In this document: positions 1 through 64,000 of the stretch, in pieces
Layout: every line of letters begins with the position of its first letter
How positions within the stretch are numbered: position 1 is the stretch's first letter
Source of the DNA: a virus
Length of the DNA: 64,000 nucleotides
Strand: one strand, 5' to 3'
IMG/VR virus record: IMGVR_UViG_3300025121_000282
Span: 248,001 to 312,000 of that record
Translations under genes and position numbers: made by a program
Notes under the pieces: generated by a model
What the model was told of the DNA's origin: nothing
Seen by the model: the letters and a program-made list of their open reading frames with translations, nothing else
Database searches by the model: none

Positions 1-3000
1 TAATTCAGTCCCAATTGATAGTGTTATGTCATTGTTGACTACAGACGAAACTTTTCTAATTAGTCTATTAGGGCTTTTGTCTGGTATAAATACCAAGTCT
101 CCCTCAGACACCCCTGTCAGGTTTGATACGAAATCTGTGAGTACAGTATCTGCAACTTGACATTCTCCGTAAACCCTATTTCTTTGGTTCGTTTTAAATA
201 TTCCACTCAGAGAGCCCATTGCCTCGGCATAATTTCTAATTAAATTTGAATCTCTCCTGGGCCTTCTTATGTATGCTTTTGTGTCCTCGTCATTAGAAGC
301 CGAATCGTACCATCTAAAAGGGTGGGCTGCATCATACCCGGGGTACACCAGTCCGGTAACTACCACCAGGGTGTCCCCAGTTGATAAATTGCTGCTTTCT
401 ACCAAGTATCGGCCAATGTTTGGCCCATACAAAATCAGTATTTGAGTACCGGGAGTAAATGTTTCAGTTAGATCTATGCTACGGCAAGTAATTCTTGAAA
501 GGGATGTAATGTCCACCATCACAAATTCGTCCACATCCATACACCCTCTGTCGATAAACCATTGTTTGTCGTTTCCAGAAGGGAAACACCCTTTTACTGT
601 TATGGTCGTCCCGTTGGAGGACAAAACTTCCCACACGCCATTACAAACCCCAACTCCGGGGACACCCTCGTCCACCGTAAGTTTTGATCCAACAGGTATA
701 CTCAGGAAGTTATCAGCCCCCAGGTCGTGCGTCAGAATGGTTGACGTTGAAACCGCCCCACTTCTACGGATAACCAGTCTATAAGTGTGGTTCGCCCCAG
801 CAATGTTAGAAAAGGGCACTCCTGCGTCTATTACAAATCTGGGGCTGGGTACATTGGTCATGGAGGCAATTTTGTACATGCCACCGTTTACTGCTGAGGT
901 TATAACCAAATACTCATCCCCAGTCAGTGCTGATATGCCGCTCGGGGCGTCTAGCAACAGTATAGTTGGGTCGGACACAACACCAGTGCCCTCTTCGTAA
1001 TCAATTTCGTAATCAATTCCAACCCCATCAATTTTCATCCCAACGTATACAGAGTCGGCATCACTGGACAGGCACATTTGCATGCCACCGCTGCCAGAGT
1101 TTGATGCCTCAGGGATCACAACCAAATCTCCTACTATGGTCGTGCTAAACCCGCCCGCTTGAGTGAGTGTCATTCCGTCCCCAGACACAACCCCTGCCAG
1201 ACCAGTCAGTGATTCTTGTGTATCTGTTAACATGGACTGTAAATATTCTAACACCAAACTTAACAAATAAGGTTCTGTGTTTAAACTTGTAACAGGTGTG
1301 GTGCTCGAAACAGGTAGTTTTGGCTGGATTCTAGGTATAGAAAGGCACTCTCTGTCATCAGTTCCCACACTATTCAGAGCAGGTATTTTTCTAGGGTTGG
1401 GGTCTGTCCATACAGTTTTAAATTTGAATTTTACTAATTGGTTTGGTTCCGGGTAGTATGCAGAATCACCCGGGTCGTGAGTTACAACCCCATCTTCGGT
1501 CACGTCAAAGTTGGGGCCCTCTTTCCACTTTGGGTCCAATGTGTAGACCGTATCTCCAGCGTACACGATATGTTCTACTGTGCCCCATGCATCAATGGGA
1601 AGTCTCAATTTTGCTAGCAGTACAATTTCTTCTTCAGTAGGCGCACCACCATTTTGAAGCGTGATGCTGGTGGTAGTAGAATCGGTAACTTTAGAACCCG
1701 GGGCTGCTACAGTGCCATCAAGCCGTACTATACTTATTACATCCCCAGCTATTATTTGTCTAACCCCGTTTGCATAATCATTTATCGGATTGTTTACAGG
1801 TATAATTACCGCGCCGTCATTAACCCCTGAAGTTACAATGCAAACCCCAGGTTTTTTCCATCCTCGCACCCTGGACGGGTGCTCAGTTTCCAAGTCAAAC
1901 ACATCATCATCGTCGGCATATTCTAATGAGGGGTCTGTTATACCCTCTTTTACAGACCAAGTCGGGAAAAATCTGCTGTACTTGTGTCTTTCCCATGCAT
2001 AGGCCCAGGTCCCCAACCAATCTATCCTGTAACCAAATGGGAAATTGGTATACGACTTTATTGCATCCTGGTTGTCTGGAGTGGGCTCCCCAATGGTTCC
2101 ACTACTAACAATTTCTTTTGGCCTGAGGCGCATGCATACCAAGGCATCGATGTCAGCCTCTGGTGTAAAAGTGCCATCAGCATCCCCCACGACTCTCCCA
2201 TCCACATTTGACAGTATCTCTTCAAATGAAATACACACGTCATTTACATATGATAAAAATCTTTTTGCCACATAGTCGGACGAAACAAGTTTGCCTCTTT
2301 TTGCTATAAACCCAACAGACCCATAGTCCCAATTTTCAGGCGTAGATGGTGTAGACGAGACCCCACGGGATGGCACCTGAGAACTGGTATCCGACTTCAG
2401 GTCTGCACTCACTTCTCCCAAAGTTGTGCTAATATGTTCTATTCTAAAATAGGTAGAATCGGGTGCAAAATAGTCAAACACACCAGACAAAGACTGACTT
2501 TTAAACCCGTCAGCGGTGGTGTCTACCATTCTGGTATATGACGCCCTAAATGACGATCCCGCTGGCAGGTAGTCTCTAGCTGTATAGGACGAGACTACCT
2601 TTTGACCTTCTTGTATTGGTGTTTTTAGTACCAAAACACGGGACCCCTCTATTTTATAACTTGTAGAGGTATACTCGTCTGAAGGGTCCTCATTTACAGG
2701 GCAAACCCAAACAGAAATTGATTCCGTAGGTATCATCTCTTTACTAAGTTTAAAATTTACCTCCCCGGTTGGAACCACAGGAAGGTCTGACCTATACACA
2801 TTCCCAGATACAGTGGTGCACGGAGATGGACCAACGAATGACACCACAACGTCGTCCCCGGACTGTTTAGCTCCGGACACCATTGCAGTGAACGACTTAG
2901 TACTCGTTACCCGCACTATGTGTCCTGGTTGCCAATTCTGAACCAAGTCATTTTTGGATGTAAAAGTGACGGACCCCACAGCAAAATCGCATGTGCCTAC

Positions 3001-5844
3001 AAGTGTGTAGTCACTACTTTCAAGAATTTTGGAAGATACCAGTACAATGGGTGCTGTATACTGACGACGAAGGTATTCGTCATCTGCAAGCGTGATAACA
3101 GTGGTATTCAGCCCCGGGTTGAAAACGGCTGTGTTGATGGTGTATGCATCACCATCAAATAACACGATGACACCGGCTAAACTTGAACGGTCGCCTACTA
3201 CACTAAACTCGTTTGTGTTTGACACCAACGAGAGTCTTGTGTCCCTCGGCGTGAAAGAAGTAGAAAATGCCTTCTCCCCTCCTAGGGCTGTTTTGGTCTT
3301 AAATTTTATTATTACGTTATCACTAATACCCACTTTAGCATTAGTGAACATAATTTTACTGTCGTCTATTGTATACTGGTCAGGACTTTTAATGGGCCTG
3401 CCCTTTATATATACCCTGGCAGAGCCGTCTACTACTTCGTGCCCTTCTGGGTTAAATGTTGCATAGGACAGGCTGTTATGTACAACGGCTGTGCTTGTCC
3501 GTTCTATTTCTAGAAATTCCTCAACCAGCACTCCAGGTTCATCCAGGTCTATGGGTTGATAATACTCCGCCAGTACTTTATCTTCAGACAGCAATCCCTG
3601 ATTTAAAGATATAGAGCCATCCGGTGAAAAGTTCACCTCGTTAAGTGGGTATTGGTACCCCACCCACACGTCTTCTTCTGGAAAGTTATCAAGTATGTTT
3701 TGACTAAAAATTATGTGTCCAGACCATGGGTCCACTGAGTATTCTAAATCATCCATGCTCTGGGGCTTAAGATGTATGCTGTACCTTAAATCGGAATCAC
3801 TGTATGCTATGTTTGGTGTTACTATAACTCTAGAGGGTGTGTCTCCTACCGGGGCGGAAACGCCAGTAACAGTATGGGTACTGGTAGTGACACCATGGAC
3901 CAAAATTCTGCTGCCAACTTCTACTAGGGTGTGTATTGGCAACTCGGATTCTGTGTCCTGGAACCAAGACGGTTGGCCCAATACAGTCTCTCCGGTGTAC
4001 CCTAGTATGGGGCTCACTTCCAATAAATCGGATTCTAAATCGATCCGTACCCTAGAATAGGAGGTTCTAATTTGAGGAGCACTGCCAACAGTGCTTTCTG
4101 CTTTATAAAAACGGTGTACAGACAGCAACGGTAAATTTAGAGTACACGGAGACAAAACATTATCTGCTAGTGTCTCTTCTGTTACAATGCTCTTAAGTGT
4201 AACAGACCCAGCACTAGAACTAAGAATGTACCTGTCAGAGTCTAATGACGCCCATGGTTTACCGTCCCTGTATTTATACTCGAATGAGTATTCTCTGCCC
4301 AATAAAACTGAGTGTGGTAGGTTTACGGCATATGTGTCTTCTGGCAAGCTTACTTCAAGGTTGTTCACCCGTCTGTGCAGCACCAATTCAGTTCCAGACT
4401 CAGATATTACATAGGCTCCATCTTTCCCTGATGGGGTAATCCCATCTTCCGCTAACTGGCCGGCAGGGAAAGCTCCAGATAGTGCTACTACATCAAATCT
4501 TAGATTGTTATTGTGTATAGGCGTCACAAATAGAGGTATTGTTGAAGAGCCCCCGATTTTAACATCAAATGGCTCGTCTGATGTGTATGAGCCTGTAGCG
4601 TATACGTCAGGTTCATTCCAGGTGGTTGGGTATGCTATGTTTCTAAAGAATCTACAGTGTATTCCGTCCTCGATATGGACGTCACCCGTCACCCAGTATA
4701 AATCCCAGTCCCCCTTGCTAGACCTATCAGAGGTTGAGGTTGTTATTTGACCTGTAGTTCTGCGTATGGCTATACTGCCCCTTTTGAGGTCTCCAGGGCT
4801 AGGGTCATAATCAACCCACTGAGGTTTAGAAAAAACATATGTGTTATCCCCAGACTTGGCATACACAAAGATTTCTCCACCCTCAGTCACTGGGCTACCA
4901 TATAAAGTTGCAAGTTCTGGGTTGTTTATTGTACCAATACTTCTTACATTCTCAAATGCATCCGGGTCTGAATAATCTGTACTAGGGCTAGTCACGGGCT
5001 GAGCTTGGGAGTTTAGCCCGTTGTTTACTCCTAAGTAATAGACATATCTACCACCGTACTCTGTTATATCTGCATCCGAAATAGTAACTTCACCCGTGTT
5101 TGATACATAAAATTCACCTGATACGGGGGTGTTATCACCTAGGTGCAAAGGAGGGTAATTACCAATTCTAATTATTGATTTTTCACCAGAGATGGGGACT
5201 GGCTGTAGGTATAAAATTTCACCAACTTTACCAATTACACCTGTACTGTCTTTAAAAGAAGCGAAGACATTTCCGAACCACATAACAGGGTGCGGTTCAC
5301 AGTCTACAGAGTTTATTCTTATTACATTATCTTGTTTAAAAAGAGAGACTGTCCCGGAGACTGGGATTTCCACTACACTGGTGGACAAATCGTCTACAAT
5401 ATTGATTGTGACAGCAACATCATTTATGGTTAGTCTAATGGACGCCGGAGTCTCTTCTGCCAAGTTGTAATTAGGCGATGGCTTAATCTGGATGTCTAAA
5501 TGGTCAGAATCACCTACTGTTATGGCTGCATTGGACGTAAGCACAGTGGGGGGTAACCCGGGTAGTGGGTCCCACCTTGACACAGAGCCATTCCACCCAA
5601 ATCTGGCTCTGTTTGGCTCATTCTTGGTCCAACGAAAAGACGCTAATGGTAGTTTTGCATTTTTGTTGGATTGAACTAGGTACTCTGCTCTGTTACCCGG
5701 GTTCTCGTCATTCGGGTCCCAAACGCTCTCATAATCATTTAGTTTTGCTGTAGGAACATACACGTCTGGGGGTAGAGTTGTAATCTTATTTGCAGACGAG
5801 ACTCTTGGTTTTTCTAAAGTGTACCCAGTAAATTTAAATGCCAT
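1..5844 (-). CDS. Giant virion structural protein, C-terminus beyond left edge
   Basis: An open frame without stops runs from an ATG at 5844 to the left edge, giving at least 1948 codons. The protein starts MAFKFTGYTLEKPRVSS and is rich in Thr, Ser, Val, Gly and Asp with few charged helical stretches, which suggests beta-structure. I recognise no named domain. It lies one base after the stop of the preceding gene (TGA, C, ATG), so translation is probably coupled. Its place just downstream of the baseplate hub and spike genes suggests a baseplate wedge, adhesin or fibre-type protein; that role is inferred only from position, size and composition. The frame was read over much of its length and stays open, so it is one long gene rather than a broken one. 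Confidence 0.85.
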   Translation of the reverse strand, partial: MAFKFTGYTLEKPRVSSANKITTLPPDVYVPTAKLNDYESVWDPNDENPGNRAEYLVQSNKNAKLPLASFRWTKNEPNRARFGWNGSVSRWDPLPGLPPTVLTSNAAITVGDSDHLDIQIKPSPNYNLAEETPASIRLTINDVAVTINIVDDLSTSVVEIPVSGTVSLFKQDNVIRINSVDCEPHPVMWFGNVFASFKDSTGVIGKVGEILYLQPVPISGEKSIIRIGNYPPLHLGDNTPVSGEFYVSNTGEVTISDADITEYGGRYVYYLGVNNGLNSQAQPVTSPSTDYSDPDAFENVRSIGTINNPELATLYGSPVTEGGEIFVYAKSGDNTYVFSKPQWVDYDPSPGDLKRGSIAIRRTTGQITTSTSDRSSKGDWDLYWVTGDVHIEDGIHCRFFRNIAYPTTWNEPDVYATGSYTSDEPFDVKIGGSSTIPLFVTPIHNNNLRFDVVALSGAFPAGQLAEDGITPSGKDGAYVISESGTELVLHRRVNNLEVSLPEDTYAVNLPHSVLLGREYSFEYKYRDGKPWASLDSDRYILSSSAGSVTLKSIVTEETLADNVLSPCTLNLPLLSVHRFYKAESTVGSAPQIRTSYSRVRIDLESDLLEVSPILGYTGETVLGQPSWFQDTESELPIHTLVEVGSRILVHGVTTSTHTVTGVSAPVGDTPSRVIVTPNIAYSDSDLRYSIHLKPQSMDDLEYSVDPWSGHIIFSQNILDNFPEEDVWVGYQYPLNEVNFSPDGSISLNQGLLSEDKVLAEYYQPIDLDEPGVLVEEFLEIERTSTAVVHNSLSYATFNPEGHEVVDGSARVYIKGRPIKSPDQYTIDDSKIMFTNAKVGISDNVIIKFKTKTALGGEKAFSTSFTPRDTRLSLVSNTNEFSVVGDRSSLAGVIVLFDGDAYTINTAVFNPGLNTTVITLADDEYLRRQYTAPIVLVSSKILESSDYTLVGTCDFAVGSVTFTSKNDLVQNWQPGHIVRVTSTKSFTAMVSGAKQSGDDVVVSFVGPSPCTTVSGNVYRSDLPVVPTGEVNFKLSKEMIPTESISVWVCPVNEDPSDEYTSTSYKIEGSRVLVLKTPIQEGQKVVSSYTARDYLPAGSSFRASYTRMVDTTADGFKSQSLSGVFDYFAPDSTYFRIEHISTTLGEVSADLKSDTSSQVPSRGVSSTPSTPENWDYGSVGFIAKRGKLVSSDYVAKRFLSYVNDVCISFEEILSNVDGRVVGDADGTFTPEADIDALVCMRLRPKEIVSSGTIGEPTPDNQDAIKSYTNFPFGYRIDWLGTWAYAWERHKYSRFFPTWSVKEGITDPSLEYADDDDVFDLETEHPSRVRGWKKPGVCIVTSGVNDGAVIIPVNNPINDYANGVRQIIAGDVISIVRLDGTVAAPGSKVTDSTTTSITLQNGGAPTEEEIVLLAKLRLPIDAWGTVEHIVYAGDTVYTLDPKWKEGPNFDVTEDGVVTHDPGDSAYYPEPNQLVKFKFKTVWTDPNPRKIPALNSVGTDDRECLSIPRIQPKLPVSSTTPVTSLNTEPYLLSLVLEYLQSMLTDTQESLTGLAGVVSGDGMTLTQAGGFSTTIVGDLVVIPEASNSGSGGMQMCLSSDADSVYVGMKIDGVGIDYEIDYEEGTGVVSDPTILLLDAPSGISALTGDEYLVITSAVNGGMYKIASMTNVPSPRFVIDAGVPFSNIAGANHTYRLVIRRSGAVSTSTILTHDLGADNFLSIPVGSKLTVDEGVPGVGVCNGVWEVLSSNGTTITVKGCFPSGNDKQWFIDRGCMDVDEFVMVDITSLSRITCRSIDLTETFTPGTQILILYGPNIGRYLVESSNLSTGDTLVVVTGLVYPGYDAAHPFRWYDSASNDEDTKAYIRRPRRDSNLIRNYAEAMGSLSGIFKTNQRNRVYGECQVADTVLTDFVSNLTGVSEGDLVFIPDKSPNRLIRKVSSVVNNDITLSIGTEL

Positions 5845-5845
5845 G

Positions 5846-6424
5846 TCAACTCACTATTCCGATGCTTACAGATGGTACAACAGAAAACGGGTACTGTGGG
5901 GTTCCGACAACAGTCAGAGGGCTTGCTGAAGCCAAAACTGAGGTGCACACACCATCGGCTATTGCCAAGGACATACTCTTCAGCATTTCTCCATCACCCA
6001 CTAAAGAGCTAAAATATCCTAATAGGAAATTATATAGTGTCACTGATGGAACTGCAGTGAAATTCGCGGTCCCAGACCCGCTCCCAACTATGGTAGGAGC
6101 AGTTATCAGCCCACTGCTGCTTACATACTCAGAAATTGTAGACCCAATTGCATAGGCTAAACTTTGTGAAGCAGACCCTACCAAACCGTAAGAACTAAAA
6201 CTAGCCACCATGATTTGACCCAGTGCAGGAGGAATTATAAAATTGCCAGAAGCTGACCCAGTACCCATAGGTCCGGTGCAAGTTGCATTCGCACTCAACA
6301 TCATTAAAAAATCGGAAACGCCACTAGAAATGGCTAGTGCCTCCGCAGATGCTTTCTGTCCAACTATACCCACTGAAGTGAATTTAGAAATAAGGGCGGA
6401 GGATAATACTTTAGCTACAATCAT
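5846..6424 (-). CDS. Small baseplate-region protein, function unknown
   Basis: 192 residues, starting MIVAKVLSSALISKFT. The start is chosen because its ATG overlaps the TGA of the spike gene (ATGA at 6424-6421). An upstream in-frame ATG would intrude 85 bases into that gene and is less likely. The sequence is hydrophobic, with many Ala, Gly, Ser and Val but no clear transmembrane stretch or signal peptide. It is sandwiched between the spike gene and the giant protein gene, so it is probably a baseplate component. I do not recognise the family. Confidence 0.7.
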   Translation of the reverse strand: MIVAKVLSSALISKFTSVGIVGQKASAEALAISSGVSDFLMMLSANATCTGPMGTGSASGNFIIPPALGQIMVASFSSYGLVGSASQSLAYAIGSTISEYVSSSGLITAPTIVGSGSGTANFTAVPSVTLYNFLLGYFSSLVGDGEMLKSMSLAIADGVCTSVLASASPLTVVGTPQYPFSVVPSVSIGIVS

Positions 6425-8487
6425 GACACTCTTACAAAAGGGGACCCAAAAAGTGGTAACCCCGTTATGTAGTCCAAATGCGGCCCCGGCATTGGTATGC
6501 CACCACACACCGCACCATAAATCGGAGACGGGCCTAATAACACCATAGGGGAAGCTACAATGTGTGTGGCAGAAGTTTGGATGATTGCCCCCGTGCAGGT
6601 CATCGTGATTGCCCCCGAACCAGTAGAAATAGCAACAGCCCCCGAACCAGTAGAAATAGCAACAGCCCCTACGCCTACCGAAACAGTATAAGACCCGGTT
6701 GCTATGTTATCAGTTATGGCGCCAGTCACTACATTTCTAGAAATGGAGCCAGCAACCACACTGGTCACGTCATTGCCAGCCAGTAAAGTTTTCTCTCTGT
6801 TACCAAGTAAAATTCTGATGGCGTCTGCAGTAGGACTTGGACGAAGCGGGTTGGCGTTTGCTATTGTTACCGATCTGCCTCCCCCGAATTGGGCGGAGGT
6901 GGCCCCTACTACGGTAGTGGTTTCGTCACCACCAACCATTCTGGTTTGGTCGTTTTCAGTTATTGTAGACGCTCTGGCGGCATTTATGCTCACGTTGCTG
7001 CCGCTTAGTATTCTACTTCCCTTCACATTCTCAGTTATTTTCCCTGAAATGTTTATTTCGTAGTCACCATTTACATCTTGTCTCCAGGCTAACCCGTTGG
7101 AATCCTTCCCAAAAGAAAAGTGCACCCCACCTTTCCCAACTACTTCTAGGCTTTTCCCACCCTCACCAGTTCCAGCGGATATGTCTATCTTGTTGGAGGT
7201 TTTTAGGGCAAAGCTGTTGTTGTTGCTGTCACCCCCTAGTACCACTAGGGCCCCACCCTCAAGATTTGCTTCTAAGCTTCTGCCAAGGCTCGCTGCAGAC
7301 GGTTTTGGTATGTGATACGAGTGCTTGCCATCCCAATCAACGACGTGGTATACGGAACGCCCATCAGCACGAGTCATGCGGTACAAGTGGCTCACTGCTC
7401 TCGTAGAGGTTTCCGAAGCCTCTCCTTGGGCATCGTTGACACCTACAAATTGCGGATTACCAGAGCCGGGAGCCGGGTCCTCGGTCCACATTATAAATTT
7501 AAGTGGTTTGCCGTACACGGGCAAATCGTTGAGAGCCAGAGATTTACTTACAAGGGTGCCGTCTATTATTTCTATTTCGGGAGGGTTTCTATTTAGTGTT
7601 TTTTCACCAGCCTCCGGGTTAACTGCTAAATTAGAGGTTCTTCGTATTTCAGTTCTGTGCTCTACCAGTATTGGGTACAAACCCCCCAGTGTCTGCCAAT
7701 GGCTGGCAACATAATTCAGTATGGTTCCATCTGGTGCAATGGACACATTGCCAATCATTGGGTTCGTATATGGAGAGTCCTTTATAAAATCCGGTACTGT
7801 GGCGTCAGATGGGCAATACAGATCATTTCTTTGGATAGGCCCAGAAAATATAGAGACGCCGCCATATGACTGAAAATTTTCATTTGCAGAAACTATAAAG
7901 GCGTGGTCTGAAGGCCTAAGCCTTATCTCACACCCAGTGGAATCTTGTAAGCTTACACCATCGTCTAGGTACAGGTCAGACCCATCTTTAGATGAAATTA
8001 CATACTCACCCGGGTACGACCTGGGTTTTACATGGCGAGTTACCTCTAAGTACCCCCTCATTCTTTCGGCTGTCTCAGGGTCTAAAAGGTCCGGGTCTAC
8101 GTCCTGGGTTACTCCCCCGTCATGGCCCTCTTTTGTTTGAGTGGGGTGCACCGATATAATGTATGGCTCGTAAATGTTAGAACCCGTATTTATCTCATAA
8201 AATCCACACAATACTTTGGTCCCAAACTCTAAAGTCATCCCGGATTGTGTCCTAGGACCTCCGGATGCCGGCATTCTTACTCCGGACCTTCCCCCCGTTT
8301 GACCTATCCAGGCCAAGTCCACTGTGTGGTTTTCTGCGTCTACAAAGGTAACTGTAGCAAATTTAGGCTTGCCCCTGTTTTGAGGACTATTTAAATCAAT
8401 GTTAGAAGGTAACTTCTCACCTGAGTTAGTATAAGCACCAGCGTGGCCAGGGGACCTCGATGCACTAGCAGAAGATGGCTTTCTCAT
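6421..8487 (-). CDS. Baseplate spike / tail-puncturing protein (gp5/VgrG-like)
   Basis: 688 residues. The N-terminal part (about 40-120) looks like an OB-fold module as in gp5/VgrG-type spikes (FATVTFVDAENHTVDLAWIG). The C-terminal third is a regular Val/Gly/Ser/Thr repeat region typical of a trimeric beta-helix needle, including two exact copies of a nine-residue repeat (GAVAISTGS). The last 30 residues (GGIPMPGPHLDYITG) could form a tip; no canonical PAAR HxH iron site is seen. It follows the hub gene directly (start 6 bases past its stop), the usual hub-spike order. In this family the protein sits at the tail tip and pierces the outer membrane. The family call rests on architecture and position, not on a search. 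Confidence 0.75.
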   Translation of the reverse strand: MRKPSSASASRSPGHAGAYTNSGEKLPSNIDLNSPQNRGKPKFATVTFVDAENHTVDLAWIGQTGGRSGVRMPASGGPRTQSGMTLEFGTKVLCGFYEINTGSNIYEPYIISVHPTQTKEGHDGGVTQDVDPDLLDPETAERMRGYLEVTRHVKPRSYPGEYVISSKDGSDLYLDDGVSLQDSTGCEIRLRPSDHAFIVSANENFQSYGGVSIFSGPIQRNDLYCPSDATVPDFIKDSPYTNPMIGNVSIAPDGTILNYVASHWQTLGGLYPILVEHRTEIRRTSNLAVNPEAGEKTLNRNPPEIEIIDGTLVSKSLALNDLPVYGKPLKFIMWTEDPAPGSGNPQFVGVNDAQGEASETSTRAVSHLYRMTRADGRSVYHVVDWDGKHSYHIPKPSAASLGRSLEANLEGGALVVLGGDSNNNSFALKTSNKIDISAGTGEGGKSLEVVGKGGVHFSFGKDSNGLAWRQDVNGDYEINISGKITENVKGSRILSGSNVSINAARASTITENDQTRMVGGDETTTVVGATSAQFGGGRSVTIANANPLRPSPTADAIRILLGNREKTLLAGNDVTSVVAGSISRNVVTGAITDNIATGSYTVSVGVGAVAISTGSGAVAISTGSGAITMTCTGAIIQTSATHIVASPMVLLGPSPIYGAVCGGIPMPGPHLDYITGLPLFGSPFVRVS
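6611..6664. repeat. Perfect 27-bp tandem duplication in spike needle
   Basis: Two exact adjacent copies of a 27-bp unit (6611-6637 and 6638-6664). On the minus strand they encode two identical nine-residue beta-helix repeats. The exact DNA identity suggests a recent duplication that lengthens the needle. Confidence 0.9.
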
Positions 8488-8493
8488 AACAAA

Positions 8494-11439
8494 TTACACC
8501 CTAGGAAAGCTATCAATGTCTAAGTCAGCAGCCCACTCAAGAATCTTGGCTACCTCGTCATTGGCCTTTTCGGTATACCCTAATTCGGCTCTCAGTTCTC
8601 TTATGGCGTCGTCGGCTATTTTCCTGCGAGCCAACAGTTCTGTAGCTTCGTCGTATTCTGCTCCACTAGGCCCCGCCATCCCCATTTCTTTTTGAGTTGG
8701 AGGAGGGACCATGGCCCCGGGTGGTGAAAATCCTTCTGATTGCTGCAATAAGCCAGGGGCTGTTATGTACTCACCCGACAACTCTTTTTCTATTTCTGAG
8801 TGCGTAATGAATTCGAATTCGTTAATTGACAATAGTTGAGATACTATGTCGGACACAGATGATTTCCTAAGTGACTCTTGTGTTGCCCCGATGTGATCCA
8901 CACCTGCGTTGATCACTGCCCTAATTAAGGGGTCATCCTTTTTTAGGGAGCACAAGCACTTTCCACTTAGTTCCAGAGGCTGCATTTCTGATAACGATTT
9001 GCTGGCATCCAAAACCCCCACTTGATGCACAGACCTACTTTGGTCTGCCACAGAGGGCTTGGGTGGAGTCCTCAAATTCAAGGTTCCGTCATCTATTTCT
9101 GGGATCAACTCTGCAATCGTGTCTGCAGCCATAGACTCGTCTACACGAGTCATTTTGCCCATGGAATTGACTCGCCAACCTCTACCGTAGGGCCAGTTCC
9201 CGTATACTTCGTAGCCAAATTCATCTGAGATTGGTTGTACAAGGTGGTGGCGAAATATGGCTTTACCTTTACTTGAAGTCTCAGATACAGATGCTACTGA
9301 TATGTATTCTATTTTCTTTAGCTGCTCATTGTCAGGCACACCATCGTTTATCTTTAATAGAGCCTCGTCTTGCAACGCATATTTGTAATACCCCCAAGCT
9401 TCGGTAGCTCCGTGAGCAAAAGCGTTTATTGATGCATTCAATTCGGCGTACTCGCCTGTATACATTTCACTGTTGGCGTTGTCTTGGTTATACTCTTCTG
9501 AGTCTGTTTGGACTTTTCCGCTAGCACTCAAAATGGCATTTACACCGGGTAAAGAGAGTATATCTCTCGATGCCATTCTTGCCATTCTTGCCACATCCGT
9601 CACGAGGTTGACAACATCAGCGGCGTTTTCAAATTGATTTAAATTTTTATCAACAACTGACGCAATTCTACTTTCTAAGACTAGTTTAGCTTCAGCTGAT
9701 GCTGCTCTGGTCTTAGCTGCTTCAATTTGCTTTTGGATCTTCTTATCAAGTCTGCTCGCGCCAAGCTTCTTTCCACTTTCTCTAAACTCTTTTAGTTTTT
9801 CGAAATTTGGCATCAATACAACATTAGGTATGCCGCGATTGGCAGAATTGGTGGCTCGGATTTCGTTTCTTTTTGCGACTAGGTTAGCAGTCATGGTTCC
9901 GGAGGTTTTGGCGTCCAGATTCATGTCCCTGTCCATGGTAAAGCTTGATCGCGGGGCTGTAAGGGTTAGACTTGTAGTAGCTCTGCCGCTAAATGTAAGG
10001 CTATGATTCACGGACAGTACATACCAAAATGTGTCAGACGGCTCTATATACACTGGTATTCCCATGCGAATTTCAGGTCTATGTGGAATTTCTACGTTGG
10101 CAGACCGTCTTTTAGAATTCAAAACGTCCAGTCTATCCACGGCGTAAATCCACAAACTGTATGGGTCTGAATAATACTCCATACGGGTTTCAGGACCCAT
10201 TCTGTACCCATACCGTTTTGCCAATCTGTGATCCACCACAATACCCTGTGGTACCAACCACCCCTCGCCCCCCACCGCTATATCACTCCTGATGAAGCTA
10301 CCTGCTACCTTTAGTACGGTGTATACCCTGCTCTCGTCATCTGATTCAGACCAACTTATAATGTCTTTGTCTGTTATTATTTGGGTTGGCAAATTCATAA
10401 CATTCATATTGTACCATGGTGGTTTGAAGGTTATACCGCCGTCAGAGTCCATGTAGAATTCGTACCCTATAAGGTCTTTTATTTGGTTGGCTAACTCCAA
10501 CCTAGACATTTGTTCAGCCTCAAACACTGGCCCTGGCTGGAACTGGAGCTGCTTGGCTAATAGTACTTTAGACACATCCATTCTAACGGCATCAAATTTT
10601 GTAGTGTTCCGATTCCCTCTATCTTTTGGTTTAGTCCTTTTACCATAAAGCACCATTTGTTGCATGGCCTTAAGGTCGGGCATGAAGGTGTCTTCTGAGG
10701 TACCGTCTGCATTTTTCTTGACCCCTAATCCGTACACCCGAATATTAAATATTTGTTTTTTAAATCTTTCCACCCAATATGACATCACGTCGGCCACGTC
10801 TACAAACTTTTCAGATGGGGTAGACTGGGCATAACTTTCCAACTGTCCGGACAAAAGGGCGTTGTCGCCTGCTACGTTTAAAGCTATAAAATAAAATATT
10901 TGGAAAACGCTCCATCCTTCAAATGCATGGCCCGCTGCTCCGGTAGCACCTTGGATAGACCCACCATAGTTACTAGTAACCACACCTCGCTGGGTGGTGA
11001 CCCGTGTCAGTTCCCACCATTTTGTTATGTCTGCGCAGTTTATTGATACAGTGTGCTCACCACCACTCCACCCTGTTTGAATGGTGGTGACAACGCCCCA
11101 AAATATGGGGTAATATTTACATTCTCCGTTTATGTGATAAGCACCTTTAGAGTGTATCTCTATTTCCATCATGGAATTTATTATGAAAACGCCGTCTTTA
11201 CGAAAGTTATCAAAATCGTGTATAGGTATACATAGTGATATAGAAGCAGACCCCGGGGCATTCTCTACAGACAAATCTGTGGTTATGCCTGTTACATAAT
11301 TGTTTATGTCTATTTTACGGTGACAATCCAGACAAGATGTAACCTCAACGAGGCCATTTATGTACACGATGCAGTCTGGGGCCATCCTTATAACGGGTCT
11401 GGCGTTTTCGACCCAACTGCCACTCCATGGGCTAGACAT
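8494..11439 (-). CDS. Baseplate hub protein (gp27/late control D-like)
   Basis: 981 residues. The first ~500 residues resemble the hub fold: an N-terminal barrel with 'YVTGITTDLSVENAPGSAS', followed by 'WGVVTTIQTGWSGGEHTVSI', a pattern common in gpD/gp27-type hubs that interface with the tube. Residues ~530-650 are helical and charged, and the remainder is a phage-specific extension. A CxxCH cluster near residue 38 could bind metal. Length is roughly twice that of small hubs. It sits upstream of the spike gene and downstream of the tape-measure and tail-associated genes, as expected for a baseplate centre. Assignment is by pattern and context. Confidence 0.75.
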   Translation of the reverse strand: MSSPWSGSWVENARPVIRMAPDCIVYINGLVEVTSCLDCHRKIDINNYVTGITTDLSVENAPGSASISLCIPIHDFDNFRKDGVFIINSMMEIEIHSKGAYHINGECKYYPIFWGVVTTIQTGWSGGEHTVSINCADITKWWELTRVTTQRGVVTSNYGGSIQGATGAAGHAFEGWSVFQIFYFIALNVAGDNALLSGQLESYAQSTPSEKFVDVADVMSYWVERFKKQIFNIRVYGLGVKKNADGTSEDTFMPDLKAMQQMVLYGKRTKPKDRGNRNTTKFDAVRMDVSKVLLAKQLQFQPGPVFEAEQMSRLELANQIKDLIGYEFYMDSDGGITFKPPWYNMNVMNLPTQIITDKDIISWSESDDESRVYTVLKVAGSFIRSDIAVGGEGWLVPQGIVVDHRLAKRYGYRMGPETRMEYYSDPYSLWIYAVDRLDVLNSKRRSANVEIPHRPEIRMGIPVYIEPSDTFWYVLSVNHSLTFSGRATTSLTLTAPRSSFTMDRDMNLDAKTSGTMTANLVAKRNEIRATNSANRGIPNVVLMPNFEKLKEFRESGKKLGASRLDKKIQKQIEAAKTRAASAEAKLVLESRIASVVDKNLNQFENAADVVNLVTDVARMARMASRDILSLPGVNAILSASGKVQTDSEEYNQDNANSEMYTGEYAELNASINAFAHGATEAWGYYKYALQDEALLKINDGVPDNEQLKKIEYISVASVSETSSKGKAIFRHHLVQPISDEFGYEVYGNWPYGRGWRVNSMGKMTRVDESMAADTIAELIPEIDDGTLNLRTPPKPSVADQSRSVHQVGVLDASKSLSEMQPLELSGKCLCSLKKDDPLIRAVINAGVDHIGATQESLRKSSVSDIVSQLLSINEFEFITHSEIEKELSGEYITAPGLLQQSEGFSPPGAMVPPPTQKEMGMAGPSGAEYDEATELLARRKIADDAIRELRAELGYTEKANDEVAKILEWAADLDIDSFPRV

Positions 11440-11474
11440 ACTGCAGTATCCTAAACGTCCATGCCGTATTCTCT

Positions 11475-12374
11475 TTAGAGGTTCCCAACAGCAACCACAC
11501 CCCTACCAATGATACCGCCTAATTCATTTACTGTGTTTCCAATACCAGAAGTCTTGAAAGAATTAGGCACCCTAATCGATTGATCCAGCCTCGTGGTTCG
11601 ATGCACTGTAAAACTTGCACTATAGTCGACAACATGTGGCATGTCTGCTGTCTCATTTATCTGGAACTCTGAAAATCTACCACTGTACATAACACCATCA
11701 TAAAACATGTTTACATAACCAATTTTATACGGGATTCTCGAATCTCCAGCAGAATTGTTGGAAGGTACAGAACCATCCACATAAACATTTCCGTTAGACC
11801 GGTATACTGCCACCAAGCTTTGTAAATTTCTCCAGGCAGCTGATCCATTTCTATGTGATCGGGTCAAACCACCATACCCATCTGGGTCGACACACACGAA
11901 ACCACCAGTTTGACCGGATATCTTAATCTCGTCTAGGTTTTCGCCCCAGTGTTCTATTTTGTATTTTCTTGTGCGGGTCATTTGACCCTCAGTTCTAACT
12001 TTTGATAAAGCAAAATCCAGGGTGGATGGGTTTATCAACAACACCAAAGTGGGCAGTGCTTCTATGGCGTCTATAACATCATTCATGTTAGCGGGGACTG
12101 TGTTGTTGTTCCCTGTGTTGACAGCCTCTAGGTTTTCAGCCCTGGGATTTTTTGGCATAGATTTCCTGCCAAATCCACTATTGATGGCAGCTTTATTTAT
12201 ACCAACAGTTGACTCGGATACTGTAGACCTGGGCGGGGGCACCAATTTGAAAGCCATAGCGGCACTTTCAGTTCTGGAAGCGGCCACGGGCCTCATGGCT
12301 GTATTGAGCCATTTTATCCCAGAATTCTCAGGAACCGGGACATTTTCTAAAGTAAATGATGTACTGTCTGCCAT
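11475..12374 (-). CDS. Tail/baseplate-associated protein, paralogue A
   Basis: 299 residues. The C-terminal ~190 residues share a pattern with the next gene upstream: 'YKIEHWGENLDEIKISG' here against 'WIEQSWGESLQIFQIES' there, followed by TGxF and an internal 'LLxxYRxNG' segment. The two are therefore tandem paralogues. The N-terminal ~100 residues are Pro/Asn/Ser-rich and unique. The gene sits between the tape measure and hub, the place of proteins linking tube end to baseplate hub. Exact role unknown. The upstream gene ends 3 bases before this start. Confidence 0.7.
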   Translation of the reverse strand: MADSTSFTLENVPVPENSGIKWLNTAMRPVAASRTESAAMAFKLVPPPRSTVSESTVGINKAAINSGFGRKSMPKNPRAENLEAVNTGNNNTVPANMNDVIDAIEALPTLVLLINPSTLDFALSKVRTEGQMTRTRKYKIEHWGENLDEIKISGQTGGFVCVDPDGYGGLTRSHRNGSAAWRNLQSLVAVYRSNGNVYVDGSVPSNNSAGDSRIPYKIGYVNMFYDGVMYSGRFSEFQINETADMPHVVDYSASFTVHRTTRLDQSIRVPNSFKTSGIGNTVNELGGIIGRGVVAVGNL

Positions 12375-12377
12375 GTC

Positions 12378-12995
12378 CTAAACCTGACTATTCGAGTACA
12401 CGGTTTGTATAACTATTTCCTCAACTTGAAAAGAAATAGAAAATGTAAACATATAAGGCCTAGAAGCATCCTCGGTCCATGTAAACTCATTAAAGAATCC
12501 GTCGTATACACCCTGGTCAAAAGCCACTCTAATTCTGCCTGCCATATAAACAGAGCCATTTTCATCACGAATCAGGCCATTGTTTCTGTATAAGTCCAAC
12601 AACCTTTTAAATTGATAGTTTGACAAAGTTTTGTGTCTAAGTGGGGCAGATTCATTGTTAAATGTGTGGGCAGACACCAACCCGTGCTCTACCGAAATAA
12701 ATGCTCCCGTACCGCTCTCTATTTGAAAGATTTGTAGAGATTCGCCCCAGGACTGCTCGATCCATGCGCCTTTGGTGTTGAATGAGTCTACAACTTTAGA
12801 CATCTGAGTACTAAACCCAGACGGGTTCACCCTCATATAAAGCGGGGGACTTACCACTGTAGTTAAATCTGGACCTATCACCCAAAATACAAAGGGAATC
12901 CAGTCCCCGTTGACAGGTTGATCAAGTCCACCCTCATACTGAGTGGAGAGAGACTGTCGGGGGGCTCCCCTTATACCATGTCTACCGATGGGCAT
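12378..12995 (-). CDS. Tail/baseplate-associated protein, paralogue B
   Basis: 205 residues. Its core resembles the C-terminal domain of the downstream gene (WGES.L / TGAF / 'RLLDLYRNNG' motifs). Proteins of this type between the tape measure and hub usually form the distal tail or tube-initiator layer. No catalytic motif is visible. It begins 2 bases after the tape-measure stop, so the two are probably co-translated. Confidence 0.7.
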   Translation of the reverse strand: MPIGRHGIRGAPRQSLSTQYEGGLDQPVNGDWIPFVFWVIGPDLTTVVSPPLYMRVNPSGFSTQMSKVVDSFNTKGAWIEQSWGESLQIFQIESGTGAFISVEHGLVSAHTFNNESAPLRHKTLSNYQFKRLLDLYRNNGLIRDENGSVYMAGRIRVAFDQGVYDGFFNEFTWTEDASRPYMFTFSISFQVEEIVIQTVYSNSQV

Positions 12996-12997
12996 TT

Positions 12998-15900
12998 TTA
13001 AGCTGTAGCCCTTCTTCGGTCGTGGTCATACAAAATACCCAACACTGTTTGTTTTACAGCGTTGATGTCACCACCATGTATGTTTATAGTAATGTTAGCA
13101 CCCGAACCACCCCCGTTATTAGCCAGGGCCCCAGTTTTCATTTGTTCAGCTTGAGCAGGCTTATATATCTCTCCCGGCATTATCTGGGCCAAACCACCAC
13201 GAGTAATTTTTGCATCATGCATTGTAAGTAACTTAAGTCTGTTAGCCTGACCCGGGTCTGCATTCATAGCCAATTTGGTTGCACTGCTAATCTCTCCGGA
13301 CCCACCCACATACTCTGAGACTTCAGCCAATTGGTCAGGGGTAAGCGACGAGTCAGCTAGGCTGTTTAGTATATTACCCTTATTTACTTTGTTGGATATG
13401 TCATCTCCAAGTCCTTTAACCGTATCTTTGCCCAATTCGCCCAATGTGTTTAAAGACCCCCCACTTTCCACCCTTTTTAGTATGTCTTCTGTACCTTTCA
13501 TCTTTTCATCCATTTCTGCGTATAACTTATTTCCTTCAGATATAGTTTCTACAACATTTTTAAGTGGGTCCTCAGTTAACACGCCAGGGAGAGGAATCAC
13601 AGGTTCGTTTTGTGTAAGTACTGGTTCTGAACCTTTGTCAAATCTGTGACCATACTTCTTGTTAAGTTCTGTAACTCGGGTCTCTTCCTCCTTTTTTGCG
13701 TTTGCATCTTCTTGGGCTAGCTTCTCTTGGGCTTTCTGTCTTTCTTTTGGGGGTAATTTGGTTATTGTTGCCTCTTTCTCCTTACGTGCTTTGTCTTTTT
13801 CAGCTTTGTCTTTTTCAGCTTTCTTATTTTCAATTTCAAATTCTTGTTTGGCTTTAGCGTCCATTAGTGTATTAACATAAGTTTGCATAACTTCTATAGA
13901 GGCATCTTCGGCCACACTGTTGCCAGTAATGGCATTCAATGTCTCACTTTTATCTCTAACTTCCTTTAACCTCTTTTTTTGGTATGCAATTGCACCGTCT
14001 TGTTTTTCAGCACCTTCTTTATCGCCCACTTCGAGCATTTTTTCTTTTTTTCTTTGCTCATTTTTTAAGTCTGCCTTTACTGCTTTTTCTTCTTTTCTGT
14101 ATTGTGAAGTCAACTTATCTTTGTTGGTACCGCCGAACATTCGACTGTTGGCAAAGTAATCAACAATGTCATAAATACCGCCAGATATTTGATTTAAAAT
14201 TGCAGGTATAACTTGGCTCAAAGCATCGGCCATGGTTGTGGTATTTTCGGCCGTCTCTTTGGCAGGACCAGCCATGGTGCCCATAAGTGCTTTCTTCTGT
14301 TCGTCAGACATGGTGGCTATGGCCTTTTCTAAACTCCCACCACCTATGTCCTTTACATAAGATCCAAGTGCACTTAGTTGTCTAAATTGCTCGTCGTTCA
14401 TGACACCAGCACCCTCAGCAGCTAATTTGCTCCTGGAGGTCATTTTATCCATGTCACCTATGTCGTATATGCCCGTCATACGACCGATTTCTGCCATTTT
14501 TGTCTCAAGCTTTCCTTGAAGGTCTGTGGCTGGCAGAGCCATGGCAGCATTCATAATGCCACCCTTCCCAAACTGAGTGGCTTGAGACAGTGCTGCAGTT
14601 GCTTGTCTATACTTTCCTTGTTCCTCTACGGTGGCAGTTTTCTTTTGCATTTTTGGGATCAGTGCGTCCCTAATACCCTTCAACGTTTTAATTCTCTCAG
14701 ACCTATTTTCTTTGGTAGTAGTGTCCCCATCACCTATAGCTCTGTCTACACTTCTGTTTACAGAACCCTCCACGGCTTTAGTACCACGTCTGCCACCTAT
14801 AGCCAAAGCACGTATTGAACCTTGCATACTTTCGTTATGGTAAAAACTGGCTATCCCAGCCATAGCCCGCTCTGCTTCATCGGGGCCTAGGGCCATAGAC
14901 AGTTCTTTTAATAAAGAGGATGTTTCTTCTACCTTAATCCCATAAAGTCCCATACCCTTAGTGGTATTTTTAACTATATCAAAAAACCTTTTGGTCTGCA
15001 TTCCAGATGACAGTGCGTCCTGAGACAGTGCAGCCATCGACATTTTTACGTCGTCTAAGCTCATCCCAAGGTTTGTAACCCAGGTACCCAGGGCATCACC
15101 GATTTCGCTTAGTGGTACTCCCAAGTTCAGATGTAACATGACGGCGTTTTTCATCAAGTCATTTTCAAATGAGGTGAATGTTTCACCAGCTATGTTTTGT
15201 AGATCTTTGACAGATACGTTCGCCCCCTGTATAGCATTTAAAAATTCCATATGTTGTTTTGGGTCTACACGCCACATCCTATTAAAGTCAAACTTCACAA
15301 TGGCGTCATTGTACTTTTCTAGTCCGTCAAAAATGTCTTTAGAATTTGAGGACATCCCACCAGCAGTTGCACCAGAGGTATCCTTTAGGAATTGGAGTCC
15401 ACCGCCAGCTTCAACAGCCGATTTGGAGAACTCTTTAAATTGAGTGTCTGCAGCAGACAACAAACCTATGAGAGCACCTATGACACCTGCGGCTCCACCC
15501 ATATACATACCAAATTTGGCTGCTTTCAGTCCAGAGCCACCCGCCTTTTTTTCTTTATGTTCTAGGTGCGCTAATCCAGCTTTCCCCAGTCCACCGCCTG
15601 TAGTAGCAATGGCACCAAATAAGTCTTTGGACGCAAATTTCCCTATGCCACCCTTGATGGCGCCAAATACGTCTTTTGCTAGTTTGCCTTTAAATTCTGC
15701 ATCAATTTTTAACTTAATCTCTATCTCTGCTTGTTTTAATAATTTCTCTCTGGCGTCCTCAATACCACTGGTTATTTGGGCAATGTCATCTTTTATATCG
15801 CCCATCTCCACAGCAATTTTGTCTTGTTTGGGGGCATTTCCCGCAGCTTTATCATACTGTTTCTTTTTCTTTGAGAGTTTTGAGTATAACTGATCAAGTT

Positions 15901-16174
15901 TTTCCAACCCAGAGGTGTCTACACTGATTTTAAGTTCATTGGATAGTTGTGATAAGTCTTTTGATACCTTTTTATTTAAGGTTTTGAGTGCTTTGGTTGC
16001 TTTGCTCAGAGCCTTGTCAGAATTTATGCCAAATTCCAGGTCTATCCTTAAAGATTTTTCTATACGCGATTGGAACTTTTTTATGTCGTCTTCTGCGTCA
16101 CTTATAACTGATTGCAACTTATTGGTTTTTGTGTCGATATCAAGTAGAAATTTGATTGTCTCTGTGCTGGCCAT
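12998..16174 (-). CDS. Tail tape-measure protein
   Basis: 1058 residues, starting MASTETIKFLLDIDTKTNKL. Coiled-coil helices fill residues 1-150 and ~690-850 (dense Lys/Glu, e.g. 'KNKKAEKDKAEKDKARKEKE'). Two Gly/Ala-rich hydrophobic segments lie between about 170 and 245, and a phage-tape-measure-like middle follows ('IQGANVSVKDLQNIAGETF'). The C-terminus ends in an 'ITINIHGGDINAVKQ' motif typical of tape measures. In the family it sets tail length and leaves through the tube with the DNA. The position directly after the overlapping chaperone pair supports the call. Confidence 0.92.
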   Translation of the reverse strand: MASTETIKFLLDIDTKTNKLQSVISDAEDDIKKFQSRIEKSLRIDLEFGINSDKALSKATKALKTLNKKVSKDLSQLSNELKISVDTSGLEKLDQLYSKLSKKKKQYDKAAGNAPKQDKIAVEMGDIKDDIAQITSGIEDAREKLLKQAEIEIKLKIDAEFKGKLAKDVFGAIKGGIGKFASKDLFGAIATTGGGLGKAGLAHLEHKEKKAGGSGLKAAKFGMYMGGAAGVIGALIGLLSAADTQFKEFSKSAVEAGGGLQFLKDTSGATAGGMSSNSKDIFDGLEKYNDAIVKFDFNRMWRVDPKQHMEFLNAIQGANVSVKDLQNIAGETFTSFENDLMKNAVMLHLNLGVPLSEIGDALGTWVTNLGMSLDDVKMSMAALSQDALSSGMQTKRFFDIVKNTTKGMGLYGIKVEETSSLLKELSMALGPDEAERAMAGIASFYHNESMQGSIRALAIGGRRGTKAVEGSVNRSVDRAIGDGDTTTKENRSERIKTLKGIRDALIPKMQKKTATVEEQGKYRQATAALSQATQFGKGGIMNAAMALPATDLQGKLETKMAEIGRMTGIYDIGDMDKMTSRSKLAAEGAGVMNDEQFRQLSALGSYVKDIGGGSLEKAIATMSDEQKKALMGTMAGPAKETAENTTTMADALSQVIPAILNQISGGIYDIVDYFANSRMFGGTNKDKLTSQYRKEEKAVKADLKNEQRKKEKMLEVGDKEGAEKQDGAIAYQKKRLKEVRDKSETLNAITGNSVAEDASIEVMQTYVNTLMDAKAKQEFEIENKKAEKDKAEKDKARKEKEATITKLPPKERQKAQEKLAQEDANAKKEEETRVTELNKKYGHRFDKGSEPVLTQNEPVIPLPGVLTEDPLKNVVETISEGNKLYAEMDEKMKGTEDILKRVESGGSLNTLGELGKDTVKGLGDDISNKVNKGNILNSLADSSLTPDQLAEVSEYVGGSGEISSATKLAMNADPGQANRLKLLTMHDAKITRGGLAQIMPGEIYKPAQAEQMKTGALANNGGGSGANITINIHGGDINAVKQTVLGILYDHDRRRATA

Positions 16175-16180
16175 GCAAAC

Positions 16181-17218
16181 TCACTTCCGCTGGCGTTGAC
16201 GCCAAGCTTCCATGATGACCGAAGGGGAAACGAGACTTTCCCTCTCAAATTTGGCTTTCTCGTCTGATAACCTACGATACTCATTCATTTGAGACAAAGT
16301 AAGTCCGAACGACTCTTCGTCCAATTTTACGGCTCCATCTGGAATACTCGGCCTACTAACCCTAGCCTGTTGAATAGTGCGGTCTTTCACAAATTCTTCA
16401 AAGTCTCTATTGTCGTCTTCAATCTTTTTTTCGTGCATTTCGATGGATAAGTCGTGTTCATCCTTTTCACCCTTTATCTGCTGCTGAAGCTGAGTACTAA
16501 GTTCATCTGTTGTTCTGGCTATTTTTAATTCATACCCGTCTTCTGTTGTTTCTATACCTTCCACGAGTCTCTGTCTTTTCTTATCTCTGTCTTTTTCTAT
16601 ACTTCTCTCGTGTTTTTCTAATTTTTCGACAAACTTGGGGCTATTAGTGGCAGCTACTAGTTTAGCTGCCTCGTTGTGCAGGTGTCGCTGGAATTCTTTA
16701 TCCTCGCGAGACATAATGCTTATCCATATGTATTGATAGTCGTTTAAGCCTATAAGGTCTGTGCCTGCCATCCCGGTTATTTTCGGGTCGTTGGGTAGGT
16801 GTCCCATCAACCCGGTCCAGTGCATGCTTGACGTCCCCGTGTACGAGTACGCTTCTACGTCTGTACCCAGGTCATTTGCTTTCTTGTTTAGTTCTATTAG
16901 CTGGCGTAATGCTATATTTATTGCGTGAGGAGGCCAATAACTTAAAGACTTGATTACTTTATGTAATTTGGGTCTTATTGGAAGTATGTTTATATCGTCG
17001 ATTACAAATATAGAATATGCTAAAAAAGCAAGTTCTTGATTTTTTAGAGATTGTATTACACCTCGCTCAAAAGAATTGATAGTTTTCCATACTACTCTAG
17101 AATCACCAAATTTACTTGGTGCTGTCAGGAACCCCTGCTGAATCAGGGTTGCTACTTGACTGAGTCTCTCCGCTCTCTGAAGCAGTCTCTGTTGGTGCAG
17201 TTGGTTCACTAGTGGCAC
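16181..17218 (-). CDS. Tail assembly chaperone, downstream (T-like) frame
   Basis: 345-codon frame that overlaps the upstream chaperone gene by 107 bases in a different frame. An independent start would be GTG at 17218 with a weak ribosome site. More probably the frame is read by ribosomal frameshift from the upstream gene, as in the G/GT genes that precede tape measures in many tailed phages. The first ~30 codons therefore may not be translated alone. The body has a helical domain (about 35-190) and a long charged coiled coil (about 195-300). The gene ends 6 bases before the tape-measure start. The shift needed is +1 (or -2) relative to the upstream frame. Confidence 0.75.
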   Translation of the reverse strand: MPLVNQLHQQRLLQRAERLSQVATLIQQGFLTAPSKFGDSRVVWKTINSFERGVIQSLKNQELAFLAYSIFVIDDINILPIRPKLHKVIKSLSYWPPHAINIALRQLIELNKKANDLGTDVEAYSYTGTSSMHWTGLMGHLPNDPKITGMAGTDLIGLNDYQYIWISIMSREDKEFQRHLHNEAAKLVAATNSPKFVEKLEKHERSIEKDRDKKRQRLVEGIETTEDGYELKIARTTDELSTQLQQQIKGEKDEHDLSIEMHEKKIEDDNRDFEEFVKDRTIQQARVSRPSIPDGAVKLDEESFGLTLSQMNEYRRLSDEKAKFERESLVSPSVIMEAWRQRQRK

Positions 17219-17714
17219 CCTGTCCCGGTACTCGTTCTTGAATAGCCCTTAAAGCTTCCAATTTAGACTCTAGTACAGAGATTTGTTCTGGGATGCCTAA
17301 GTTCTCATACTCCACACCAGCTATAGCCTCAAGTTCTACTTTTGCTTGTAAAACTTGGTATTGTTTGATCAAAGCGTTGATAAGAGACTCGTCCCACCCC
17401 TCATCGTCATGGCCAATGATGTTGTCTCTTAAATAGATGTTTACGGGGACTTTAGTGTCTGCGTCTATTTCTATATTTTTTAATTCTCTAAAGCTTATAC
17501 CATTAAGTTCTATAATGGCATTAGACAGCATTCCTATTTTATATCTACGAGTGTAGAGCAGACCGTCCATTTCTCCGGCCCACTCCATTATTTCTGCGTC
17601 TCTATTTCGTGTATAAACGCGGAAAACACCCGTGATAGCACCGTCCATGGCACTAAATTTGAGTGTTTTTCTACCTAAGGCTTTGAATTTGTCTAGAGAT
17701 TCTTTTATGCTCAT
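17112..17714 (-). CDS. Tail assembly chaperone, upstream (G-like) frame
   Basis: 200 residues, starting MSIKESLDKFKALGRKTLKF. It lies between the tube and tape-measure genes, the standard site of the tail chaperone. The N-terminal ~90 residues look beta-rich and the middle helical. The tail is a disordered Thr/Ser/Glu/Gln-rich linker that ends where the second frame takes over. No good Shine-Dalgarno precedes the ATG. In the family, the short product and the frameshifted long product together coat the tape measure during tail assembly. Confidence 0.78.
   Translation of the reverse strand: MSIKESLDKFKALGRKTLKFSAMDGAITGVFRVYTRNRDAEIMEWAGEMDGLLYTRRYKIGMLSNAIIELNGISFRELKNIEIDADTKVPVNIYLRDNIIGHDDEGWDESLINALIKQYQVLQAKVELEAIAGVEYENLGIPEQISVLESKLEALRAIQERVPGQGATSEPTAPTETASESGETQSSSNPDSAGVPDSTK
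17132..17135 (-). promoter_or_regulatory. Candidate +1 ribosomal frameshift site (GGGG)
   Basis: On the minus strand codon 194 of the upstream chaperone reads GGG followed by GTT (GCA GGG GTT). A Gly-tRNA that slips one base forward still pairs with GGG and then reads TTC in the downstream frame. The product would be about 510 residues. An alternative site is the AAG TAA stop context about 20 bases later. The need for a +1 or -2 shift follows from the two frames; the exact site is inferred. Confidence 0.45.
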
Positions 17715-17735
17715 TTAATATTTTACAACACTAAA

Positions 17736-18461
17736 TTACCGGTCGGGGCGAGGGGCAGACGCCGGGTGAGCGGCGCCATACAAAGCACTTCCGCCGCCTA
17801 CATCTCTAAACGGGTTGTTACCGGTATTCATGGCATAGAATGTGTCTACACCTTGGAACCCATGATGGCTCACTATGTCAGTGACCTTTGCAGAAACCTG
17901 TTCGTCTATGGCATTGCCGTCAGCAGCTATGCCAGTTTGGCCATAACTTTCAACCCAACAGCCCTCATACCAAGTGACCACAGCACTTGTAACACCATTA
18001 ACTCTGGCGTCAAAATCGGCGTCTGCGGCTCGGGTTGTCATGCCATCGCCGCCGCCATTGTCCATCACATTTCTGTGTGCTAGTTCGGAGAACACCATTT
18101 CCTGCTTGAGATCGAATGGCCATCTATGGTACCTGATGGACCTTACAGCACCGGCAACACCACCTCTGTAGCCCAATTGCTGGTGCAAGTTAAGCACATA
18201 CAGCAAGCGACGAGTTATCGAGATGGTTGCCTCAGCGGTATTGCCGGGTACGATTTCCTGCACTCGGTCGCCATAACCGATACCTCTGACAGCAACCATC
18301 TCTCGGCTCTCGGCTTCCTGAGTAAACTCAGAAGAGACGCCTATCTGACTGGCTGTAGCCTCACCGTATGACACCGTGTATATTTTTACTTTTTGAGAAA
18401 CAGCAACATTTGTGTTGGGTGTTGCCCCTTCTCGGTAGATATAGCCTGCATTTAGTGCCAT
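17736..18461 (-). CDS. Tail tube protein
   Basis: 241 residues, preceded by a GGAGTG ribosome site 8 bases before the ATG. Mixed beta composition; the motif 'SVGPGN/VPGNTAEATISITRR' style segment (about 70-85) and the WYEGCWVESYG segment are of the kind found in myovirus tube proteins, which have a beta-barrel core with an N-terminal arm. It lies between sheath and chaperones, the normal place of the tube gene. The tube is the inner conduit of the contractile tail. Call based mainly on position, size and composition. Confidence 0.75.
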   Translation of the reverse strand: MALNAGYIYREGATPNTNVAVSQKVKIYTVSYGEATASQIGVSSEFTQEAESREMVAVRGIGYGDRVQEIVPGNTAEATISITRRLLYVLNLHQQLGYRGGVAGAVRSIRYHRWPFDLKQEMVFSELAHRNVMDNGGGDGMTTRAADADFDARVNGVTSAVVTWYEGCWVESYGQTGIAADGNAIDEQVSAKVTDIVSHHGFQGVDTFYAMNTGNNPFRDVGGGSALYGAAHPASAPRPDR

Positions 18462-18509
18462 GACTTACACTCCATCACTGATTTTCAGGCTACACCCAGC
18501 ACAAAACAA

Positions 18510-18869
18510 TTAGACAAGCTTCGGGTAAAGCTGGAAAACTGAGTTCTCAATCCGCTCAACAGCGGCAGTTACAGTTTCCGCAGGCTCGTCCTCAAGGGGC
18601 TCAACCGCGTTGGCAACATCAGCAATCGTGGCCTTGAGAGTGTCCATAGCAGCTGTGGTGTTCACACCATACTCAGCCGCATTTTCAAAAATTTCGGCAA
18701 CATTCGCCATGTGGGCCACAACAGCGGCTACTCGGGCCTTAGCCTCAGTATGCGCAGCCGTCTTGTTGTTACCCTCAGGCTTATCCTCGGTTGCACTGCG
18801 ACGAGCGGCAAGGCGAGCGGCAATGGCACTTTCGAGAGTAGCTACAGCAGAGGCGATCTTAGTTTCCAT
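18510..18869 (-). CDS. Small Ala-rich protein between sheath and tube
   Basis: 119 residues, starting METKIASAVATLESAIAARLAARR. This ATG has a strong ribosome site (GGAGAAAATAAAG before it); a longer version starting at 18923 lacks one. The protein is almost wholly alpha-helical and about one quarter Ala, with regular heptads, so probably a coiled-coil bundle. No known family recognised. Position between sheath and tube genes suggests a tail assembly or structural accessory protein. Confidence 0.7.
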   Translation of the reverse strand: METKIASAVATLESAIAARLAARRSATEDKPEGNNKTAAHTEAKARVAAVVAHMANVAEIFENAAEYGVNTTAAMDTLKATIADVANAVEPLEDEPAETVTAAVERIENSVFQLYPKLV

Positions 18870-18935
18870 CTTTATTTTCTCCGTTACAACGTACTGACAG
18901 TGTTCAGTTGAATCTGTTAACAAAAAGATTATTGA

Positions 18936-21900
18936 TTACAGCTTCACTCTTAAAGTAAAGGTTGTAACAATCCACAAGACCGGGAGTATGGTTTGGTATG
19001 CAGCTGAGACTTCCCAAATGGTAGGGTCATTGTCGTTAGGCTTAATTTTCACCTTGTCGTAGGCCCCAATGATTTGAACCCCAACTTCTTGGCCCAAATA
19101 ATCTTTTACAGTCTTCTCGGCATCTCCAACTAGAGAGCCTACATTTTTCTGCCCGATGTACTTGTTCAACGCGGTGCGGACGCCTCGCTGAATTCGGTGT
19201 TTAACCTGAATCACAGACGGAGTTCTGGTCAACACCGAGGACATATCGGTAGTAACCGAATGGCGTACTTCTATTCTGGAGCCTACAGTATGGACCAGGG
19301 TGATACCAGCGCTGGCCACCTGATTCATTGTAACTTCATCCATCGTGCGCATCATCTTCTTGAAGCCAACTATGGGCTTAGAAGTGAAATCTGTAGCCTC
19401 ATCGTAAGACAGGCTTACAAACCTGCCAGCATAAGCAGCAGCAACGATGGGTCCATCCACCAAAACGGTTGTAGTTCTACCTAACTCATCCACTAAGTCC
19501 ATGGACGCAGTATCAGGGTAAACTACCTGAACCAGTTCGTTTCCTATAGCTCGGGCTCTCAATTGAGCCGCTGTAGGAGTGGTTCCGGACGGGAAACCAA
19601 CAATACCTGTACGTTCTTTTCGGTTACGAATGCTGCTCATCATCTGGCAGTGTTCTCGTACCGATTGATGTACATCAGCGCTGCCCGTTAACGGGACTAC
19701 CACAGCAGGATTGGTCCCATTCGGGAGGGCTACTTTTAGGTCATTCAGTGCAGCAATGTAAACAGAGGCCGAGGCATCAGCCGCACCCGACGATTTAAAT
19801 ACCTGCTTACAAGCCACTGCCGAGGCCCCATTTCGAATAGCAAGCCAAGCTGCTAGCGACAACCTATTGGCTGGGTTTACCGGCCCGTACTCACGAACTA
19901 CGTCATTCATGTCCGTGAAAATTTTTGGGGTTATGTCAGTTTTGGTGTAAGACCAATCGACGTAGTAACTGTCACCAATCGCGGGCTCGGCCTCTCCACT
20001 AGAACGGTCGAAGGTTTCAACCTTTGCACTGTCTCCAACGGCCACACTCAAAGTATTGGCCACTACTACGCTCAACCCTGGGATGGAATATGTCGGGGTG
20101 TTAGCACTGGCTGTATGCGTTCTGGTTACAGTGAGTCGGAAAGAGGAGTCCTCATCGTAATCAGCTTCAGATGGCAAAACCGTAAACCGTAAGCCAGTCA
20201 CGCTATCGGTGTAAGTTACACCAACAAAGCCATCCGAACCAGTCCCATCGTCACTAAGAACAGAGTCATCAGCAGACCCAGTACCACTAGCCTGATTGCT
20301 GTAAACGTAAAAACCTTGCTGGGAACCTTGACCTGAATCAGTATCACCTGCTGAAACACCAAGAACTTCCCACGCGTTCAACACCTGGGCGTCGTCCTCT
20401 GCCGATGCAAACGTGACCGCTGTTGAAGTGCCAGAGCTTCTGGTTCTGATTCTAAGGAAGGTTCCGCTGGCCCCCTCAGTGGGGTCCGTGACCGTGTCTG
20501 CTACAAAATTTGACCGGAAAGTGTTAGCAACAGGTGCAGTGAAGTTTCCGCCATCGTGTGCGTTTAGCACAGTTGCTAAATCAATTGCCGAAACCATGGT
20601 CGAGTTTGCAACTACTGCTGCCGTGAAGCCCAACAGCCCATTGGCTACAACGTTTGCTCCAATGGTAATGTTTGACGTGTCTCCTTCCGAGGGGGAGAGC
20701 AACATCAATCGGTCACCACCAGCCTGCCAGTCGGAAATGTATGCCACATCAGGCACTTCGCCTGCGCCGTACACGGCAACAAGGGTGGCATCCACGCTGG
20801 TAACAGCATTAATTGCCACAGCAACAGCTGCAGTAGTGATAGCCCCACCATCAGGCAGTGTAACTACAATGTCTACACCATCTACGCTAAACGAGAAATC
20901 GGTGTCAGCTGCTATCGCGTATGGACCAGCAACAGACCCACGTTGCCAAGCCGGCATTGTGGTGGCTCTAGAAACACCATATACCTTGGTACCCATAACC
21001 AAACCAAGGTCGGTTACATCAAGCTGGTCTCCCGAGACCGCTGTACCTATCACTTCTATGTATTTAGAAGTAGTAGACATGTCACCAATGGCAGTGTCAA
21101 CCCCTGCCTCATCCTCAAGAACCCCGGGAGCAGCCGAACCCTTGATAACGAGGTGACCATATCCAGCCTGATTCGCGTCAACTCTAAATGTGGCGCAATC
21201 AGCTAGTTGGGCATTTATCTTAACGACAATGTCGGCAATTGTATCGTCTGCTTCTATGGCAGCAGTTTCTATGCTCGTTCCATCAATGTCAAAAGCTACC
21301 TTTTTTCCAAGCCAAGCTGCTTGGTATGCTCCGTTTACATACCCACCTACTAAGTGAGCCTTGACTATAGAGGTGGCCAGTTCAATTGGAGCAACTGCCG
21401 TGTTGGACGGAACCGGACGGAACTGGTCGCTAAACCCAACTCTCAAGTCATACGATTCGGAATTGCCAACTACATACTGTGCGGGTTCTTTCAAGTAATT
21501 CTTGAAAACTACAGTAACTATCTCATCAAGAGAAGTTCCGCCGTAGTGGATGGCATCGGGCTGGCTTTCAGAACCAGACGGCCAAGCCACCGAAACCGCA
21601 GGGGCGTTTCCAGCCAACCCAGGTTTTGAAAATCTTACCTGTCGTAGTATAGTACTATTTTGACCTGTAACAGTGTAGGTTCCCGTTCCAGAACCGCCTG
21701 CAGCCACAACGGCTAAGTTGTAAGCAGACGTGTCATACGCATCTGCAAGTCTGTTGTACCAAAAGGTTGCGTATGCCTTATGATCAGGAGGGATAGGACT
21801 GGACAGAGTAACTTTTCTACTTGATGACTCTACTTTAGAAACAGTTATTGCTGGTCTATTCAGGGCATCCCTAACATCAACACCGTGATACACACTCACT

Positions 21901-23309
21901 AAGTCAGGTCGGTCGTTAGGCAAATCTCTTCGACTATTTGTTATATCCTGAAACACCGAACTGCCAAGTGGGGTGTCATACCCATTTCCGGTAGTGGGAG
22001 CAATGGGCAGGATGAACTCTTTCCGAGACGAGCCAGACCGAGTGCACTCGGTCAAATACAGTCTATTGTCAATTAACGTGGGACTTATTTGGGTAGTGTC
22101 TAAGTATTCAGACCCACTTGTGTGGGTGTTTGACACCACTCTGTATGCTGCACCCCAGAGAATCTTGGAATTCTCAGAGTCTAGTACAAATGATGTATCT
22201 TGAGTGTAGTCCGAAGACCCCTCTGTGTTACCAATTCTGTCGATGCTTACAATGCCCGCATCAGGAAGGGTGTCGCCAGTATCTTGCCAATTTGAGAAAT
22301 AGTGGGTAACTGTTACAACAGTCCCGGCTTTTGGCGGAAGAGACACAGTTACTAAACCATTGGCCCCATCAACTTCACTAACAATAACCTCGTCGTCATC
22401 GACAGTGACCGTTACATGGGAGGGGTCAGTAGTAGTGATGGCGCCGTCTCTTCCGTCAACGATGGGGAAGTGAGCAACCTTGAATACACAGTTTCTACCA
22501 CTGGTCGAGGTGGCATTCCAGCCAAGAATAGCATTTGCAGTACCTGCCCCAACAGCGACTTCCTGGTCTGCAGTAAGTCTCAGCACCGTTGAACCATTGG
22601 GACGTACATCAGTTGATGTCGTAAGTCCTACCGGGCCCACTGTATCAATATCGGTCTTGATTTGGGCTGCTGTTCTACCTAAACCGGCTGTCAGAGGTAT
22701 TGTTGAAGAGACTCCATCTACGATTAAAATTAAGGAATCGTTGGTGTCCGCAACCACATCAAAGGTCTCAGCACTGGACTCAAGTACAGCTGACCCTAAG
22801 GTCACCTGAGAGCTTAGGGTTTCGGTTATTTGTGTGTCAGACCTGCGGTAGAAGTACGTGACCTTTGTTACGGTGTCTACGTCGGGACCCACAGACAGAG
22901 TTATGTACCCATTGGCACCGTCAACCTCGGTAACTACGACGGCTTCGTCATTCACAACCACGGACACGTGTGCAGGGTTGGAAGACGATGAACCGCTACC
23001 AGACCCAGTGACTATAGGGTACTTCTGTACCCGAAATTTCACTATAGTGCCGTCTGCTTCCCCATAGACGGGGTTGTCGGTGTCGTTGTTTGTTAAAAAT
23101 CTTGACGAAACATTCTCGGAATAAACTGCCGTGTCAACCGTGGCAGAAGACCCGCGTATTACCTCGAAAGATTTTCGCTGTAATGTTTCGGACCCAGTAC
23201 CGATGAAAATAGGAACCCTAGCCGAAGCGGCTACAACAGGCTGGGGCTCTTCAACGTTTGTTCTGGAATAGTTACCAGGAGGGGAATAACCTTCAAAGGG
23301 CCCGGCCAT
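18936..23309 (-). CDS. Tail sheath protein, exceptionally long
   Basis: 1457 residues, two to three times the usual sheath length. The C-terminus shows the sheath signature: 'AAYAGRFVSLSYDEATDFTSKPIVGFK', then a helix rich in 'QVKHRIQRGVRTALNKYIGQ', and a final beta strand (ILPVLWIVTTFTLRVKL). The N-terminus (GYSPPGNYSRTNVEEPQP) is also sheath-like. Between them lie inserted beta domains, including two related Ig-like modules at about 90-155 and 275-340 (both containing 'EVDGANG'). Such insertions project from the sheath surface and could bind cells. The start has a GAGAGG ribosome site and a promoter-like sequence just upstream. In the family this protein contracts to drive the tube into the host. 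Confidence 0.9.
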   Translation of the reverse strand: MAGPFEGYSPPGNYSRTNVEEPQPVVAASARVPIFIGTGSETLQRKSFEVIRGSSATVDTAVYSENVSSRFLTNNDTDNPVYGEADGTIVKFRVQKYPIVTGSGSGSSSSNPAHVSVVVNDEAVVVTEVDGANGYITLSVGPDVDTVTKVTYFYRRSDTQITETLSSQVTLGSAVLESSAETFDVVADTNDSLILIVDGVSSTIPLTAGLGRTAAQIKTDIDTVGPVGLTTSTDVRPNGSTVLRLTADQEVAVGAGTANAILGWNATSTSGRNCVFKVAHFPIVDGRDGAITTTDPSHVTVTVDDDEVIVSEVDGANGLVTVSLPPKAGTVVTVTHYFSNWQDTGDTLPDAGIVSIDRIGNTEGSSDYTQDTSFVLDSENSKILWGAAYRVVSNTHTSGSEYLDTTQISPTLIDNRLYLTECTRSGSSRKEFILPIAPTTGNGYDTPLGSSVFQDITNSRRDLPNDRPDLVSVYHGVDVRDALNRPAITVSKVESSSRKVTLSSPIPPDHKAYATFWYNRLADAYDTSAYNLAVVAAGGSGTGTYTVTGQNSTILRQVRFSKPGLAGNAPAVSVAWPSGSESQPDAIHYGGTSLDEIVTVVFKNYLKEPAQYVVGNSESYDLRVGFSDQFRPVPSNTAVAPIELATSIVKAHLVGGYVNGAYQAAWLGKKVAFDIDGTSIETAAIEADDTIADIVVKINAQLADCATFRVDANQAGYGHLVIKGSAAPGVLEDEAGVDTAIGDMSTTSKYIEVIGTAVSGDQLDVTDLGLVMGTKVYGVSRATTMPAWQRGSVAGPYAIAADTDFSFSVDGVDIVVTLPDGGAITTAAVAVAINAVTSVDATLVAVYGAGEVPDVAYISDWQAGGDRLMLLSPSEGDTSNITIGANVVANGLLGFTAAVVANSTMVSAIDLATVLNAHDGGNFTAPVANTFRSNFVADTVTDPTEGASGTFLRIRTRSSGTSTAVTFASAEDDAQVLNAWEVLGVSAGDTDSGQGSQQGFYVYSNQASGTGSADDSVLSDDGTGSDGFVGVTYTDSVTGLRFTVLPSEADYDEDSSFRLTVTRTHTASANTPTYSIPGLSVVVANTLSVAVGDSAKVETFDRSSGEAEPAIGDSYYVDWSYTKTDITPKIFTDMNDVVREYGPVNPANRLSLAAWLAIRNGASAVACKQVFKSSGAADASASVYIAALNDLKVALPNGTNPAVVVPLTGSADVHQSVREHCQMMSSIRNRKERTGIVGFPSGTTPTAAQLRARAIGNELVQVVYPDTASMDLVDELGRTTTVLVDGPIVAAAYAGRFVSLSYDEATDFTSKPIVGFKKMMRTMDEVTMNQVASAGITLVHTVGSRIEVRHSVTTDMSSVLTRTPSVIQVKHRIQRGVRTALNKYIGQKNVGSLVGDAEKTVKDYLGQEVGVQIIGAYDKVKIKPNDNDPTIWEVSAAYQTILPVLWIVTTFTLRVKL

Positions 23310-23323
23310 GTTTACCTCTCAAA

Positions 23324-23352
23324 CTTATATGGGGTTCCACACAAGTGTTCAA
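23324..23352 (-). promoter_or_regulatory. Candidate sigma70-type promoter for the sheath operon
   Basis: Minus-strand TTGAAC, 17 bases, TATAAG, ending about 15 bases before the sheath start codon. It sits in the divergent gap between the sheath gene and a plus-strand island, where a promoter is needed. Score judged by eye only. Confidence 0.45.
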
Positions 23353-23427
23353 GCCTATTTACATCACCAAACATAATTTAAGGATTAACGTAACACACCG
23401 CACCAATGAAGAGGTGTATTGTTATAC

Positions 23428-23787
23428 ATGGCAAGACAAGACCAAACAATGTCGCAAAATAAGTTGCTCAACAAAGTGCTTGAATTGATACCCGAGACGG
23501 ACTTAATAGAGGCTATAGAGGTTTTGCAGCTTAGGTTGTATGGAATACAAAAAGAACACTCAAGCCAGCCACCTAAGCCCAAATCTGACATTGGGGATGA
23601 GCAAATAAAGACATTGTTGTTAGACTTTAGCAACAAAGTCAACTCATGTACTAACTGGCAAATAAAAATTAAGGCTACAGCGTTTTTAGATGGTGTTCAA
23701 AGTTTCTACGACAGGAAGAATTACCTGACTGATAAACAGGTAGCAGCCGTTGCAAGTTACACCAAAAGCTTAGACCAACACAACTAA
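23428..23787 (+). CDS. Hypothetical helical protein, first gene of plus-strand island
   Basis: 119 residues (MARQDQTMSQNKLLNKVLEL). The ATG at 23428 is preceded by GAGGTG 11 bases upstream; an in-frame TTG at 23419 is too close to that site. Mostly alpha-helical with charged surface, no membrane segment, no recognised domain. Followed after 10 bases by the FmdB-like gene, so probably the same transcript. Function unknown. Confidence 0.65.
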   Translation: MARQDQTMSQNKLLNKVLELIPETDLIEAIEVLQLRLYGIQKEHSSQPPKPKSDIGDEQIKTLLLDFSNKVNSCTNWQIKIKATAFLDGVQSFYDRKNYLTDKQVAAVASYTKSLDQHN

Positions 23788-23797
23788 AGCAGGTCAA

Positions 23798-23998
23798 ATG
23801 CCACTGTACGAATACCGATGTACCAAGTGCGAACACGAATTTGAACAAACAAACAAAATGGATAGTCCGAACCCGCCATGTCCAAAACAAAATGAGGGTA
23901 CTCAGTGTGGTTGTGATACTGTAAAACTGGTATCTAAATCGAGCTTTTACTTGAAGGGTGGTGGGTGGTACAATGACGGTTATGGCAAGTCAAATTAA
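23798..23998 (+). CDS. FmdB-family zinc-ribbon protein
   Basis: 66 residues beginning MPLYEYRCTKCEHEFEQ, the signature of the FmdB regulatory-protein zinc ribbon: Cys8-x2-Cys11 and a second Cys set at 28, 37 and 39. The C-terminal 'SSFYLKGGGWYNDGYGK' is also typical. Such small zinc ribbons are common in bacteria and phages; the molecular role is not settled. A second FmdB-like gene lies at 25678-26091 on the other strand. The ribosome site is weak (AAGCAGG). Confidence 0.85.
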   Translation: MPLYEYRCTKCEHEFEQTNKMDSPNPPCPKQNEGTQCGCDTVKLVSKSSFYLKGGGWYNDGYGKSN

Positions 23999-24170
23999 AT
24001 TTCGCAAATGCAGGTTCACTGAGTGGACTAGGTCCATACTACCTTTGATGGAAGCTCGTCAGCTTCTAGCGGGTGAGTGGTATGTTTATAATTTTAAGTC
24101 CAGCGAGTGCCAGGGGGTTATCTCAGAAGATGCGGTTATAGACTACAAACCTATAAAAATAATACATTAA
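23973..24170 (+). CDS. Small hypothetical protein overlapping FmdB gene
   Basis: 65 residues, starting MTVMASQIKFRK, in the +1-related frame overlapping the last 26 bases of the FmdB-like gene. A GGTGGGTGG purine stretch precedes the ATG. The sequence is soluble, with a plausible beta region (GEWYVYNFKSSECQGV). No family recognised; the overlap arrangement and continuous strand support it as real. Confidence 0.5.
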   Translation: MTVMASQIKFRKCRFTEWTRSILPLMEARQLLAGEWYVYNFKSSECQGVISEDAVIDYKPIKIIH

Positions 24171-24197
24171 GCCCTAAAAACAAGTGTAGGAAAACAA

Positions 24198-25019
24198 GTG
24201 GCAGTTATAATAGCAGATGGGCTAGAGTTCGATGGGATAGCTGTAAGCGGGGTCGGGTCTGCTATTTCAATTACCAATGTTGGTATTTGTTTAGACATCG
24301 GTACTGTCACCCCTGCTTCTCTAAAGTGCAATGTAGTACTAATAACCCATGGTCACATTGACCACATGTCAGGTCTCGTTTTGCATGCCAACATTCGGGC
24401 CATGCAGGGCAATAAGACAACCACTTACGTAGTGCCACCGTGGCTCGAACCCCAGGTCCATAGCTTGTTCAGTATTTGGGCAAAACTACAAGAAGAAAAC
24501 AGCGGTCCAAATGTGACAGTTATCGCACTTGAAGCTGGTAAGTCGGTCACGTTAAATCGACACAAAATAACAGCGTTTGCTACAAACCATAGAATTCCCA
24601 GTCAGGGTTACTTAATTTCTGAAGAAAGAAAGAAACTAAAGAAAGAGTTTGCTTATTTACCCGGAGACGAAATAGGCAGGATTAGCCGGTCCGGGGTTGA
24701 AGTTATAGACATCATAGAGCACAAGAGAATAGCTTATACAGGGGACACTAGGGCCAGCATATTTGACACTAATTCTGAAGCTGTAAATGCCGATGTCCTG
24801 ATCACTGAATCCACGTTCTTAGGGGACTTGACCAACGAGTTTGTAGAAGAGCGGGGACACACCCACGTGCGTCAAATAGCCGAAAGGTCCCATCTGTTTC
24901 ACAACAAAGCAGTAATACTGGTACACTTTTCGGCTAGGTATGACAACAAAATGATTGCAGAAGAAGTTGCCAAACTGGCAAAAATCTTCCCAGTTCCACT
25001 GCACTTTTTGCCAGTTTAG
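24198..25019 (+). CDS. RNase Z-like metallo-beta-lactamase-fold hydrolase
   Basis: 273 residues, GTG start at 24198 with AGGAAA eight bases upstream. Contains the metallo-beta-lactamase metal motif HGHIDH (51-56), His131, the YTGDT motif (Asp183) and the RNase Z-type tail motifs ESTF (204-207), GHTH (His221) and 'VHFSARY' (His243). Together these match the tRNase Z branch, which cuts tRNA precursors 3' of the discriminator base with two zinc ions. All expected ligands are visible. The phage tRNA in this window lacks an encoded CCA, so it would need 3' processing; the link is inference. The gene ends with TAG. Confidence 0.85.
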   Translation: MAVIIADGLEFDGIAVSGVGSAISITNVGICLDIGTVTPASLKCNVVLITHGHIDHMSGLVLHANIRAMQGNKTTTYVVPPWLEPQVHSLFSIWAKLQEENSGPNVTVIALEAGKSVTLNRHKITAFATNHRIPSQGYLISEERKKLKKEFAYLPGDEIGRISRSGVEVIDIIEHKRIAYTGDTRASIFDTNSEAVNADVLITESTFLGDLTNEFVEERGHTHVRQIAERSHLFHNKAVILVHFSARYDNKMIAEEVAKLAKIFPVPLHFLPV

Positions 25020-25150
25020 GCTTTGAAACCCAAGTTTTGTCATTATGTAACTGTCCATCTACTCCGTTACTTACACAATGGCGTGTTGTATGTCAATTGA
25101 CTAATTGAGCCTATGTGTGAAAAGTAGCCTGACTACATAAGAGAGTAAAA

Positions 25151-25681
25151 ATGAGAACACTTACAATAGAGCAGATAAGAGATATTGCCATACGCGCCCA
25201 CGGGACCCAAAAATACGGAGAAGACCCGTACTCAGTTCATCTGGACGCGGTAGTCTCTATGCTTGGCGAATTCGGCTTTGATTCATTTGAAGATAAAGCC
25301 GTTGGACTGCTACACGACACCGTAGAGGACACTGATCTCACCTCAGAAAAACTAATTAGGATCGGAGTCCCTATTGTTGTGGTGGATGGTGTTCTTTTTT
25401 GTACTGATGAGCCCGGGGTTAACCGCAAAACCAGAAAGCGCCTCACATATGCCAGAATTAAAAGTGTTATAGCTGCCTGCAGTGCATACGATTCAGTGTC
25501 TACAACAATAGGGGTTAGAGTTAAGTTGGCTGACAGGCTTGTAAATATTAAAAAATGTATGAAAGACAATCCGAAGCTTTTAGAAATGTACGTGTCTGAG
25601 CATCACGATTTTTGTAACACATACTACATGCCGGGTACAAACTACGCGATGTGGGAGCACTGCTCGAAGGTGTTTGACTAA
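25151..25681 (+). CDS. MESH1/SpoT-like HD phosphohydrolase
   Basis: 176 residues. HD-domain motifs in RelA/SpoT order: His17-Gly-Thr, His30, His55-Asp56 with Glu59-Asp60 (LLHDTVEDTDLT), and 'VKLADRLVN' near 123. These match the (p)ppGpp hydrolase domain of SpoT and the stand-alone MESH1 enzymes. No synthetase, TGS or ACT domain follows, so it is hydrolase-only. Likely role: removal of (p)ppGpp or a related 3'-phosphorylated nucleotide from the infected cell. A different nucleotide substrate cannot be excluded. It is last in the plus-strand island; its stop overlaps the stop of the convergent gene. Confidence 0.85.
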   Translation: MRTLTIEQIRDIAIRAHGTQKYGEDPYSVHLDAVVSMLGEFGFDSFEDKAVGLLHDTVEDTDLTSEKLIRIGVPIVVVDGVLFCTDEPGVNRKTRKRLTYARIKSVIAACSAYDSVSTTIGVRVKLADRLVNIKKCMKDNPKLLEMYVSEHHDFCNTYYMPGTNYAMWEHCSKVFD

Positions 25682-26091
25682 TCTTTTTGGGCTATACTAG
25701 GGAGTGAAGTAGGCGGGGCCACACTTTCTCCAAATCTTTGATTTTGTACGTGTGTTACAGCTTGGCTATAGTGTATTGGCACGTACTTTCCATCGGAAGT
25801 TCTGGCTACATTTGTAGCTTTTTCCTTTGAAATTACGTTCATCATGTCTGAGCGTCTGTGCTCCACACTAATCCATCTTTTTTCGGCGTCAGCCCCGACT
25901 ACCTTGTCTACATCCTGAAAATCGCTAGCTACAAACCCCGGTGCATTGAACTGAGCTTCAGGGGCAGATAGTGTCCTTCTGGCCTCCTTCTTACATTCAG
26001 TGCATTTCGTAGGGTCGTCTTTTTTGGAATTAGGCCGTAAAACTTCAAATTTTAAGTTACAATGTGCACACTTATACTCGTACAACGGCAT
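25678..26091 (-). CDS. FmdB-type zinc-ribbon protein, long form
   Basis: 137 residues beginning MPLYEYKCAHCNLKFEVL with Cys8-x2-Cys11 and CTEC at 30-33, the FmdB zinc ribbon. The remaining ~90 residues (WISVEHRRSDMMNVISKEKA) form a longer tail. Here it belongs to the minus-strand neck/tail operon, 8 bases after the stop of the preceding gene with an AAGGTGG site. Phages often carry such a protein near tail-completion genes, but a virion role is inference. Confidence 0.8.
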   Translation of the reverse strand: MPLYEYKCAHCNLKFEVLRPNSKKDDPTKCTECKKEARRTLSAPEAQFNAPGFVASDFQDVDKVVGADAEKRWISVEHRRSDMMNVISKEKATNVARTSDGKYVPIHYSQAVTHVQNQRFGESVAPPTSLPSIAQKD

Positions 26092-26099
26092 GGGCCACC

Positions 26100-27305
26100 T
26101 TAAATCATTGGCTGATGTGAATTTCGATTACTACTCGGTATGGATGGGTCATTGGTGAAGAACAACCCCAAAGACTTCATCAATTTCAATGTTGATTTTA
26201 CAGTTATTGAGTCCAGGTTAGACATCTGTGCCAGTTCCTCAGCGATGGTGTCGTCATAGTCTCTAACTACCCGTACCAACTGAGGCAGCGGAAATGACAT
26301 GTGATAGTCAGACAGCATGGTGAGACTTATAGAACCTATGATGTAAGTGTCCTCTCCACTCTCGTCGTAGGCTTCTTCAGCTTCTCCACTGAAATCCATC
26401 TCTGTTATTTCTATGCCCTCGTAACTCAATTGGTTTCTCGATGGGCCCCACAACAAAACCCCTAGATAGTCTATCAACTCTTCAAACTGGATACTGTCTC
26501 TGGTAATAATATCAATACTCATGTTCATGTTCCATTGACCGCCATAATTCAAACTGGTAGCGACTCTGCCTTCTGTTATCACTATGGCGTGCTGATCCCC
26601 GTTTTGTACCCTGTTCCCGAAGGCTATAAACACTCCAGGCAGTGCAGTAGTATTTGACGTGTTTTCTTGCCATGAGAATGGCCCCATCGCATTACCCAAG
26701 TGCACATACTCAGCCCAAATATAATCTCCCGGGGAGAAATCTCTAAGAATGGAAATCTCTCCAGTGTCATAGTCCACAGAGTACTCTGACTCTATTAGTT
26801 GGATGTTGTCATTTTGTATTATTCTTAGCGACCCCTGTAACGGTACGTGAGCCAGAGTTATGGCATTTTCGTTGCCCGTAACAAATTTTATAAGTGGTTC
26901 TCTGTTCTCGTAGTACCAGGGGGTAATTGTAAAAGTGCCCTGTTTTTCTATATGTGACCCGCTGATGTCTAAAATGTACACACCCGGGTTTGTGGGGAAA
27001 TGACCACCATTGCGGTCTATGGCGTAAAGGTCGTCCTTAATCCATTCCACGGAAGTTCCGGGCTTGTCTGGCATCTTAGAGAGCATGGAGTAGGAAAGTA
27101 CAGTACCCAAGAAATTATCTGAAGACAGTTTCAATGGGCTTGCAGAGTTGTTGGACACCACTACAGCCATTTGAGGTCGGTCTTCAAAAGCCCACTTGCC
27201 CTGAACGAACGGCACCATTTTAACAAACTTGGGGTGGTCTAGTAGGTGCCGTTTTATCTCTCTTATCAGGCGCTCTTTTACTGATGATAGCAGCTTATAA
27301 TACAT
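26100..27305 (-). CDS. Neck/tail-completion structural protein
   Basis: 401 residues, good AAGG ribosome site before the ATG. N-terminal helix (VKERLIREIKRHLLDH), then a beta-rich body with 'DYDTGEISILRDFSPGDYIWAEYVH', a pattern seen in phage neck and tail-terminator proteins. It lies in the operon between the tail-completion-type gene and the sheath. Specific role not determined. Confidence 0.65.
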   Translation of the reverse strand: MYYKLLSSVKERLIREIKRHLLDHPKFVKMVPFVQGKWAFEDRPQMAVVVSNNSASPLKLSSDNFLGTVLSYSMLSKMPDKPGTSVEWIKDDLYAIDRNGGHFPTNPGVYILDISGSHIEKQGTFTITPWYYENREPLIKFVTGNENAITLAHVPLQGSLRIIQNDNIQLIESEYSVDYDTGEISILRDFSPGDYIWAEYVHLGNAMGPFSWQENTSNTTALPGVFIAFGNRVQNGDQHAIVITEGRVATSLNYGGQWNMNMSIDIITRDSIQFEELIDYLGVLLWGPSRNQLSYEGIEITEMDFSGEAEEAYDESGEDTYIIGSISLTMLSDYHMSFPLPQLVRVVRDYDDTIAEELAQMSNLDSITVKSTLKLMKSLGLFFTNDPSIPSSNRNSHQPMI

Positions 27306-27314
27306 GGGGCATCC

Positions 27315-28004
27315 TTACTTAGGGTCTAAAATCCGGTCTACAACTGCCTTTTTTGACATACCGCGTTTTGTTGCTATGCCTCTTGCAGCAGCTATTTTCA
27401 TTAGTGTGTCCAACTTCATTCCCTCGTTGGGGACCACAGTTAGCAAGTCATAAGCAACCCCATCCGGTTCCTCAGAGAGGTCTACCGTGGAAGGGTTTTC
27501 CTCCAGGGTCTCCAGGGTCTCCAGGGTCGTTTCGACTGGTGTTTCCACAGCCTCCATAGTAACAGGTGCTACTACTATTGTCTCCACTATTTCAGGGACA
27601 GTGGGAACCTCGGATGCTACTGCTGCCACTACCTCGGGGACAATAGGGACCTCGGGGACAACAGGACTGATTGCTTCCAATTTCTCAGGAAGTGCAACTG
27701 GGGTTTCACACGCCTGAGCACGGACAGGAGCGCTGTATACTCTAGAGTTCTTCACTTCCAGAATCCATGCACCACCACTTTGCTTTAGTTTCTTTTCCAT
27801 GTCATTTAACTCCGACAGCAGTCTATGCAATTGTTTAACCAAAAAGTTGCTAGTACTTTTGGAAGGTACCAACGACTTTACACGAGTCAGGTGCAAAATC
27901 TCAATAGGTATACTTTCTAAATTAAAGTATAACTTCCTACCGGCCTTAAATTGTATATCATTGTATTTAAGTGGCCGAGTAGACCGTAGGCACACAGCTA
28001 GCAT
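27315..28004 (-). CDS. Protein with Pro/Glu/Val repeat linker and C-terminal SAP/HeH-like domain
   Basis: 229 residues. Residues 1-75 are mixed (KYNDIQFKAGRKLYF). Residues ~105-195 are low-complexity PEVP/VPEI/ETLE repeats, some coded by tandem 9-bp DNA repeats near 27500-27530. The last 40 residues (MKLDTLMKIAAARGIATKR to end) look like a SAP/HeH-type helix-extended-loop-helix domain, which usually binds DNA. Sits among neck genes; might anchor DNA at the head-tail joint, but this is only inferred. Confidence 0.65.
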   Translation of the reverse strand: MLAVCLRSTRPLKYNDIQFKAGRKLYFNLESIPIEILHLTRVKSLVPSKSTSNFLVKQLHRLLSELNDMEKKLKQSGGAWILEVKNSRVYSAPVRAQACETPVALPEKLEAISPVVPEVPIVPEVVAAVASEVPTVPEIVETIVVAPVTMEAVETPVETTLETLETLEENPSTVDLSEEPDGVAYDLLTVVPNEGMKLDTLMKIAAARGIATKRGMSKKAVVDRILDPK

Positions 28005-28017
28005 AATATTTTCAGAG

Positions 28018-28674
28018 TCATAAAAGGTCCATAATGGATTTCTTAATTGTTTTAGTTATAGTCACTCTTGCTTTCTCTTGTAAGTGTTTTTTGAATTCAT
28101 GGACACCAGCCTTAATACTGCGTTGAATGAAATTATTTTTGTTTTCTATTTTTTGTGGTGTCCACTGCTTTTTTTCATTCTTAGGTATGGAGTATACTAC
28201 AGTATTTCCGTCTATTTTAACAGGCAGACTAGATTTATCAATACCTTGCTTGCTCGTGGTGCTGTTGGTTGCATTGAGTTTCTGTGCATTGAGTGCGGCC
28301 AACAGTGCAACCGGTGTCTTGCCAAATGTAGCATTGGGGCTTATACCTTTAATAATACTTTGTATTGACCTAGCTGTTCTAATGGTTACATTTGAATTTG
28401 GCAATTGGAATGTAACATCCCCCCTGTGCACTGCGTACTTAATCCCCTGTATGTTCAACTTGACACGGTTAGCTTGGTCCCCTGCTTCACGAGCGGCTTC
28501 GTGTGTGCACACTATAGAGACTTTATCACCCAACATCTGGACTTTAAAAGACCTAGTAAAATTACCAGTAGGGGCCTTTAAGTTTTGGGGCCTAATTGAC
28601 TTTCTTACACCGGATATGAAACCCTGGGCAGACTTAAGTAAATCTGATTGTGATAGTTTAATTAATTCGTTCAA
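28018..28674 (-). CDS. Tail-completion / neck protein (HK97 gp10-like candidate)
   Basis: 218 residues with a TTG start overlapping the stop of the upstream gene (TTGA). Basic, with an N-terminal helix, a central beta region (KVSIVCTHEAAREAGDQAN) and a long basic C-terminal helix (ENKNNFIQRSIKAGVHEF). The size and position between the neck protein and sheath fit a gp10-type tail completion protein. Weak on motif evidence. Confidence 0.6.
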   Translation of the reverse strand: MNELIKLSQSDLLKSAQGFISGVRKSIRPQNLKAPTGNFTRSFKVQMLGDKVSIVCTHEAAREAGDQANRVKLNIQGIKYAVHRGDVTFQLPNSNVTIRTARSIQSIIKGISPNATFGKTPVALLAALNAQKLNATNSTTSKQGIDKSSLPVKIDGNTVVYSIPKNEKKQWTPQKIENKNNFIQRSIKAGVHEFKKHLQEKARVTITKTIKKSIMDLL

Positions 28675-29957
28675 TTTTGTTTACCAAATGTGGGAGTTCG
28701 CCCTCTTCTCTGCACATTAGGGTCCACCCCAGGGTTGTCGGTTATCATTGGCATTACTTCCCGTGTTTCTGGGTACCTGTCCACAGTATCAGAAACACTC
28801 GCCCTGTATCTAATGTCAGATTCTGGTATTACTGACAAAGAGAACTGTTGCTGAAGAATCATCCCTCTTGCAGAAGGTAATGTTATGCCCCCCACGGTGT
28901 ACCTATCCCCATTTTGTCTAACAATAAAGTCTCTTTGGGATAGTAGCGGTGATGGGCCCATGAACACTTCATACTGATGAGTGGTTACCAAGCCCCTTGG
29001 GTCACGCGTTACAGTTTTCGCCCCATCTGACGGAGCAATTATGATGTTGTACGGGCCGTCATACCCACCTACCCAACCAGTTCCGAGGCATGTCTGGCAA
29101 TCGTTCTCGGCTTGTTTGTGACTAGGATTCCAACACAGGCACCTAGTGCCATAAAATTTTCTTAAAAATACTTTTACTCTTTCTCCGCCTTGGTCTAAGA
29201 TCCATGCATTTCGCTTTACTGCTTCTGACCAAATCCAATCGGTTTCTTCAATTCTGTCTACTGTTAGTACATTACAGTCTTCAAGTCTAGACTCCACTGT
29301 CTCATTAGAATCAAATGGGTCTACAGCAACCGTAGTTACTTTGTAGGTGGTTCTACGAGTAGAAGTAGAAGTAGGTAGAACGGATCGGGTATAACTATAT
29401 GACAACGTACACGTGTCTACACCGATACTTGGTAGTATTGGTTCCACAAACTTACCCGTTTTTATGTTGTGAGACCGTCTTGTGTTCAATTCTATGTCGC
29501 CAGTATAACCAGTAACCCTAGCCACCTTTAGTGGCGTTCCGTTTATTTTAAATATAACATCGTTAGGAGAGTCTGCCAGCGCCCCATTTGTACTAGGTTT
29601 TGTTATTGGCGTGTGTGCTGGCACCAGTATGCACTCGTGGTGCATACTCCAACTGGTCTTAAACCTGTTAGACACATTTTCGTCTACAACGGATACGTCT
29701 ATTGTTTGGTCCCTATAAAACAGGGCGCCAATTGGGTCGTCATTTAGTTTATAGTACTCTCCAGCATCAGACCTGTATATATTTACACCCAGGATAGTGA
29801 ATTTGGAGTTAGCCGTAAACGTAGACGGGTCGTCCCACCTTAGGTCCACCATACCTTTTTGGTACGGTGGTAAGACCATAGCATTTATAGGGGGTATGGG
29901 TAAGGATGGTCTTTGTATTTCAAATGGAGACGGTTTTCTATCTGGTGTTGAAGCCAT
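28671..29957 (-). CDS. Neck/head-tail structural protein with zinc-ribbon-like Cys cluster
   Basis: 428 residues from the ATG at 29957 (a TTG 18 bases earlier is less likely). Contains an Ig-like module (about 140-200: 'DVIFKINGTPLKVARVTGYT') of the same style as those inserted in the sheath. A Cys-rich segment near 275-300 (CLCWNPSHKQ...CQTCLGTG) looks like a zinc knuckle found in phage neck proteins. First gene of the leftward tail operon, divergent from 29988. Function assigned from context. Confidence 0.65.
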   Translation of the reverse strand: MASTPDRKPSPFEIQRPSLPIPPINAMVLPPYQKGMVDLRWDDPSTFTANSKFTILGVNIYRSDAGEYYKLNDDPIGALFYRDQTIDVSVVDENVSNRFKTSWSMHHECILVPAHTPITKPSTNGALADSPNDVIFKINGTPLKVARVTGYTGDIELNTRRSHNIKTGKFVEPILPSIGVDTCTLSYSYTRSVLPTSTSTRRTTYKVTTVAVDPFDSNETVESRLEDCNVLTVDRIEETDWIWSEAVKRNAWILDQGGERVKVFLRKFYGTRCLCWNPSHKQAENDCQTCLGTGWVGGYDGPYNIIIAPSDGAKTVTRDPRGLVTTHQYEVFMGPSPLLSQRDFIVRQNGDRYTVGGITLPSARGMILQQQFSLSVIPESDIRYRASVSDTVDRYPETREVMPMITDNPGVDPNVQRRGRTPTFGKQN

Positions 29958-29987
29958 ACTCACACTAAAACACAAAAATCCTAGTCA

Positions 29988-31082
29988 TTGACAATAGCAC
30001 AGACACCACGAAGTACCATTGTGGAACATAACCAAGAAATCTGTCTGGTAGTCGGTGGGCCGCAGAAGCGATGGCAATGGATTGTCGAGTATCTCTCCAA
30101 AAACACCGGTACTAAAATCAGAGTGTGTGAACAAGGCCGCTTTTCTTTTGGTCGTAAGATCATCAACTCTTATGTACTGGTATTAAAAGATTTAATCGAC
30201 CATAGATTCAAAAACGAGATTATTAAGTGCACTGGAACCGGATGTACACTTGTGTACTCAGACAGAACAAGACCGGGATTAATCAAGGCTTTTGAGATTA
30301 TGGGTATAAGTAGCCTAGGACTTACTAGTACACACTCTAAAGAGGACAAGGTGGACAAGGTGGACAACATTGTGTTTGGTACTGACATAAATGAGTTGGT
30401 GCACGCCATCGCCAGTGGTACGAGTTGGTCACGATTGCACACCAAGCTGGTGCTGGAGTCGAAAGTAAATGTGGAACAAACTCCATTTGTTGAACAAGTC
30501 ACCAAGTGCGCCAAAGCAAACTGTCTAAGTATACCCAAAAACCCGCCCAACAGGTCACAGCCAAAAACGAAGATTGACCCAGAATTCTACCCAAACCTAG
30601 TACCGGAGGTATTACGGATTAAGGCTACCAACTCATGGATAGACACATTTCGCATTTTATACAATTCTGGCGTGCTACACCCCGAATCCACACTGTCTGG
30701 ATTTACACAGGGGATCAGAGCCGCCATTGCTAAAACTCCGGGTACTACTGTTGAGACTACTAGTGCCACTGAGACTGTTGTTCCAGACAGACAGTACTCT
30801 GCCGTCGAGTACGACGAAGTCTTCAGTAAGTGGCACGAGGGGGAAGAGGCCCTCAAAGCTGCAAAAACTGAATTGGAAGAGAAATCAGCAGAGTTGCGCA
30901 CACTGGAGGGCAAATTTGCTGCAGTTTCCATAAACCTTCAGATGATGACTAATAGGCTGAATGTCGCACCCACAGGCACTAAGCACGACCCGATCTTTTT
31001 GAAAATGTTGGTCGCTTTGGAATCGTCTTGCACAGAGAGAGGCCCATTCCATGCTCTGTGCAAGACGATCTTGGAAGATTAG
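29988..31082 (+). CDS. Hypothetical protein, possibly Rossmann-like N-terminus
   Basis: 364 residues. Start uncertain: TTG at 29988 or GTG at 30021, neither with a good ribosome site. Residues ~17-105 alternate beta and alpha segments (ICLVVGGPQKRWQWIVEYL; SYVLVLKDLIDHRFKNEI), resembling DUF2325-type small Rossmann domains. The C-terminal ~90 residues hold a coiled coil (EEALKAAKTELEEKSAELR). Lone plus-strand gene between two minus-strand operons. Ends TAG inside the convergent gene's stop. Not confidently assigned. Confidence 0.6.
   Translation: MTIAQTPRSTIVEHNQEICLVVGGPQKRWQWIVEYLSKNTGTKIRVCEQGRFSFGRKIINSYVLVLKDLIDHRFKNEIIKCTGTGCTLVYSDRTRPGLIKAFEIMGISSLGLTSTHSKEDKVDKVDNIVFGTDINELVHAIASGTSWSRLHTKLVLESKVNVEQTPFVEQVTKCAKANCLSIPKNPPNRSQPKTKIDPEFYPNLVPEVLRIKATNSWIDTFRILYNSGVLHPESTLSGFTQGIRAAIAKTPGTTVETTSATETVVPDRQYSAVEYDEVFSKWHEGEEALKAAKTELEEKSAELRTLEGKFAAVSINLQMMTNRLNVAPTGTKHDPIFLKMLVALESSCTERGPFHALCKTILED
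31022..31069. terminator. Perfect 16-bp inverted repeat at convergent gene ends
   Basis: Arms 31022-31037 and 31054-31069 pair perfectly with a 16-base loop, inside the last codons of the plus-strand gene and ten bases before the two opposing genes overlap at their stops. No T-run follows on either strand, so a classical intrinsic terminator is uncertain. A barrier to convergent transcription is a plausible role. Confidence 0.5.
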
Positions 31083-31828
31083 CCCTGCCATCCAGGAGGC
31101 GCGGGTACTGAGGCCGTACTATTTGGAAACGCCTTGGGGAGGGCCCGAACCTCTATAATCGGTACACCCCACGCCTTAAGTCTAGCACGCACTCCGTAGT
31201 ACAAAGAGAATACTTTGCATGGCATTGAGGTTGCCCTTTCGAAGTCTGTCTCCATTGTAACAAACTCCTTTTTGGCCCCGTATGCCGTACTAACTACAGG
31301 CGCTTTTTCCGTTGCTTCGATTGTGGTGCTATCAAATGTTGCACAACACTGAACAGTACCACCAATCGTTGTTTCCTGGTTATAACCTCTTGTGTGTTCA
31401 GAAAACGCATTAGGCCCAGAAGACAGTGTCATGTTTGTTATGAACACGTTGGGCTTGACTTTTTCTTCAAAGATGGCAACCCCAATAACTCCATTATTAG
31501 ACGTGCCCATACCGCTTTGGTTGGTAAAGCTTTCTTCTTCAGAAGAAAATGTGAATGCAGCCACTTCCTGGTTGGTTCTAAGAAACCCAGGTATGTCAAT
31601 GGTCTGCCAGGGCCCAACCACATAACCAAGGCCATCGGGTGAAGCTTCTTTTCCATTCACTACGTTCACACCATCGACAGAGACAACTACAAGTCTTCTT
31701 TTATTGACTTGGTTGCTAATTCTGATCTTATACTCTCCAGATAAAGGAACTTCAGAATAAAGGTTTTTGTTATGCACGATGACAGGTAGTTCTTTGCCAT
31801 CTAAATTGATGCTTATTTTCAAGTCCAT
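31079..31828 (-). CDS. Conserved-looking hypothetical protein
   Basis: 249 residues, start preceded by GAGGAG. The first ~90 residues look like a compact beta domain (MDLKISINLDGKELPVIVHN; VVSVDGVNVVNGKEA). Pro-rich end. No catalytic motif or membrane segment. The domain style resembles proteins of unknown function also found in bacterial genomes. Its stop overlaps the convergent gene's stop by 4 bases. Confidence 0.65.
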   Translation of the reverse strand: MDLKISINLDGKELPVIVHNKNLYSEVPLSGEYKIRISNQVNKRRLVVVSVDGVNVVNGKEASPDGLGYVVGPWQTIDIPGFLRTNQEVAAFTFSSEEESFTNQSGMGTSNNGVIGVAIFEEKVKPNVFITNMTLSSGPNAFSEHTRGYNQETTIGGTVQCCATFDSTTIEATEKAPVVSTAYGAKKEFVTMETDFERATSMPCKVFSLYYGVRARLKAWGVPIIEVRALPKAFPNSTASVPAPPGWQG

Positions 31829-31838
31829 CGTAGACTCC

Positions 31839-32036
31839 TCATTTAGCCCAAAGGGCTGGGTTGTACTGTGTACCCCAGAGCGAGGACTCAGTAAGTGTAG
31901 TTGTCAAATTACGCACACGGATTACGTGTATCCAATTTGACACCAGTGTTGTGGGTTGCTGGTTGGTCTCACGTGCGTGGGTTACCAACCAATCAAGGTC
32001 TTCTTGTTCTATTCTTATTGAGAATATTTTCTTCAT
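31839..32036 (-). CDS. Ribbon-helix-helix (CopG-like) small regulator candidate
   Basis: 65 residues (MKKIFSIRIEQEDLDWLVTH). The N-terminal beta strand (FSIRIEQED) plus two helices ending 'TLVSNWIHVIRVR' fit the ribbon-helix-helix fold that binds DNA as a dimer. A longer form starting further upstream would read through the adjoining palindrome. No Shine-Dalgarno site is seen; instead a perfect inverted repeat abuts the ATG, suggesting autoregulation. Function as a repressor is inferred. Confidence 0.6.
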   Translation of the reverse strand: MKKIFSIRIEQEDLDWLVTHARETNQQPTTLVSNWIHVIRVRNLTTTLTESSLWGTQYNPALWAK

Positions 32037-32069
32037 GGCGTAATACACTATACAACAACGTATTACGCC
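32037..32069 (-). promoter_or_regulatory. Inverted repeat abutting the RHH gene start: operator or mRNA hairpin
   Basis: Arms GGCGTAATAC (32037-32046) and GTATTACGCC (32060-32069) are perfect complements separated by 13 bases, and end one base from the start codon. As DNA it is a typical dimer-protein operator; as RNA it would fold directly before the ATG. Confidence 0.6.
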
Positions 32070-32078
32070 ACACAAGTA

Positions 32079-33071
32079 CTACAGTATGTTTGCAGCCACG
32101 AGTTTTTGCAGTGTTTGTAAACTAACATTTTTGGCAAATACGTACGTATTAGACTTAGAGTTTTTAAATTTCACATAACTATTTGGGTTCTGTCTAATTT
32201 TCTCGAAGTTACCTGTTATTTTTCCATTCTCGTCTAAATGCACCCTGGAGTCTACGCCACTATTTGGGAACATAAATCCACCCAATGGTACTTTGGTCCA
32301 CTGGATTTTGTTTAACTGGTCTTCACTTAGGTTCTTAAGGTATATCTCTGTATCTCCACGTGCGTGTTGTACCCCATCTAGCACCAGACTGATTTCTTTG
32401 TTGGGGTCCTCCGTGACTATAGAGGACATTTTTCTTATAAAAGAACTTATTTTGCGAATCAAACTCCCGATGTGAATTCTGGACGAAGCACTTTCTAAGT
32501 CCTCAATGCTTAAATCGCTGGGGACTATAAGTGCTTGGTCTCTATGGTTGAACACTCTAAACTTAGATGAGTTTTTACTTATGGTGTCCATAACATGCAA
32601 AAATTTACTATTTGGACGGTCTGTTTTCCAGTCTGAAGAGCTTATCAAGTAAAATGTGTGTTTGGTATGGTCCAGCAGTTTCAGCACAGAGTCTATATTG
32701 TTGCTGTGTGTTTCGAGGTGCTCACTGAGTTTGACCTTAATTTCCTTATCTACAGGAAGTAAACTGTCTAAAGTTGCTATGTATGCAAGTACTTTTTGTC
32801 GTTGATTTTTGATCGCCTCGACCACTTCTGGCACATTTGCATACTCAACACCACCATACCGCCATCCGGATGGCTTGAAATGGGCGTTTGAGGGTGCCAG
32901 GACGACAGGTTTGCCATAAGCTATAGTCAGGTAAATCCCCCTAGTCTGCAACTGCAGGGGAGGCACTTCTAAATCGTTTTTGCCACATTCTTTTTGAAAT
33001 GCATCAATTTCGTTGCTGAAATCGGTAGATTTAGAAACAATAAGCCTAAGTTTAGTACTCAATGTCATCAT
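32079..33071 (-). CDS. Hypothetical protein
   Basis: 330 residues if started at the Met-Met pair at 33071, which has AAGGA 11 bases upstream and lies after the stem-loop. A longer start up to 33170 would overlap the PTH2-like gene and include the stem-loop. Mixed alpha/beta, soluble, with 'GIYLTIAYGKPVVLAPSN' and a C-terminal basic segment. No recognised family. Confidence 0.6.
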   Translation of the reverse strand: MMTLSTKLRLIVSKSTDFSNEIDAFQKECGKNDLEVPPLQLQTRGIYLTIAYGKPVVLAPSNAHFKPSGWRYGGVEYANVPEVVEAIKNQRQKVLAYIATLDSLLPVDKEIKVKLSEHLETHSNNIDSVLKLLDHTKHTFYLISSSDWKTDRPNSKFLHVMDTISKNSSKFRVFNHRDQALIVPSDLSIEDLESASSRIHIGSLIRKISSFIRKMSSIVTEDPNKEISLVLDGVQHARGDTEIYLKNLSEDQLNKIQWTKVPLGGFMFPNSGVDSRVHLDENGKITGNFEKIRQNPNSYVKFKNSKSNTYVFAKNVSLQTLQKLVAANIL

Positions 33072-33086
33072 ACAGAAAGGTGTCCT

Positions 33087-33120
33087 TCCATCTTTAACAT
33101 TCGTCAACATTAAAGATGGA
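33087..33120 (-). promoter_or_regulatory. Stem-loop in leader of the 32079-33071 gene
   Basis: Perfect 11-bp arms (33087-33097 and 33110-33120) with a 12-base loop, between the PTH2-like gene's stop and the next start. No following T-run. Could be a processing site, attenuator or operator. Confidence 0.5.
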
Positions 33121-33129
33121 CCGGTTATG

Positions 33130-33393
33130 TCACAACAATTTAAGTGACTCCATGGGCTGGTCTGTGGCAAAGGCAGTCAATTGATTGTTTAAGTCAGGTT
33201 CGTGCCACAGAACACACTTACCATTGGCGGGGACTGCCGAGATCAAATCTTGTTCTTTCGGCACACCATACACTATCACTGTACCCAGGTGCGGCCCATG
33301 GTTTAGTGCCCAGTGGTCCATAGCATGAAGAAGTTGTGCTGCTCTTTTACCCTCTGACAGGTCTTTTCTTGTCACAAAGTATAGTCTACTCAT
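33130..33393 (-). CDS. Peptidyl-tRNA hydrolase 2 (PTH2)-like protein
   Basis: 87 residues from an ATG that overlaps the upstream stop (ATGA). 'FVTRKDLSEGKRAAQLLHAM' carries the PTH2 pattern K16-x3-Q20-x2-H23, and 'EPDLNNQLTAFAT' (65-77) matches the family's Asp-containing loop. PTH2 frees tRNA from stalled peptidyl-tRNA. The protein is shorter than the ~115-residue family norm, so it may be a minimal form or a binding-only relative. Confidence 0.7.
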   Translation of the reverse strand: MSRLYFVTRKDLSEGKRAAQLLHAMDHWALNHGPHLGTVIVYGVPKEQDLISAVPANGKCVLWHEPDLNNQLTAFATDQPMESLKLL

Positions 33394-34070
33394 AAACCAA
33401 ACCACTTGACGTCAGGACTATTTATTGCAATAAGTTGGTTTTCCAAATTTTCCAAATTTTTGGTTTCGTCTTTGTATTTGGTTTCTCTGTCAAGTCTGTA
33501 GCCTACTATGCCCGCAGACATTGAATTACATTTGTGAATCAATACCACGTCTGAGTATTTATTTAAGGAGTCCTCTAGGGACTGGATTATACGTCTAGAC
33601 TTGTTGATACTCTCTTGGACTAGCCTAGACGCCTCTCCTACAACATTTTCTTTGGAATTTATGGCTGCGGAATTCAGCCATAAACTGATAGCACCCTCAA
33701 GAAGTGTTCTGTAATCTTTGTCTAAACACGTACCAATAAGTTTGGACAAGGACTTAACATTCGGTTTGTCTTCACCGGCCTTAAGTTTAGATTCACACGC
33801 TTTGTATGGGGTATTGTTTAAAAAAGCTAGTGCTAGATGGTGTTCTCGGAGAAGAGAAGAATTGGGAATTCTGGATCTTAAACCGTGAGATTTATTTTTA
33901 GATTTGTCCAACCTACGTTGAAGACGTGCAACCTCTGCAGCTCCATTTGGTTGTTTTAGTTGTTTACGACAACCACGTATAGTGTGTTTCAGAGCGTAGA
34001 TTTCTGTTTTCAGAAGTCTACGCGTGCAGATTTTTTCTTTTAGGGACGACTTGAGTGCTATCTTATCCAT
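33390..34070 (-). CDS. Hypothetical helical, basic protein
   Basis: 226 residues with an AAGGAA ribosome site. The first ~65 residues are a very basic coiled coil (Lys/Arg/Leu), followed by further helices; no recognised domain. Overlaps the PTH2-like gene by 4 bases, so they are co-translated. A long palindromic leader lies just upstream. An RNA- or DNA-binding role is possible from charge only. Confidence 0.6.
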   Translation of the reverse strand: MDKIALKSSLKEKICTRRLLKTEIYALKHTIRGCRKQLKQPNGAAEVARLQRRLDKSKNKSHGLRSRIPNSSLLREHHLALAFLNNTPYKACESKLKAGEDKPNVKSLSKLIGTCLDKDYRTLLEGAISLWLNSAAINSKENVVGEASRLVQESINKSRRIIQSLEDSLNKYSDVVLIHKCNSMSAGIVGYRLDRETKYKDETKNLENLENQLIAINSPDVKWFGL

Positions 34071-34087
34071 GGTCCAATTCCTTTTGT

Positions 34088-34131
34088 TTGATGATTTAGA
34101 AAGAAACGCAACATCTTTTCTAAATCATCAA
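34088..34131 (-). promoter_or_regulatory. Perfect 15-bp stem-loop in 5' leader
   Basis: Arms TTGATGATTTAGAAA (34088-34102) and its exact complement (34117-34131), 14-base loop. It sits 18 bases before the start codon at 34070, leaving the ribosome site free downstream. Confidence 0.6.
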
Positions 34132-34268
34132 GGAGGACCACGGGCTAGGTGCAGCTACATTTCGGAAGTGGGATAATTGATTCTCATACTTTTAATTTAA
34201 TCACCCCATTGGTCATTGTCAAGTAGCTGTTGTTCATCTTTGGTGCGGTCAGCGGGCTGTGGTATAAC
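34132..34268. other. Gene-free gap
   Basis: No convincing gene on either strand. On the minus strand a 23-codon in-frame extension follows the TGA of the metallophosphoesterase gene and ends TAA; see findings. Confidence 0.4.
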
Positions 34269-34997
34269 TCACACCTCTATCAACAATTTTGGGTTGAATT
34301 TTGGGTTTTCTGATTGACGGGCATACCCGAACGGGTTACATACGAACCGGGTCAGCCCTAGCGTTTTATCTGTCGAGTCGTGTGTATGCCCGTAGACCCA
34401 GAGCTTCGGAGTCACCAAAGTACAGTCATCGATTCCTCCGACGAAAAACGCATTAAGTTTGCTACCCTGCCAACGTTCAGTCACCAGATCGTTGTGCGGG
34501 ATCATATGGGTAACAACCACGTCTGTTTCCATGACATTCTTTTGGATCATGTCCACGTCTCGGCGTCCACGTTCATAGACCCACGGTTCGAATTTGCGAA
34601 TAGTTGTGAAATCAGCCATTGAGTCGCGCCCAAACTTCTTGGTGTACTGCTCAGGTTCAGGGAACCAAAGTGTACCACCAATAAATCGCCGCCCACTGAT
34701 AGTTACAGGTTCGTCCCGGAGAAGATAGATGTTCCCAAATTGGGAACACATGGCAGCAATCTCGGCCTCGGCGACTGCAGCCACGGACCCATAGAATTCA
34801 TGATTGCCGAGGGTGTATACTACATTTGCATATTTCTTCGAGAACGTGGTCAGGATCGTCTTCAAAGACCCACCTTGAAGGACGCCCACGTCTCCCGCGA
34901 GAACAGCAATGTCCGCGTCTGCCAAATCAGCAACGAGGCTTTCACCGTGGTCCCGGTGGAATTCTGCGTGGAGATCAGAAACAATCAGCAGTTTCAA
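34269..34997 (-). CDS. Calcineurin-like metallophosphoesterase
   Basis: 242 residues, TTG start at 34997 with AAGGA nine bases upstream. All motifs of the fold are present: SDLHAE (Asp8, His10), GDVG (35-38), GNHE (64-67), a His near 165 (VVTHMIP) and GHTHD near 212. It uses two metal ions to cut phosphodi- or monoesters; the substrate cannot be told from sequence. Related phage enzymes act on nucleotides or RNA. Monocistronic in appearance between gaps. Confidence 0.9.
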   Translation of the reverse strand: MKLLIVSDLHAEFHRDHGESLVADLADADIAVLAGDVGVLQGGSLKTILTTFSKKYANVVYTLGNHEFYGSVAAVAEAEIAAMCSQFGNIYLLRDEPVTISGRRFIGGTLWFPEPEQYTKKFGRDSMADFTTIRKFEPWVYERGRRDVDMIQKNVMETDVVVTHMIPHNDLVTERWQGSKLNAFFVGGIDDCTLVTPKLWVYGHTHDSTDKTLGLTRFVCNPFGYARQSENPKFNPKLLIEV

Positions 34998-35099
34998 GGG
35001 GTGAATTTCCTTTTTGATTGCAGTACATAACCGGTCCCAATCTTTTTAAGGGAATAACCTATGGCCACTGACTCCAAGGGTATAACTGAGTATTCGGTG

Positions 35100-35276
35100 T
35101 CAGTGTTGATATTTACCCTGCATCAAGAGTGCCACTTTCTGAACAAGCCCTACAACCGTAGGCGCATCTGACTCATTAAAATGTTTAGTAAGTAGTTCTT
35201 CTAGTCTTTTTGCCCCGTCTGGGAGGGACAGCATTTTAACAAGCATGTCCACTTTTTGTTCGTGTGTATAAGTCAT
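35100..35276 (-). CDS. Small hypothetical protein, 58 residues
   Basis: Starts MTYTHEQKVDMLVKMLSLPD and overlaps the upstream gene's stop by the ATGA arrangement (35276-35273). Amphipathic helices, no known family. The coupled start and codon pattern support it. A 7-bp inverted repeat (35066-35072/35099-35105) spans its stop and may end transcription. Confidence 0.6.
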   Translation of the reverse strand: MTYTHEQKVDMLVKMLSLPDGAKRLEELLTKHFNESDAPTVVGLVQKVALLMQGKYQH

Positions 35277-35482
35277 TTGTTGGTGTTAAGCAGTTCTTGC
35301 ATTTGTTGACGAATCTCAGATTTGGCCATCTGCTTTGCAACATAGTGTGTCATATTGGTCGGTACCGCGTCAACAGATAACACTCCTTTGATCATTTTTA
35401 TTGCCCCTGCAATTGCCTGTGCAGAATCCGGGTTGTATTCCCCATCTAAAACCACCAATAGACTTGCTGAGGGGTTGGCCAC
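35273..35482 (-). CDS. Small hypothetical protein, 69 residues
   Basis: GTG start at 35482 with AGGAG seven bases upstream. Sequence (ASLLVVLDGEYNPDSAQAIAGAI) suggests a small alpha/beta ferredoxin-like fold with the strand-helix-strand order. Similar small proteins exist in other phages; function unknown. First of a two-gene unit with a stem-loop in the leader. Confidence 0.65.
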   Translation of the reverse strand: MANPSASLLVVLDGEYNPDSAQAIAGAIKMIKGVLSVDAVPTNMTHYVAKQMAKSEIRQQMQELLNTNK

Positions 35483-35549
35483 TGTTGCTGCTCCTAAATT
35501 AGTTGAGAACTTTGTTAATTATACACTGTTAGTCACAAACTGCTAAAAC

Positions 35550-35572
35550 CTGATTTATTAGATTTAAATCAG
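35550..35572 (-). promoter_or_regulatory. 8-bp stem-loop upstream of a two-gene unit
   Basis: Arms CTGATTTA and TAAATCAG with a 7-base loop, about 70 bases before the GTG start at 35482. Role unknown; may be a terminator for the preceding gene or an operator. Confidence 0.35.
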
Positions 35573-35613
35573 TAACATCGTAGTAGGCAGCAACAAACAA
35601 AATGTCACGTAAT

Positions 35614-35886
35614 TTAGACAGAGTCTATAGCACCAAAAAACCGTTTATCTTCGTTTTGTTGCATTTCTGCGGTTACTGCATACCAGCCCCTAATCAGTAC
35701 AACCTCACCTCTGTGAGTTCTCCTGTAGCCACCAGAGAAGATGTGACCGCAGTGGGTGCACTTATTGCCACCCTTATACTCGGAGTTCAGGGTACCGCAC
35801 ACAGAACAGTACACAATTGATAATTGCTCTATGTACTTCCTAAGGGAGGTTTGGTAGTCCTTTAGTTTCTTGCGCCACCGTCTCAT
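35614..35886 (-). CDS. Zinc-ribbon protein
   Basis: 90 residues. CSVCG (27-31) and CTHCGH (43-48) form a treble-clef or ribbon zinc site. Basic N-terminus (MRRWRKKLKDYQTSLRKY). Such proteins bind nucleic acid or protein; target unknown. A GAGGG ribosome site precedes the ATG. Confidence 0.7.
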   Translation of the reverse strand: MRRWRKKLKDYQTSLRKYIEQLSIVYCSVCGTLNSEYKGGNKCTHCGHIFSGGYRRTHRGEVVLIRGWYAVTAEMQQNEDKRFFGAIDSV

Positions 35887-35909
35887 TTAACCCTCAGTGC
35901 GAAAATTCT

Positions 35910-36281
35910 TTACGTGGATGCGGACTTAATTTTGGTAGCTTCGATAAAGTCTATTTCTGTTCTCTCTATTCGTATAACTGGCACGCGCTGCTCTATTAGT
36001 TTGCCTACTGTGTAGGGGTCATACGGGACCAATGAAACAGCCTTACCAGCGTTGTCAAATTCTACTACAACATTTAGTCCACCAAATGTTGGATTTAGCC
36101 ACACTTCAGATTCGTATAAATGGTCGTACACGAAAAAGTGACTCGCATTGTGGATAGTAAGTGGCCTGTCCGATTTTGCACCCTTGGTTTGGACTAGAAC
36201 GTGTGCTGTTCTACCTTTCTTACTGCCACAATGCTCACATTTACCAAAATTTTTGGAAGTGAGAAGCTTGTGATCCGTCAT
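35910..36281 (-). CDS. Hypothetical protein with N-terminal CxxC
   Basis: 123 residues. One CEHC motif (15-18) with a later His could bind metal; the rest is beta-rich (VVVEFDNAGKAVSLVPYDP). Start overlaps the upstream stop (ATGA). No family recognised. Confidence 0.6.
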   Translation of the reverse strand: MTDHKLLTSKNFGKCEHCGSKKGRTAHVLVQTKGAKSDRPLTIHNASHFFVYDHLYESEVWLNPTFGGLNVVVEFDNAGKAVSLVPYDPYTVGKLIEQRVPVIRIERTEIDFIEATKIKSAST

Positions 36282-36586
36282 ATAATAATCCTTACGGTAA
36301 TGTCCGACTTAGCCAGCGGGTGTATTGGGTTTTTGGTAGGCACTATCACCGTGTCATTTAGCCATAAGATGGCTTCTGCGTGGCTTAAGTGTTGAGTTTC
36401 TGATGTTTTGTCAACTAAAGTCCAGAACTCTTCTTCTGGTATAACTATTTCTTCTAGTAGGCCGCAATACCCAGCAAAATTCATCCTGGTTTGCATAGCC
36501 CAAGCCAAACTAAAATAAAGTTTAGTTTTACCCTCAACTGTGAGCATGCGCTCACAAAGGGTGTCTATCTTTTGCATGTGTGTCAT
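36278..36586 (-). CDS. Hypothetical helical protein downstream of tRNA
   Basis: 102 residues, AAAGGA site five bases... before the ATG and only 15 bases after the tRNA 3' end, so its ribosome site lies right beside the tRNA. Mostly helical and acidic. No family recognised. Confidence 0.6.
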   Translation of the reverse strand: MTHMQKIDTLCERMLTVEGKTKLYFSLAWAMQTRMNFAGYCGLLEEIVIPEEEFWTLVDKTSETQHLSHAEAILWLNDTVIVPTKNPIHPLAKSDITVRIII

Positions 36587-36601
36587 ACATAGTCCTTTCG
36601 G

Positions 36602-36674
36602 TGCTCGCCCAGGGACTCGAACCCTGACCTGATCGATTTAGAGTCGACCCGCCTTGACATTTGGCCACACGAGC
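36602..36674 (-). tRNA. tRNA with anticodon CUA (amber-reading)
   Basis: 73-base cloverleaf on the minus strand: acceptor stem of six pairs with a mismatch at 7-66, three-pair D stem (GCC/GGC), anticodon stem GTCGA/TCGAT with loop CTCTAAA, and a T arm CAGGG/CCCTG with loop TTCGAGT. Conserved T33 and A37 place the anticodon at CTA, which reads UAG. The D loop lacks the usual GG pair and CCA is not encoded. Several genes here still end in TAG, so it would compete with release factor rather than mark full recoding. Identity of the charged amino acid is unknown. Confidence 0.75.
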
Positions 36675-36677
36675 GTG

Positions 36678-38213
36678 TTACTGTCTAAATAACACAAACT
36701 TTTTCTTTTCTTTACCAAACACTTTTACGTACCCTTTTGATTCAGCAAACTCCTTCTCTGTCATATGGCATCCAACGGCATGGTTGTATAAAGTCTTTTT
36801 GTGCATCATCCAACCAGTCGTGTCTACGTACACATAATCAGGCTTGGTAGTGGAAACATGTTCCCAATTTGAAGCTTGGTAGACGATGCCCTCATGGCCC
36901 ACGGTAGTATCGGCAAACGAAACTATTGCCTTGGTTTCTGGAAATTGGTCCCAGAAGTGTTTGGCCGATCTTGCTAAAAACCAAGACCCGAAATTAGGCT
37001 TGTGGCAGTCTGTTCTGATACAAAGTCTATCCAACTCCGACACTGTTTTTGGAGTAAGTCCTACTGAGGTGGACACCTCTTTTCTAACAACAGGAGCGAA
37101 CTTTGCCACTGCTATTAATTGGCCATCCAAGTAAGCCCCAAACATAAACTTTGCTTTACGACCACACTGGGCATAGTGCCAAGCTCTTAAAAATCTGTTA
37201 CCCTCAGAGTGCTCTATAGGCTTGACAATTAATTGGTTAAACTCGAATTCAGTTATTTTGGACTCGCTGACACCAATTACAGACTGAATTTTATCTTGAA
37301 CCAAATCAGGTATTAAAGTCTCATGCTCTTCTATACACAAAAGTAGTGAATCAGGGTTTGCAATTCTAAGATATGCTGATTTAGCAACGTCCCGCCTTTG
37401 GTTATTCGGAAGGTTGTGCCAATAATCACCTTGTACTTCAATGTATATATTAAAATCCGATAAATACAGGTCAAAATTATACGGACCCACAGATTTTTCT
37501 CTGGTGTATTTTATCTCAAGCAGGTCTAATACATCAGAAACCACTTTTTCAGGTTTAGACTGTCTGCCTGACCTAGAAAAGGCCTCTATACCAGCAGCTA
37601 TTTTAGCCCTGTACTCTGGATTTTTAAATCTTTCTTTTGCCAATTCACTGTGTATCTTTTTGTATTCTGGGTTCTGGATTGCCAAGTCATGGTTAGCTCT
37701 CGCCTCAGGCGTGTGCATTACTGACACTTTTTCCCTGAAGTATTTGTCTGGGTCGGCTTTATAATCCGCCTTGTTTCGTTCCGACACCAGCTGTTTATGC
37801 TGGTCTGACTGAAACATCTTGGTAATGCGGTCTTGCTGAAACTCCCTAAAATCTGGGTCTTCCCAAGCCTGTTTAGCTTGCTTAGACCTTTGGGCTCTGC
37901 CATCTTCAGAATTGGCTATGGCACCCAATATTTTTGACTGGTTGCTGACGTACTCTGGATTCGCCCAGGCTTGCTTGGATTGCTTAGACCTCTGAGCTTT
38001 TCCTTGAGGACTCTTAGCTCTGCACGGGGAACACCAGTATTCCCCGCGTTTTCTCAGAGTTCTATTTACAATAGACCTCTGATTGCATACAGACCTACCA
38101 CAACACTGATAGACTACCCACCCTCTTTGTTTAGGGGTGGGTAATCTATACCCAAAGTCTATTTCGTTGTGCTCTTGGTCGGAAATTTGTGCGTACAGTG
38201 TTGCTATATCCAT
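36678..38213 (-). CDS. EDxHD-type homing endonuclease fused to Mom-like domain
   Basis: 511 residues. N-terminal Cys cluster (37-64), then NUMOD-like DNA-binding repeats (about 70-210; 'KQAWANPEY', 'KQAWEDPDF', 'RFKNPEY'). Residues 215-305 form a Vsr/EDxHD-type nuclease: 'VGPYNFDLYLSDFNIYIEV' followed by QGDYWHN. Residues 325-470 resemble the phage Mu Mom protein (GNAT-like fold): HY346-347, 'SELDRLCIR', and 'SFADTTVGHEGIVYQASNW' (432-450). The nuclease part is of the homing type used by free-standing phage endonucleases. It follows the purZ-like gene by 42 bases. The fused Mom domain could be functional or vestigial. Confidence 0.75.
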   Translation of the reverse strand: MDIATLYAQISDQEHNEIDFGYRLPTPKQRGWVVYQCCGRSVCNQRSIVNRTLRKRGEYWCSPCRAKSPQGKAQRSKQSKQAWANPEYVSNQSKILGAIANSEDGRAQRSKQAKQAWEDPDFREFQQDRITKMFQSDQHKQLVSERNKADYKADPDKYFREKVSVMHTPEARANHDLAIQNPEYKKIHSELAKERFKNPEYRAKIAAGIEAFSRSGRQSKPEKVVSDVLDLLEIKYTREKSVGPYNFDLYLSDFNIYIEVQGDYWHNLPNNQRRDVAKSAYLRIANPDSLLLCIEEHETLIPDLVQDKIQSVIGVSESKITEFEFNQLIVKPIEHSEGNRFLRAWHYAQCGRKAKFMFGAYLDGQLIAVAKFAPVVRKEVSTSVGLTPKTVSELDRLCIRTDCHKPNFGSWFLARSAKHFWDQFPETKAIVSFADTTVGHEGIVYQASNWEHVSTTKPDYVYVDTTGWMMHKKTLYNHAVGCHMTEKEFAESKGYVKVFGKEKKKFVLFRQ

Positions 38214-38255
38214 ATATAACTATACAACCGTAACTATACGCTTTCGCAGTTACAT

Positions 38256-40679
38256 CTAACCCAAGTACACGTAGTCATCATGGAGAGCGCTGGTACCAAC
38301 CATCACCACGGGAAGTCCTGAGCAATTTTCCAGCATATCAATAAACGCTCTGGTTTCAGAGCTAAACTTGACTAATGCCTCTTTGCCCCCGCGCAGACCG
38401 ACGTCGATGTGGTTGATTTGATTCACAAAATTCAGTACAAGCTTGGTTGCACCGCAGGTTCTAGCAGCGTCCTTAAGCCCAATTTGGGAGAATGTCCCTA
38501 CGCGTCGAATGCGCTTAGTAACCGTGGTTCGCTCGCGTTCCGCCAACATTTTTGCCTCTTCCTCTGGCATGTTGGCTCTCTTTGCTATCTCATCCCAGGT
38601 CAATTCCTGTTGGTCGGGGTACCACCCTCCAGAATTCCCCAGTTCTTTGCCAGACTCGTCATACACGTTTCCAACCCTAATTGGGTGCGACCTTAAGTTT
38701 AAGTAGACGTCGCCCACCATGTTTGGGGGAATGGCCATATAGTCCATGGCTGCCTGAACTGTGCAGTTTCTAGAAGTGCAGTTTGGATAGTGTGAGCCGT
38801 GGTCAATACTCAGTGCATAGCCCTGGCTTCCTTCATGGAGCCAGTAGTCACCCTTACTGATGATTTTGTGGGTGGCATCACGAAATGCCATGCCGTTGGT
38901 GATTTGAATGTTTCCAGGGAGGTCTATTGGTGCTGGTGTGTTACCAACCAGGGGCACATTCTGCTTCCGTAAAACCTTATCAGCCAGGGCGGTCCCGGAA
39001 CCCTGCATAGTGGAGGCTAGGTGCTTGGTGCTTTCTGCTCCCTCACGCTCTCGTGCAGCGTGGTCCTCGGTTACAATACCTGCACGATCATGAACATAAA
39101 GGTCTGGTCCACCACACTCCTCATACTCCTTGATGAACTGTTCCCAACGAAAAGATGAACCGGGAGAAATCCATCCAGCAACCTCACGGCCAAGTGCTTT
39201 CTTCAGACCGCATGCGGTGGGCAGAGCCTTGGCTACAAACTTCCCATCTTTCAAATTCGGGTGAGCAATAGTGTTGTGTGAAATAGCACCATTGGCTAGA
39301 TAACTGTGGGTTTGGGGCATGGTTACATCAAAAACCCGTTCTTCCCCAATTGCCAAATTGACTTCTTTGATGTCTACTACATGATAGTCCTCGGCCAATT
39401 TAACTAAGCCGGTAAATCCAGCCGCTCGGAGTGTGGCGGCATTGCGTAAAACATACGCACCTGCGATGGCTCCATTCTCAGTTGAATTCGTGCTGTGTGC
39501 AGCTTTGCGTATTTGAATCAAACGGTTATAATTGAGATTGATGAGAGAGCCTTGAGACCAATCAGCATCGTATGTGGCTATTTCCACATTTAATCTAGCC
39601 GACTTGACCTCTGAAAGAAAACCTACTCGCTCACGAAAAAGGGTTAAATTTTCCAAACCCGCCATCTCAATTTGATGTGATCGACTGCGAGAAGGTCGCT
39701 TGTCCTGGTAGGACCGGTAAGTGGAATTAATACCCAACAACAATAATAACTGTTGGGCCATCAGCACCACATCTTTTGAAATGTTGCCAAAAGAAACCCT
39801 TCGCTTTTTGGCCGACCCATCCGAGTCAAACAGACCCCGCAGAAATGCTCCAATTATTTCAGGGGTGCCCACAGTGACAGCAGTCGGTATCTCTTTTTCG
39901 GCTTTAGTAGCTAGCTTCAACCCCACTTGTTCAAAGATCTGGCGAAGTTCGGAAATACTGCAGGTTTCCAGAACGTGGCACTGTTTGTCTTTTACCTTGT
40001 AAACATTCCATGGGATGCCGATGCCATCGTAAAATTTTTGAGTCTTGCAGCAAACATCCATCTGGTCAGAGTGGAACGCTATGCTAACATTTGCCTTTTT
40101 GGGACTGTAACACCCATCACCAACCAACAGCCCCAGGTATTCAGCCATTAATAATTCGTCTGGTTTATTTGTCAGTGCGGTTCCATTCGCTCTGTGTATC
40201 AGGGATAACATGTCTATAGGTAGACTGGTTCCCACCCAGTTAGTCTTTTTAGGAAATAAAAACTGGTGTACTCCAGGTACTAAATCCATTGACCGTATCC
40301 ACTGTGGGGCGTTTTCAGTGGGGTCCCAAACATAGTACTGATGTATGTCAGTACATTTGTACTCAATGCCATTCTTGAGTTTGATTTTGTTGACTACTCT
40401 AACCCCGTCATCAACCAAATCTGTAGGCGACTCCCAACAGCCGTCCATGTTGAGAAGCTGCAGACCCTTTTGGTTCTGAGTGACAATATCCCCAAGCTTT
40501 TTTAATCCCCGGTCAGTGGGGATTATGGCGTCAAAAGTTTGACAGTGGCCTGCATTGGGATAGTTGGCAGAAGACACATTTCGGACATTGAAAATATCCA
40601 CCAAACGAGACGACAAAGCTCCCTTACCTGAGCTACCCCAGGCTTGGTCGAGGACAACATTGAACTTTCCAGGCTGCAT
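38256..40679 (-). CDS. purZ: PurZ-like adenylosuccinate synthetase paralogue, intein-interrupted
   Basis: 807-residue precursor: N-extein 1-45, intein 46-469, C-extein 470-807, giving a spliced enzyme of 383 residues. The P-loop is WGSSGKG (14-20): Ser16 replaces the catalytic Asp13 of E. coli PurA, as in PurZ enzymes that use dGMP. His45 matches PurA His41. The IMP-loop equivalent is GSGTALADK (560-568) without the usual Arg. The aspartate loop is TTVTKRIRRVGTF (718-730). The GTP-specific TKLD motif is replaced by LNFVNQ (749-754), as in PurZ. Such enzymes join dGMP and aspartate to make N6-succino-2-amino-dAMP, which the host PurB turns into dZMP. Strong AGGAGAG ribosome site; stop is TAG. 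Confidence 0.85.
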   Translation of the reverse strand: MQPGKFNVVLDQAWGSSGKGALSSRLVDIFNVRNVSSANYPNAGHCQTFDAIIPTDRGLKKLGDIVTQNQKGLQLLNMDGCWESPTDLVDDGVRVVNKIKLKNGIEYKCTDIHQYYVWDPTENAPQWIRSMDLVPGVHQFLFPKKTNWVGTSLPIDMLSLIHRANGTALTNKPDELLMAEYLGLLVGDGCYSPKKANVSIAFHSDQMDVCCKTQKFYDGIGIPWNVYKVKDKQCHVLETCSISELRQIFEQVGLKLATKAEKEIPTAVTVGTPEIIGAFLRGLFDSDGSAKKRRVSFGNISKDVVLMAQQLLLLLGINSTYRSYQDKRPSRSRSHQIEMAGLENLTLFRERVGFLSEVKSARLNVEIATYDADWSQGSLINLNYNRLIQIRKAAHSTNSTENGAIAGAYVLRNAATLRAAGFTGLVKLAEDYHVVDIKEVNLAIGEERVFDVTMPQTHSYLANGAISHNTIAHPNLKDGKFVAKALPTACGLKKALGREVAGWISPGSSFRWEQFIKEYEECGGPDLYVHDRAGIVTEDHAAREREGAESTKHLASTMQGSGTALADKVLRKQNVPLVGNTPAPIDLPGNIQITNGMAFRDATHKIISKGDYWLHEGSQGYALSIDHGSHYPNCTSRNCTVQAAMDYMAIPPNMVGDVYLNLRSHPIRVGNVYDESGKELGNSGGWYPDQQELTWDEIAKRANMPEEEAKMLAERERTTVTKRIRRVGTFSQIGLKDAARTCGATKLVLNFVNQINHIDVGLRGGKEALVKFSSETRAFIDMLENCSGLPVVMVGTSALHDDYVYLG
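39273..40544 (-). mobile_element. Intein with LAGLIDADG homing endonuclease in purZ-like gene
   Basis: 424 residues (46-469 of the precursor). Begins with Cys46 (CQTFDAIIPTDRG, block A), has TxxH at 110-113 (block B), two LAGLIDADG-type helices LLVGDG (184-189) and FLRGLFDSDG (279-288), and ends with block F/G 'THSYLANGAISHN' followed by Thr470. All splice-site residues (Cys1, His-Asn, Thr+1) are intact, so protein splicing and homing should be active. Insertion splits NAGH from T, the catalytic His loop of the PurA fold. Confidence 0.93.
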
Positions 40680-40681
40680 GA

Positions 40682-42370
40682 CTAAACTCTCCTAACCCAC
40701 TTGGTTTTTGGCACCTCTGATACTGTACAGAGACCGGTATACTCTACAAACTGTCGTTCTGTCATATGGTTTGACAGTGCTTGATCATACACAGTACGTT
40801 TGTGTATGTATCTCACTGTGACTGGGTCAAAATAATGATACGATTCCCCGGTCTGGCCCGCTTCAATAAAACTACAGGCTTTGTACAAGCCACCAGAATC
40901 ACCAACATTGGGGTCAGAAAATGAAACCAGTAACTTTAGCTTTGGGCTTTCTGATTTATAGGCACCAATTAACTTAGACATACAGTAAGAAGATAGATTA
41001 TTCACATCCAGTCCAGACCTTACGCAAAACCGTCTAATCTCTCTGACACTACCTGGATTCAACTTACCCAGCCCCAGTTGCTCTGCGGTTTTTTTGACAG
41101 TTCCGTGTCGGGTTACACCACCAAATACCAGCAAACACACCAATGTGTCCTTAAAATAAGCCCCATAGGGAGAGGCTGCTGTCCCCAAAGTGCCCAAGTA
41201 ATGATTGGTGGTTAGAAACACGTGGGCTTCTTTTAACGGAACAGGTCTAAACTCCAAGTCCGACAACTGAAATTGTATTGGTTCTTCAATGGCTCGCAAA
41301 ATGTGATAGTCCAACACTTTACGAAGTCTTCCCAGATGCAGTTCATGCTCCCATAACCACACTAACTTATACTTTGAATACTTTTCTATGTATGTAGCTT
41401 TGGCCTTATCTCTGGGTGTTCCAGAGTACCCGTTGTCTTTAAAATTGTGAAGATAATCACCATGGGTCTCTATCAACAAATTGCATAATGGTACATAAAA
41501 ATCAAACGAGTATGGGCCCACCGTGAAACTGCGTTCGAATGGAACCTTATAGTGGGACTCCAAAATGGAGGCTACTATCCTTTCTGTAGTAGGGTTCTGT
41601 AATTTCTCTTTGACACCCGGGATGTCAAAACCAGATTCTGACCCGTATAATTTCAGTAAGGTAGTTCTGCGTTTAATGGCTTTACATTTGGCAGACCCAC
41701 AGGTTAACGGGTGGGCCTGGGTGTAATACGACATCTTGGTTTCAGAGGTATTGTCACACACATAACACTTATAAATTATGGTCTTTTCACACAGTGGGAA
41801 TATTTTCGTGGCCTTGTACCCAAATTTAACAAACGTGGCATCGTCATCAGCCCATGCATAGTCTGGGGGCTTTCGTTTCGACAACCAAAAGTCATGCTTA
41901 CTTTGTGTGGATTCTTCGCGAATCCAAGTAGCAGCCACAGGACTGCACAGTTTGCAGCACACTACTTTGTTGCTTCTGGATAGACTTTGCAAACTGGTAG
42001 TGTACTGCTCTAGGCAAAATTCACATACAGCTTCAACAGCTTTTTCTGACCTTGGAGACAGTGTGTCTAGGCCATACCCATGTTTGGCTATGGTCAACAA
42101 AGAGTCTGCCCCAGCGGGCCGTTTAAGTACACTTAATAAATAGTACTCTCTAGGTGTTGTTTGTTTCTGCCTTACCCAATGAGATTTTAACTGATCGCAG
42201 CCCGAACAGGCATCTGGCGGAACGCGTCCAGGTTTGGAAAACTGATATTTCTTCCTCTCAAACACTTCTAAACAGAAATCGCATTGCACCACTACAGGTT
42301 TCTTAGACTGTGGCGCTAAGTCACTGTACCGATATCCGTATTTCTCAACAGTCAAGTCATCTTGGTGCAT
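40682..42370 (-). CDS. Zn-ribbon/EDxHD nuclease fused to Mom-like domain, upstream of purZ
   Basis: 562 residues from the ATG at 42370. Three Cys-rich zinc-binding repeats fill residues 28-230 (CDFC..., CEFC..., CYVC...). Residues 270-345 are a Vsr/EDxHD-type nuclease ('VGPYSFDFYVPLCNLLIET' then HGDYLHN). Residues 380-530 are Mom-like (HYLG, 'VREIRRFCV', 'SFSDPNVGDSGGLYKAC'). Same nuclease-Mom order as the gene at 36678, but with a different N-terminus; the two are diverged paralogues flanking purZ. Ends TAG three bases before the purZ start, inside which lies purZ's ribosome site. Confidence 0.72.
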   Translation of the reverse strand: MHQDDLTVEKYGYRYSDLAPQSKKPVVVQCDFCLEVFERKKYQFSKPGRVPPDACSGCDQLKSHWVRQKQTTPREYYLLSVLKRPAGADSLLTIAKHGYGLDTLSPRSEKAVEAVCEFCLEQYTTSLQSLSRSNKVVCCKLCSPVAATWIREESTQSKHDFWLSKRKPPDYAWADDDATFVKFGYKATKIFPLCEKTIIYKCYVCDNTSETKMSYYTQAHPLTCGSAKCKAIKRRTTLLKLYGSESGFDIPGVKEKLQNPTTERIVASILESHYKVPFERSFTVGPYSFDFYVPLCNLLIETHGDYLHNFKDNGYSGTPRDKAKATYIEKYSKYKLVWLWEHELHLGRLRKVLDYHILRAIEEPIQFQLSDLEFRPVPLKEAHVFLTTNHYLGTLGTAASPYGAYFKDTLVCLLVFGGVTRHGTVKKTAEQLGLGKLNPGSVREIRRFCVRSGLDVNNLSSYCMSKLIGAYKSESPKLKLLVSFSDPNVGDSGGLYKACSFIEAGQTGESYHYFDPVTVRYIHKRTVYDQALSNHMTERQFVEYTGLCTVSEVPKTKWVRRV

Positions 42371-42478
42371 ACCTGCATTATACACAAAAGTGTGGCACTA
42401 ACGGCAAGGGTGCTATACATTAAAAATTACTTCGTACTTGGTTGTACAATACCATCAGACCCACAACAGGAAGACACA

Positions 42479-42739
42479 ATGAATAAGTTTGACATTGTCG
42501 ATGCTATCATGCAACCGCACAACATTAACTTTTCTTTTGCCAAAGGGGAGGTAGTGGCTTGTCTAACTTATCCAGGGCAGAACACTGTGGGGGGCATACC
42601 CATGGTGTTAAAACTTGAGACGAGCGGCCACAACTTTATGGTACAACCATTTGCGGCTGGAACAACCAAAGAAGAGGTTAAGGCTAGACTTTGTGATCAG
42701 GTAGACAGACTGTTTATGGCCATTGCCGATATTTTATAA
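42479..42739 (+). CDS. Hypothetical protein, 86 residues
   Basis: MNKFDIVDAIMQPHNINFSF, AGGAAG site eight bases before the ATG at 42479. Beta-rich centre (VVACLTYPG...MVLKLETSGH) and C-terminal helix; no family recognised. Lone plus-strand gene divergent from the nuclease gene. Confidence 0.6.
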   Translation: MNKFDIVDAIMQPHNINFSFAKGEVVACLTYPGQNTVGGIPMVLKLETSGHNFMVQPFAAGTTKEEVKARLCDQVDRLFMAIADIL

Positions 42740-42767
42740 TTTTGTTAGTATAATTAATAGAGCCTTA

Positions 42768-43334
42768 TTAAACTACCGCCACATTGGTGTGCGAGAAGAA
42801 GCTTCTGTTATTTTTGTCGTCTATCCCGATAGATATAATTTGGTCTGTTGGAATGTTTTTGTCTACTATAAGCCACGCACCCCACATTCTTCCCATCCCA
42901 CCTGCTCTGAGTACGTCGAGTCGAGTCTCAATTTCCAAGTCTTCTCGACCGAACCTCCTCACACCAGCATAAACCTTAGCTGACATTACTAGCCCCTCAG
43001 TAATTGCACCAATGTTTTCGTGCCCCTCCAGTATTGACTGAATCACACCGCTAGTTAGTGGGGGCACAAAAACCAGTCCACTTTCTACTGCCACAGAACT
43101 CTTCGCTGCTTGTGCCAGTGCGTCTGCAGCAAGATCTTTTAGGCTGTTTACTTGTGCAACCAATCGTTCAGTGTATACTGCTTCGTTCACATTGGGTACC
43201 AAAGCATCAAAAATCGGGCCAACTACTTCGGCCACGCCTTCGGGGAGTCCAGCTTGTTCAATAGAGTCCGCCAGGGCAGACAGCTGACTCGACTTTATGC
43301 GGAGCATAGAAACCATTTTATTTATACTAGACAC
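42768..43334 (-). CDS. Hypothetical protein
   Basis: 188 residues, GTG start at 43334 with GGAGAG seven bases upstream. Ala/Val/Leu-rich helical N-terminus, then a region with 'GVRRFGREDLEIETRLDVLR'. No known domain or catalytic motif. A good promoter-like pair lies about 40 bases upstream. Probably a virion-associated or accessory protein. Confidence 0.6.
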   Translation of the reverse strand: MSSINKMVSMLRIKSSQLSALADSIEQAGLPEGVAEVVGPIFDALVPNVNEAVYTERLVAQVNSLKDLAADALAQAAKSSVAVESGLVFVPPLTSGVIQSILEGHENIGAITEGLVMSAKVYAGVRRFGREDLEIETRLDVLRAGGMGRMWGAWLIVDKNIPTDQIISIGIDDKNNRSFFSHTNVAVV

Positions 43335-43370
43335 GGGGCTCTCTCCATCTTTGTTGCGTAGACACTATTA

Positions 43371-43399
43371 ATTTTACATTTGTGGGCCCCAAATAACAA
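43371..43399 (-). promoter_or_regulatory. Candidate promoter, leftward
   Basis: Minus-strand TTGTTA, 17-base spacer, TAAAAT, upstream of the GTG start at 43334. Part of a divergent pair. Confidence 0.45.
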
Positions 43400-43426
43400 C
43401 TCCTATGGTGCACTTCTAAATACAGA

Positions 43427-43455
43427 TTGACAAGCAGGTGTGGTACACAAATTAT
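43427..43455 (+). promoter_or_regulatory. Candidate promoter, rightward
   Basis: TTGACA (exact -35 consensus), 17 bases, AATTAT, about 15 bases before the ATG at 43471. Confidence 0.45.
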
Positions 43456-43470
43456 TTGTTGGAGGGTTAC

Positions 43471-44535
43471 ATGTCTAATTTAGATTTCGATCTAGTAAAA
43501 CACACAATAGTCATGACGAGAGGTGGGTCTGTCTCTTATGGAATGGCTACGCCCACCTCGGATTTAGACATCAAGGGTATTTTTATACCCCCAGAAGAGT
43601 ATACCCTAGGGTTTTATCTAAATTGTGAAACCATCAATAAGAACGAGGATTTAGAACTGTTTAGACACTTGTTAAATCAAGATAGTCTCAGGTATGTTGA
43701 CAATGGCCTTGAGGGGTCTGTTTATTCATTAGTAAAATACTTATTCTTAGCCGCCAAGGGAAACCCAAACATACTGGAAGTACTGTTTTGCGAAGAGGAA
43801 GATGTAATACACACCTCTGAGGAGGGTGAGATTCTTCGTGAGCACAGAGGTCTATTTTTAACCCAAGTTGTTAGACACCAATACGTTAGATATGCAATGG
43901 CTCAACTTGAAGATATTAAACGGCACAAGTCGTATTTGCTTAACCCCATAAAAAACAAGCCCACCCGATCTGATTTTGGGCTACCTACCCAGCCTGCAAT
44001 TAAGAAACACAAACTCGGGCTAATTGAAGCTGCAATTAAAAAACAGACAGACAGAGGGTACACTAGAGACCAAGCATTAAAAATTTTGGTAACGTACCCT
44101 GAGTACGAGAAGGACTTAAGTACACCAAACTTTATTGCAAATCTAAATGGGGAGGCTGCTTATACCAGTGCCGCCACTACATACACACGTCAGCAGCTTC
44201 ATTGGGAAAATAGAAACGCAAAAAGGGCAGCATTAGAGGCAAAGTATGGATTTGATACTAAACACACCTCACATGTTGTTAGGCTACTAAAAACGGGGCA
44301 TGAGATTTTAACTCAAGGGAAGTTAACAGTCCGCAGACCAGATTTCGAGGAATTGTTGGCTATCCGTGCTGGCTCATGGAGTTATGAGGAAGTAATGACT
44401 TGGGCCAATGACATGGTAAGAAAAATAAATTATGACTCTTTGGATTCCCCAATTCCATTAGAGCCGGATATGGTGGCTATCAACAATTTGTGTGTAAGAT
44501 TACACAAGATGTTTTACAAAAAGTTGGGATTTTGA
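43471..44535 (+). CDS. RlaP-type nucleotidyltransferase
   Basis: 354 residues from an ATG with GGAGG eight bases upstream. Residues 19-36 carry the Pol-beta nucleotidyltransferase core: GS (19-20), then Asp31 and Asp33 (SDLDIKGIF). This form (GSxxYG...TSDxDIKG) matches the RlaP family, often linked with RNA ligases and repair. Substrate unknown. First of a three-gene plus-strand operon with coupled starts. Confidence 0.8.
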   Translation: MSNLDFDLVKHTIVMTRGGSVSYGMATPTSDLDIKGIFIPPEEYTLGFYLNCETINKNEDLELFRHLLNQDSLRYVDNGLEGSVYSLVKYLFLAAKGNPNILEVLFCEEEDVIHTSEEGEILREHRGLFLTQVVRHQYVRYAMAQLEDIKRHKSYLLNPIKNKPTRSDFGLPTQPAIKKHKLGLIEAAIKKQTDRGYTRDQALKILVTYPEYEKDLSTPNFIANLNGEAAYTSAATTYTRQQLHWENRNAKRAALEAKYGFDTKHTSHVVRLLKTGHEILTQGKLTVRRPDFEELLAIRAGSWSYEEVMTWANDMVRKINYDSLDSPIPLEPDMVAINNLCVRLHKMFYKKLGF

Positions 44536-44537
44536 GT

Positions 44538-45041
44538 ATGCTGGACAAAATACTTGATTCTATAAAGTCGGATAGCGTATTGCACTGTGCCATGAGCACT
44601 CCAGAAATTCGTGCACGTATCAGTCCGCACATGGACGACTCAGCTACAATCGTTGTGTGGCTCAAAGAGAAGAACGAGATTTTCAACACCCCATCAGCAC
44701 TTGAGACGTGTGCTTTGTTTGTTATGTCTGTTTTAGACGAACCTAGATGGTTGGAGAAAGTAGCGATCAGAATAACGCTTATAGATGAGGACGGCGAGGT
44801 TGTTTCTTCCCATTCCAGACCGTTAACTCCGGTAGGAGACAAGCCAGATGGCTATTACGAATCAGACCCAATACCCGACAAGCCAAACTTTGACGTAGAG
44901 GATATGCTAAGAGATCATGTGGCCAGACATGTCATGGCCGAATTGGGGTGTGATACCGATTTTGTGTTAGACCACTATGTTGAGGTGCTTCAGGAAGAAT
45001 TTTGGAAGAAACCAGTATCTCAAGACAAGGAACCAGTATGA
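44538..45041 (+). CDS. Hypothetical protein in nucleotidyltransferase operon
   Basis: 167 residues from the ATG two bases after the previous stop. Mixed alpha/beta; no recognised domain. A C-terminal acidic helical segment (DHYVEVLQEEFWKKP). The stop overlaps the next start (ATGA), so the three genes are co-translated. Confidence 0.6.
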   Translation: MLDKILDSIKSDSVLHCAMSTPEIRARISPHMDDSATIVVWLKEKNEIFNTPSALETCALFVMSVLDEPRWLEKVAIRITLIDEDGEVVSSHSRPLTPVGDKPDGYYESDPIPDKPNFDVEDMLRDHVARHVMAELGCDTDFVLDHYVEVLQEEFWKKPVSQDKEPV

Positions 45042-45580
45042 AGAACCAGTATGTATTTTCTTTTGATGTAGAGAGTGTTGGGCTGTGGGGTCCATCTTTT
45101 GCTGTAGGCTGGGTGCTATTCTCACCTTTGGGTGCTGCCTTGTCATCTGGTATACTAGCCTATGACCCAAAGTTGTGTCCACCTACTTATTCTTTTGCAG
45201 ACGAGGAATGGGTTGCCACCAATATACCTCCACTTCCATATAAGTGTAATTCTTTATTTGAAGTGACATCTAAGTTCGAACAAACCTTACGAGAAGTGCA
45301 GTCGTTTGTATTAAATCAGAACCCATACGGATACATCTTGTATTTGGCTGATTGTCCACACCCGGTGGAGACAAACTTTTTACGAGAATGCCATCAACAC
45401 TTTCCAGTTACAAATACAATAATGCACCCTCTTGTTGACTTGGGGTCAATCAGACTAGCTAAGGGGTTAAATCCTACAAGTGTAGAGCCTAGACTGCCAC
45501 TTGAACTGCCCATCCACGACCCAAGGTGTGACGCTTTGCAGTCTGGGAGGCTATATTTTGAGGCTATGCGTCGGGGATAA
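45038..45580 (+). CDS. DEDDh 3'-5' exonuclease (DnaQ-like)
   Basis: 180 residues. Exo motifs in order: D10-x-E12 (FSFDVES), Asp105 (LYLADCPHP), and His160-x4-Asp165 (HDPRCDAL). This is the DEDDh set of the DnaQ/epsilon superfamily, which removes nucleotides 3'-5' using two metal ions. Small and with no polymerase domain; DNA proofreading or RNA trimming are both possible. Confidence 0.82.
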   Translation: MKNQYVFSFDVESVGLWGPSFAVGWVLFSPLGAALSSGILAYDPKLCPPTYSFADEEWVATNIPPLPYKCNSLFEVTSKFEQTLREVQSFVLNQNPYGYILYLADCPHPVETNFLRECHQHFPVTNTIMHPLVDLGSIRLAKGLNPTSVEPRLPLELPIHDPRCDALQSGRLYFEAMRRG

Positions 45581-45584
45581 ACCA

Positions 45585-46043
45585 CTACTTGGGGAGCTTA
45601 CTTAACAAGTCTCCCACTTTTATACCACTATCGTCTTTAATTTTTACTACATAAACTTGTGGTTTTATGCTAATCACTTGAGACACATGCTTGTCTTCTA
45701 TACCGACTGGCAACGCAATGTCTACTTTGTTTCCATTGTCTGTAATAGTGATCTTTTCTTTGTCTCTTAGGGGATTTTTAGATAATTCTATTGGGTGCGT
45801 TTTGATTTCAACCCAATACTTGGCGTCAGGAGCACCCACAGGCACGGGTCTAACTGGTTCGGATTCTAAAATTATGTCTAGTGGGTCTGTGTAGTCTCGT
45901 ATTTTTAAAAGTTTCTTTATTATACCGCCAAAATTTAAAACGTCAGATTGACCTAATACCACACAAAACAGCGCCACAAGTACGAATAATACGAGTGGCG
46001 CTGCCATTACCAACCAGCGAGGTAGTCTTTTTAGTACTTCCAA
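45585..46043 (-). CDS. Single-span membrane protein
   Basis: 152 residues. N-terminal MEVLKRLPRW then a hydrophobic helix (about 13-32), followed by a soluble beta domain. Lies downstream of the holin in the small lysis-type cluster, so a lysis accessory role is likely but unproven. Convergent with the exonuclease operon. Confidence 0.6.
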   Translation of the reverse strand: MEVLKRLPRWLVMAAPLVLFVLVALFCVVLGQSDVLNFGGIIKKLLKIRDYTDPLDIILESEPVRPVPVGAPDAKYWVEIKTHPIELSKNPLRDKEKITITDNGNKVDIALPVGIEDKHVSQVISIKPQVYVVKIKDDSGIKVGDLLSKLPK

Positions 46044-46044
46044 T

Positions 46045-46323
46045 TCACTTGATGCTGTTTAATACAGATGCAAGTTTATTTAGCGAAACATCAATGCTTG
46101 TGGGAACAGAGGCGATCTTGTACTTTTCAAGTAAAACCTTTTGTGCTGCCTCAAGTGTGTTCTCTGCATTTTCAACAGCACGATGCACGTTGCCCAAAAA
46201 GGAATCCCCTGCATTTCCCTTTTTAGCTTCCTCTAGTCCTAGCTTCAACGATTTTAGCTGAACTAGAATTTCAGAAACCTTGGCTTTGGCAGAATTGGGG
46301 GTGAGTGCTGTTTTGGTGCTCAT
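46045..46323 (-). CDS. Small helical protein in lysis cluster
   Basis: 92 residues, helical with Lys/Glu/Leu heptads; no membrane segment. Start overlaps the holin stop (ATGA). Function unknown. Confidence 0.6.
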   Translation of the reverse strand: MSTKTALTPNSAKAKVSEILVQLKSLKLGLEEAKKGNAGDSFLGNVHRAVENAENTLEAAQKVLLEKYKIASVPTSIDVSLNKLASVLNSIK

Positions 46324-46688
46324 TTGGCGCGAGCCTTATTTAACTGGGCTTCTATGACGGCTTCAAGGCTGTGTACGTGGCTGTCCACCCACTCATCCAT
46401 GCCGGCCTTCTTGGCCTCTTTCTTGACGTATTCGATGGCCTTCTGAAGCTTCTCTTCACTTGACGTAGGACTATCTACCTTCAACTTCTTGTGTGCGTAT
46501 TCTTCCGCACTGGAAATACCAGACTTTATTAGACCTAGAAGTCTAGACTCCATCTCAGAGTCTATCTGGATCTGGAACTTGGCCTCAATTACTTTAACCA
46601 GCTGGCGTCCCAAAACTGTTAAAACTCCTGCCACAATCATCACCACTACAGGAAGCAGGTTGTCCAGCATTATCTTTAGGTATTCCAT
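46320..46688 (-). CDS. Holin, LLH-type
   Basis: 122 residues, AAAGGAG ribosome site. One N-terminal transmembrane helix (about 9-30: LLPVVVMIVAGVLTVLG) followed by charged helices with 'SAEEYAHKKLK' and 'KLQKAIEYVKKEAKKAG', the pattern of LL-H-type phage holins. Such holins form pores that start lysis. No endolysin is visible beside it. Confidence 0.75.
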   Translation of the reverse strand: MEYLKIMLDNLLPVVVMIVAGVLTVLGRQLVKVIEAKFQIQIDSEMESRLLGLIKSGISSAEEYAHKKLKVDSPTSSEEKLQKAIEYVKKEAKKAGMDEWVDSHVHSLEAVIEAQLNKARAK

Positions 46689-46723
46689 TATTAACTCCTT
46701 TAACCAAATTTGGTATAAAAGTA

Positions 46724-49700
46724 TTAGGCCAACTGATTGTTTCGGTTTGGTAGAGCTACCAATGGATGCCCTTTGATACGGTACCTGTCCACAGCCGAAA
46801 ATCCTTCCCCAACACCGTTGTGCCCGATTCTGGAGTGTAAGTTCTTTAGTACAGAACTAGATACAGTATTATATTCTACGCTAGTAGACACCACAAGTTG
46901 GAGTTCACCACCCCGATGTATAACCACTCCGTCATGTTGTTCTTCTACTGTTCGCACCAAGCATGCAATACCTACTAGAACCGGGGATAACGAGTATGTT
47001 TCTTTCGGTGTTTCCAGCGTCGCTGCATCCACAGTTATGGGGCCATAATTACCATTTCTTCTGATCAAAGAACCAGTGTCACCTCTATAAGTACGAAATT
47101 GGGTACCCATGGTATCCGTATTTACACCCTTAGACAAGACCATGGTGGCCCCAAAACCCGGAACCATGACGGTCTGCGGGTCGCTAAAGTCAATACTGTC
47201 CCTGTCGGTTTGGGCTTGAGATGACACTATCCTGCTCAGCACATTTATTGCAAAATTAGACAACTTTCCATCAAATTTATAGTCTTGTCCCACAAAGTTC
47301 TTGTCTAAAAATAAACGACCCATGGGCAGTCTGGTTGTAGCCCCAGCGTACCTTGGGTGAATAAACGACCCATAATCACCTCCAGCCACCCCCACAAAAT
47401 TTATCGGCAAATCTTCACTCTGGATGTCATACTCATATGCAGAATCCAGAATCGACCATTTTTCTACTACGGTATTGCCGTTGAATCCAGCTATTCTTCC
47501 CGTGCCCAAGGTTGTAGCAAAACAAATAGAATCCATTACCTCAAACGACACAGGCTCAACCAAGTCTGTGTATGTGTCTGTTGTAGAGATAGCAGTACGA
47601 CCTGCTACCGAGATAGCACCTCTGCGGTCCACTTTGTCATACGTGCCAGTTATAGGGTCTCCTTGGTATGGCCTACGTGTGTAAGTGACAGCAATGTCTG
47701 CTTCTTTATTCCCAGCAGAGCCTCTAACCGGTCCAGGGGTGACTAGGTACACATCCCCGTTTTCCAAAAGTCTATCAGCCCACACATCACTATCCACAAC
47801 CCCACCCGGGGCGCCTTGTCTAACTACAAGCTTTTGACTTGTGGCATAACCCTCTGTGGACCCCACCAAGAATCCTCTGCTAAAACCGAAACAAGTAGCT
47901 TCCACTACATACTTACCAGAATCAAACGAAGCAATGGCATTTGGCGATCTAGTAATGTCTACCATCGATTCATCTAAAACGAAAGTCCCATCTTCCTCGG
48001 CATCAAGCCAGTACCAGAGCGGGACACCCTCACAGTCGTCCCTTAACAAGTTCACGGCTTTTCCTACGGTGCTACTAAGGGGCTCTCTTGTAGTCTCGTC
48101 TGTAGATGTTCCGTTGTCTCTAAAGTCTCCAACCTCGTATACCGCCCACAACCTAGCAATACCGTGGAATGTCGAGAACTGAATACCAGACCTACCCCAC
48201 GGAGTTTGGGAAGCAGTTACAACTCTGCACCCAATTCTCTTATTCTCTACGTCTACACCAACTTGTCTATTAAATCCCGTGGCTACAGGGACATCGTCGA
48301 CAGTATGAGTCATAAAAGTGACCCAAGTACTGCCTGAGGTGGCATAATCAAGGATGCCTGAGTTTACAGTTTGGCTGCTTCTAGCTTGCACAAAACAATT
48401 GATACCACCTGAATAAACAAAATTACCATCATTAGTGGGGTAGCGTGTGCCGTACTGTACCGGATACACCGGAACGTCAATTCCCACATACGGTTTGCTT
48501 GTGTGTATTATAGTCGGGAAAATACCGGGCGGAATCTCTATACTTCGAGTATTGTCCCAGATGCCAAGGGGGTCGTGTGCATCCTTGTTAGGAAAAGACC
48601 CCGTACTCGGGTCTTCAGTTATAGGCATTGTGGCATATGTTATTACCTGTAATGGGTATAACTTTATTTGCTGCCAGGGCGTAAGCATGAAGGTCTTTGA
48701 CCCGGGGTCCACATAACAAGCTGTCAGAGTGGGTTGGTCATTTTCATAATAATTGGTGTGTACACTATGGTGCATCTGTATAGGCTGAGTTTTAGTTATA
48801 ATGTTATTTCGGGGCAACAATAAATCTTTGTGCCCTTCCAATATTGATACACTTAGTATCTTTTCGGGTCTTCTACTTAAACCATGTCCCCCTGTAGTTA
48901 GGGTCGTGTACCTCAAGTAGCATCTGTAACTAGAATCAAATACGGCGTCCCCTGTGGGAGCAGGTGCACCACTGATATACACACACATGTCCTCATCATA
49001 GGCGAATGGGGAACTGCTCGATGGGCTTATTGGCGTATCTATTATGGCAGTGCTGGCATCAATGTTATAAGCTAATAGCGTGGCATCCGCTGAGGACCCA
49101 GTACCATAGTATGTGTTTTGTGTGTGCTCAGTTGTAAGCCCGTCTGTCCAAATGGACACTAGCTCTTCATTTACGCCCCTCCCCGGATATTGTCTACTAT
49201 CCGAAAGAGGAACTAGAGTGATGGGAGTTGGGCCTCCTGGAAACACAAACCTGTTTTGAGCACCCCCAACATTGTGTGGATATATACGAACTCTTATAAC
49301 GTCACCGTTGGAAAACTTATTTGCCACTGTTTGTTTTATGATATTTATGGCATGGGCATCTAACGTGTAATTTGAGTCTACTGCGCTAACATCGTCCCCT
49401 ACATTTACTATGGCAGTATGCGGCTTTAGGGCCACCACATGGTGTCGCCAGGGAGTTGCAGCATCGGACCAAACAGTACGCAAGCCATTGGCACTTTCCC
49501 CTATAGAATACGCACCCGGCATGTCTTGATCGTCATCAGAAAACCGGTCGGTAGACACTAACAGAGGGCCAACACAAGAAGAATCTTGTTGATCCATCTT
49601 CCAAGTGGAATCCAAATTTCCACCCATAAGATCCATAAAAGTACTTATCAATAAGTTGCGGTCGGTATTCGTGTTTACAGTATGTCTTAAGTCTAGTATG

Positions 49701-50938
49701 TCATCTTGGGTTATTTCGTCCGCAAATAAACCATCGGGTCTTACGCTGGTCCCTCTACCCGCCAACAGAGTTATTATTGCCCCCGTAGAGTGGGACCTTT
49801 TAACAGTATTTAACTCACCTCTAGTCACACCTACTAAGTACCCGTTGGAAATACTACTAAATGACAGGACTTCGTCATCGATTTTTATCAAACTGCTCCC
49901 AGAAGTAGGGATACCGGCTGAAGTAGTAGCAGTTAATTTTATATTGGTTACAGTGGTGCTGCTTATGTCACTAAATAGCGTAGCCACGTCAGTTATTGTT
50001 GTAGCACCCGAGGCAGAGTTTATGGTGGGTATTCTATTTATACTGTGATTTTTAGCGTCATCTAGTACAGAGTACCCACCATTTACTTTCCTAAAAACTG
50101 CACATATAGGTATTGCTTTCACCCAACCGTCAGCAGTCCCAAGCCCATTGGTTGGGTCTGCTCCCACTTCTACATCGAGCACATTGTTTACGGGGGCATC
50201 CCCGCTCCAACCAGCCAGCCAAAGCCCGTGGTCAGACGGAGACATGTAATACCTAGAGTTTTCTAGAGGGGAAGACAAATTTGCTTGTGCTAGTACTAAA
50301 CTATTCAAAAAACCATCTGGGTTATTTAAAAGGGCTAGTTTGTTTACGGACACCACTCTGATTCTGTATTGTAGCTGGACTCTTTTAGTAGTTTGTGCGC
50401 CGTACGTACTGTCTTTGGTATAATCCGTTAAATTCGTCCCACCAAACAACACGTTACCATACTTCCACATAGTGGAGGAGGATGGTTTGTTTGACGTAGA
50501 CGGTGTAGGGGACACCAGTGCCCTCCACACTTCCAAAAACACAAGGTCTATTCTGGTATCGTCCGAAGGTGGGGGCGGAAGTTTAATCCAGTTTAAAAAA
50601 TTCCCACTAACCGGGTTATCAGTACCAGCGATGGGTATGACATACCCATCTATTATAGCGGTTAGTGGTCTGTCCTCAAACCCAAAAGTAAACTGATTTA
50701 CATACGACTTATTTGTGTTGTAAACTCCAGGAGACGTAGAGTCGCAGGCCCATCCTGAGGCAGGAAATGTGGCCTTGACCAATGCCCGGTTATGATCCAG
50801 AGCACTTTGAGCAACTAAATTGAGTTCTGAATCCAGTGGTGCTTTGTACTTTTGAAATACAACATCTGTTATTTGATAGTTGTCTGACGGAACAACTCTT
50901 GAAACAACACCACCCAGGCTATTTATTGTGTCGGCCAT
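46724..50938 (-). CDS. Large tail/baseplate fibre protein, paralogue 1
   Basis: 1404 residues, beta-rich. The N-terminal third contains 'DLVFLEVWRALV', 'RVQLQYRIRVVSV' and 'KAIPICAVFRK', matched at similar spacing in the gene at 51698. The remainder is unique and full of Thr/Asp/Gly loops, as in virion fibre and receptor-binding proteins. First gene after the lysis cluster in the leftward order and last of the fibre operon. Role inferred. Confidence 0.7.
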   Translation of the reverse strand: MADTINSLGGVVSRVVPSDNYQITDVVFQKYKAPLDSELNLVAQSALDHNRALVKATFPASGWACDSTSPGVYNTNKSYVNQFTFGFEDRPLTAIIDGYVIPIAGTDNPVSGNFLNWIKLPPPPSDDTRIDLVFLEVWRALVSPTPSTSNKPSSSTMWKYGNVLFGGTNLTDYTKDSTYGAQTTKRVQLQYRIRVVSVNKLALLNNPDGFLNSLVLAQANLSSPLENSRYYMSPSDHGLWLAGWSGDAPVNNVLDVEVGADPTNGLGTADGWVKAIPICAVFRKVNGGYSVLDDAKNHSINRIPTINSASGATTITDVATLFSDISSTTVTNIKLTATTSAGIPTSGSSLIKIDDEVLSFSSISNGYLVGVTRGELNTVKRSHSTGAIITLLAGRGTSVRPDGLFADEITQDDILDLRHTVNTNTDRNLLISTFMDLMGGNLDSTWKMDQQDSSCVGPLLVSTDRFSDDDQDMPGAYSIGESANGLRTVWSDAATPWRHHVVALKPHTAIVNVGDDVSAVDSNYTLDAHAINIIKQTVANKFSNGDVIRVRIYPHNVGGAQNRFVFPGGPTPITLVPLSDSRQYPGRGVNEELVSIWTDGLTTEHTQNTYYGTGSSADATLLAYNIDASTAIIDTPISPSSSSPFAYDEDMCVYISGAPAPTGDAVFDSSYRCYLRYTTLTTGGHGLSRRPEKILSVSILEGHKDLLLPRNNIITKTQPIQMHHSVHTNYYENDQPTLTACYVDPGSKTFMLTPWQQIKLYPLQVITYATMPITEDPSTGSFPNKDAHDPLGIWDNTRSIEIPPGIFPTIIHTSKPYVGIDVPVYPVQYGTRYPTNDGNFVYSGGINCFVQARSSQTVNSGILDYATSGSTWVTFMTHTVDDVPVATGFNRQVGVDVENKRIGCRVVTASQTPWGRSGIQFSTFHGIARLWAVYEVGDFRDNGTSTDETTREPLSSTVGKAVNLLRDDCEGVPLWYWLDAEEDGTFVLDESMVDITRSPNAIASFDSGKYVVEATCFGFSRGFLVGSTEGYATSQKLVVRQGAPGGVVDSDVWADRLLENGDVYLVTPGPVRGSAGNKEADIAVTYTRRPYQGDPITGTYDKVDRRGAISVAGRTAISTTDTYTDLVEPVSFEVMDSICFATTLGTGRIAGFNGNTVVEKWSILDSAYEYDIQSEDLPINFVGVAGGDYGSFIHPRYAGATTRLPMGRLFLDKNFVGQDYKFDGKLSNFAINVLSRIVSSQAQTDRDSIDFSDPQTVMVPGFGATMVLSKGVNTDTMGTQFRTYRGDTGSLIRRNGNYGPITVDAATLETPKETYSLSPVLVGIACLVRTVEEQHDGVVIHRGGELQLVVSTSVEYNTVSSSVLKNLHSRIGHNGVGEGFSAVDRYRIKGHPLVALPNRNNQLA

Positions 50939-50959
50939 GTGTTACACCGCAGTCAAGTG

Positions 50960-51688
50960 TTACTGAGCAACTAAACAAAACCAATTAAGGTCTATGTCCC
51001 TAGATGTGTTGTTTTCTATCTTTATCACTAAACTAACGCCATCATTTTCCACTGGTATTGTCACCGGTACCCCAGAGCCACTTAAGGTGCTGTAACCAGC
51101 ACCACCATTCACCGAAACCCTTATTGTGCACCAATAGTCTGATGTCTGCGCAGTAAATTGGTGCCAAAACTTAACGGGACCAATATTTGATGTAGTATAT
51201 TCAGATATACTAGACCCACTTACAGAGTCCTTATTACTCTCACTTCTCACCCACCTACCCATGCAAAATAGTGGGGTTACCGTTCTTATGTCACCGCACT
51301 CAGACCACATAAACCCTCTAGCAGTAGTAACTAAAACACCACCTTGTCTTACGGTTATCGTACCACACTTTCCTATGTTTATCTTGGACGAGTTGCCCGT
51401 GTCCACGTCGCTAGAACTTAAAAACGGGTACATATACGTAGAAGCAGATCCTACGCTCCACCCGTAACGGGGGAGTGCCCAAGACCAAGTTGCTTTTCTG
51501 ATCTGGTCTATCAGCCCATCACTTACCACGGTATTTGGCTGAGTAAAGCCTAGTGTTAGGTCAGACTCATTAATCTCAATTTCGTCATGAACGGGTACTA
51601 CAAACGCACCATTCAATATAACTCCAGAAATGTCATCGGTGGCATACATCACACGCTGGGTAAATTGGTCTATTACGTAGTATCGCAT
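50960..51688 (-). CDS. Small fibre-associated protein
   Basis: 242 residues, beta-rich, between the two fibre paralogues; 'VSDGLIDQIRKATWSWALPRYG' near 65 and a beta-sandwich-like C-terminus (DGVSLVIKIENNTSRDIDLN). Could be a fibre tip or adaptor. No family recognised. Confidence 0.6.
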   Translation of the reverse strand: MRYYVIDQFTQRVMYATDDISGVILNGAFVVPVHDEIEINESDLTLGFTQPNTVVSDGLIDQIRKATWSWALPRYGWSVGSASTYMYPFLSSSDVDTGNSSKINIGKCGTITVRQGGVLVTTARGFMWSECGDIRTVTPLFCMGRWVRSESNKDSVSGSSISEYTTSNIGPVKFWHQFTAQTSDYWCTIRVSVNGGAGYSTLSGSGVPVTIPVENDGVSLVIKIENNTSRDIDLNWFCLVAQ

Positions 51689-51697
51689 TTTGTTATC

Positions 51698-54247
51698 TCA
51701 GAGCCTTACCAATGGGTGCCCAATGGGTCTGTATATGCCTACACAAGACCATGAATCTGCCGCTGTATCCGGGTTAGTTATTTTGTTGTATTTATCGACA
51801 GACCATCCTGAAAAGACCAAGACCACTACGGTTCCCTTGGGACCCACTGTAGCGATGTCAGAATTTATAACACCGATCATGGTAAACCAATTTCGATGAT
51901 TTATAAAAGAACCCATATTGTGAGAGGCCACCACAGGCCGGATGGTTCTGTTGTCTATAAACTTGTAGTACACCCGGTCTTCTGCGTCAACACCTGTGTA
52001 CTGCGCGTCTAAGTCTATTTGAGACAAATCAGACTTAACAAGAACTGGCAGACTCGCTAGACCAGTATCAGTGGAAAAAGTCACTAGGTCCATGTCTATT
52101 GAACTGGTGAGTTCGTGGTCTCCATTCCAATTGCTAAGTTCGTCCACCACAACAGGTATGTGTTTACCCGGGTTGCGATATTGGTATGACATTCTCCAAC
52201 AGCTAGGTCCGTGAATAGAAGAATAGACTATTGGTGCTGTCTCAATGACGCGTATGGAAATGTTTTGTAACTGAAATGCAGCCCCTGGTATATTTCCTGG
52301 CACTGTCTGTGGCGCATTAGCTTCGTATGCCACCAACACTGAAGAATTGGCACTTGGGGAAAGTGGCCTTATGGGAGAATAAAGTATGTGTATCTGGTCA
52401 GCTGCAATGGGCTTGTCAGATGTAAAAGTAATCCTGCTGCCAGCACCATCTTCCACAAATGTCCAGTTATTTATGTCTGCAGCAGCCCCTATTGTAACAC
52501 TAAGCACGTCATAGATGCGGTCAGGCACTATAGCATAAACATCATCTCCCTGCACTATAGCACCGCAATTATAATTGGTAGACACTCTCTCGTATACTAG
52601 CTGAAAACCACTGCTGGCTACGTCAGCCTCAAAATAAGCAGACAAAAATGACTCAAAATAGTCTATACCATCTGGAACGTGGTATGTACCAATGTCACTT
52701 AAAAAGGTACTTTCCTGCGTGGCATAAAAGTGTGCCGCGTTACTTACGTACGTAAACAACGACCTATTAGCACTAAACATTTGACTTGGATTTCTTCTAA
52801 GTCCAAGACCAGCTGGGTATGACACTTCCAATAGCACTATTACTTCGTCCCCTGGACTGAAACCGCCAGCCAGTGGACCCACATTAAATGTTATGGTGCC
52901 AGTACCCAACCCGGTTATGGTGTAGTCTAGATCATTGCTTGTAAGGTCTTTCCAGTTAGCATACAAAACACCAGTAATTATGGCCCCGGCGCTCTGTGCG
53001 TTGGCCGGAAGTGCATACACCGCATCAGGGTCTACTGCCCAACTTTGACCGTCTAGGGTTATCCAGTAGTTTTCTATGGTGGGTTTGTCAGAAAACCTTC
53101 TACGTATGGAATCAAAATTACCTATTTTGTAGGCAAATGCGTTGTCTCCTGTGGACAACTCATCAATTCTAAGTGTTTTGATGCCGGTGGCACCGTCTGC
53201 AAATTGGGTGTCTTCCCATTGCGTGCAAAGGTTGCCATTTATAAGAGCTTCTTGCGTTAGGAGGTGGGCCCTGCTGGTAGAGGTAGAGGTGTGAGACCTC
53301 AAGTCCATAATGTCTTTAATATCAATTATGTTGTTAAACAGCCCGTCTGGTCTGTCACTAGTTCCGGGGCTGGCAACACCACCATTTTGGTTTGTACTTA
53401 CATTAAATGCTGCAGCATTTCTTCTAAAAATTGCACAGATGGGTATTGCATACACATACCCGTCTATAGACCCAAGGTCTGTTCTGCTTTGTGCATCTCC
53501 CGAGCCTGCTTGCCACAACCCAGGGTCCACACTGGATATGTTGCTAAATGTACGCGACCCCTCACCAGAATTGGCCCCGTGTGCGAATAATTCCGTCATC
53601 CCCAAAAACTTGGGGTTGGTTACCGGATCTTCAGGACCAAAACCAGAGATTGAGTACACACGAATTCTGTGCTGTATCTGTACCCTTACGGTAGACTCGG
53701 CATTCTGCTGTGGGTCTATTAAATCGTCGGATAAGTTTGACCCATGTGGAGACTCCACATTCCCGTATCTAAATATTTTGTCTGGTACTCCAGCCGACTT
53801 GTTGGTGGCTGTGCTGTCTATTTTTGCTCTCCACACTTCTAAAAATATAAAGTCTATACACTTATCACCAAGAAATTCAGACGGCTCAGGTAGGGTTACG
53901 TTTCTAGTCTCTCCCAGTGGGACAACAACTATTTCCCACCCATTCACTTCTGCCCTTATACCCTGTGCTCTTCCATCCAGTGTTATCGTATTTGCAGTGG
54001 CTGTATAACTACTTCCTAGTATGTCACCGGTTGTGTCGTTACTATGGCACGGATGCATTACAATAAACCCGGATGGGCGTATACTGGCTCTAATGCCTGC
54101 CATACCGTAAGACGATAGGTCACTGTCTAGATTGTGCTCAGAGTCTAAAAATATCTTGCCAGTTTGTCCAACAACACCCTCCCAAGAATACCCGCGGGGG
54201 TCTAGCCATCTAGTAACTGAAGCACCGTAGTTTTTTTCACCAGCCAT
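51698..54247 (-). CDS. Large tail/baseplate fibre protein, paralogue 2
   Basis: 849 residues, TGAGG ribosome site. N-terminal domain shares 'DFIFLEVWRAKI', 'RVQIQHRIRVYS' and 'YAIPICAIFRRN' with the gene at 46724, so the two have a common N-terminal anchoring region and divergent distal parts, as for modular tail fibres. Exact attachment site unknown. Confidence 0.7.
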   Translation of the reverse strand: MAGEKNYGASVTRWLDPRGYSWEGVVGQTGKIFLDSEHNLDSDLSSYGMAGIRASIRPSGFIVMHPCHSNDTTGDILGSSYTATANTITLDGRAQGIRAEVNGWEIVVVPLGETRNVTLPEPSEFLGDKCIDFIFLEVWRAKIDSTATNKSAGVPDKIFRYGNVESPHGSNLSDDLIDPQQNAESTVRVQIQHRIRVYSISGFGPEDPVTNPKFLGMTELFAHGANSGEGSRTFSNISSVDPGLWQAGSGDAQSRTDLGSIDGYVYAIPICAIFRRNAAAFNVSTNQNGGVASPGTSDRPDGLFNNIIDIKDIMDLRSHTSTSTSRAHLLTQEALINGNLCTQWEDTQFADGATGIKTLRIDELSTGDNAFAYKIGNFDSIRRRFSDKPTIENYWITLDGQSWAVDPDAVYALPANAQSAGAIITGVLYANWKDLTSNDLDYTITGLGTGTITFNVGPLAGGFSPGDEVIVLLEVSYPAGLGLRRNPSQMFSANRSLFTYVSNAAHFYATQESTFLSDIGTYHVPDGIDYFESFLSAYFEADVASSGFQLVYERVSTNYNCGAIVQGDDVYAIVPDRIYDVLSVTIGAAADINNWTFVEDGAGSRITFTSDKPIAADQIHILYSPIRPLSPSANSSVLVAYEANAPQTVPGNIPGAAFQLQNISIRVIETAPIVYSSIHGPSCWRMSYQYRNPGKHIPVVVDELSNWNGDHELTSSIDMDLVTFSTDTGLASLPVLVKSDLSQIDLDAQYTGVDAEDRVYYKFIDNRTIRPVVASHNMGSFINHRNWFTMIGVINSDIATVGPKGTVVVLVFSGWSVDKYNKITNPDTAADSWSCVGIYRPIGHPLVRL

Positions 54248-54329
54248 ATTGCCTCAGACTACCATCCAGGGATTTACACTACTCACCCATACAAAATTAC
54301 TACCACAACATGTACTTTACAGTTGAAAG

Positions 54330-54977
54330 TTATGTGGATGTGTACTTTTTGGTGAAATACGATGTGGCGTGGGCGTTTAGATACGACCTGAAGAGTCTGT
54401 TGGGAATGCCTGCTTGTTTTGCAGTCTCCATTACATCAGAGTGTAAAGACTTCATTATACTGTAATTTATAGGGGACTTGATTTTAAATGAATGTTCCAT
54501 GTTTGGGTTGTGAGCATCACTTTCAGGACACGTACTTGGTAGTCGTTCGTGTACTGTATCCCCTCGATTTCGTATGTAATATTCCCACACACTTTGGGCT
54601 GGTCCAGTAACTCCATCTCGGTCTGGAATCACCCCCATACCATCTTCCTTGGCTACAGAAAGGGCTGTGTCATACAACAGTGGGCCATATCCCTTCTTAG
54701 CTGCTACAATGCTTATTTCGTAGTTGTAGCCGCACCCATCCGTAGCTAATTCCATACTTAAAATCCCAGTTATAGACTCTTTTAAAGTAGCAACAAAATT
54801 AGTCATCACATCCGGGTTTGTGTCTTTCTCTTTGCCGTATGTGTCTGCCGCGTTGTTAACTACCTGGGCGTCGTACATAATGAAGCTGTGGTCGCCCCCA
54901 TTATCGTTATGCTGAAGAGCCACATTGCTACTTGTGCTGTAGGCTACACATCGTAGTACTGCACTTAACTTGGTCAT
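54330..54977 (-). CDS. GNAT-like protein, tandem copy 1
   Basis: 215 residues. 'YGPLLYDTALSVA' (97-109) and 'IPDRDGVTGPAQSVWEYY' (117-134) match a phage GNAT-like pattern (GPLLYD...PDR...W.YY). Start overlaps the next copy's stop (ATGA). The acetyl-CoA P-loop is not clear-cut, so enzymatic activity is uncertain. Confidence 0.65.
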   Translation of the reverse strand: MTKLSAVLRCVAYSTSSNVALQHNDNGGDHSFIMYDAQVVNNAADTYGKEKDTNPDVMTNFVATLKESITGILSMELATDGCGYNYEISIVAAKKGYGPLLYDTALSVAKEDGMGVIPDRDGVTGPAQSVWEYYIRNRGDTVHERLPSTCPESDAHNPNMEHSFKIKSPINYSIMKSLHSDVMETAKQAGIPNRLFRSYLNAHATSYFTKKYTST

Positions 54978-55648
54978 GTGGACCTGTATTTAGTTCTAAA
55001 AAACACAGCAGACTGAATGCTCAGTGTGTTGATATAACTGTCCGCAGGAATTCCGGCTTTTTTGACCATGGTTACAAGCGATGTATGCCTACTTACAGCT
55101 TCTTCGTATTTTATTGGGGATTTTATGTAGTATTCGTACTCTAAGATGTCGTCACCCACGTCATTCCTGAGCGATGATTTACTTTCTGGACATTTGCCAC
55201 TAAGTGGGTGAGTAATTATGTCGTTTCTTCTATACTTGTAAAAATCCCAAACCCCCTGGGCTTTCCCAGACACCCCATCCCGGTCTGGAATCACCCCCAC
55301 ACCCTCGTTTTTGGCTATGGACAGGGCCACATCATACAGTAAGGGGCCATTTCCACCTATTGCTGCTGAGGAGGAGATTTCATAGTTACTACCACACCCG
55401 CTTGTAGCTGGTTCCATGGTGATGGTTCCCAGCACAGAAGACTTTAAAGAAACGAAAAAGTCGTCTATACAATCCGGGTTTTGTAATTTTTCTTTTTCAA
55501 ATTTTTCTATCGAGGATTTAACTACGTCATAATTGTACGCAGTTATGTCATAAGCATCAGAGCCATGGACTATGCATAAGGCCAAGTGCTTATCTACGAC
55601 GCCAACATCGTAGGCTATTTTACGTAGGTGAGCACTTAGTTTGAGCAC
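54974..55648 (-). CDS. GNAT-like protein, tandem copy 2
   Basis: 224 residues, GTG start. Same motifs as the adjacent copy: GPLLYD (101-106), 'PDRDGVSGKAQGVWDFY' (121-137) and the shared N-terminus 'LSAHLRKIAYD'. The pair arose by tandem duplication. Role, possibly modification of virion or host protein, is not known. Confidence 0.65.
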   Translation of the reverse strand: MLKLSAHLRKIAYDVGVVDKHLALCIVHGSDAYDITAYNYDVVKSSIEKFEKEKLQNPDCIDDFFVSLKSSVLGTITMEPATSGCGSNYEISSSAAIGGNGPLLYDVALSIAKNEGVGVIPDRDGVSGKAQGVWDFYKYRRNDIITHPLSGKCPESKSSLRNDVGDDILEYEYYIKSPIKYEEAVSRHTSLVTMVKKAGIPADSYINTLSIQSAVFFRTKYRST

Positions 55649-55659
55649 AAGTCCATACC

Positions 55660-56421
55660 TTAGAGTGACTTAATCTCTGAGATGATGCGTTGTGCTCGCA
55701 TCAGTACTTTCTTAAGCTGCTCTGTCTGTTCCGTGGACTCCAGTCCTTCCGGAAGTTCTTTTCTAGCAGACATAAATAGCAAGACAGCATCCTGAAGAGT
55801 GTCTGCTGCAATCTCCATTTTATCTTCCGGAGTTAGACTGTTGTACCCACTCCTGAGTGTTCTAATTTCGTTCATTATGTCTACCATTAATGAACGGGCA
55901 GGAGTCGAAAAGCCAGACTCCTGTAGGTCAACTGCGGCTACTTTGCGGAGACTAGCTGCCAAGGTTCTAAACTTCATGTGCTCATCCCTTATCCCTGTGT
56001 ACTTCTTTTGAGTTTCCAAATCAACGAATCCAACAGAATCTACCATTATCACCTTACCATTTTTAAGTTTGATAAGGTCACCCACAGTCATGCTACTGTG
56101 GTTTGTGTGCTTCAACTTTAGCATTTGATCAGCTTGGCCATCGGGACACCAAACTGAACGTTGCATCATTTCCAGTATGTGCTCAGGTGTTATTTCGTCC
56201 ACATATCCAATTTTGGCATGCGTCGTCAACAAAGTTTCATCCGGATTGGACAAATTGAGCAGCAGACTTGGGGATTGGTTTTTTAAATGTCTGAATCCCT
56301 GTAAAAACGAAGCAGAATGCTCTTTTTTTACAAACCATACAGACGACTGCCCGTGGCCGTATCTATGGTCCCCCGTAGCCTTTATTGCATCGCGAAGTGT
56401 TATGTAGTTTTTAACGGACAT
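55660..56421 (-). CDS. Hypothetical protein, start abutted by a hairpin
   Basis: 253 residues. A segment 'MTVGDLIKLKNGKVIMVDSV' (about 110-130) resembles small barrel domains of the YodL kind. C-terminal half helical (KLKKVLMRAQRIISEI). No Shine-Dalgarno; an 8-bp palindromic hairpin ends exactly at the start codon. Confidence 0.6.
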   Translation of the reverse strand: MSVKNYITLRDAIKATGDHRYGHGQSSVWFVKKEHSASFLQGFRHLKNQSPSLLLNLSNPDETLLTTHAKIGYVDEITPEHILEMMQRSVWCPDGQADQMLKLKHTNHSSMTVGDLIKLKNGKVIMVDSVGFVDLETQKKYTGIRDEHMKFRTLAASLRKVAAVDLQESGFSTPARSLMVDIMNEIRTLRSGYNSLTPEDKMEIAADTLQDAVLLFMSARKELPEGLESTEQTEQLKKVLMRAQRIISEIKSL

Positions 56422-56441
56422 TGCGTACTAAATAGTACGCA
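56422..56441 (-). promoter_or_regulatory. 8-bp hairpin abutting a start codon
   Basis: TGCGTACT (56422-56429) and AGTACGCA (56434-56441) with a 4-base loop, touching the ATG at 56421. Same arrangement as at 32037-32069. Confidence 0.55.
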
Positions 56442-56453
56442 TAAAAATGTTAT

Positions 56454-56903
56454 TTAAACATAGTGTTCGGATATAAGCAAAATAGCAACAGCGGAGTATC
56501 CAACAATGTCTCTCCAGGCGTCTACCATGGGCTCACCCACCGCAGTGGCACCACTGCGAGCCAGCATGTTTTCTATCCTGGCCAGCTTGTCCACTGTTCT
56601 CACCTTAATACCAAATTCACCAAACTCAACAATGTTCTTAACACCATAGTCATGGCGCTTTTTAGATAAAAACACGGAGAGTTCAGCAACAGTATCTACA
56701 GAGCTAGAGGACAGTGTGCTAAATTCCACAAAAGCGATAGATCCAATTTGGGTCCAGGTTTCAGTGTTGTTTCTATCCTGAAACGGACTGTTAGCCACCC
56801 TACCTAAAAGGTCTCTTATTGCATGGTGTGCAACACACTGGGTCGGTGTGTTGAATGTGTTTAGTACACTCTCAAATTGCTTTATGTGTTCTGGATTTAC
56901 CAT
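56454..56903 (-). CDS. DUF1599/Nmad1-type (MazG-like) nucleotide pyrophosphohydrolase candidate
   Basis: 149 residues, all-helical. Motifs KKRHDYG (81-87), VDKLARI (104-110), and E124-x3-D128-x3-D132 followed by GY (EPMVDAWRDIVGY) match the DUF1599/nucleotide-modification-associated family, whose fold belongs to the MazG-type NTP pyrophosphohydrolases. In the Z pathway a MazG-type enzyme (MazZ) makes dGMP from dGTP for PurZ; whether this one does so is unknown. No strong ribosome site. Confidence 0.7.
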   Translation of the reverse strand: MVNPEHIKQFESVLNTFNTPTQCVAHHAIRDLLGRVANSPFQDRNNTETWTQIGSIAFVEFSTLSSSSVDTVAELSVFLSKKRHDYGVKNIVEFGEFGIKVRTVDKLARIENMLARSGATAVGEPMVDAWRDIVGYSAVAILLISEHYV

Positions 56904-56937
56904 GTAGCTTTTCTATTACTAAGGGACTGTTGTTAAT

Positions 56938-57843
56938 TTACCACGACATCCAATTGCGGGGGGACTGTACACCATCACGGGTTGTTGGTCCCAGTTTGTG
57001 GCCTCCCCGAATACCGCCATTAAACCTAGACTGTCGGAGGCCTAAAGAGAATTTTAGTGTCCTCTTTGCAAGTTCTAGTTGTGTGTTAAACTGTTGTTCA
57101 GAGGCCGAGGCTAGCCCCTCATACTTGGAAGATTTCTCAATACTTAATGATATACCACCGATTGAATAGTCAAATTCATCAGCCACCCAGTTGAATTGTA
57201 TGGCCCGTGCTGCAGAGGCAATAGTGTGATTTAATATCAGTGCTCTCCAGGCTGGTTTCTGAGCTACCATGGCATCAAAATCCCCAAACATGCCGTCCGT
57301 AGCTGGGGGTGCTAGATTTATGGCATCTACTGCAAAATCCAAATATTCTGATATTTCCTCGTCTTCCCATATAAACCCGAATACTCTATTAAATTGAGTC
57401 AGTGTGCCTTCCGATGTAGGAGGCCTCCAACGGTAATTTTTATCTGGGGCATTGTCTCGTACGAGGATTCTTACACGTCTTATCATAGTGGCCCTGGCAT
57501 CATTGTATAACGGGGCAGACACCTGAACATTTGAGTCCACTACACTAAATTCTTGTACTATTTCTATCGCTTCAGAACCAACATACTGTTTAAAGTACCA
57601 GTGAATTCTAAATTCTCCTAGGTTAGAGTTAGGAGGTACAATAAATGAGGCATAATACTCCCCTACATCCGGGTGTACAGGCAGCCTGTTTTCGTTCCCT
57701 ACCAGGACCTCTATGCCAGTTGTAAAATCACATACATTGTATACTATTTCTGCTGCGTCAGACGAGTTGTTATCCTCATCTTTCAGAAAAATGCTGAGGT
57801 CACTTCTACCTAGTTCTTGACCTCTATAAAACGAGACAGACAT
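56938..57843 (-). CDS. Neck/connector protein with Ig-like N-terminus
   Basis: 301 residues, GAGGAATAA before the ATG and immediately after the preceding stop. N-terminal ~115 residues form an Ig-like domain similar to those at 61986. The C-terminal part (WRPPTSEGTLTQFNR; GISLSIEKSSKYEGLA) is of the type found in phage connector/neck proteins. Fits the head-tail joint position. Role inferred. Confidence 0.65.
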   Translation of the reverse strand: MSVSFYRGQELGRSDLSIFLKDEDNNSSDAAEIVYNVCDFTTGIEVLVGNENRLPVHPDVGEYYASFIVPPNSNLGEFRIHWYFKQYVGSEAIEIVQEFSVVDSNVQVSAPLYNDARATMIRRVRILVRDNAPDKNYRWRPPTSEGTLTQFNRVFGFIWEDEEISEYLDFAVDAINLAPPATDGMFGDFDAMVAQKPAWRALILNHTIASAARAIQFNWVADEFDYSIGGISLSIEKSSKYEGLASASEQQFNTQLELAKRTLKFSLGLRQSRFNGGIRGGHKLGPTTRDGVQSPRNWMSW

Positions 57844-58176
57844 TTATTCCTCTTCTGATTGAGTAAATCTTTCGTTCTGAATGACTAGAAACTGGTGGGC
57901 GACAATCAAAATGTCCAGTACCAGTGTACCTGCAAGGGCAAAAACACACCCAACAAAACCAAATCTTATCAAATCTAGGCAGTCTGTGTTACTAAAATTA
58001 GAAGAGTGAGAAAGCCTTACTAAAACGCCTGCCGAAAAACCCACACAAAATGGGCAGGTGGAGAAGTATTCTAACTTTATTCTTGTTAATAAGAGTCTAA
58101 AGGGATGCCCAATTTTAGACCTAGTAAGTGTGTAAACAATGCCAACAACCGTTAAAGCAAAATCCACGTAGGTCAT
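57844..58176 (-). CDS. DUF1360-type membrane protein
   Basis: 110 residues with two or three hydrophobic segments and a CPFC-VGF motif (41-47) typical of DUF1360 phage/bacterial membrane proteins. Start overlaps the preceding stop. Function unknown. Confidence 0.7.
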   Translation of the reverse strand: MTYVDFALTVVGIVYTLTRSKIGHPFRLLLTRIKLEYFSTCPFCVGFSAGVLVRLSHSSNFSNTDCLDLIRFGFVGCVFALAGTLVLDILIVAHQFLVIQNERFTQSEEE

Positions 58177-58535
58177 ACATTAGCCTTTTTTGTCTTACTA
58201 GTGGGCACAGACTTTTTAGGAGTGGCCAATACTTTGGCATGATGGCCATCAACAGTTGTAATCACTGTACAACAATTTGTAGTGGAAGACTCTTTTATGA
58301 TTGCTAAAGCATCATTACCCTTTGGTCTGTCAAAATCAATGTCACACGCAAAACTCACCTCAACTCTGTGCTGATTCAAAGCCTCCACCAACGATTCTAT
58401 TTCGGTGGATAAACGAACGTTATTAATTTTTCTAATGTTGGTATAAGATACAAGTAGGGCTAGGCGACGAACCGCATCACCTAGCCCTAAAGAAGAAACA
58501 CCGTCTTTTGCTTTGTTTTGTGCGGAATGACTCAT
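58173..58535 (-). CDS. Hypothetical protein
   Basis: 120 residues; helical N-terminus, beta centre (VEVSFACDIDFDRPKG) and a basic tail (KKSVPTSKTKK). Its start codon lies in the loop of an inverted repeat. No family recognised. Confidence 0.55.
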   Translation of the reverse strand: MSHSAQNKAKDGVSSLGLGDAVRRLALLVSYTNIRKINNVRLSTEIESLVEALNQHRVEVSFACDIDFDRPKGNDALAIIKESSTTNCCTVITTVDGHHAKVLATPKKSVPTSKTKKANV

Positions 58536-58552
58536 ACTAAGTTAGTCCGCAC
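58520..58552 (-). promoter_or_regulatory. Inverted repeat enclosing a start codon
   Basis: 7-bp arms (58520-58526 and 58546-58552) with the ATG at 58535 in the loop. Could regulate translation of the gene at 58173. Confidence 0.4.
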
Positions 58553-58562
58553 AAAAAGACGA

Positions 58563-61247
58563 TTACGGCAGGATGATGGGCTCGCCAACTCTTAAGAGAA
58601 GAGAAGAAGCGCCAATGGCAATACCCATGGGCAAAACTACATCGCCACTGCCGCTGGGGGCGGTGGCAGTGATCTGCCCGTCTGTGGTGGACAGGTATAG
58701 TGTCGCACCAGAAGTCCAAGCTCCACCACCGGCTCCCGATGCGATCTTGCCGAAGAGTGCAACGCGGATGGTGCTTGCCGTGTCCAGCGCAGAAGCGTCC
58801 AGCGCAACACCAGCTACCTGCGAGTTGGCAGCTGCATCAGCATCAGCAAGCTGCACCTTGCCATCAGCATCGATGTACACAACACTGCCAACATCCACGG
58901 CAGCATGTACAGCGGGTGTGTCAAAGTGCACGGCGAACGGAGCCGCTGCAGCACCAGTCTGGCCAACAACCAAACCACCTGAACCTACGATCTTAACTTT
59001 CTGGTTGGTGGTTGCATTGCCGAACGAGATGACCTCAGCACCATCGGTGGTGTCAAGGGTCAGGTATGCATTTGTGCTCTCGCCAATCACCAACGAGGTG
59101 GCAGAGTTGTCTACGATCCCGTAGGTCGAAGCAGCAGCAGCACTCAGGTTAAGTGCACCGGCAGAGGTGAGCGCCAAAGTACCAGAAGTAATGGTGCTTA
59201 GGGTAAGACTGCCGCTGGTAGCGCTGACGTTCGAGTTGCCTGTACCGTCGATGCTAAACACGCCTGAAGACAGAATGTCTACAGTGCCCGTCACATCAAT
59301 GTCCAGGTTGGCGCCCGCATTCAAGTCCACGAGGCCAACGCTATCCAGGACTAGGGTGCCCGAGGTAAGCGTCGAAAGCGTCAGGTTACCACCTGTGACG
59401 GAGACGTTTGAGGCGCTTGTGCTGTCAATGGAGAACGAGGCCCCATCCACCGAGAAGGCCGAGGCCCCCACGTTATACGTGAACGTACCCGTCGTCTGTC
59501 CGACGTTGCCCGTGAAGGTCGTCACACCACTCTGGGCCAGTGTCCCGGCATTCTCGATACCCGCGTCGAAGCCCGAGATGGACAGACCTACCGAAGCACC
59601 CGCACCCGCATTCGTCGCGCCGGTCAGCTTCACACCGTAGATGTCCCCGGCATTGTTGAACGAGGTTGCATTACTCAGGTCAACCACGATGCCATTCGAC
59701 GTACCCGTGAAGGCCGAGGCCGCATACACAATACTCAGGGTGCCAACGTTTTCAGTCGTCTTGGCTTGCGTCAGTGCAACTGCACCGTTGTCTACAGTGA
59801 TACCGACACCACCGTTGTAGGCCCCATCAAGTGTAGCCCCACCACTTGCTTCCAAGCTCACCCAAGCTGCACCCGTCCGGTACTTCAGGGTCGAAGTAGT
59901 GGAGTCGTAAAGGAGGTCACCGGCTGCGGGGACCGCGATGTTGTCGGTGATCTCCTGGGTCGTGAAAACCGGCAGACTCAAAAGCACCTGGGCGTCGGTG
60001 CCAAGCTTCACGCGGTCATTCGCATCCAGGCTGGTGATCGTGTCGACGTAGGCAGCCGAGAACGCTGCCGCCGACGTGCCGAGCGTGACGGTCGAGTCCG
60101 CACTCGGGTACATGCTGCCGTTGCCGACGATCACTTGATCGGCGTTGTTCGCGAACAGGTGCAGTAGGCCGCCAGCCATGCCGCCACCGATGGAGAAGTC
60201 TCCACCGCCGGTGATCATCGTGGCCCCGCCCTTGGGGATCATCGTGCCGTCACCATTGACGCGGAGCAGTTCGTTGCCGGAGTTGTTCTTGACCACGAAC
60301 CCGGTCGCGGTCGTGTCGGCGCCGAGCATCATCACGATGTCGGAAGCGACGGCGACGTTGTCGAACCGCAGCTCGCCCGTCGCCGATGTCGCGACCGTAT
60401 TCGTGCCGTCGTGCTGGATCGCGAAGTCGGATCCGGTGCCAATCGTGATGCTCACCGAATCCGGCAGCATCGCGCCGCCCGTGAGCGTCGCGAGATCGTC
60501 GGCGGCCAGCGTTCCGACGCGCAGCGGAAGCGCGTCAAGGACGGCATCGCCGCCAAGGCGGCCGGTCAGGTGCGCGACCACCCACACGTCGTTCGTCTCG
60601 TCGTACACGAGACCGTGGAACGGCGAGTAGATCGAGACCGCCTCGGTGTCCGCGGGCTGCGTGGTCCAGGCAGAAGCGACCGTCGCGATATTCGAGATCC
60701 CGTTGTACTCGGTGACGAGCCGGACGTTGTCGCCCGCGCTCTTCAGCCACATGCCGGTGTAGTAGTCGTTCGTGGCGCTGCCGCCCGCGAGCTTCACCTG
60801 GACGTTCGTCATGCCCGTCTGATCGCCAATATCGGCAATCGTCGCGACGAGCGCGTTCGCGTCTGTCACCACATCACCGGTGCCGACATCATTCGCGGCC
60901 TGATACCGCTGCGCGGCATACCCGGCATTCGCGGATCCGGACGGCCCCGCGTTCACCAGCGCAATGTTGTCGTCGACCTCCATGATCGTGCTATTAACCG
61001 TAGTAGTAGTCCCGTTTACGGTTAAATTACCAGTAATGGTGACACCATCTGCAAACACAGCAGCCCCTGTAAAGGACTTACTGTTCAGGGCAAGGTCTCC
61101 GCCCAGCGACAACGTGGAGTTGCCAGCACCACCACCTAGGGTGATAACACCAGCTGCAGCGCCCAAATCAAAGGACGTACCATCGAGGCCTAGACTCAAC
61201 GACGACGTTTTACGTACGCCACCGTCCAGTACTAAAATTTGTGCCAT
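58563..61247 (-). CDS. Beta-rich fibre/decoration protein, GC-mosaic
   Basis: 894 residues, GGAGAG ribosome site. Built of Gly/Ala/Thr/Ser beta repeats ('NVSVTGGNLTLST', 'SGTLALTSAG') and a C-terminal compact beta domain (GKIASGAGGGAW...GEPIILP) also seen in the gene at 61986. No predicted helix or enzyme motif. The middle of the gene, about 59900-60980, is clearly GC-rich while its 5' end and the leader are AT-rich, a sign of recombination. Likely capsid decoration or a long fibre; position among head genes favours decoration. Confidence 0.7.
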   Translation of the reverse strand: MAQILVLDGGVRKTSSLSLGLDGTSFDLGAAAGVITLGGGAGNSTLSLGGDLALNSKSFTGAAVFADGVTITGNLTVNGTTTTVNSTIMEVDDNIALVNAGPSGSANAGYAAQRYQAANDVGTGDVVTDANALVATIADIGDQTGMTNVQVKLAGGSATNDYYTGMWLKSAGDNVRLVTEYNGISNIATVASAWTTQPADTEAVSIYSPFHGLVYDETNDVWVVAHLTGRLGGDAVLDALPLRVGTLAADDLATLTGGAMLPDSVSITIGTGSDFAIQHDGTNTVATSATGELRFDNVAVASDIVMMLGADTTATGFVVKNNSGNELLRVNGDGTMIPKGGATMITGGGDFSIGGGMAGGLLHLFANNADQVIVGNGSMYPSADSTVTLGTSAAAFSAAYVDTITSLDANDRVKLGTDAQVLLSLPVFTTQEITDNIAVPAAGDLLYDSTTSTLKYRTGAAWVSLEASGGATLDGAYNGGVGITVDNGAVALTQAKTTENVGTLSIVYAASAFTGTSNGIVVDLSNATSFNNAGDIYGVKLTGATNAGAGASVGLSISGFDAGIENAGTLAQSGVTTFTGNVGQTTGTFTYNVGASAFSVDGASFSIDSTSASNVSVTGGNLTLSTLTSGTLVLDSVGLVDLNAGANLDIDVTGTVDILSSGVFSIDGTGNSNVSATSGSLTLSTITSGTLALTSAGALNLSAAAASTYGIVDNSATSLVIGESTNAYLTLDTTDGAEVISFGNATTNQKVKIVGSGGLVVGQTGAAAAPFAVHFDTPAVHAAVDVGSVVYIDADGKVQLADADAAANSQVAGVALDASALDTASTIRVALFGKIASGAGGGAWTSGATLYLSTTDGQITATAPSGSGDVVLPMGIAIGASSLLLRVGEPIILP

Positions 61248-61274
61248 TTTGTCTCTCCAATTTTTTGATACAAA

Positions 61275-61344
61275 GGAATTAGATGTGAGGAATTAGATGT
61301 GAGGAATTAGATGTGAGGAATTAGATGTGAGGAATTAGATGTGA
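61275..61344. repeat. Five perfect 14-bp tandem repeats in the leader of the fibre gene
   Basis: Five exact copies of GGAATTAGATGTGA (61275, 61289, 61303, 61317, 61331), ending 27 bases... before the gene's start region on the minus-strand 5' side. The period of 14 bases, not 10-11, does not keep protein sites on one helix face. No gene covers it. Confidence 0.9.
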
Positions 61345-61378
61345 GGCTTAGCTTAAGCTTCAGATAGAAGACCTACCG

Positions 61379-61681
61379 TTAAATACCCAAGTCTTCTTCA
61401 TCTAGTGCCGGGGTTTTGTTTGAGGGAGAGGCCGCCAGCGTATCGGGGTCTTCCTCTTCCTCTACCAATTTTGTGACTAAGTTGTTAATGTCAACCAGTA
61501 GAGTTCCAATGTCAGTGTTTATAACATTGATTCTTTCTTGGTCTACTTTGAGTCTTTCTTCAATTTTGGAGTTGACCCGGTCTCTCCACGCTTCAAACTC
61601 TTCCTTAATTTTTAAGGCCTCTTGGTTTAGCAACTCCCTACGGTGTCGAAGTTGCTTAATCTGTCCACGGATACTACTCAT
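61379..61681 (-). CDS. Coiled-coil protein
   Basis: 100 residues; residues 1-80 are a Leu/Glu/Arg heptad coiled coil, then an acidic tail (LVEEEEDPDTLAASPSNKTP). Overlaps the upstream gene by 8 bases. Possible scaffold or chaperone; unknown. Confidence 0.6.
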   Translation of the reverse strand: MSSIRGQIKQLRHRRELLNQEALKIKEEFEAWRDRVNSKIEERLKVDQERINVINTDIGTLLVDINNLVTKLVEEEEDPDTLAASPSNKTPALDEEDLGI

Positions 61682-61985
61682 TTGCGTTACTCCTTGCTAT
61701 AAACACGGCATCACGAATTTGTTTGTGCTTTTTTAACAACAACGAAAGTACTGAATTGTCTAAAATTGATTCAAAACTTGTTACTGAGTTTGTGTCCATG
61801 TTTTCAAGTTCAGTAACAAGTTGAGTTAAGTGTAATAACATTTTAGACTTAGATAGTTCTATGGCATTGGAGCCAGTGTCGTACACCATAGTTTGGAATC
61901 TGTCCCCACGCTCTATGGAGACTCTTTTTGTACCAGAAAATTCTAGCACGGTTCCTAACAGTAGGTTGTTGGTCTTTAAAGCCAC
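61674..61985 (-). CDS. Small head-region protein
   Basis: 103 residues, GTG start. N-terminal beta region (LLLGTVLEFSGTKRVSIERG), helical C-terminus. No recognised family. Confidence 0.6.
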   Translation of the reverse strand: MALKTNNLLLGTVLEFSGTKRVSIERGDRFQTMVYDTGSNAIELSKSKMLLHLTQLVTELENMDTNSVTSFESILDNSVLSLLLKKHKQIRDAVFIARSNANE

Positions 61986-62765
61986 TTAGTTTAGCTCAAT
62001 TGGTCGTTCTACATGCACCAGCACGCCGCCCTTAAAAAACTTACCAACCACTGTTATAACACCAGTGACTGGTGACATAGTAGTGACTGTACCGGCCTGA
62101 GTATTAGACAAAAATAGCTGCTGGTTGCTTTGCGGTTCTGGACTGCCCTCTTCTTTAATACATATACTAAACCCGTTAAATACAAATCTTCCCTGTGCGT
62201 TATTTACTACTGTGGTAGGCAAAGAACCTACTACATCAGATGTTAGTAGTGCCGTGGCTATAGCTGGGGCCATAGACCCGTCTTGCTTTATATACACCAT
62301 TGTTCCGGCTGCTATACTAGACCCAGTCCTGTTCCAAACTGGTTTAGAATGAATCCCGTATGCTAGCATGCTATCATCCCACTCAAAATCATTAGGGTTT
62401 GGAATACTTCCAAGCTTTTGTGCAGGCATTTTATCTAGTGTGGCTTGCCTGCACACGTCCCTCACTACATCAAATCTCTGTATCGATTTTACCACGTTGG
62501 ATTGTTGAGTGGATTTGTACTTCCACTCTATTATATGACTCCCTATGTTCCATTGTCCAGCCATAAAAAACAAAAACACAAAATATTCACCAACACCTGC
62601 CCTGCTTGGTGCCCCAACCAGTGGTTTTGCTATTTTGTTGCCAGTAGTACAATCGTATATTGTGTATGTGATCCAAAAAGGGTCTACAGGCACGTTTCCG
62701 CTGTCATACAGCAGTATGTCTAAATCACCAACACCAATGTGGTCCCCTATCTTGAATGAATTCAT
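61986..62765 (-). CDS. Structural protein with Ig-like N- and decoration-type C-domain
   Basis: 259 residues. N-terminal ~105 residues resemble the N-terminus of the gene at 56938 (DLDILLYDSG...ITYTIYDCTTG); the C-terminal ~110 residues (SSIAAGTMVYIKQDGSMAPA...GVLVHVERPIELN) resemble the C-terminal domain of the fibre/decoration protein at 58563. This shared domain suggests both sit on the same virion surface. Overlaps the next gene (ATGA). Confidence 0.7.
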   Translation of the reverse strand: MNSFKIGDHIGVGDLDILLYDSGNVPVDPFWITYTIYDCTTGNKIAKPLVGAPSRAGVGEYFVFLFFMAGQWNIGSHIIEWKYKSTQQSNVVKSIQRFDVVRDVCRQATLDKMPAQKLGSIPNPNDFEWDDSMLAYGIHSKPVWNRTGSSIAAGTMVYIKQDGSMAPAIATALLTSDVVGSLPTTVVNNAQGRFVFNGFSICIKEEGSPEPQSNQQLFLSNTQAGTVTTMSPVTGVITVVGKFFKGGVLVHVERPIELN

Positions 62766-63106
62766 GTGCTACTGAATGCCCTCAATCCGCCACCAAACCC
62801 ACCAAAGTCCAATACAGTGGCTGCGTCTTCTAAGCTTAAATCGTTGTCATCCGAGTCTAAACCCTTAAATTCTATATAGCACACAGTATACGGAGGTAAC
62901 TCAGCAGAAACGTCCCATCTATAATGAAATCTACCTGTGTATCCGCTGTATGTCATTTCTGTAGTGGATATAACGTCAGTTACTGCGTTATCCACGTACC
63001 TTACTATCCTCACAGTGGCTTCTACGGGTGACATGGGTGTGTTGCCGGCGGAACTCTTGAATAAACAAGACAGGTAGTTTGTAGACCCCCTTAGTACAAA
63101 AATCAT
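62762..63106 (-). CDS. Ig-like domain protein
   Basis: 114 residues from the ATG at 63106, one base after the preceding stop. Single Ig-like beta domain (VEATVRIVRYVDNAV; GFGGGLRAFSST tail). Same class as neighbours. Confidence 0.65.
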   Translation of the reverse strand: MIFVLRGSTNYLSCLFKSSAGNTPMSPVEATVRIVRYVDNAVTDVISTTEMTYSGYTGRFHYRWDVSAELPPYTVCYIEFKGLDSDDNDLSLEDAATVLDFGGFGGGLRAFSST

Positions 63107-63107
63107 T

Positions 63108-63557
63108 TTATACCCCGTGAACCAGTGGTTTAAGTCTCTTAACACACGAGATAAAATTGCCGGAGTTTACAAAAGACCCACTTATAAACTCAATTCTAAG
63201 TTTTTTAATCTCTTTTTCAGAGTTGAACGGACGGAAATGAAAATAGAATCTGTTACCTACTTTAGACGTACCAGTGAGTTCCACATTATTGGCACGTAAA
63301 AATGCAGCAAAAAACAAATCTGACGTTTTAGGATTACAAAAGTCTAAACAAAAGTCACCAAGTGTGTATGATTTAAGAGTGCGCATGGCACTGATCAAAA
63401 GGCTGTTGTTTACATGTTTACTTTTTAGGTCGGGGATACTGGGTACGTTAAAACAAAAGTAGTGCTTGTTGTTGTCTATGCGACAATCAAACAACACAAA
63501 CCCAGCAGCCAGCAAAGTCGCTGCATAATTGGTATCATTCGTAACAAATTCTTCCAT
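63108..63557 (-). CDS. DUF5659-like hypothetical protein
   Basis: 149 residues. 'YAATLLAAGFVLFDCRIDN' and 'YFCFN' near the start resemble DUF5659-type small phage proteins. Mixed alpha/beta. Function unknown. Confidence 0.6.
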   Translation of the reverse strand: MEEFVTNDTNYAATLLAAGFVLFDCRIDNNKHYFCFNVPSIPDLKSKHVNNSLLISAMRTLKSYTLGDFCLDFCNPKTSDLFFAAFLRANNVELTGTSKVGNRFYFHFRPFNSEKEIKKLRIEFISGSFVNSGNFISCVKRLKPLVHGV

Positions 63558-63583
63558 TCACATATGTCCGCATGGACTAAGAT

Positions 63584-64000
63584 TTAAAGAGCGAATGCCG
63601 AGTTGTTGGCATTATCAGCCAACACAGTAAGTGCAACGGCAGTCGCGCCACCTGCAACCCACTCTCTAGAAGTTGCAAAACCAGCAATTACACCCTCAGT
63701 AAATGAGAGTCTAAATGCGTCGGTTTCCACAATCCTAGGGGCAAGATAGTCTAACAAAACTAACGTCTGCTCATCCGTCATGCCGACAACGCCCTGGTAC
63801 GACGCAAGTCTCATGTCACCCGCAAGTGCTAGCGCCACCATACTATCAGCATTTGCTGCTGTTATAGTGACACCGGCTGCGTCAGCACCCTTTAGACAAT
63901 TAGCTTGGGTGGGGTACCCAACAAACTGGGACTGAGGGTGCTGGAGGTATGGGACGTGGTTGGACCGAGGCTCAAGATCCCCAACAAAAAGGGGACCCAG
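63584..64000 (-). CDS. C-terminus of a structural (capsid-type?) protein, N-terminus beyond right edge
   Basis: The last 138 residues of a frame open to the right edge, ending TAA at 63584. Contains 'PQSQFVGYPTQANCLKGA', then Ala/Val/Leu-rich alternation and ends NNSAFAL. No start codon is visible within the window that would make it a complete gene. Position upstream of the head/neck genes and composition fit a major capsid protein, but this is only an inference. Confidence 0.6.
   Translation of the reverse strand: MGPLFVGDLEPRSNHVPYLQHPQSQFVGYPTQANCLKGADAAGVTITAANADSMVALALAGDMRLASYQGVVGMTDEQTLVLLDYLAPRIVETDAFRLSFTEGVIAGFATSREWVAGGATAVALTVLADNANNSAFAL

Follow-up and report, generated by a model that had tools for sequence, protein, structure and literature searches.

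Nuclease–Mom fusion genes at both ends of an intein-bearing phage purZ: candidate homing-type endonucleases with a modification domain of their own

The window analysed here is a stretch of 64,000 nucleotides (positions 248,001 to 312,000) of the giant-phage record IMGVR_UViG_3300025121_000282, which is 314,886 bp in full. Between positions 36678 and 42385 of the window the minus strand carries, in order of transcription, P0002, a purZ gene that bears an intein, and P0001. Both outer genes are free-standing and lie on the same strand as purZ, P0001 (36678..38213, 511 aa) directly downstream and P0002 (40682..42385, 567 aa from a GTG at 42385 or 562 aa from an ATG at 42370) directly upstream, where its stop codon finishes 2 bp ahead of the purZ ATG and an AGGAG within its 3′ end could serve purZ. 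A tRNA gene with a CTA, amber-reading anticodon (36600..36674, minus strand) begins 3 nt past the P0001 stop; that it is tied to the mobile genes is uncertain. Scanned for promoters, the locus has no more sites than shuffled sequence, while terminator-like stems number 16 against 7.3 in shuffles.

The genes starting at 36678 and 40682 had been described in a first-pass annotation as a nuclease joined to a Mom-like domain, with differing N-termini, and the open reading frames, Pfam, profile and structure models all agree with this description. In P0001 an N-terminal array of helical repeats with the pattern W/F-x-(D/N)-P-(E/D)-(Y/F) (37581..38213), presumably the DNA-recognition part, precedes an EDxHD nuclease (residues 218–316, 37266..37562; D248, E259, H266, D275 and K278), assigned by conservation and by its 3r3p fold, and a Mom domain (residues 321–511, 36681..37253; H346, Y347, E393, R396, S410 and D435). 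The helical repeats also match Pfam GerD, which was put down to composition. P0002 instead begins with repeats of about 75–100 aa with paired CxxC motifs at residues 35, 60, 121, 144 and 207 (41666..42385), tandem Cys4-type zinc repeats that we likewise infer to bind DNA, although the confidence of the array model is low in parts; these are followed by an EDxHD nuclease (residues 265–367, 41285..41593), placed by fold and alignment, and a Mom domain of the GNAT fold (residues 374–567, 40685..41266). Both Mom domains match PF25680 far above its curated cut-off (P0001, E 5e-28 over 327–486; P0002, E 1e-18 over 377–540). The AlphaFold models of the two nucleases superpose on 3r3p with Z 13.0 and 31% identity for P0001 and Z 12.4, rmsd 2.5 across 96 residues, for P0002. 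A profile built from 13 fusions matches just two PDB sequences, 8bv8 (E 4e-12) and 3r3p (E 7e-11). With P0002 alone phmmer matched no PDB sequence, so that its assignment rests on Pfam, the fusion profile and the fold.

Comparison of the C-terminal domains with Mom of phage Mu, the check that the first-pass annotation had proposed, gives a match to 8bv8 for both models (P0001 residues 321–510, Z 18.3; P0002 residues 374–567, Z 16.6). This entry is an inactive form of the Mu methylcarbamoylase with S124 mutated, according to the structure title. P0001 shares its fold and the positions of H58-Y59, S124 and D149, S410 and D435 of P0001 aligning with the last two; the catalytic roles of the Mom residues other than S124 are taken here as assumed. 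Unlike Mu Mom, the Mom domains of P0001 and P0002 are fused to a nuclease and a recognition array, and no com-like regulator is seen adjacent.

A new observation of this analysis is the strict conservation of both active sites across 80 divergent fusions, every pair of which shares less than about 90% identity. The Mom positions common to Mu Mom (H, Y, E, R, S/T and D) are 94–100% conserved, as strictly as the nuclease site, also at 94–100%, and this conservation of both sites in divergent proteins suggests that the Mom domain of the fusions is probably active. GNAT folds are frequently put to new uses, and the fusions might be homing endonucleases in which the Mom-like domain has lost modification and become a DNA-binding or dimerisation part. 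Such a loss is suggested elsewhere, in Hef-type proteins of Campylobacter, Klebsiella, Tenacibaculum and Thermus, where the H-Y pair is replaced by H-L or H-I; the conservation of the Mu Mom positions over the 80 sequences of the P0001/P0002 group makes it rather unlikely here. The Hef-like endonucleases (T4-type, Campylobacter and Klebsiella phages; phrog_559 and phrog_3339) nevertheless have the same architecture with a Mom-like C-terminus and, like P0001-type fusions, have been gained, duplicated or degraded at fixed sites; they differ in that their Mom-like part no longer has the Tyr of the H-Y pair and in occupying other addresses.

The purZ gene (38256..40679, minus strand) encodes 807 aa, of which 383 aa are extein. 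Alignment with intein-less purZ delimits an N-extein of residues 1–45, ending in YPNAGH (40545..40679), and a C-extein of residues 470–807 plus the stop codon (38256..39272). Between them an in-frame intein of approximately residues 46–469 (CQTFD...ANGAISHN; 39273..40544) contains a LAGLIDADG endonuclease (PF14528, E 5e-18; PF14890, E 8e-7; PF05204, E 7e-4; also TIGR01443). Overlooked in the earlier annotation, this intein sits at the active site of the enzyme, where it splits the His/Thr pair equivalent to H52/T53 of S-2L PurZ; the purZ of L148 carries an intein at the identical site, and overall purZ inteins occur at two insertion sites in three phages. Counted together with P0001 and P0002, the intein brings to three the mobile nucleases at this one locus. 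A ‘fractured gene’ arrangement with a homing endonuclease gene (HEG) in a split intein was ruled out, as the intein runs unbroken in a single reading frame and neither HEG lies within purZ. Further LAGLIDADG genes are present elsewhere in the record. The gene matches the NCBIfam PurZ model (E 8.5e-46) better than every PurA model, yet below the curated cut-off, as well as phrog_1211 (E 1e-40), and in its GSSGKG motif the PurZ-specific Ser, S23 of S-2L, replaces the PurA residue. In the phage record PolA was found, while MazG and DatZ had no match.

Family and protein searches of the whole record identify P0001 and P0002 as its sole Mom genes, and both adjoin purZ. Jumbo phages commonly carry HEGs, and with other LAGLIDADG genes in the same phage two nuclease genes might come to lie beside purZ by accident; for two copies placed at random, however, the chance that both adjoin purZ is about 4e-5, and the association of nuclease–Mom genes with purZ recurs in six other phages. 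This recurrence contradicts an accidental neighbourhood, which we regard as highly improbable.

The position of both Mom copies of the phage also invites the reading that Mom acts on 2-aminoadenine DNA, modifying or protecting it, and owes its place beside purZ to this role. In records with purZ, 6 of 36 Mom genes adjoin it where 0.36 would be expected. However, the other 30 lie elsewhere, the orientation to purZ varies, and Mom-less HNH genes and inteins occupy purZ too; the Z-DNA of the present phage is itself only putative, given the unmatched MazG and DatZ. Half of the purZ records (13/26) have no Mom domain, and 10 of 25 nuclease–Mom records have no purZ match. Nuclease–Mom relatives are also present in 39 Campylobacter phage records, Campylobacter being outside the ten most frequent purZ-matched organisms. 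The purZ records without Mom and the nuclease–Mom records without purZ leave unsupported the suggestion of the first-pass annotation that a Mom-type modification accompanies Z: Mom tracks the nuclease, not Z. A partnership with Z-DNA is accordingly very unlikely, while the intact-looking Mom domain may possibly act in local modification.

The other suggestion of that annotation, that the purZ locus is a target of selfish genes, is supported by the phylogeny and by the variety of occupants. The four nearest relatives of P0001 (45–50% identity) come from four other phages and all abut the 3′ end of purZ from the opposite strand, with their own 3′ ends at −23 to +1 bp from it. P0001 and these four group as one clade (SH-aLRT 99), which is found at the 3′ end of purZ in all five of its phages, whichever way the gene points. 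The helical array of P0001 can be aligned over its full length only within this clade, at 42–51% identity across 169–202 residues to L066–L069; these four share synteny, and vertical descent could account for part of the tie between a clade and its neighbours. In a syntenic group of phages with the order B250-purZ-A82-C189-ThyX the purZ–A82 junction is filled by a nuclease–Mom gene in four phages and by an HNH gene in two, and it is empty in three (L139, L152 and L157), with a 4-bp overlap between purZ and A82. IMGVR_UViG_3300025121_000282 has purZ without this gene order and with P0001 in the other orientation; no empty-site relative of this phage was found in the collection, which may omit its closest records. 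At the 5′ end of purZ two phages (L160 and L162) carry a nuclease–Mom gene of a different clade. Occupied and empty versions of one site are thus observed for the P0001 clade, and they recur among its distant relatives.

Other fusions have other addresses, flanking the genes for sheath, sigma factor, major head protein, head protease, portal, DnaE, clamp loader and polA, with up to eight copies in one record and varied N-terminal arrays. Phage Muenster has an intact fusion of which the Klebsiella phages RaK2 and RCIP0023 retain just residues 1–155 and 500–542, the flanks of the site being at least 97.6% identical, and Campylobacter phages have one copy, two copies or a relic at one site. Of the nuclease-only relatives, 9 of 28 lie inside split-intein genes as against 1 of 83 fusions (Fisher 1e-5, by pattern); L137 has a fusion within a split-intein dnaE gene. 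The contrast loses its power when descent is allowed for, as the nuclease tree shows no more than about three switches in Mom presence, and a phylogeny-aware test of the trend for Mom to be absent inside split inteins, with 2–3 independent pairs, shows nothing. At the Rfam gathering score neither the loci of nuclease-only genes nor those of 11 fusions contain a group I or II intron, so that intron-encoded forms are not seen among them.

The fusion itself has already been published: the Mom–REase fusions of jumbo phages, identical in domain fusion to P0001 and P0002, are predicted to be restriction-modification systems (Iyer et al. 2021, PMC7824862), in a paper where a word search finds no mention of homing. 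In that case Mom would mark adenines throughout the genome of the phage, and unmodified DNA of the host or of competitors would be destroyed by the nuclease. The recognition, nuclease and modification parts of P0001 and P0002 do all lie on a single chain, a layout that resembles type IIG enzymes, and the conservation of both active sites, that of Mom included, fits this prediction equally well. Against it stand the numerous copies with varied arrays at fixed addresses beside conserved genes, their gain and loss between near-identical phages, decay that deletes the whole enzyme, and EDxHD kin known as homing endonucleases that reside in split inteins. Homing is the function to which addresses, empty sites and relics point, and we consider restriction-modification unlikely as the main function; the two readings overlap, however, in that chemistry of the restriction-modification kind could serve both homing and exclusion.

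We therefore favour, with a probability of about 0.68, the interpretation of P0001 and P0002 as homing-type endonuclease genes, free-standing and established at either end of purZ, each combining a target-setting array, an EDxHD cutter and a Mom transferase. The closest parallel for the cutter is I-Bth0305I (3r3p, EDxHD, Vsr-like), with which they have in common the nuclease fold, the catalytic residues and an association with conserved phage genes, and Mom-less kin of P0001 and P0002 are found in split-intein genes as well; P0001 and P0002 differ from it in being free-standing and in having large N-terminal repeat arrays and a C-terminal Mom transferase. The locus likewise resembles the HEG-islands, where an important gene stands between several HEGs of unrelated types and the class of HEG interchanges at one position (PMC10448857, whose text has no EDxHD, Vsr or Mom). 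At purZ, too, several HEGs bracket a conserved gene, their class interchanging between phages; the difference is that the bracketed gene is purZ and is intein-bearing as well.

In the homing interpretation the tandem N-terminal array would set the target and the EDxHD nuclease would cut purZ-bearing DNA that is without the gene, in or near purZ, whereupon recombinational repair would copy the gene into the cut site. Mom would modify adenine at the gene's own recognition site. Free-standing homing endonucleases must spare their own genome, and the known ways of doing so are interruption of the site or divergence of the target sequence. A free-standing gene, in contrast to an intron or intein, leaves its target uninterrupted and so would need protection; judged from sequence, self-protection of the recognition site is the likeliest role for Mom, at somewhat less than even odds. 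More tentatively, such a modification-protected homing endonuclease would be a mobile gene with epigenetic immunity of its own; with its intact site marked by Mom wherever a genome already has the gene, it could afford highly conserved targets that stay uninterrupted and may also exclude unmarked rivals. No homing endonuclease with its own modification domain is described in the open-licence literature searched, which is weak evidence of novelty.

The base-modifying domain on the nuclease chain suggests a third way of self-avoidance which, if true, would join homing to restriction-modification. For inteins and homing genes alike, purZ emerges as a hot spot, and the purZ-3′ clade, which supplies a defined target, sites that occur in nature both empty and occupied, and catalytic residues open to mutation, makes the idea of self-protection directly testable. 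The same considerations offer an alternative reading for the Mom–nuclease fusions of jumbo phages that are now filed as restriction-modification systems.

Three minus-strand genes follow one another closely in the 314,886 bp phage record whose bases 248,001-312,000 make up the window: P0002 (42385-40682), purZ (40679-38256) and P0001 (38213-36678), with 2 bp between the P0002 stop and the purZ ATG and 42 bp between the purZ stop and the P0001 ATG. A tRNA gene with an amber-reading CTA anticodon (36674-36600, minus strand) lies directly after P0001; TAG is the stop of nine of the ~57 called ORFs of the phage, purZ and P0002 among them. tmRNA or tRNA genes likewise adjoin nuclease-Mom genes in other phages (L076 7387-7725, with the tmRNA tag ANDNAVRVAA; L112 7639-7709; L064 976-1141). 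The middle gene has PurZ as its best curated model and aligns a Ser that is among the residues unique to PurZ according to a structural paper on the S-2L enzyme (PMC8342488), and these two lines of sequence evidence identify the putative Z-base enzyme gene of the first-pass annotation as purZ. An intein with a LAGLIDADG endonuclease lies within its reading frame, between the active-site His and Thr; the purZ intein of locus L148 occupies the same site and that of L162 another, and the phage record contains four LAGLIDADG-containing genes in total. The record includes a PolA-type polymerase gene (G000 50712-51899); 2.5 kb on, in another frame, a second, short stretch matches PolA (G000 54441-54572) and may be a gene fragment or part of an interrupted gene. 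No match to MazG or DatZ was found in the record. In 17 of 26 purZ loci the gene directly upstream of purZ (L066 8734-9501 and homologues) belongs to a ~250-aa family lacking Pfam or PHROG matches; L138 has it further along, and it could represent a missing Z-pathway or purine gene.

Both flanking proteins match Pfam Mom well over the cut-off, and a profile of 13 relatives hit two PDB sequences and no others: Mu Mom (8bv8) and I-Bth0305I (3r3p), an EDxHD homing endonuclease. The predicted structures of P0001 and P0002 give the same assignment. The earlier description of a nuclease followed by a Mom-like domain, the latter to be compared structurally with Mu Mom, is thus borne out for both proteins, as are their differing N-termini: tandem Cys4 zinc repeats in P0002 and tandem helical repeats, W/F-x-(D/N)-P-(E/D)-(Y/F), in P0001. 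Relatives also have helix-turn-helix-like arrays, and all these arrays, those of P0001 and P0002 included, would be expected to bind DNA. The 1,272-residue nuclease-Mom protein of L014 carries a very long helical array of near-identical repeats (4375-8193; WxDPEFRxxMxEVFSSDEFR...), which could be a modular array for DNA recognition that can be extended. Distant members are publicly annotated as Hef-like or EDxHD homing endonucleases.

The fusion alignment, scanned against viral contigs, found 262 relatives. Among the best 80 of these, the four nearest to P0001 come from four different phages. Each abuts an intein-less purZ at its 3' end, with an overlap or gap of -23, -11, -9 or +1 bp, and lies on the opposite strand, whereas P0001 shares the strand of purZ. 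In a quick tree the five group as a single clade (SH-aLRT 99), and their N-terminal arrays can be aligned over their whole length (42-51% identity), which those of other fusions cannot. In a syntenic group within the 26 loci of the purZ scan, the order B250-purZ-A82-C189-ThyX is kept, an order not shared by the window phage around purZ. The purZ-A82 junction is closed by a 4-bp overlap in L139, L152 and L157, nearly closed in L148 (9 bp), and occupied by a nuclease-Mom gene in L142, L146, L147 and L149 or by an HNH-type gene in L141 and L143, the latter (L143 6179-7405) fused in frame to an apparent A82 gene. The purZ 5' end in L160 and L162 adjoins a divergent nuclease-Mom gene of a different clade. 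The first-pass annotation had offered, as one of two readings, that selfish genes target the purZ locus, and the 3' clade, the closed junctions, the HNH occupants and the second clade at the 5' end support this. One phage with a fusion at purZ has a second, distant one adjoining thyX (L068 448-2394).

The alternative, that a Mom-type modification accompanies Z, draws on the association itself. Mom domains occur in 13 of the 26 purZ records (36 Mom genes), six being adjacent to purZ, where genes placed at random with one gene per kb would give 0.36 (P 2e-6). Four of these six belong to one clade in related phages; counting by hand four independent events (this clade, that of L160 and L162, and each of the two window genes) against ~0.37 gives P roughly 6e-4. 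The other half of the purZ records contain no Mom, and a purZ match is missing from 10 of 25 nuclease-Mom records. Although records of either kind may be incomplete, this argues against an accompanying modification.

Other fusions recurrently neighbour tail sheath genes (13 neighbour entries), sigma factor genes (6) and the genes for the major head protein, head protease and portal, and they recur close to dnaE, clamp loader and polA. One fusion is complete in Klebsiella phage Muenster, but of it only residues 1-155 and 500-542 are left in the Klebsiella phages RaK2 and RCIP0023, within flanks 97.6-99.6% identical; at one site in Campylobacter phages, CP81 has one copy, F341 two and CJLB-7 a relic. 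Homing genes are expected to come and decay in this way; an essential protective system is not.

Among 80 fusions de-replicated at ~90% identity, nuclease positions D248, E259, H266, D275 and K278 and Mom positions H346, Y347, E393, R396, S/T410, D435, Y445 and H471 are each 94-100% conserved, so that selection, as read from the alignment, keeps both sites in this group. S410 and D435 align with S124 and D149 of Mu Mom, and the title of the 8bv8 entry describes an inactive mutant, S124A; the Mom-site Tyr is missing from more distant Hef-type proteins. By our reading of the sequences, split-intein genes, IMP-dehydrogenase-like and RecA-like ones among them, often have a nuclease-only relative between their two halves, and the intein C-part pattern places 9 of 28 nuclease-only genes inside such genes against 1 of 83 fusions (Fisher 1e-5). 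The contrast may nevertheless reflect one historical event, since the nuclease tree shows only some three changes in Mom presence and a paired test has no power. One exception is L137 (2236-8254): its dnaE has two breaks, each holding a nuclease-Mom gene, and the second is spanned by a split intein. L137_2649 carries D275N and Y347M. Insertion within a split intein removes the target from the carrier genome, whereas the target stays in place when the gene is free-standing and merely adjoins it. This suggests, with a probability we put at about 0.45, that the role of Mom is to protect the site in the genome that carries the gene.

Homing endonuclease gene islands bracketing essential genes have been described in a text (PMC10448857) from which EDxHD, Vsr and Mom are absent. 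New here are a purZ-specific nuclease-Mom clade with empty sites and alternative occupants, the strict conservation of both active sites seen in the alignment and, more tentatively, the hypothesis that Mom may protect the carrier of a homing gene from its own nuclease.

Follow-up and report, generated by a model that had tools for sequence, protein, structure and literature searches.

A jumbo phage represented by a 314,886-bp virus contig (IMGVR_UViG_3300025121_000282, called G000 in comparisons) encodes a PurA-family enzyme that is almost certainly PurZ, interrupted by an in-frame intein. Sequence, phylogeny and a structure model together support this identity and show PurB, IMPDH, GuaA and PolA to be encoded in the same record. 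The gene probably specifies an active PurZ with a self-splicing intein that feeds a largely phage-encoded route of 2-aminoadenine (Z) into DNA, where adenine would be replaced fully or in part.

The window analyzed is a 64,000-nucleotide stretch of this record, which was recognized as a jumbo tailed phage by its terminase, portal, major head protein, NAD-dependent ligase, RecA, DnaB and PolA; the sole hint of a contractile tail is one baseplate-wedge Pfam match. The purZ-like gene is a single open frame of 807 amino acids, its ends and frame exactly as first predicted (Table 1). TAG, with which it closes, is an ordinary stop in G000. A tRNA with a CUA anticodon (tRNA-Pyl type; ARAGORN, window positions 36600-36674) is a possible amber suppressor, but TAG recoding through it was rejected: among 358 large ORFs, 65 stop at TAG, and few long ones would benefit from read-through.

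Table 1. Features of the purZ-like gene, its surroundings and the purine pathway in the window, in G000 and in the sister contig G003
Sequence	Feature	Coordinates	Strand	Remarks
Window	purZ-like gene with in-frame intein	38256..40679	-	807 codons plus TAG stop at 38256
Window	N-extein	40545..40679	-	residues 1-45, P-loop WGSSGKG to NAGH
Window	Ser16 codon	40632..40634	-	AGC, replacing PurA catalytic Asp
Window	intein	39273..40544	-	424 aa, LAGLIDADG homing endonuclease domain, between His45 and next Thr of NAGH-T
Window	C-extein	38259..39272	-	338 aa, TTVT aspartate loop and N-F-x-N ATP site
Window	511-aa protein	36678..38213	-	immediately downstream of purZ; C-terminal domain of the Mom family, PD-(D/E)XK-like motif (EVQGDYWHN)
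Window	567-aa protein	40682..42385	-	directly upstream of purZ; Mom-domain type; homologous to 511-aa protein (119 bits)
G000	intein-like insertion, RecD2-like helicase (L003)	2993-6454		
G000	intein-like insertion, large terminase (L004)	24999-28199		
G000	intein-like insertion, DnaB (L005)	45576-48407		
G000	GuaA (GMP synthase)	180222-181745	-	adjoins IMPDH
G000	IMPDH (IMP dehydrogenase)	181753-182859	-	adjoins GuaA
G000	PurB (adenylosuccinate lyase)	229168-230436	+	411 bits vs NCBIfam cut-off 326
G000	HD-type ORF, DatZ candidate	230458-231159	+	directly after PurB; GroEL follows
G003	DatZ-like	136.8-137.45 kb		first of four in a row
G003	MazG	137463-137963		follows DatZ-like
G003	IMPDH	137960-139027		follows MazG
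G003	GuaA	139028-140551		follows IMPDH

The sequence signature that had suggested PurZ is largely as first described. Ser16 of the WGSSGKG loop occupies the position of E. coli Asp13, in a column shared with the characterized PurZ enzymes, and the GTP-type TKxD motif is indeed lost: LNFVNQI stands in its place, aligned to the columns of characterized PurZ, and gives the exteins an ATP-type N-F-x-N nucleotide site. The aspartate loop TTVTKRIRRVGTF is present too, but it had been called altered, and its TTVTKxxRRVxxF pattern is the normal loop of PurZ. The equivalents of N305-F306-x-N308 and V241 are kept; Val241 of S-2L PurZ has been described as a barrier to the ribose 2'-OH (PMC8342488), which its equivalent here would likewise disfavor. 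Compared with the ligand list of S-2L PurZ (PMC8342488), the residues of the dGMP pocket are kept except for G130, replaced by Ala throughout the clade, and Y203, replaced by Asn. The window protein retains 33 of the 34 columns that are invariant across 32 PurZ relatives, and four residues that are invariant in the jumbo-phage clade are changed in it. Ser alone is no proof of PurZ, as several chromosomal archaeal and bacterial homologues have it; it is the whole pattern that reads as PurZ.

Among PDB chains, the exteins match PurZ of phiVC8 (5e-31) and S-2L (1e-25) ahead of the best PurA (1e-16) and PurZ0 (3e-14), and the two PurZ matches, together with the 33 invariant columns, exclude a chance likeness. 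For L002, a relative with 60% identity, the NCBIfam PurZ model NF038379 was the best model but scored 195 bits against a cut-off of 300; the cut-off is also missed by MaF61 and BpsS-140, which indicates that the model is narrow. Alongside this scoring of L002, the match to PHROG 1211 (PurZ) reached 198 bits.

Phylogenetic analysis of PurA, PurZ and PurZ0 (75 rows, of which the PurZ set makes up 57) places the window protein inside PurZ (100/98), apart from the other two groups, as the original prediction anticipated. It falls in a 16-row PurZ clade (100/99) found mostly on jumbo-phage contigs; its sister is L023 (88/96), from the 307,777-bp contig G003, and its end branch is 0.45 versus 0.11 for that sister. 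A structure model of the sister protein (pLDDT 95.5) has as its top PDB match 6fm1, phiVC8 PurZ with ATP and dGMP (6.8e-27), with Pyrococcus (archaeal) PurA 5k7x close behind (8.9e-26). Plain PurA is excluded by the Ser for the catalytic Asp, the lost TKxD and the tree placement, and PurZ0 by the tree placement.

The enzyme resembles PurZ of phiVC8 and S-2L (succino-amino-deoxyadenylate synthetase; PDB 6FM1 and 7ODX) in its Ser for Asp, TTVT loop, N-F-x-(N/Q) ATP site, mostly identical dGMP pocket, fold and position in the PurZ clade. At about 33% identity, however, it belongs to a separate clade, and it differs from both in its C-terminal extension, its intein and the two pocket substitutions at S-2L G130 and Y203. 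PurZ0 of actinophages (Ghobes, Aledel, Galactica and TurboVicky) has the same Ser for Asp, but the window protein branches outside PurZ0 and has neither the SEAKG loop nor the T-M-x-D site of that group. Ser-type PurA-family genes that branch at the base of PurZ also occur on chromosomal contigs of Halobacteria, Lokiarchaeota, Nitrosomonas, Thalassolituus, Lachnospiraceae and others (L103-L105, L109, L111-L113, L116, L120), and Ser-type homologues of 442-444 aa from Clostridia MAGs (L100, L106, L107, L108, L119) lie on a long branch (1.51) within the PurZ radiation; the latter could be unrecognized phage contigs.

The length originally given for the spliced enzyme, 383 residues, is correct: the exteins are residues 1-45 and 470-807 (45 + 338 aa), and the intein occupies residues 46-469. 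It contains LAGLIDADG_3 (E 5e-18) and Intein_splicing (E 8e-7) domains, sits in the conserved NAGH-T loop and has Cys1, the TxxH of block B, a C-terminal His-Asn and a +1 Thr. With these splice residues intact, the window protein is predicted to splice. The relatives L002 and L021-L030 are intein-free and read straight through the insertion point (393 aa in L002 and L021). G000 is intein-rich, with further intein-like insertions in three other proteins (Table 1).

The two homologous Mom-domain proteins that flank purZ both carry PD-(D/E)XK-like motifs, and from its sequence the 511-aa downstream protein is a probable mobile endonuclease. A close homologue of it (532 bits) lies at the 3' end of purZ in G009 on the opposite strand, which suggests that such proteins may be mobile endonucleases aimed at purZ. 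HNH-type genes stand right after purZ in L002 and in Bacillus phage vB_BpsS-140.

A Z-type gene set, as looked for, accompanies purZ: PurB, IMPDH and GuaA are present in G000, and DatZ and MazG, weak candidates there, occur in its closest relatives. Given PurZ, PurB, IMPDH and GuaA, the purine-specific steps from IMP to dZMP would be phage-encoded in G000 except for GMP to dGMP. PurB is phage-encoded in Gordonia and Streptomyces Z phages too. The proposed search of the whole record for datZ and dpoZ was only partly rewarded, yielding a weak DatZ candidate and a PolA that is not of the DpoZ type. This candidate, the HD-type ORF, is the top match of a nine-sequence DatZ profile, but at E 0.0037; it keeps 8 of 12 invariant DatZ residues, has an hhalign probability of only 3.8 and is the sole frame of 3948 with an HD-E-D-K-D pattern, which was written after the ORF had been seen. 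It has no close relatives in IMG/VR and no match in a PDB sequence search, and its single-sequence AlphaFold model has a pLDDT of 35. Two MazG-like ORFs with ExxE..ExxD (65788-66129 and 122778-123323) are weak (E 0.0038 and 0.26); G000 has no PF03819 match, and no confident DatZ or MazG was found in it. Neither was a dUTPase (DutZ type) found in G000, nor a phage reductase seen among the Pfam matches listed, and a PF18909 search gave no match anywhere, controls included.

G000 also encodes an IU_nuc_hydro nucleoside hydrolase (genome positions 218797-219684, L014:9797-10681; E 1.6e-17), which may serve to remove deoxyadenosine. The 114-180 kb region contains a gene for a Dam-family adenine methylase (PF05869, E 5.8e-20); it is unexpected with full replacement of A, though compatible with Z, in which N6 is still present. 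PARP, NADAR, SIR2, ADP-ribosylglycohydrolase and PARG-like proteins occur together (genome positions 56357-57910 and 57-115 kb) and look like a set for NAD- or ADP-ribose-based defense or counter-defense.

Clear DatZ and MazG appear only in the relatives, as judged from their sequences. An IMG/VR profile scan found the PurZ clade of the window protein on contigs of up to 427 kb, and a DatZ search added two more, of 436 and 377 kb. The phage is therefore not the isolated case implied by the original description of a large myovirus as an unusual host of this pathway, but one member of a jumbo-phage PurZ clade. In G003, the four-gene row of Table 1 is tightly packed (MazG and IMPDH overlap by 4 bases, and GuaA starts at the next base after IMPDH); PurB is present away from it, and directly upstream of purZ is a kinase-like ORF whose P-loop sequence appears to resemble those of phage deoxynucleotide kinases. 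DatZ-MazG pairs are also found in G004, G007, G009, G014 and G017, and dATP triphosphohydrolase is the best PHROG for the DatZ of G003 and G007, the two scanned. The MazG-like protein beside DatZ in G007 (L126:2073-2786) has a C-terminal Multi_ubiq (ubiquitin-like) domain that exceeds the Pfam cut-off.

Ser-PurZ of the same clade is present on all six large contigs with a G003-type DatZ, and where a DatZ contig has no such PurZ, it is a fragment (5-184 kb); such co-occurrence counts are not a probability, a capsid-based base-rate control among related jumbo phages having given only two short contigs. A Ser-type PurA-family ORF is likewise found, besides G000, on G003, G021 and G022, contigs of >150 kb with full-length GuaA, although that of G021 is on a long branch and not certainly PurZ; G016, the fourth such GuaA contig, looks like a fragment of G003. 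GuaA matches in cultured-phage records are prophages or apparent host contigs.

The Z-cluster of S-2L is datZ-mazZ-purZ (PMC8342488). The sister jumbo phages likewise bring together dATP removal, dGMP supply and PurZ, but in them datZ-mazG and purZ are separated, G003 has IMPDH and GuaA after MazG, and PurB is phage-encoded. Outside the jumbo phages, Flavobacterium phage MaF61 (PQ858689, L018), a cultured myovirus of Flavobacterium sp. B330 with a contractile tail and 168 kb, is annotated with adenosuccinate synthetase and lyase (PurB) and also encodes a ribonucleotide reductase. Its synthetase is a Ser-type PurZ inside the PurZ radiation, but it is 34% identical to L002 and belongs to a different sub-clade. 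Our literature search found no report of Z in MaF61 DNA.

The family-A PolA of G000 (49575-52352) groups with the enzymes of G003, G004, G007 and G009 in a clade of their own (100/99; G008 was not part of this comparison), distinct from DpoZ-1 and DpoZ-2, and retains the Tyr of motif B where both DpoZ types have Phe. DpoZ was rejected for G000 on these grounds, and the earlier observation that the window has no Z-specific polymerase extends to the whole record. S-2L replaces A by means of an unselective polymerase and pool control through dATP removal (PMC8065100, PMC8342488); because it makes a Z genome without a Z-selective polymerase once dATP is removed (PMC8065100), a non-DpoZ PolA is compatible with a Z genome.

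From these genes we infer the following route, including the activity of its enzymes, the flux through it and the presence of Z in virion DNA. Phage IMPDH and GuaA would convert IMP through XMP to GMP, drawing IMP away from AMP and raising the guanine supply for PurZ; host enzymes would carry out the reduction to dGDP and dGTP, and a MazG-type pyrophosphatase would return dGTP to dGMP. PurZ would then form dSMP (N6-succino-2-amino-dAMP) from dGMP, aspartate and ATP, phage PurB would release dZMP, and kinases would raise it to dZTP. The phage DNA polymerase I would place Z opposite T, in place of all or part of the adenine, with dATP lowered by an HD-type (DatZ-like) hydrolase and by the diversion of IMP.

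Since the phage of the window has no certain dATP-removing enzyme or Z-selective polymerase, its PurZ could be genuine but Z minor or partial, or the pathway could serve mainly dGMP/dGTP turnover and the starvation of the host for dATP. We regard this as unlikely: the weak DatZ and MazG candidates, the motif B Tyr and the Dam methylase gene would all fit it, but S-2L shows that an unselective polymerase and pool control suffice for replacing A, DatZ and MazG are both present as a pair in the sister genomes, and in G000 itself PurB is followed by an HD candidate.

Two further readings concern the enzyme. An ordinary phage adenylosuccinate synthetase (IMP to AMP), accompanied by PurB, IMPDH and GuaA in a general auxiliary role in purine metabolism, would agree with the general nature of those genes and with the nearly equal structural closeness of archaeal PurA, but it is very improbable given the Asp-to-Ser change, the PurZ-like loss of TKxD and the tree, and an enzyme of this kind would face competition for IMP from IMPDH and GuaA. 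Scarcely credible is the view that the gene is inactive or in decay and persists solely to harbor the intein and the endonuclease-like genes beside it: the frame is fully open, the family-wide invariants (33 of 34) and catalytic set are kept, and splice residues and pathway partners are intact, against which stand the long end branch, the four altered clade residues, and an intein within and Mom/PD-(D/E)XK genes on either side. An active PurZ within a Z route is the reading that we prefer. Z in the virion DNA of the jumbo-phage group seems fairly likely, and we give complete replacement of A in the phage of the window perhaps an even chance.

Published Z phages are described as small sipho- and podoviruses (PMC8599892), and those known fall in at least seven groups (PMC12884076); the latter study makes no mention of PurB, IMPDH, GMP synthetase or jumbo phages. 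Searches of the open-license literature, which are weak evidence, found no earlier report of PurZ in jumbo phages (there was one unrelated match) or of IMPDH or GuaA in a Z pathway. Our results suggest Z chemistry in very large phages, where it was previously unreported, and what would be new is the class of phage and the larger set of supply genes, the chemistry itself being known. More tentatively, and with the odds somewhat against it, the jumbo phages may be a third independent Z-genome lineage, with its own route from IMP to dZMP (IMPDH, GuaA, MazG, PurZ and PurB) save for GMP to dGMP, a third, Z-adapted family-A polymerase and all-Z genomes of 250-430 kb.

Use of Z by the jumbo-phage group would make the largest known Z genomes several times bigger and of myovirus type. 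MaF61, as a cultured phage, is open to a direct look for Z, and the jumbo group is a source of new PurZ, DatZ, MazG and PolA sets for ZTGC DNA, its PolA bearing on whether Z selectivity in a polymerase is confined to DpoZ-1 and DpoZ-2. Should the proposed route be true, the phage itself would reroute the purine flow of its host at the IMP branch point, a step undescribed for Z synthesis in the literature examined.
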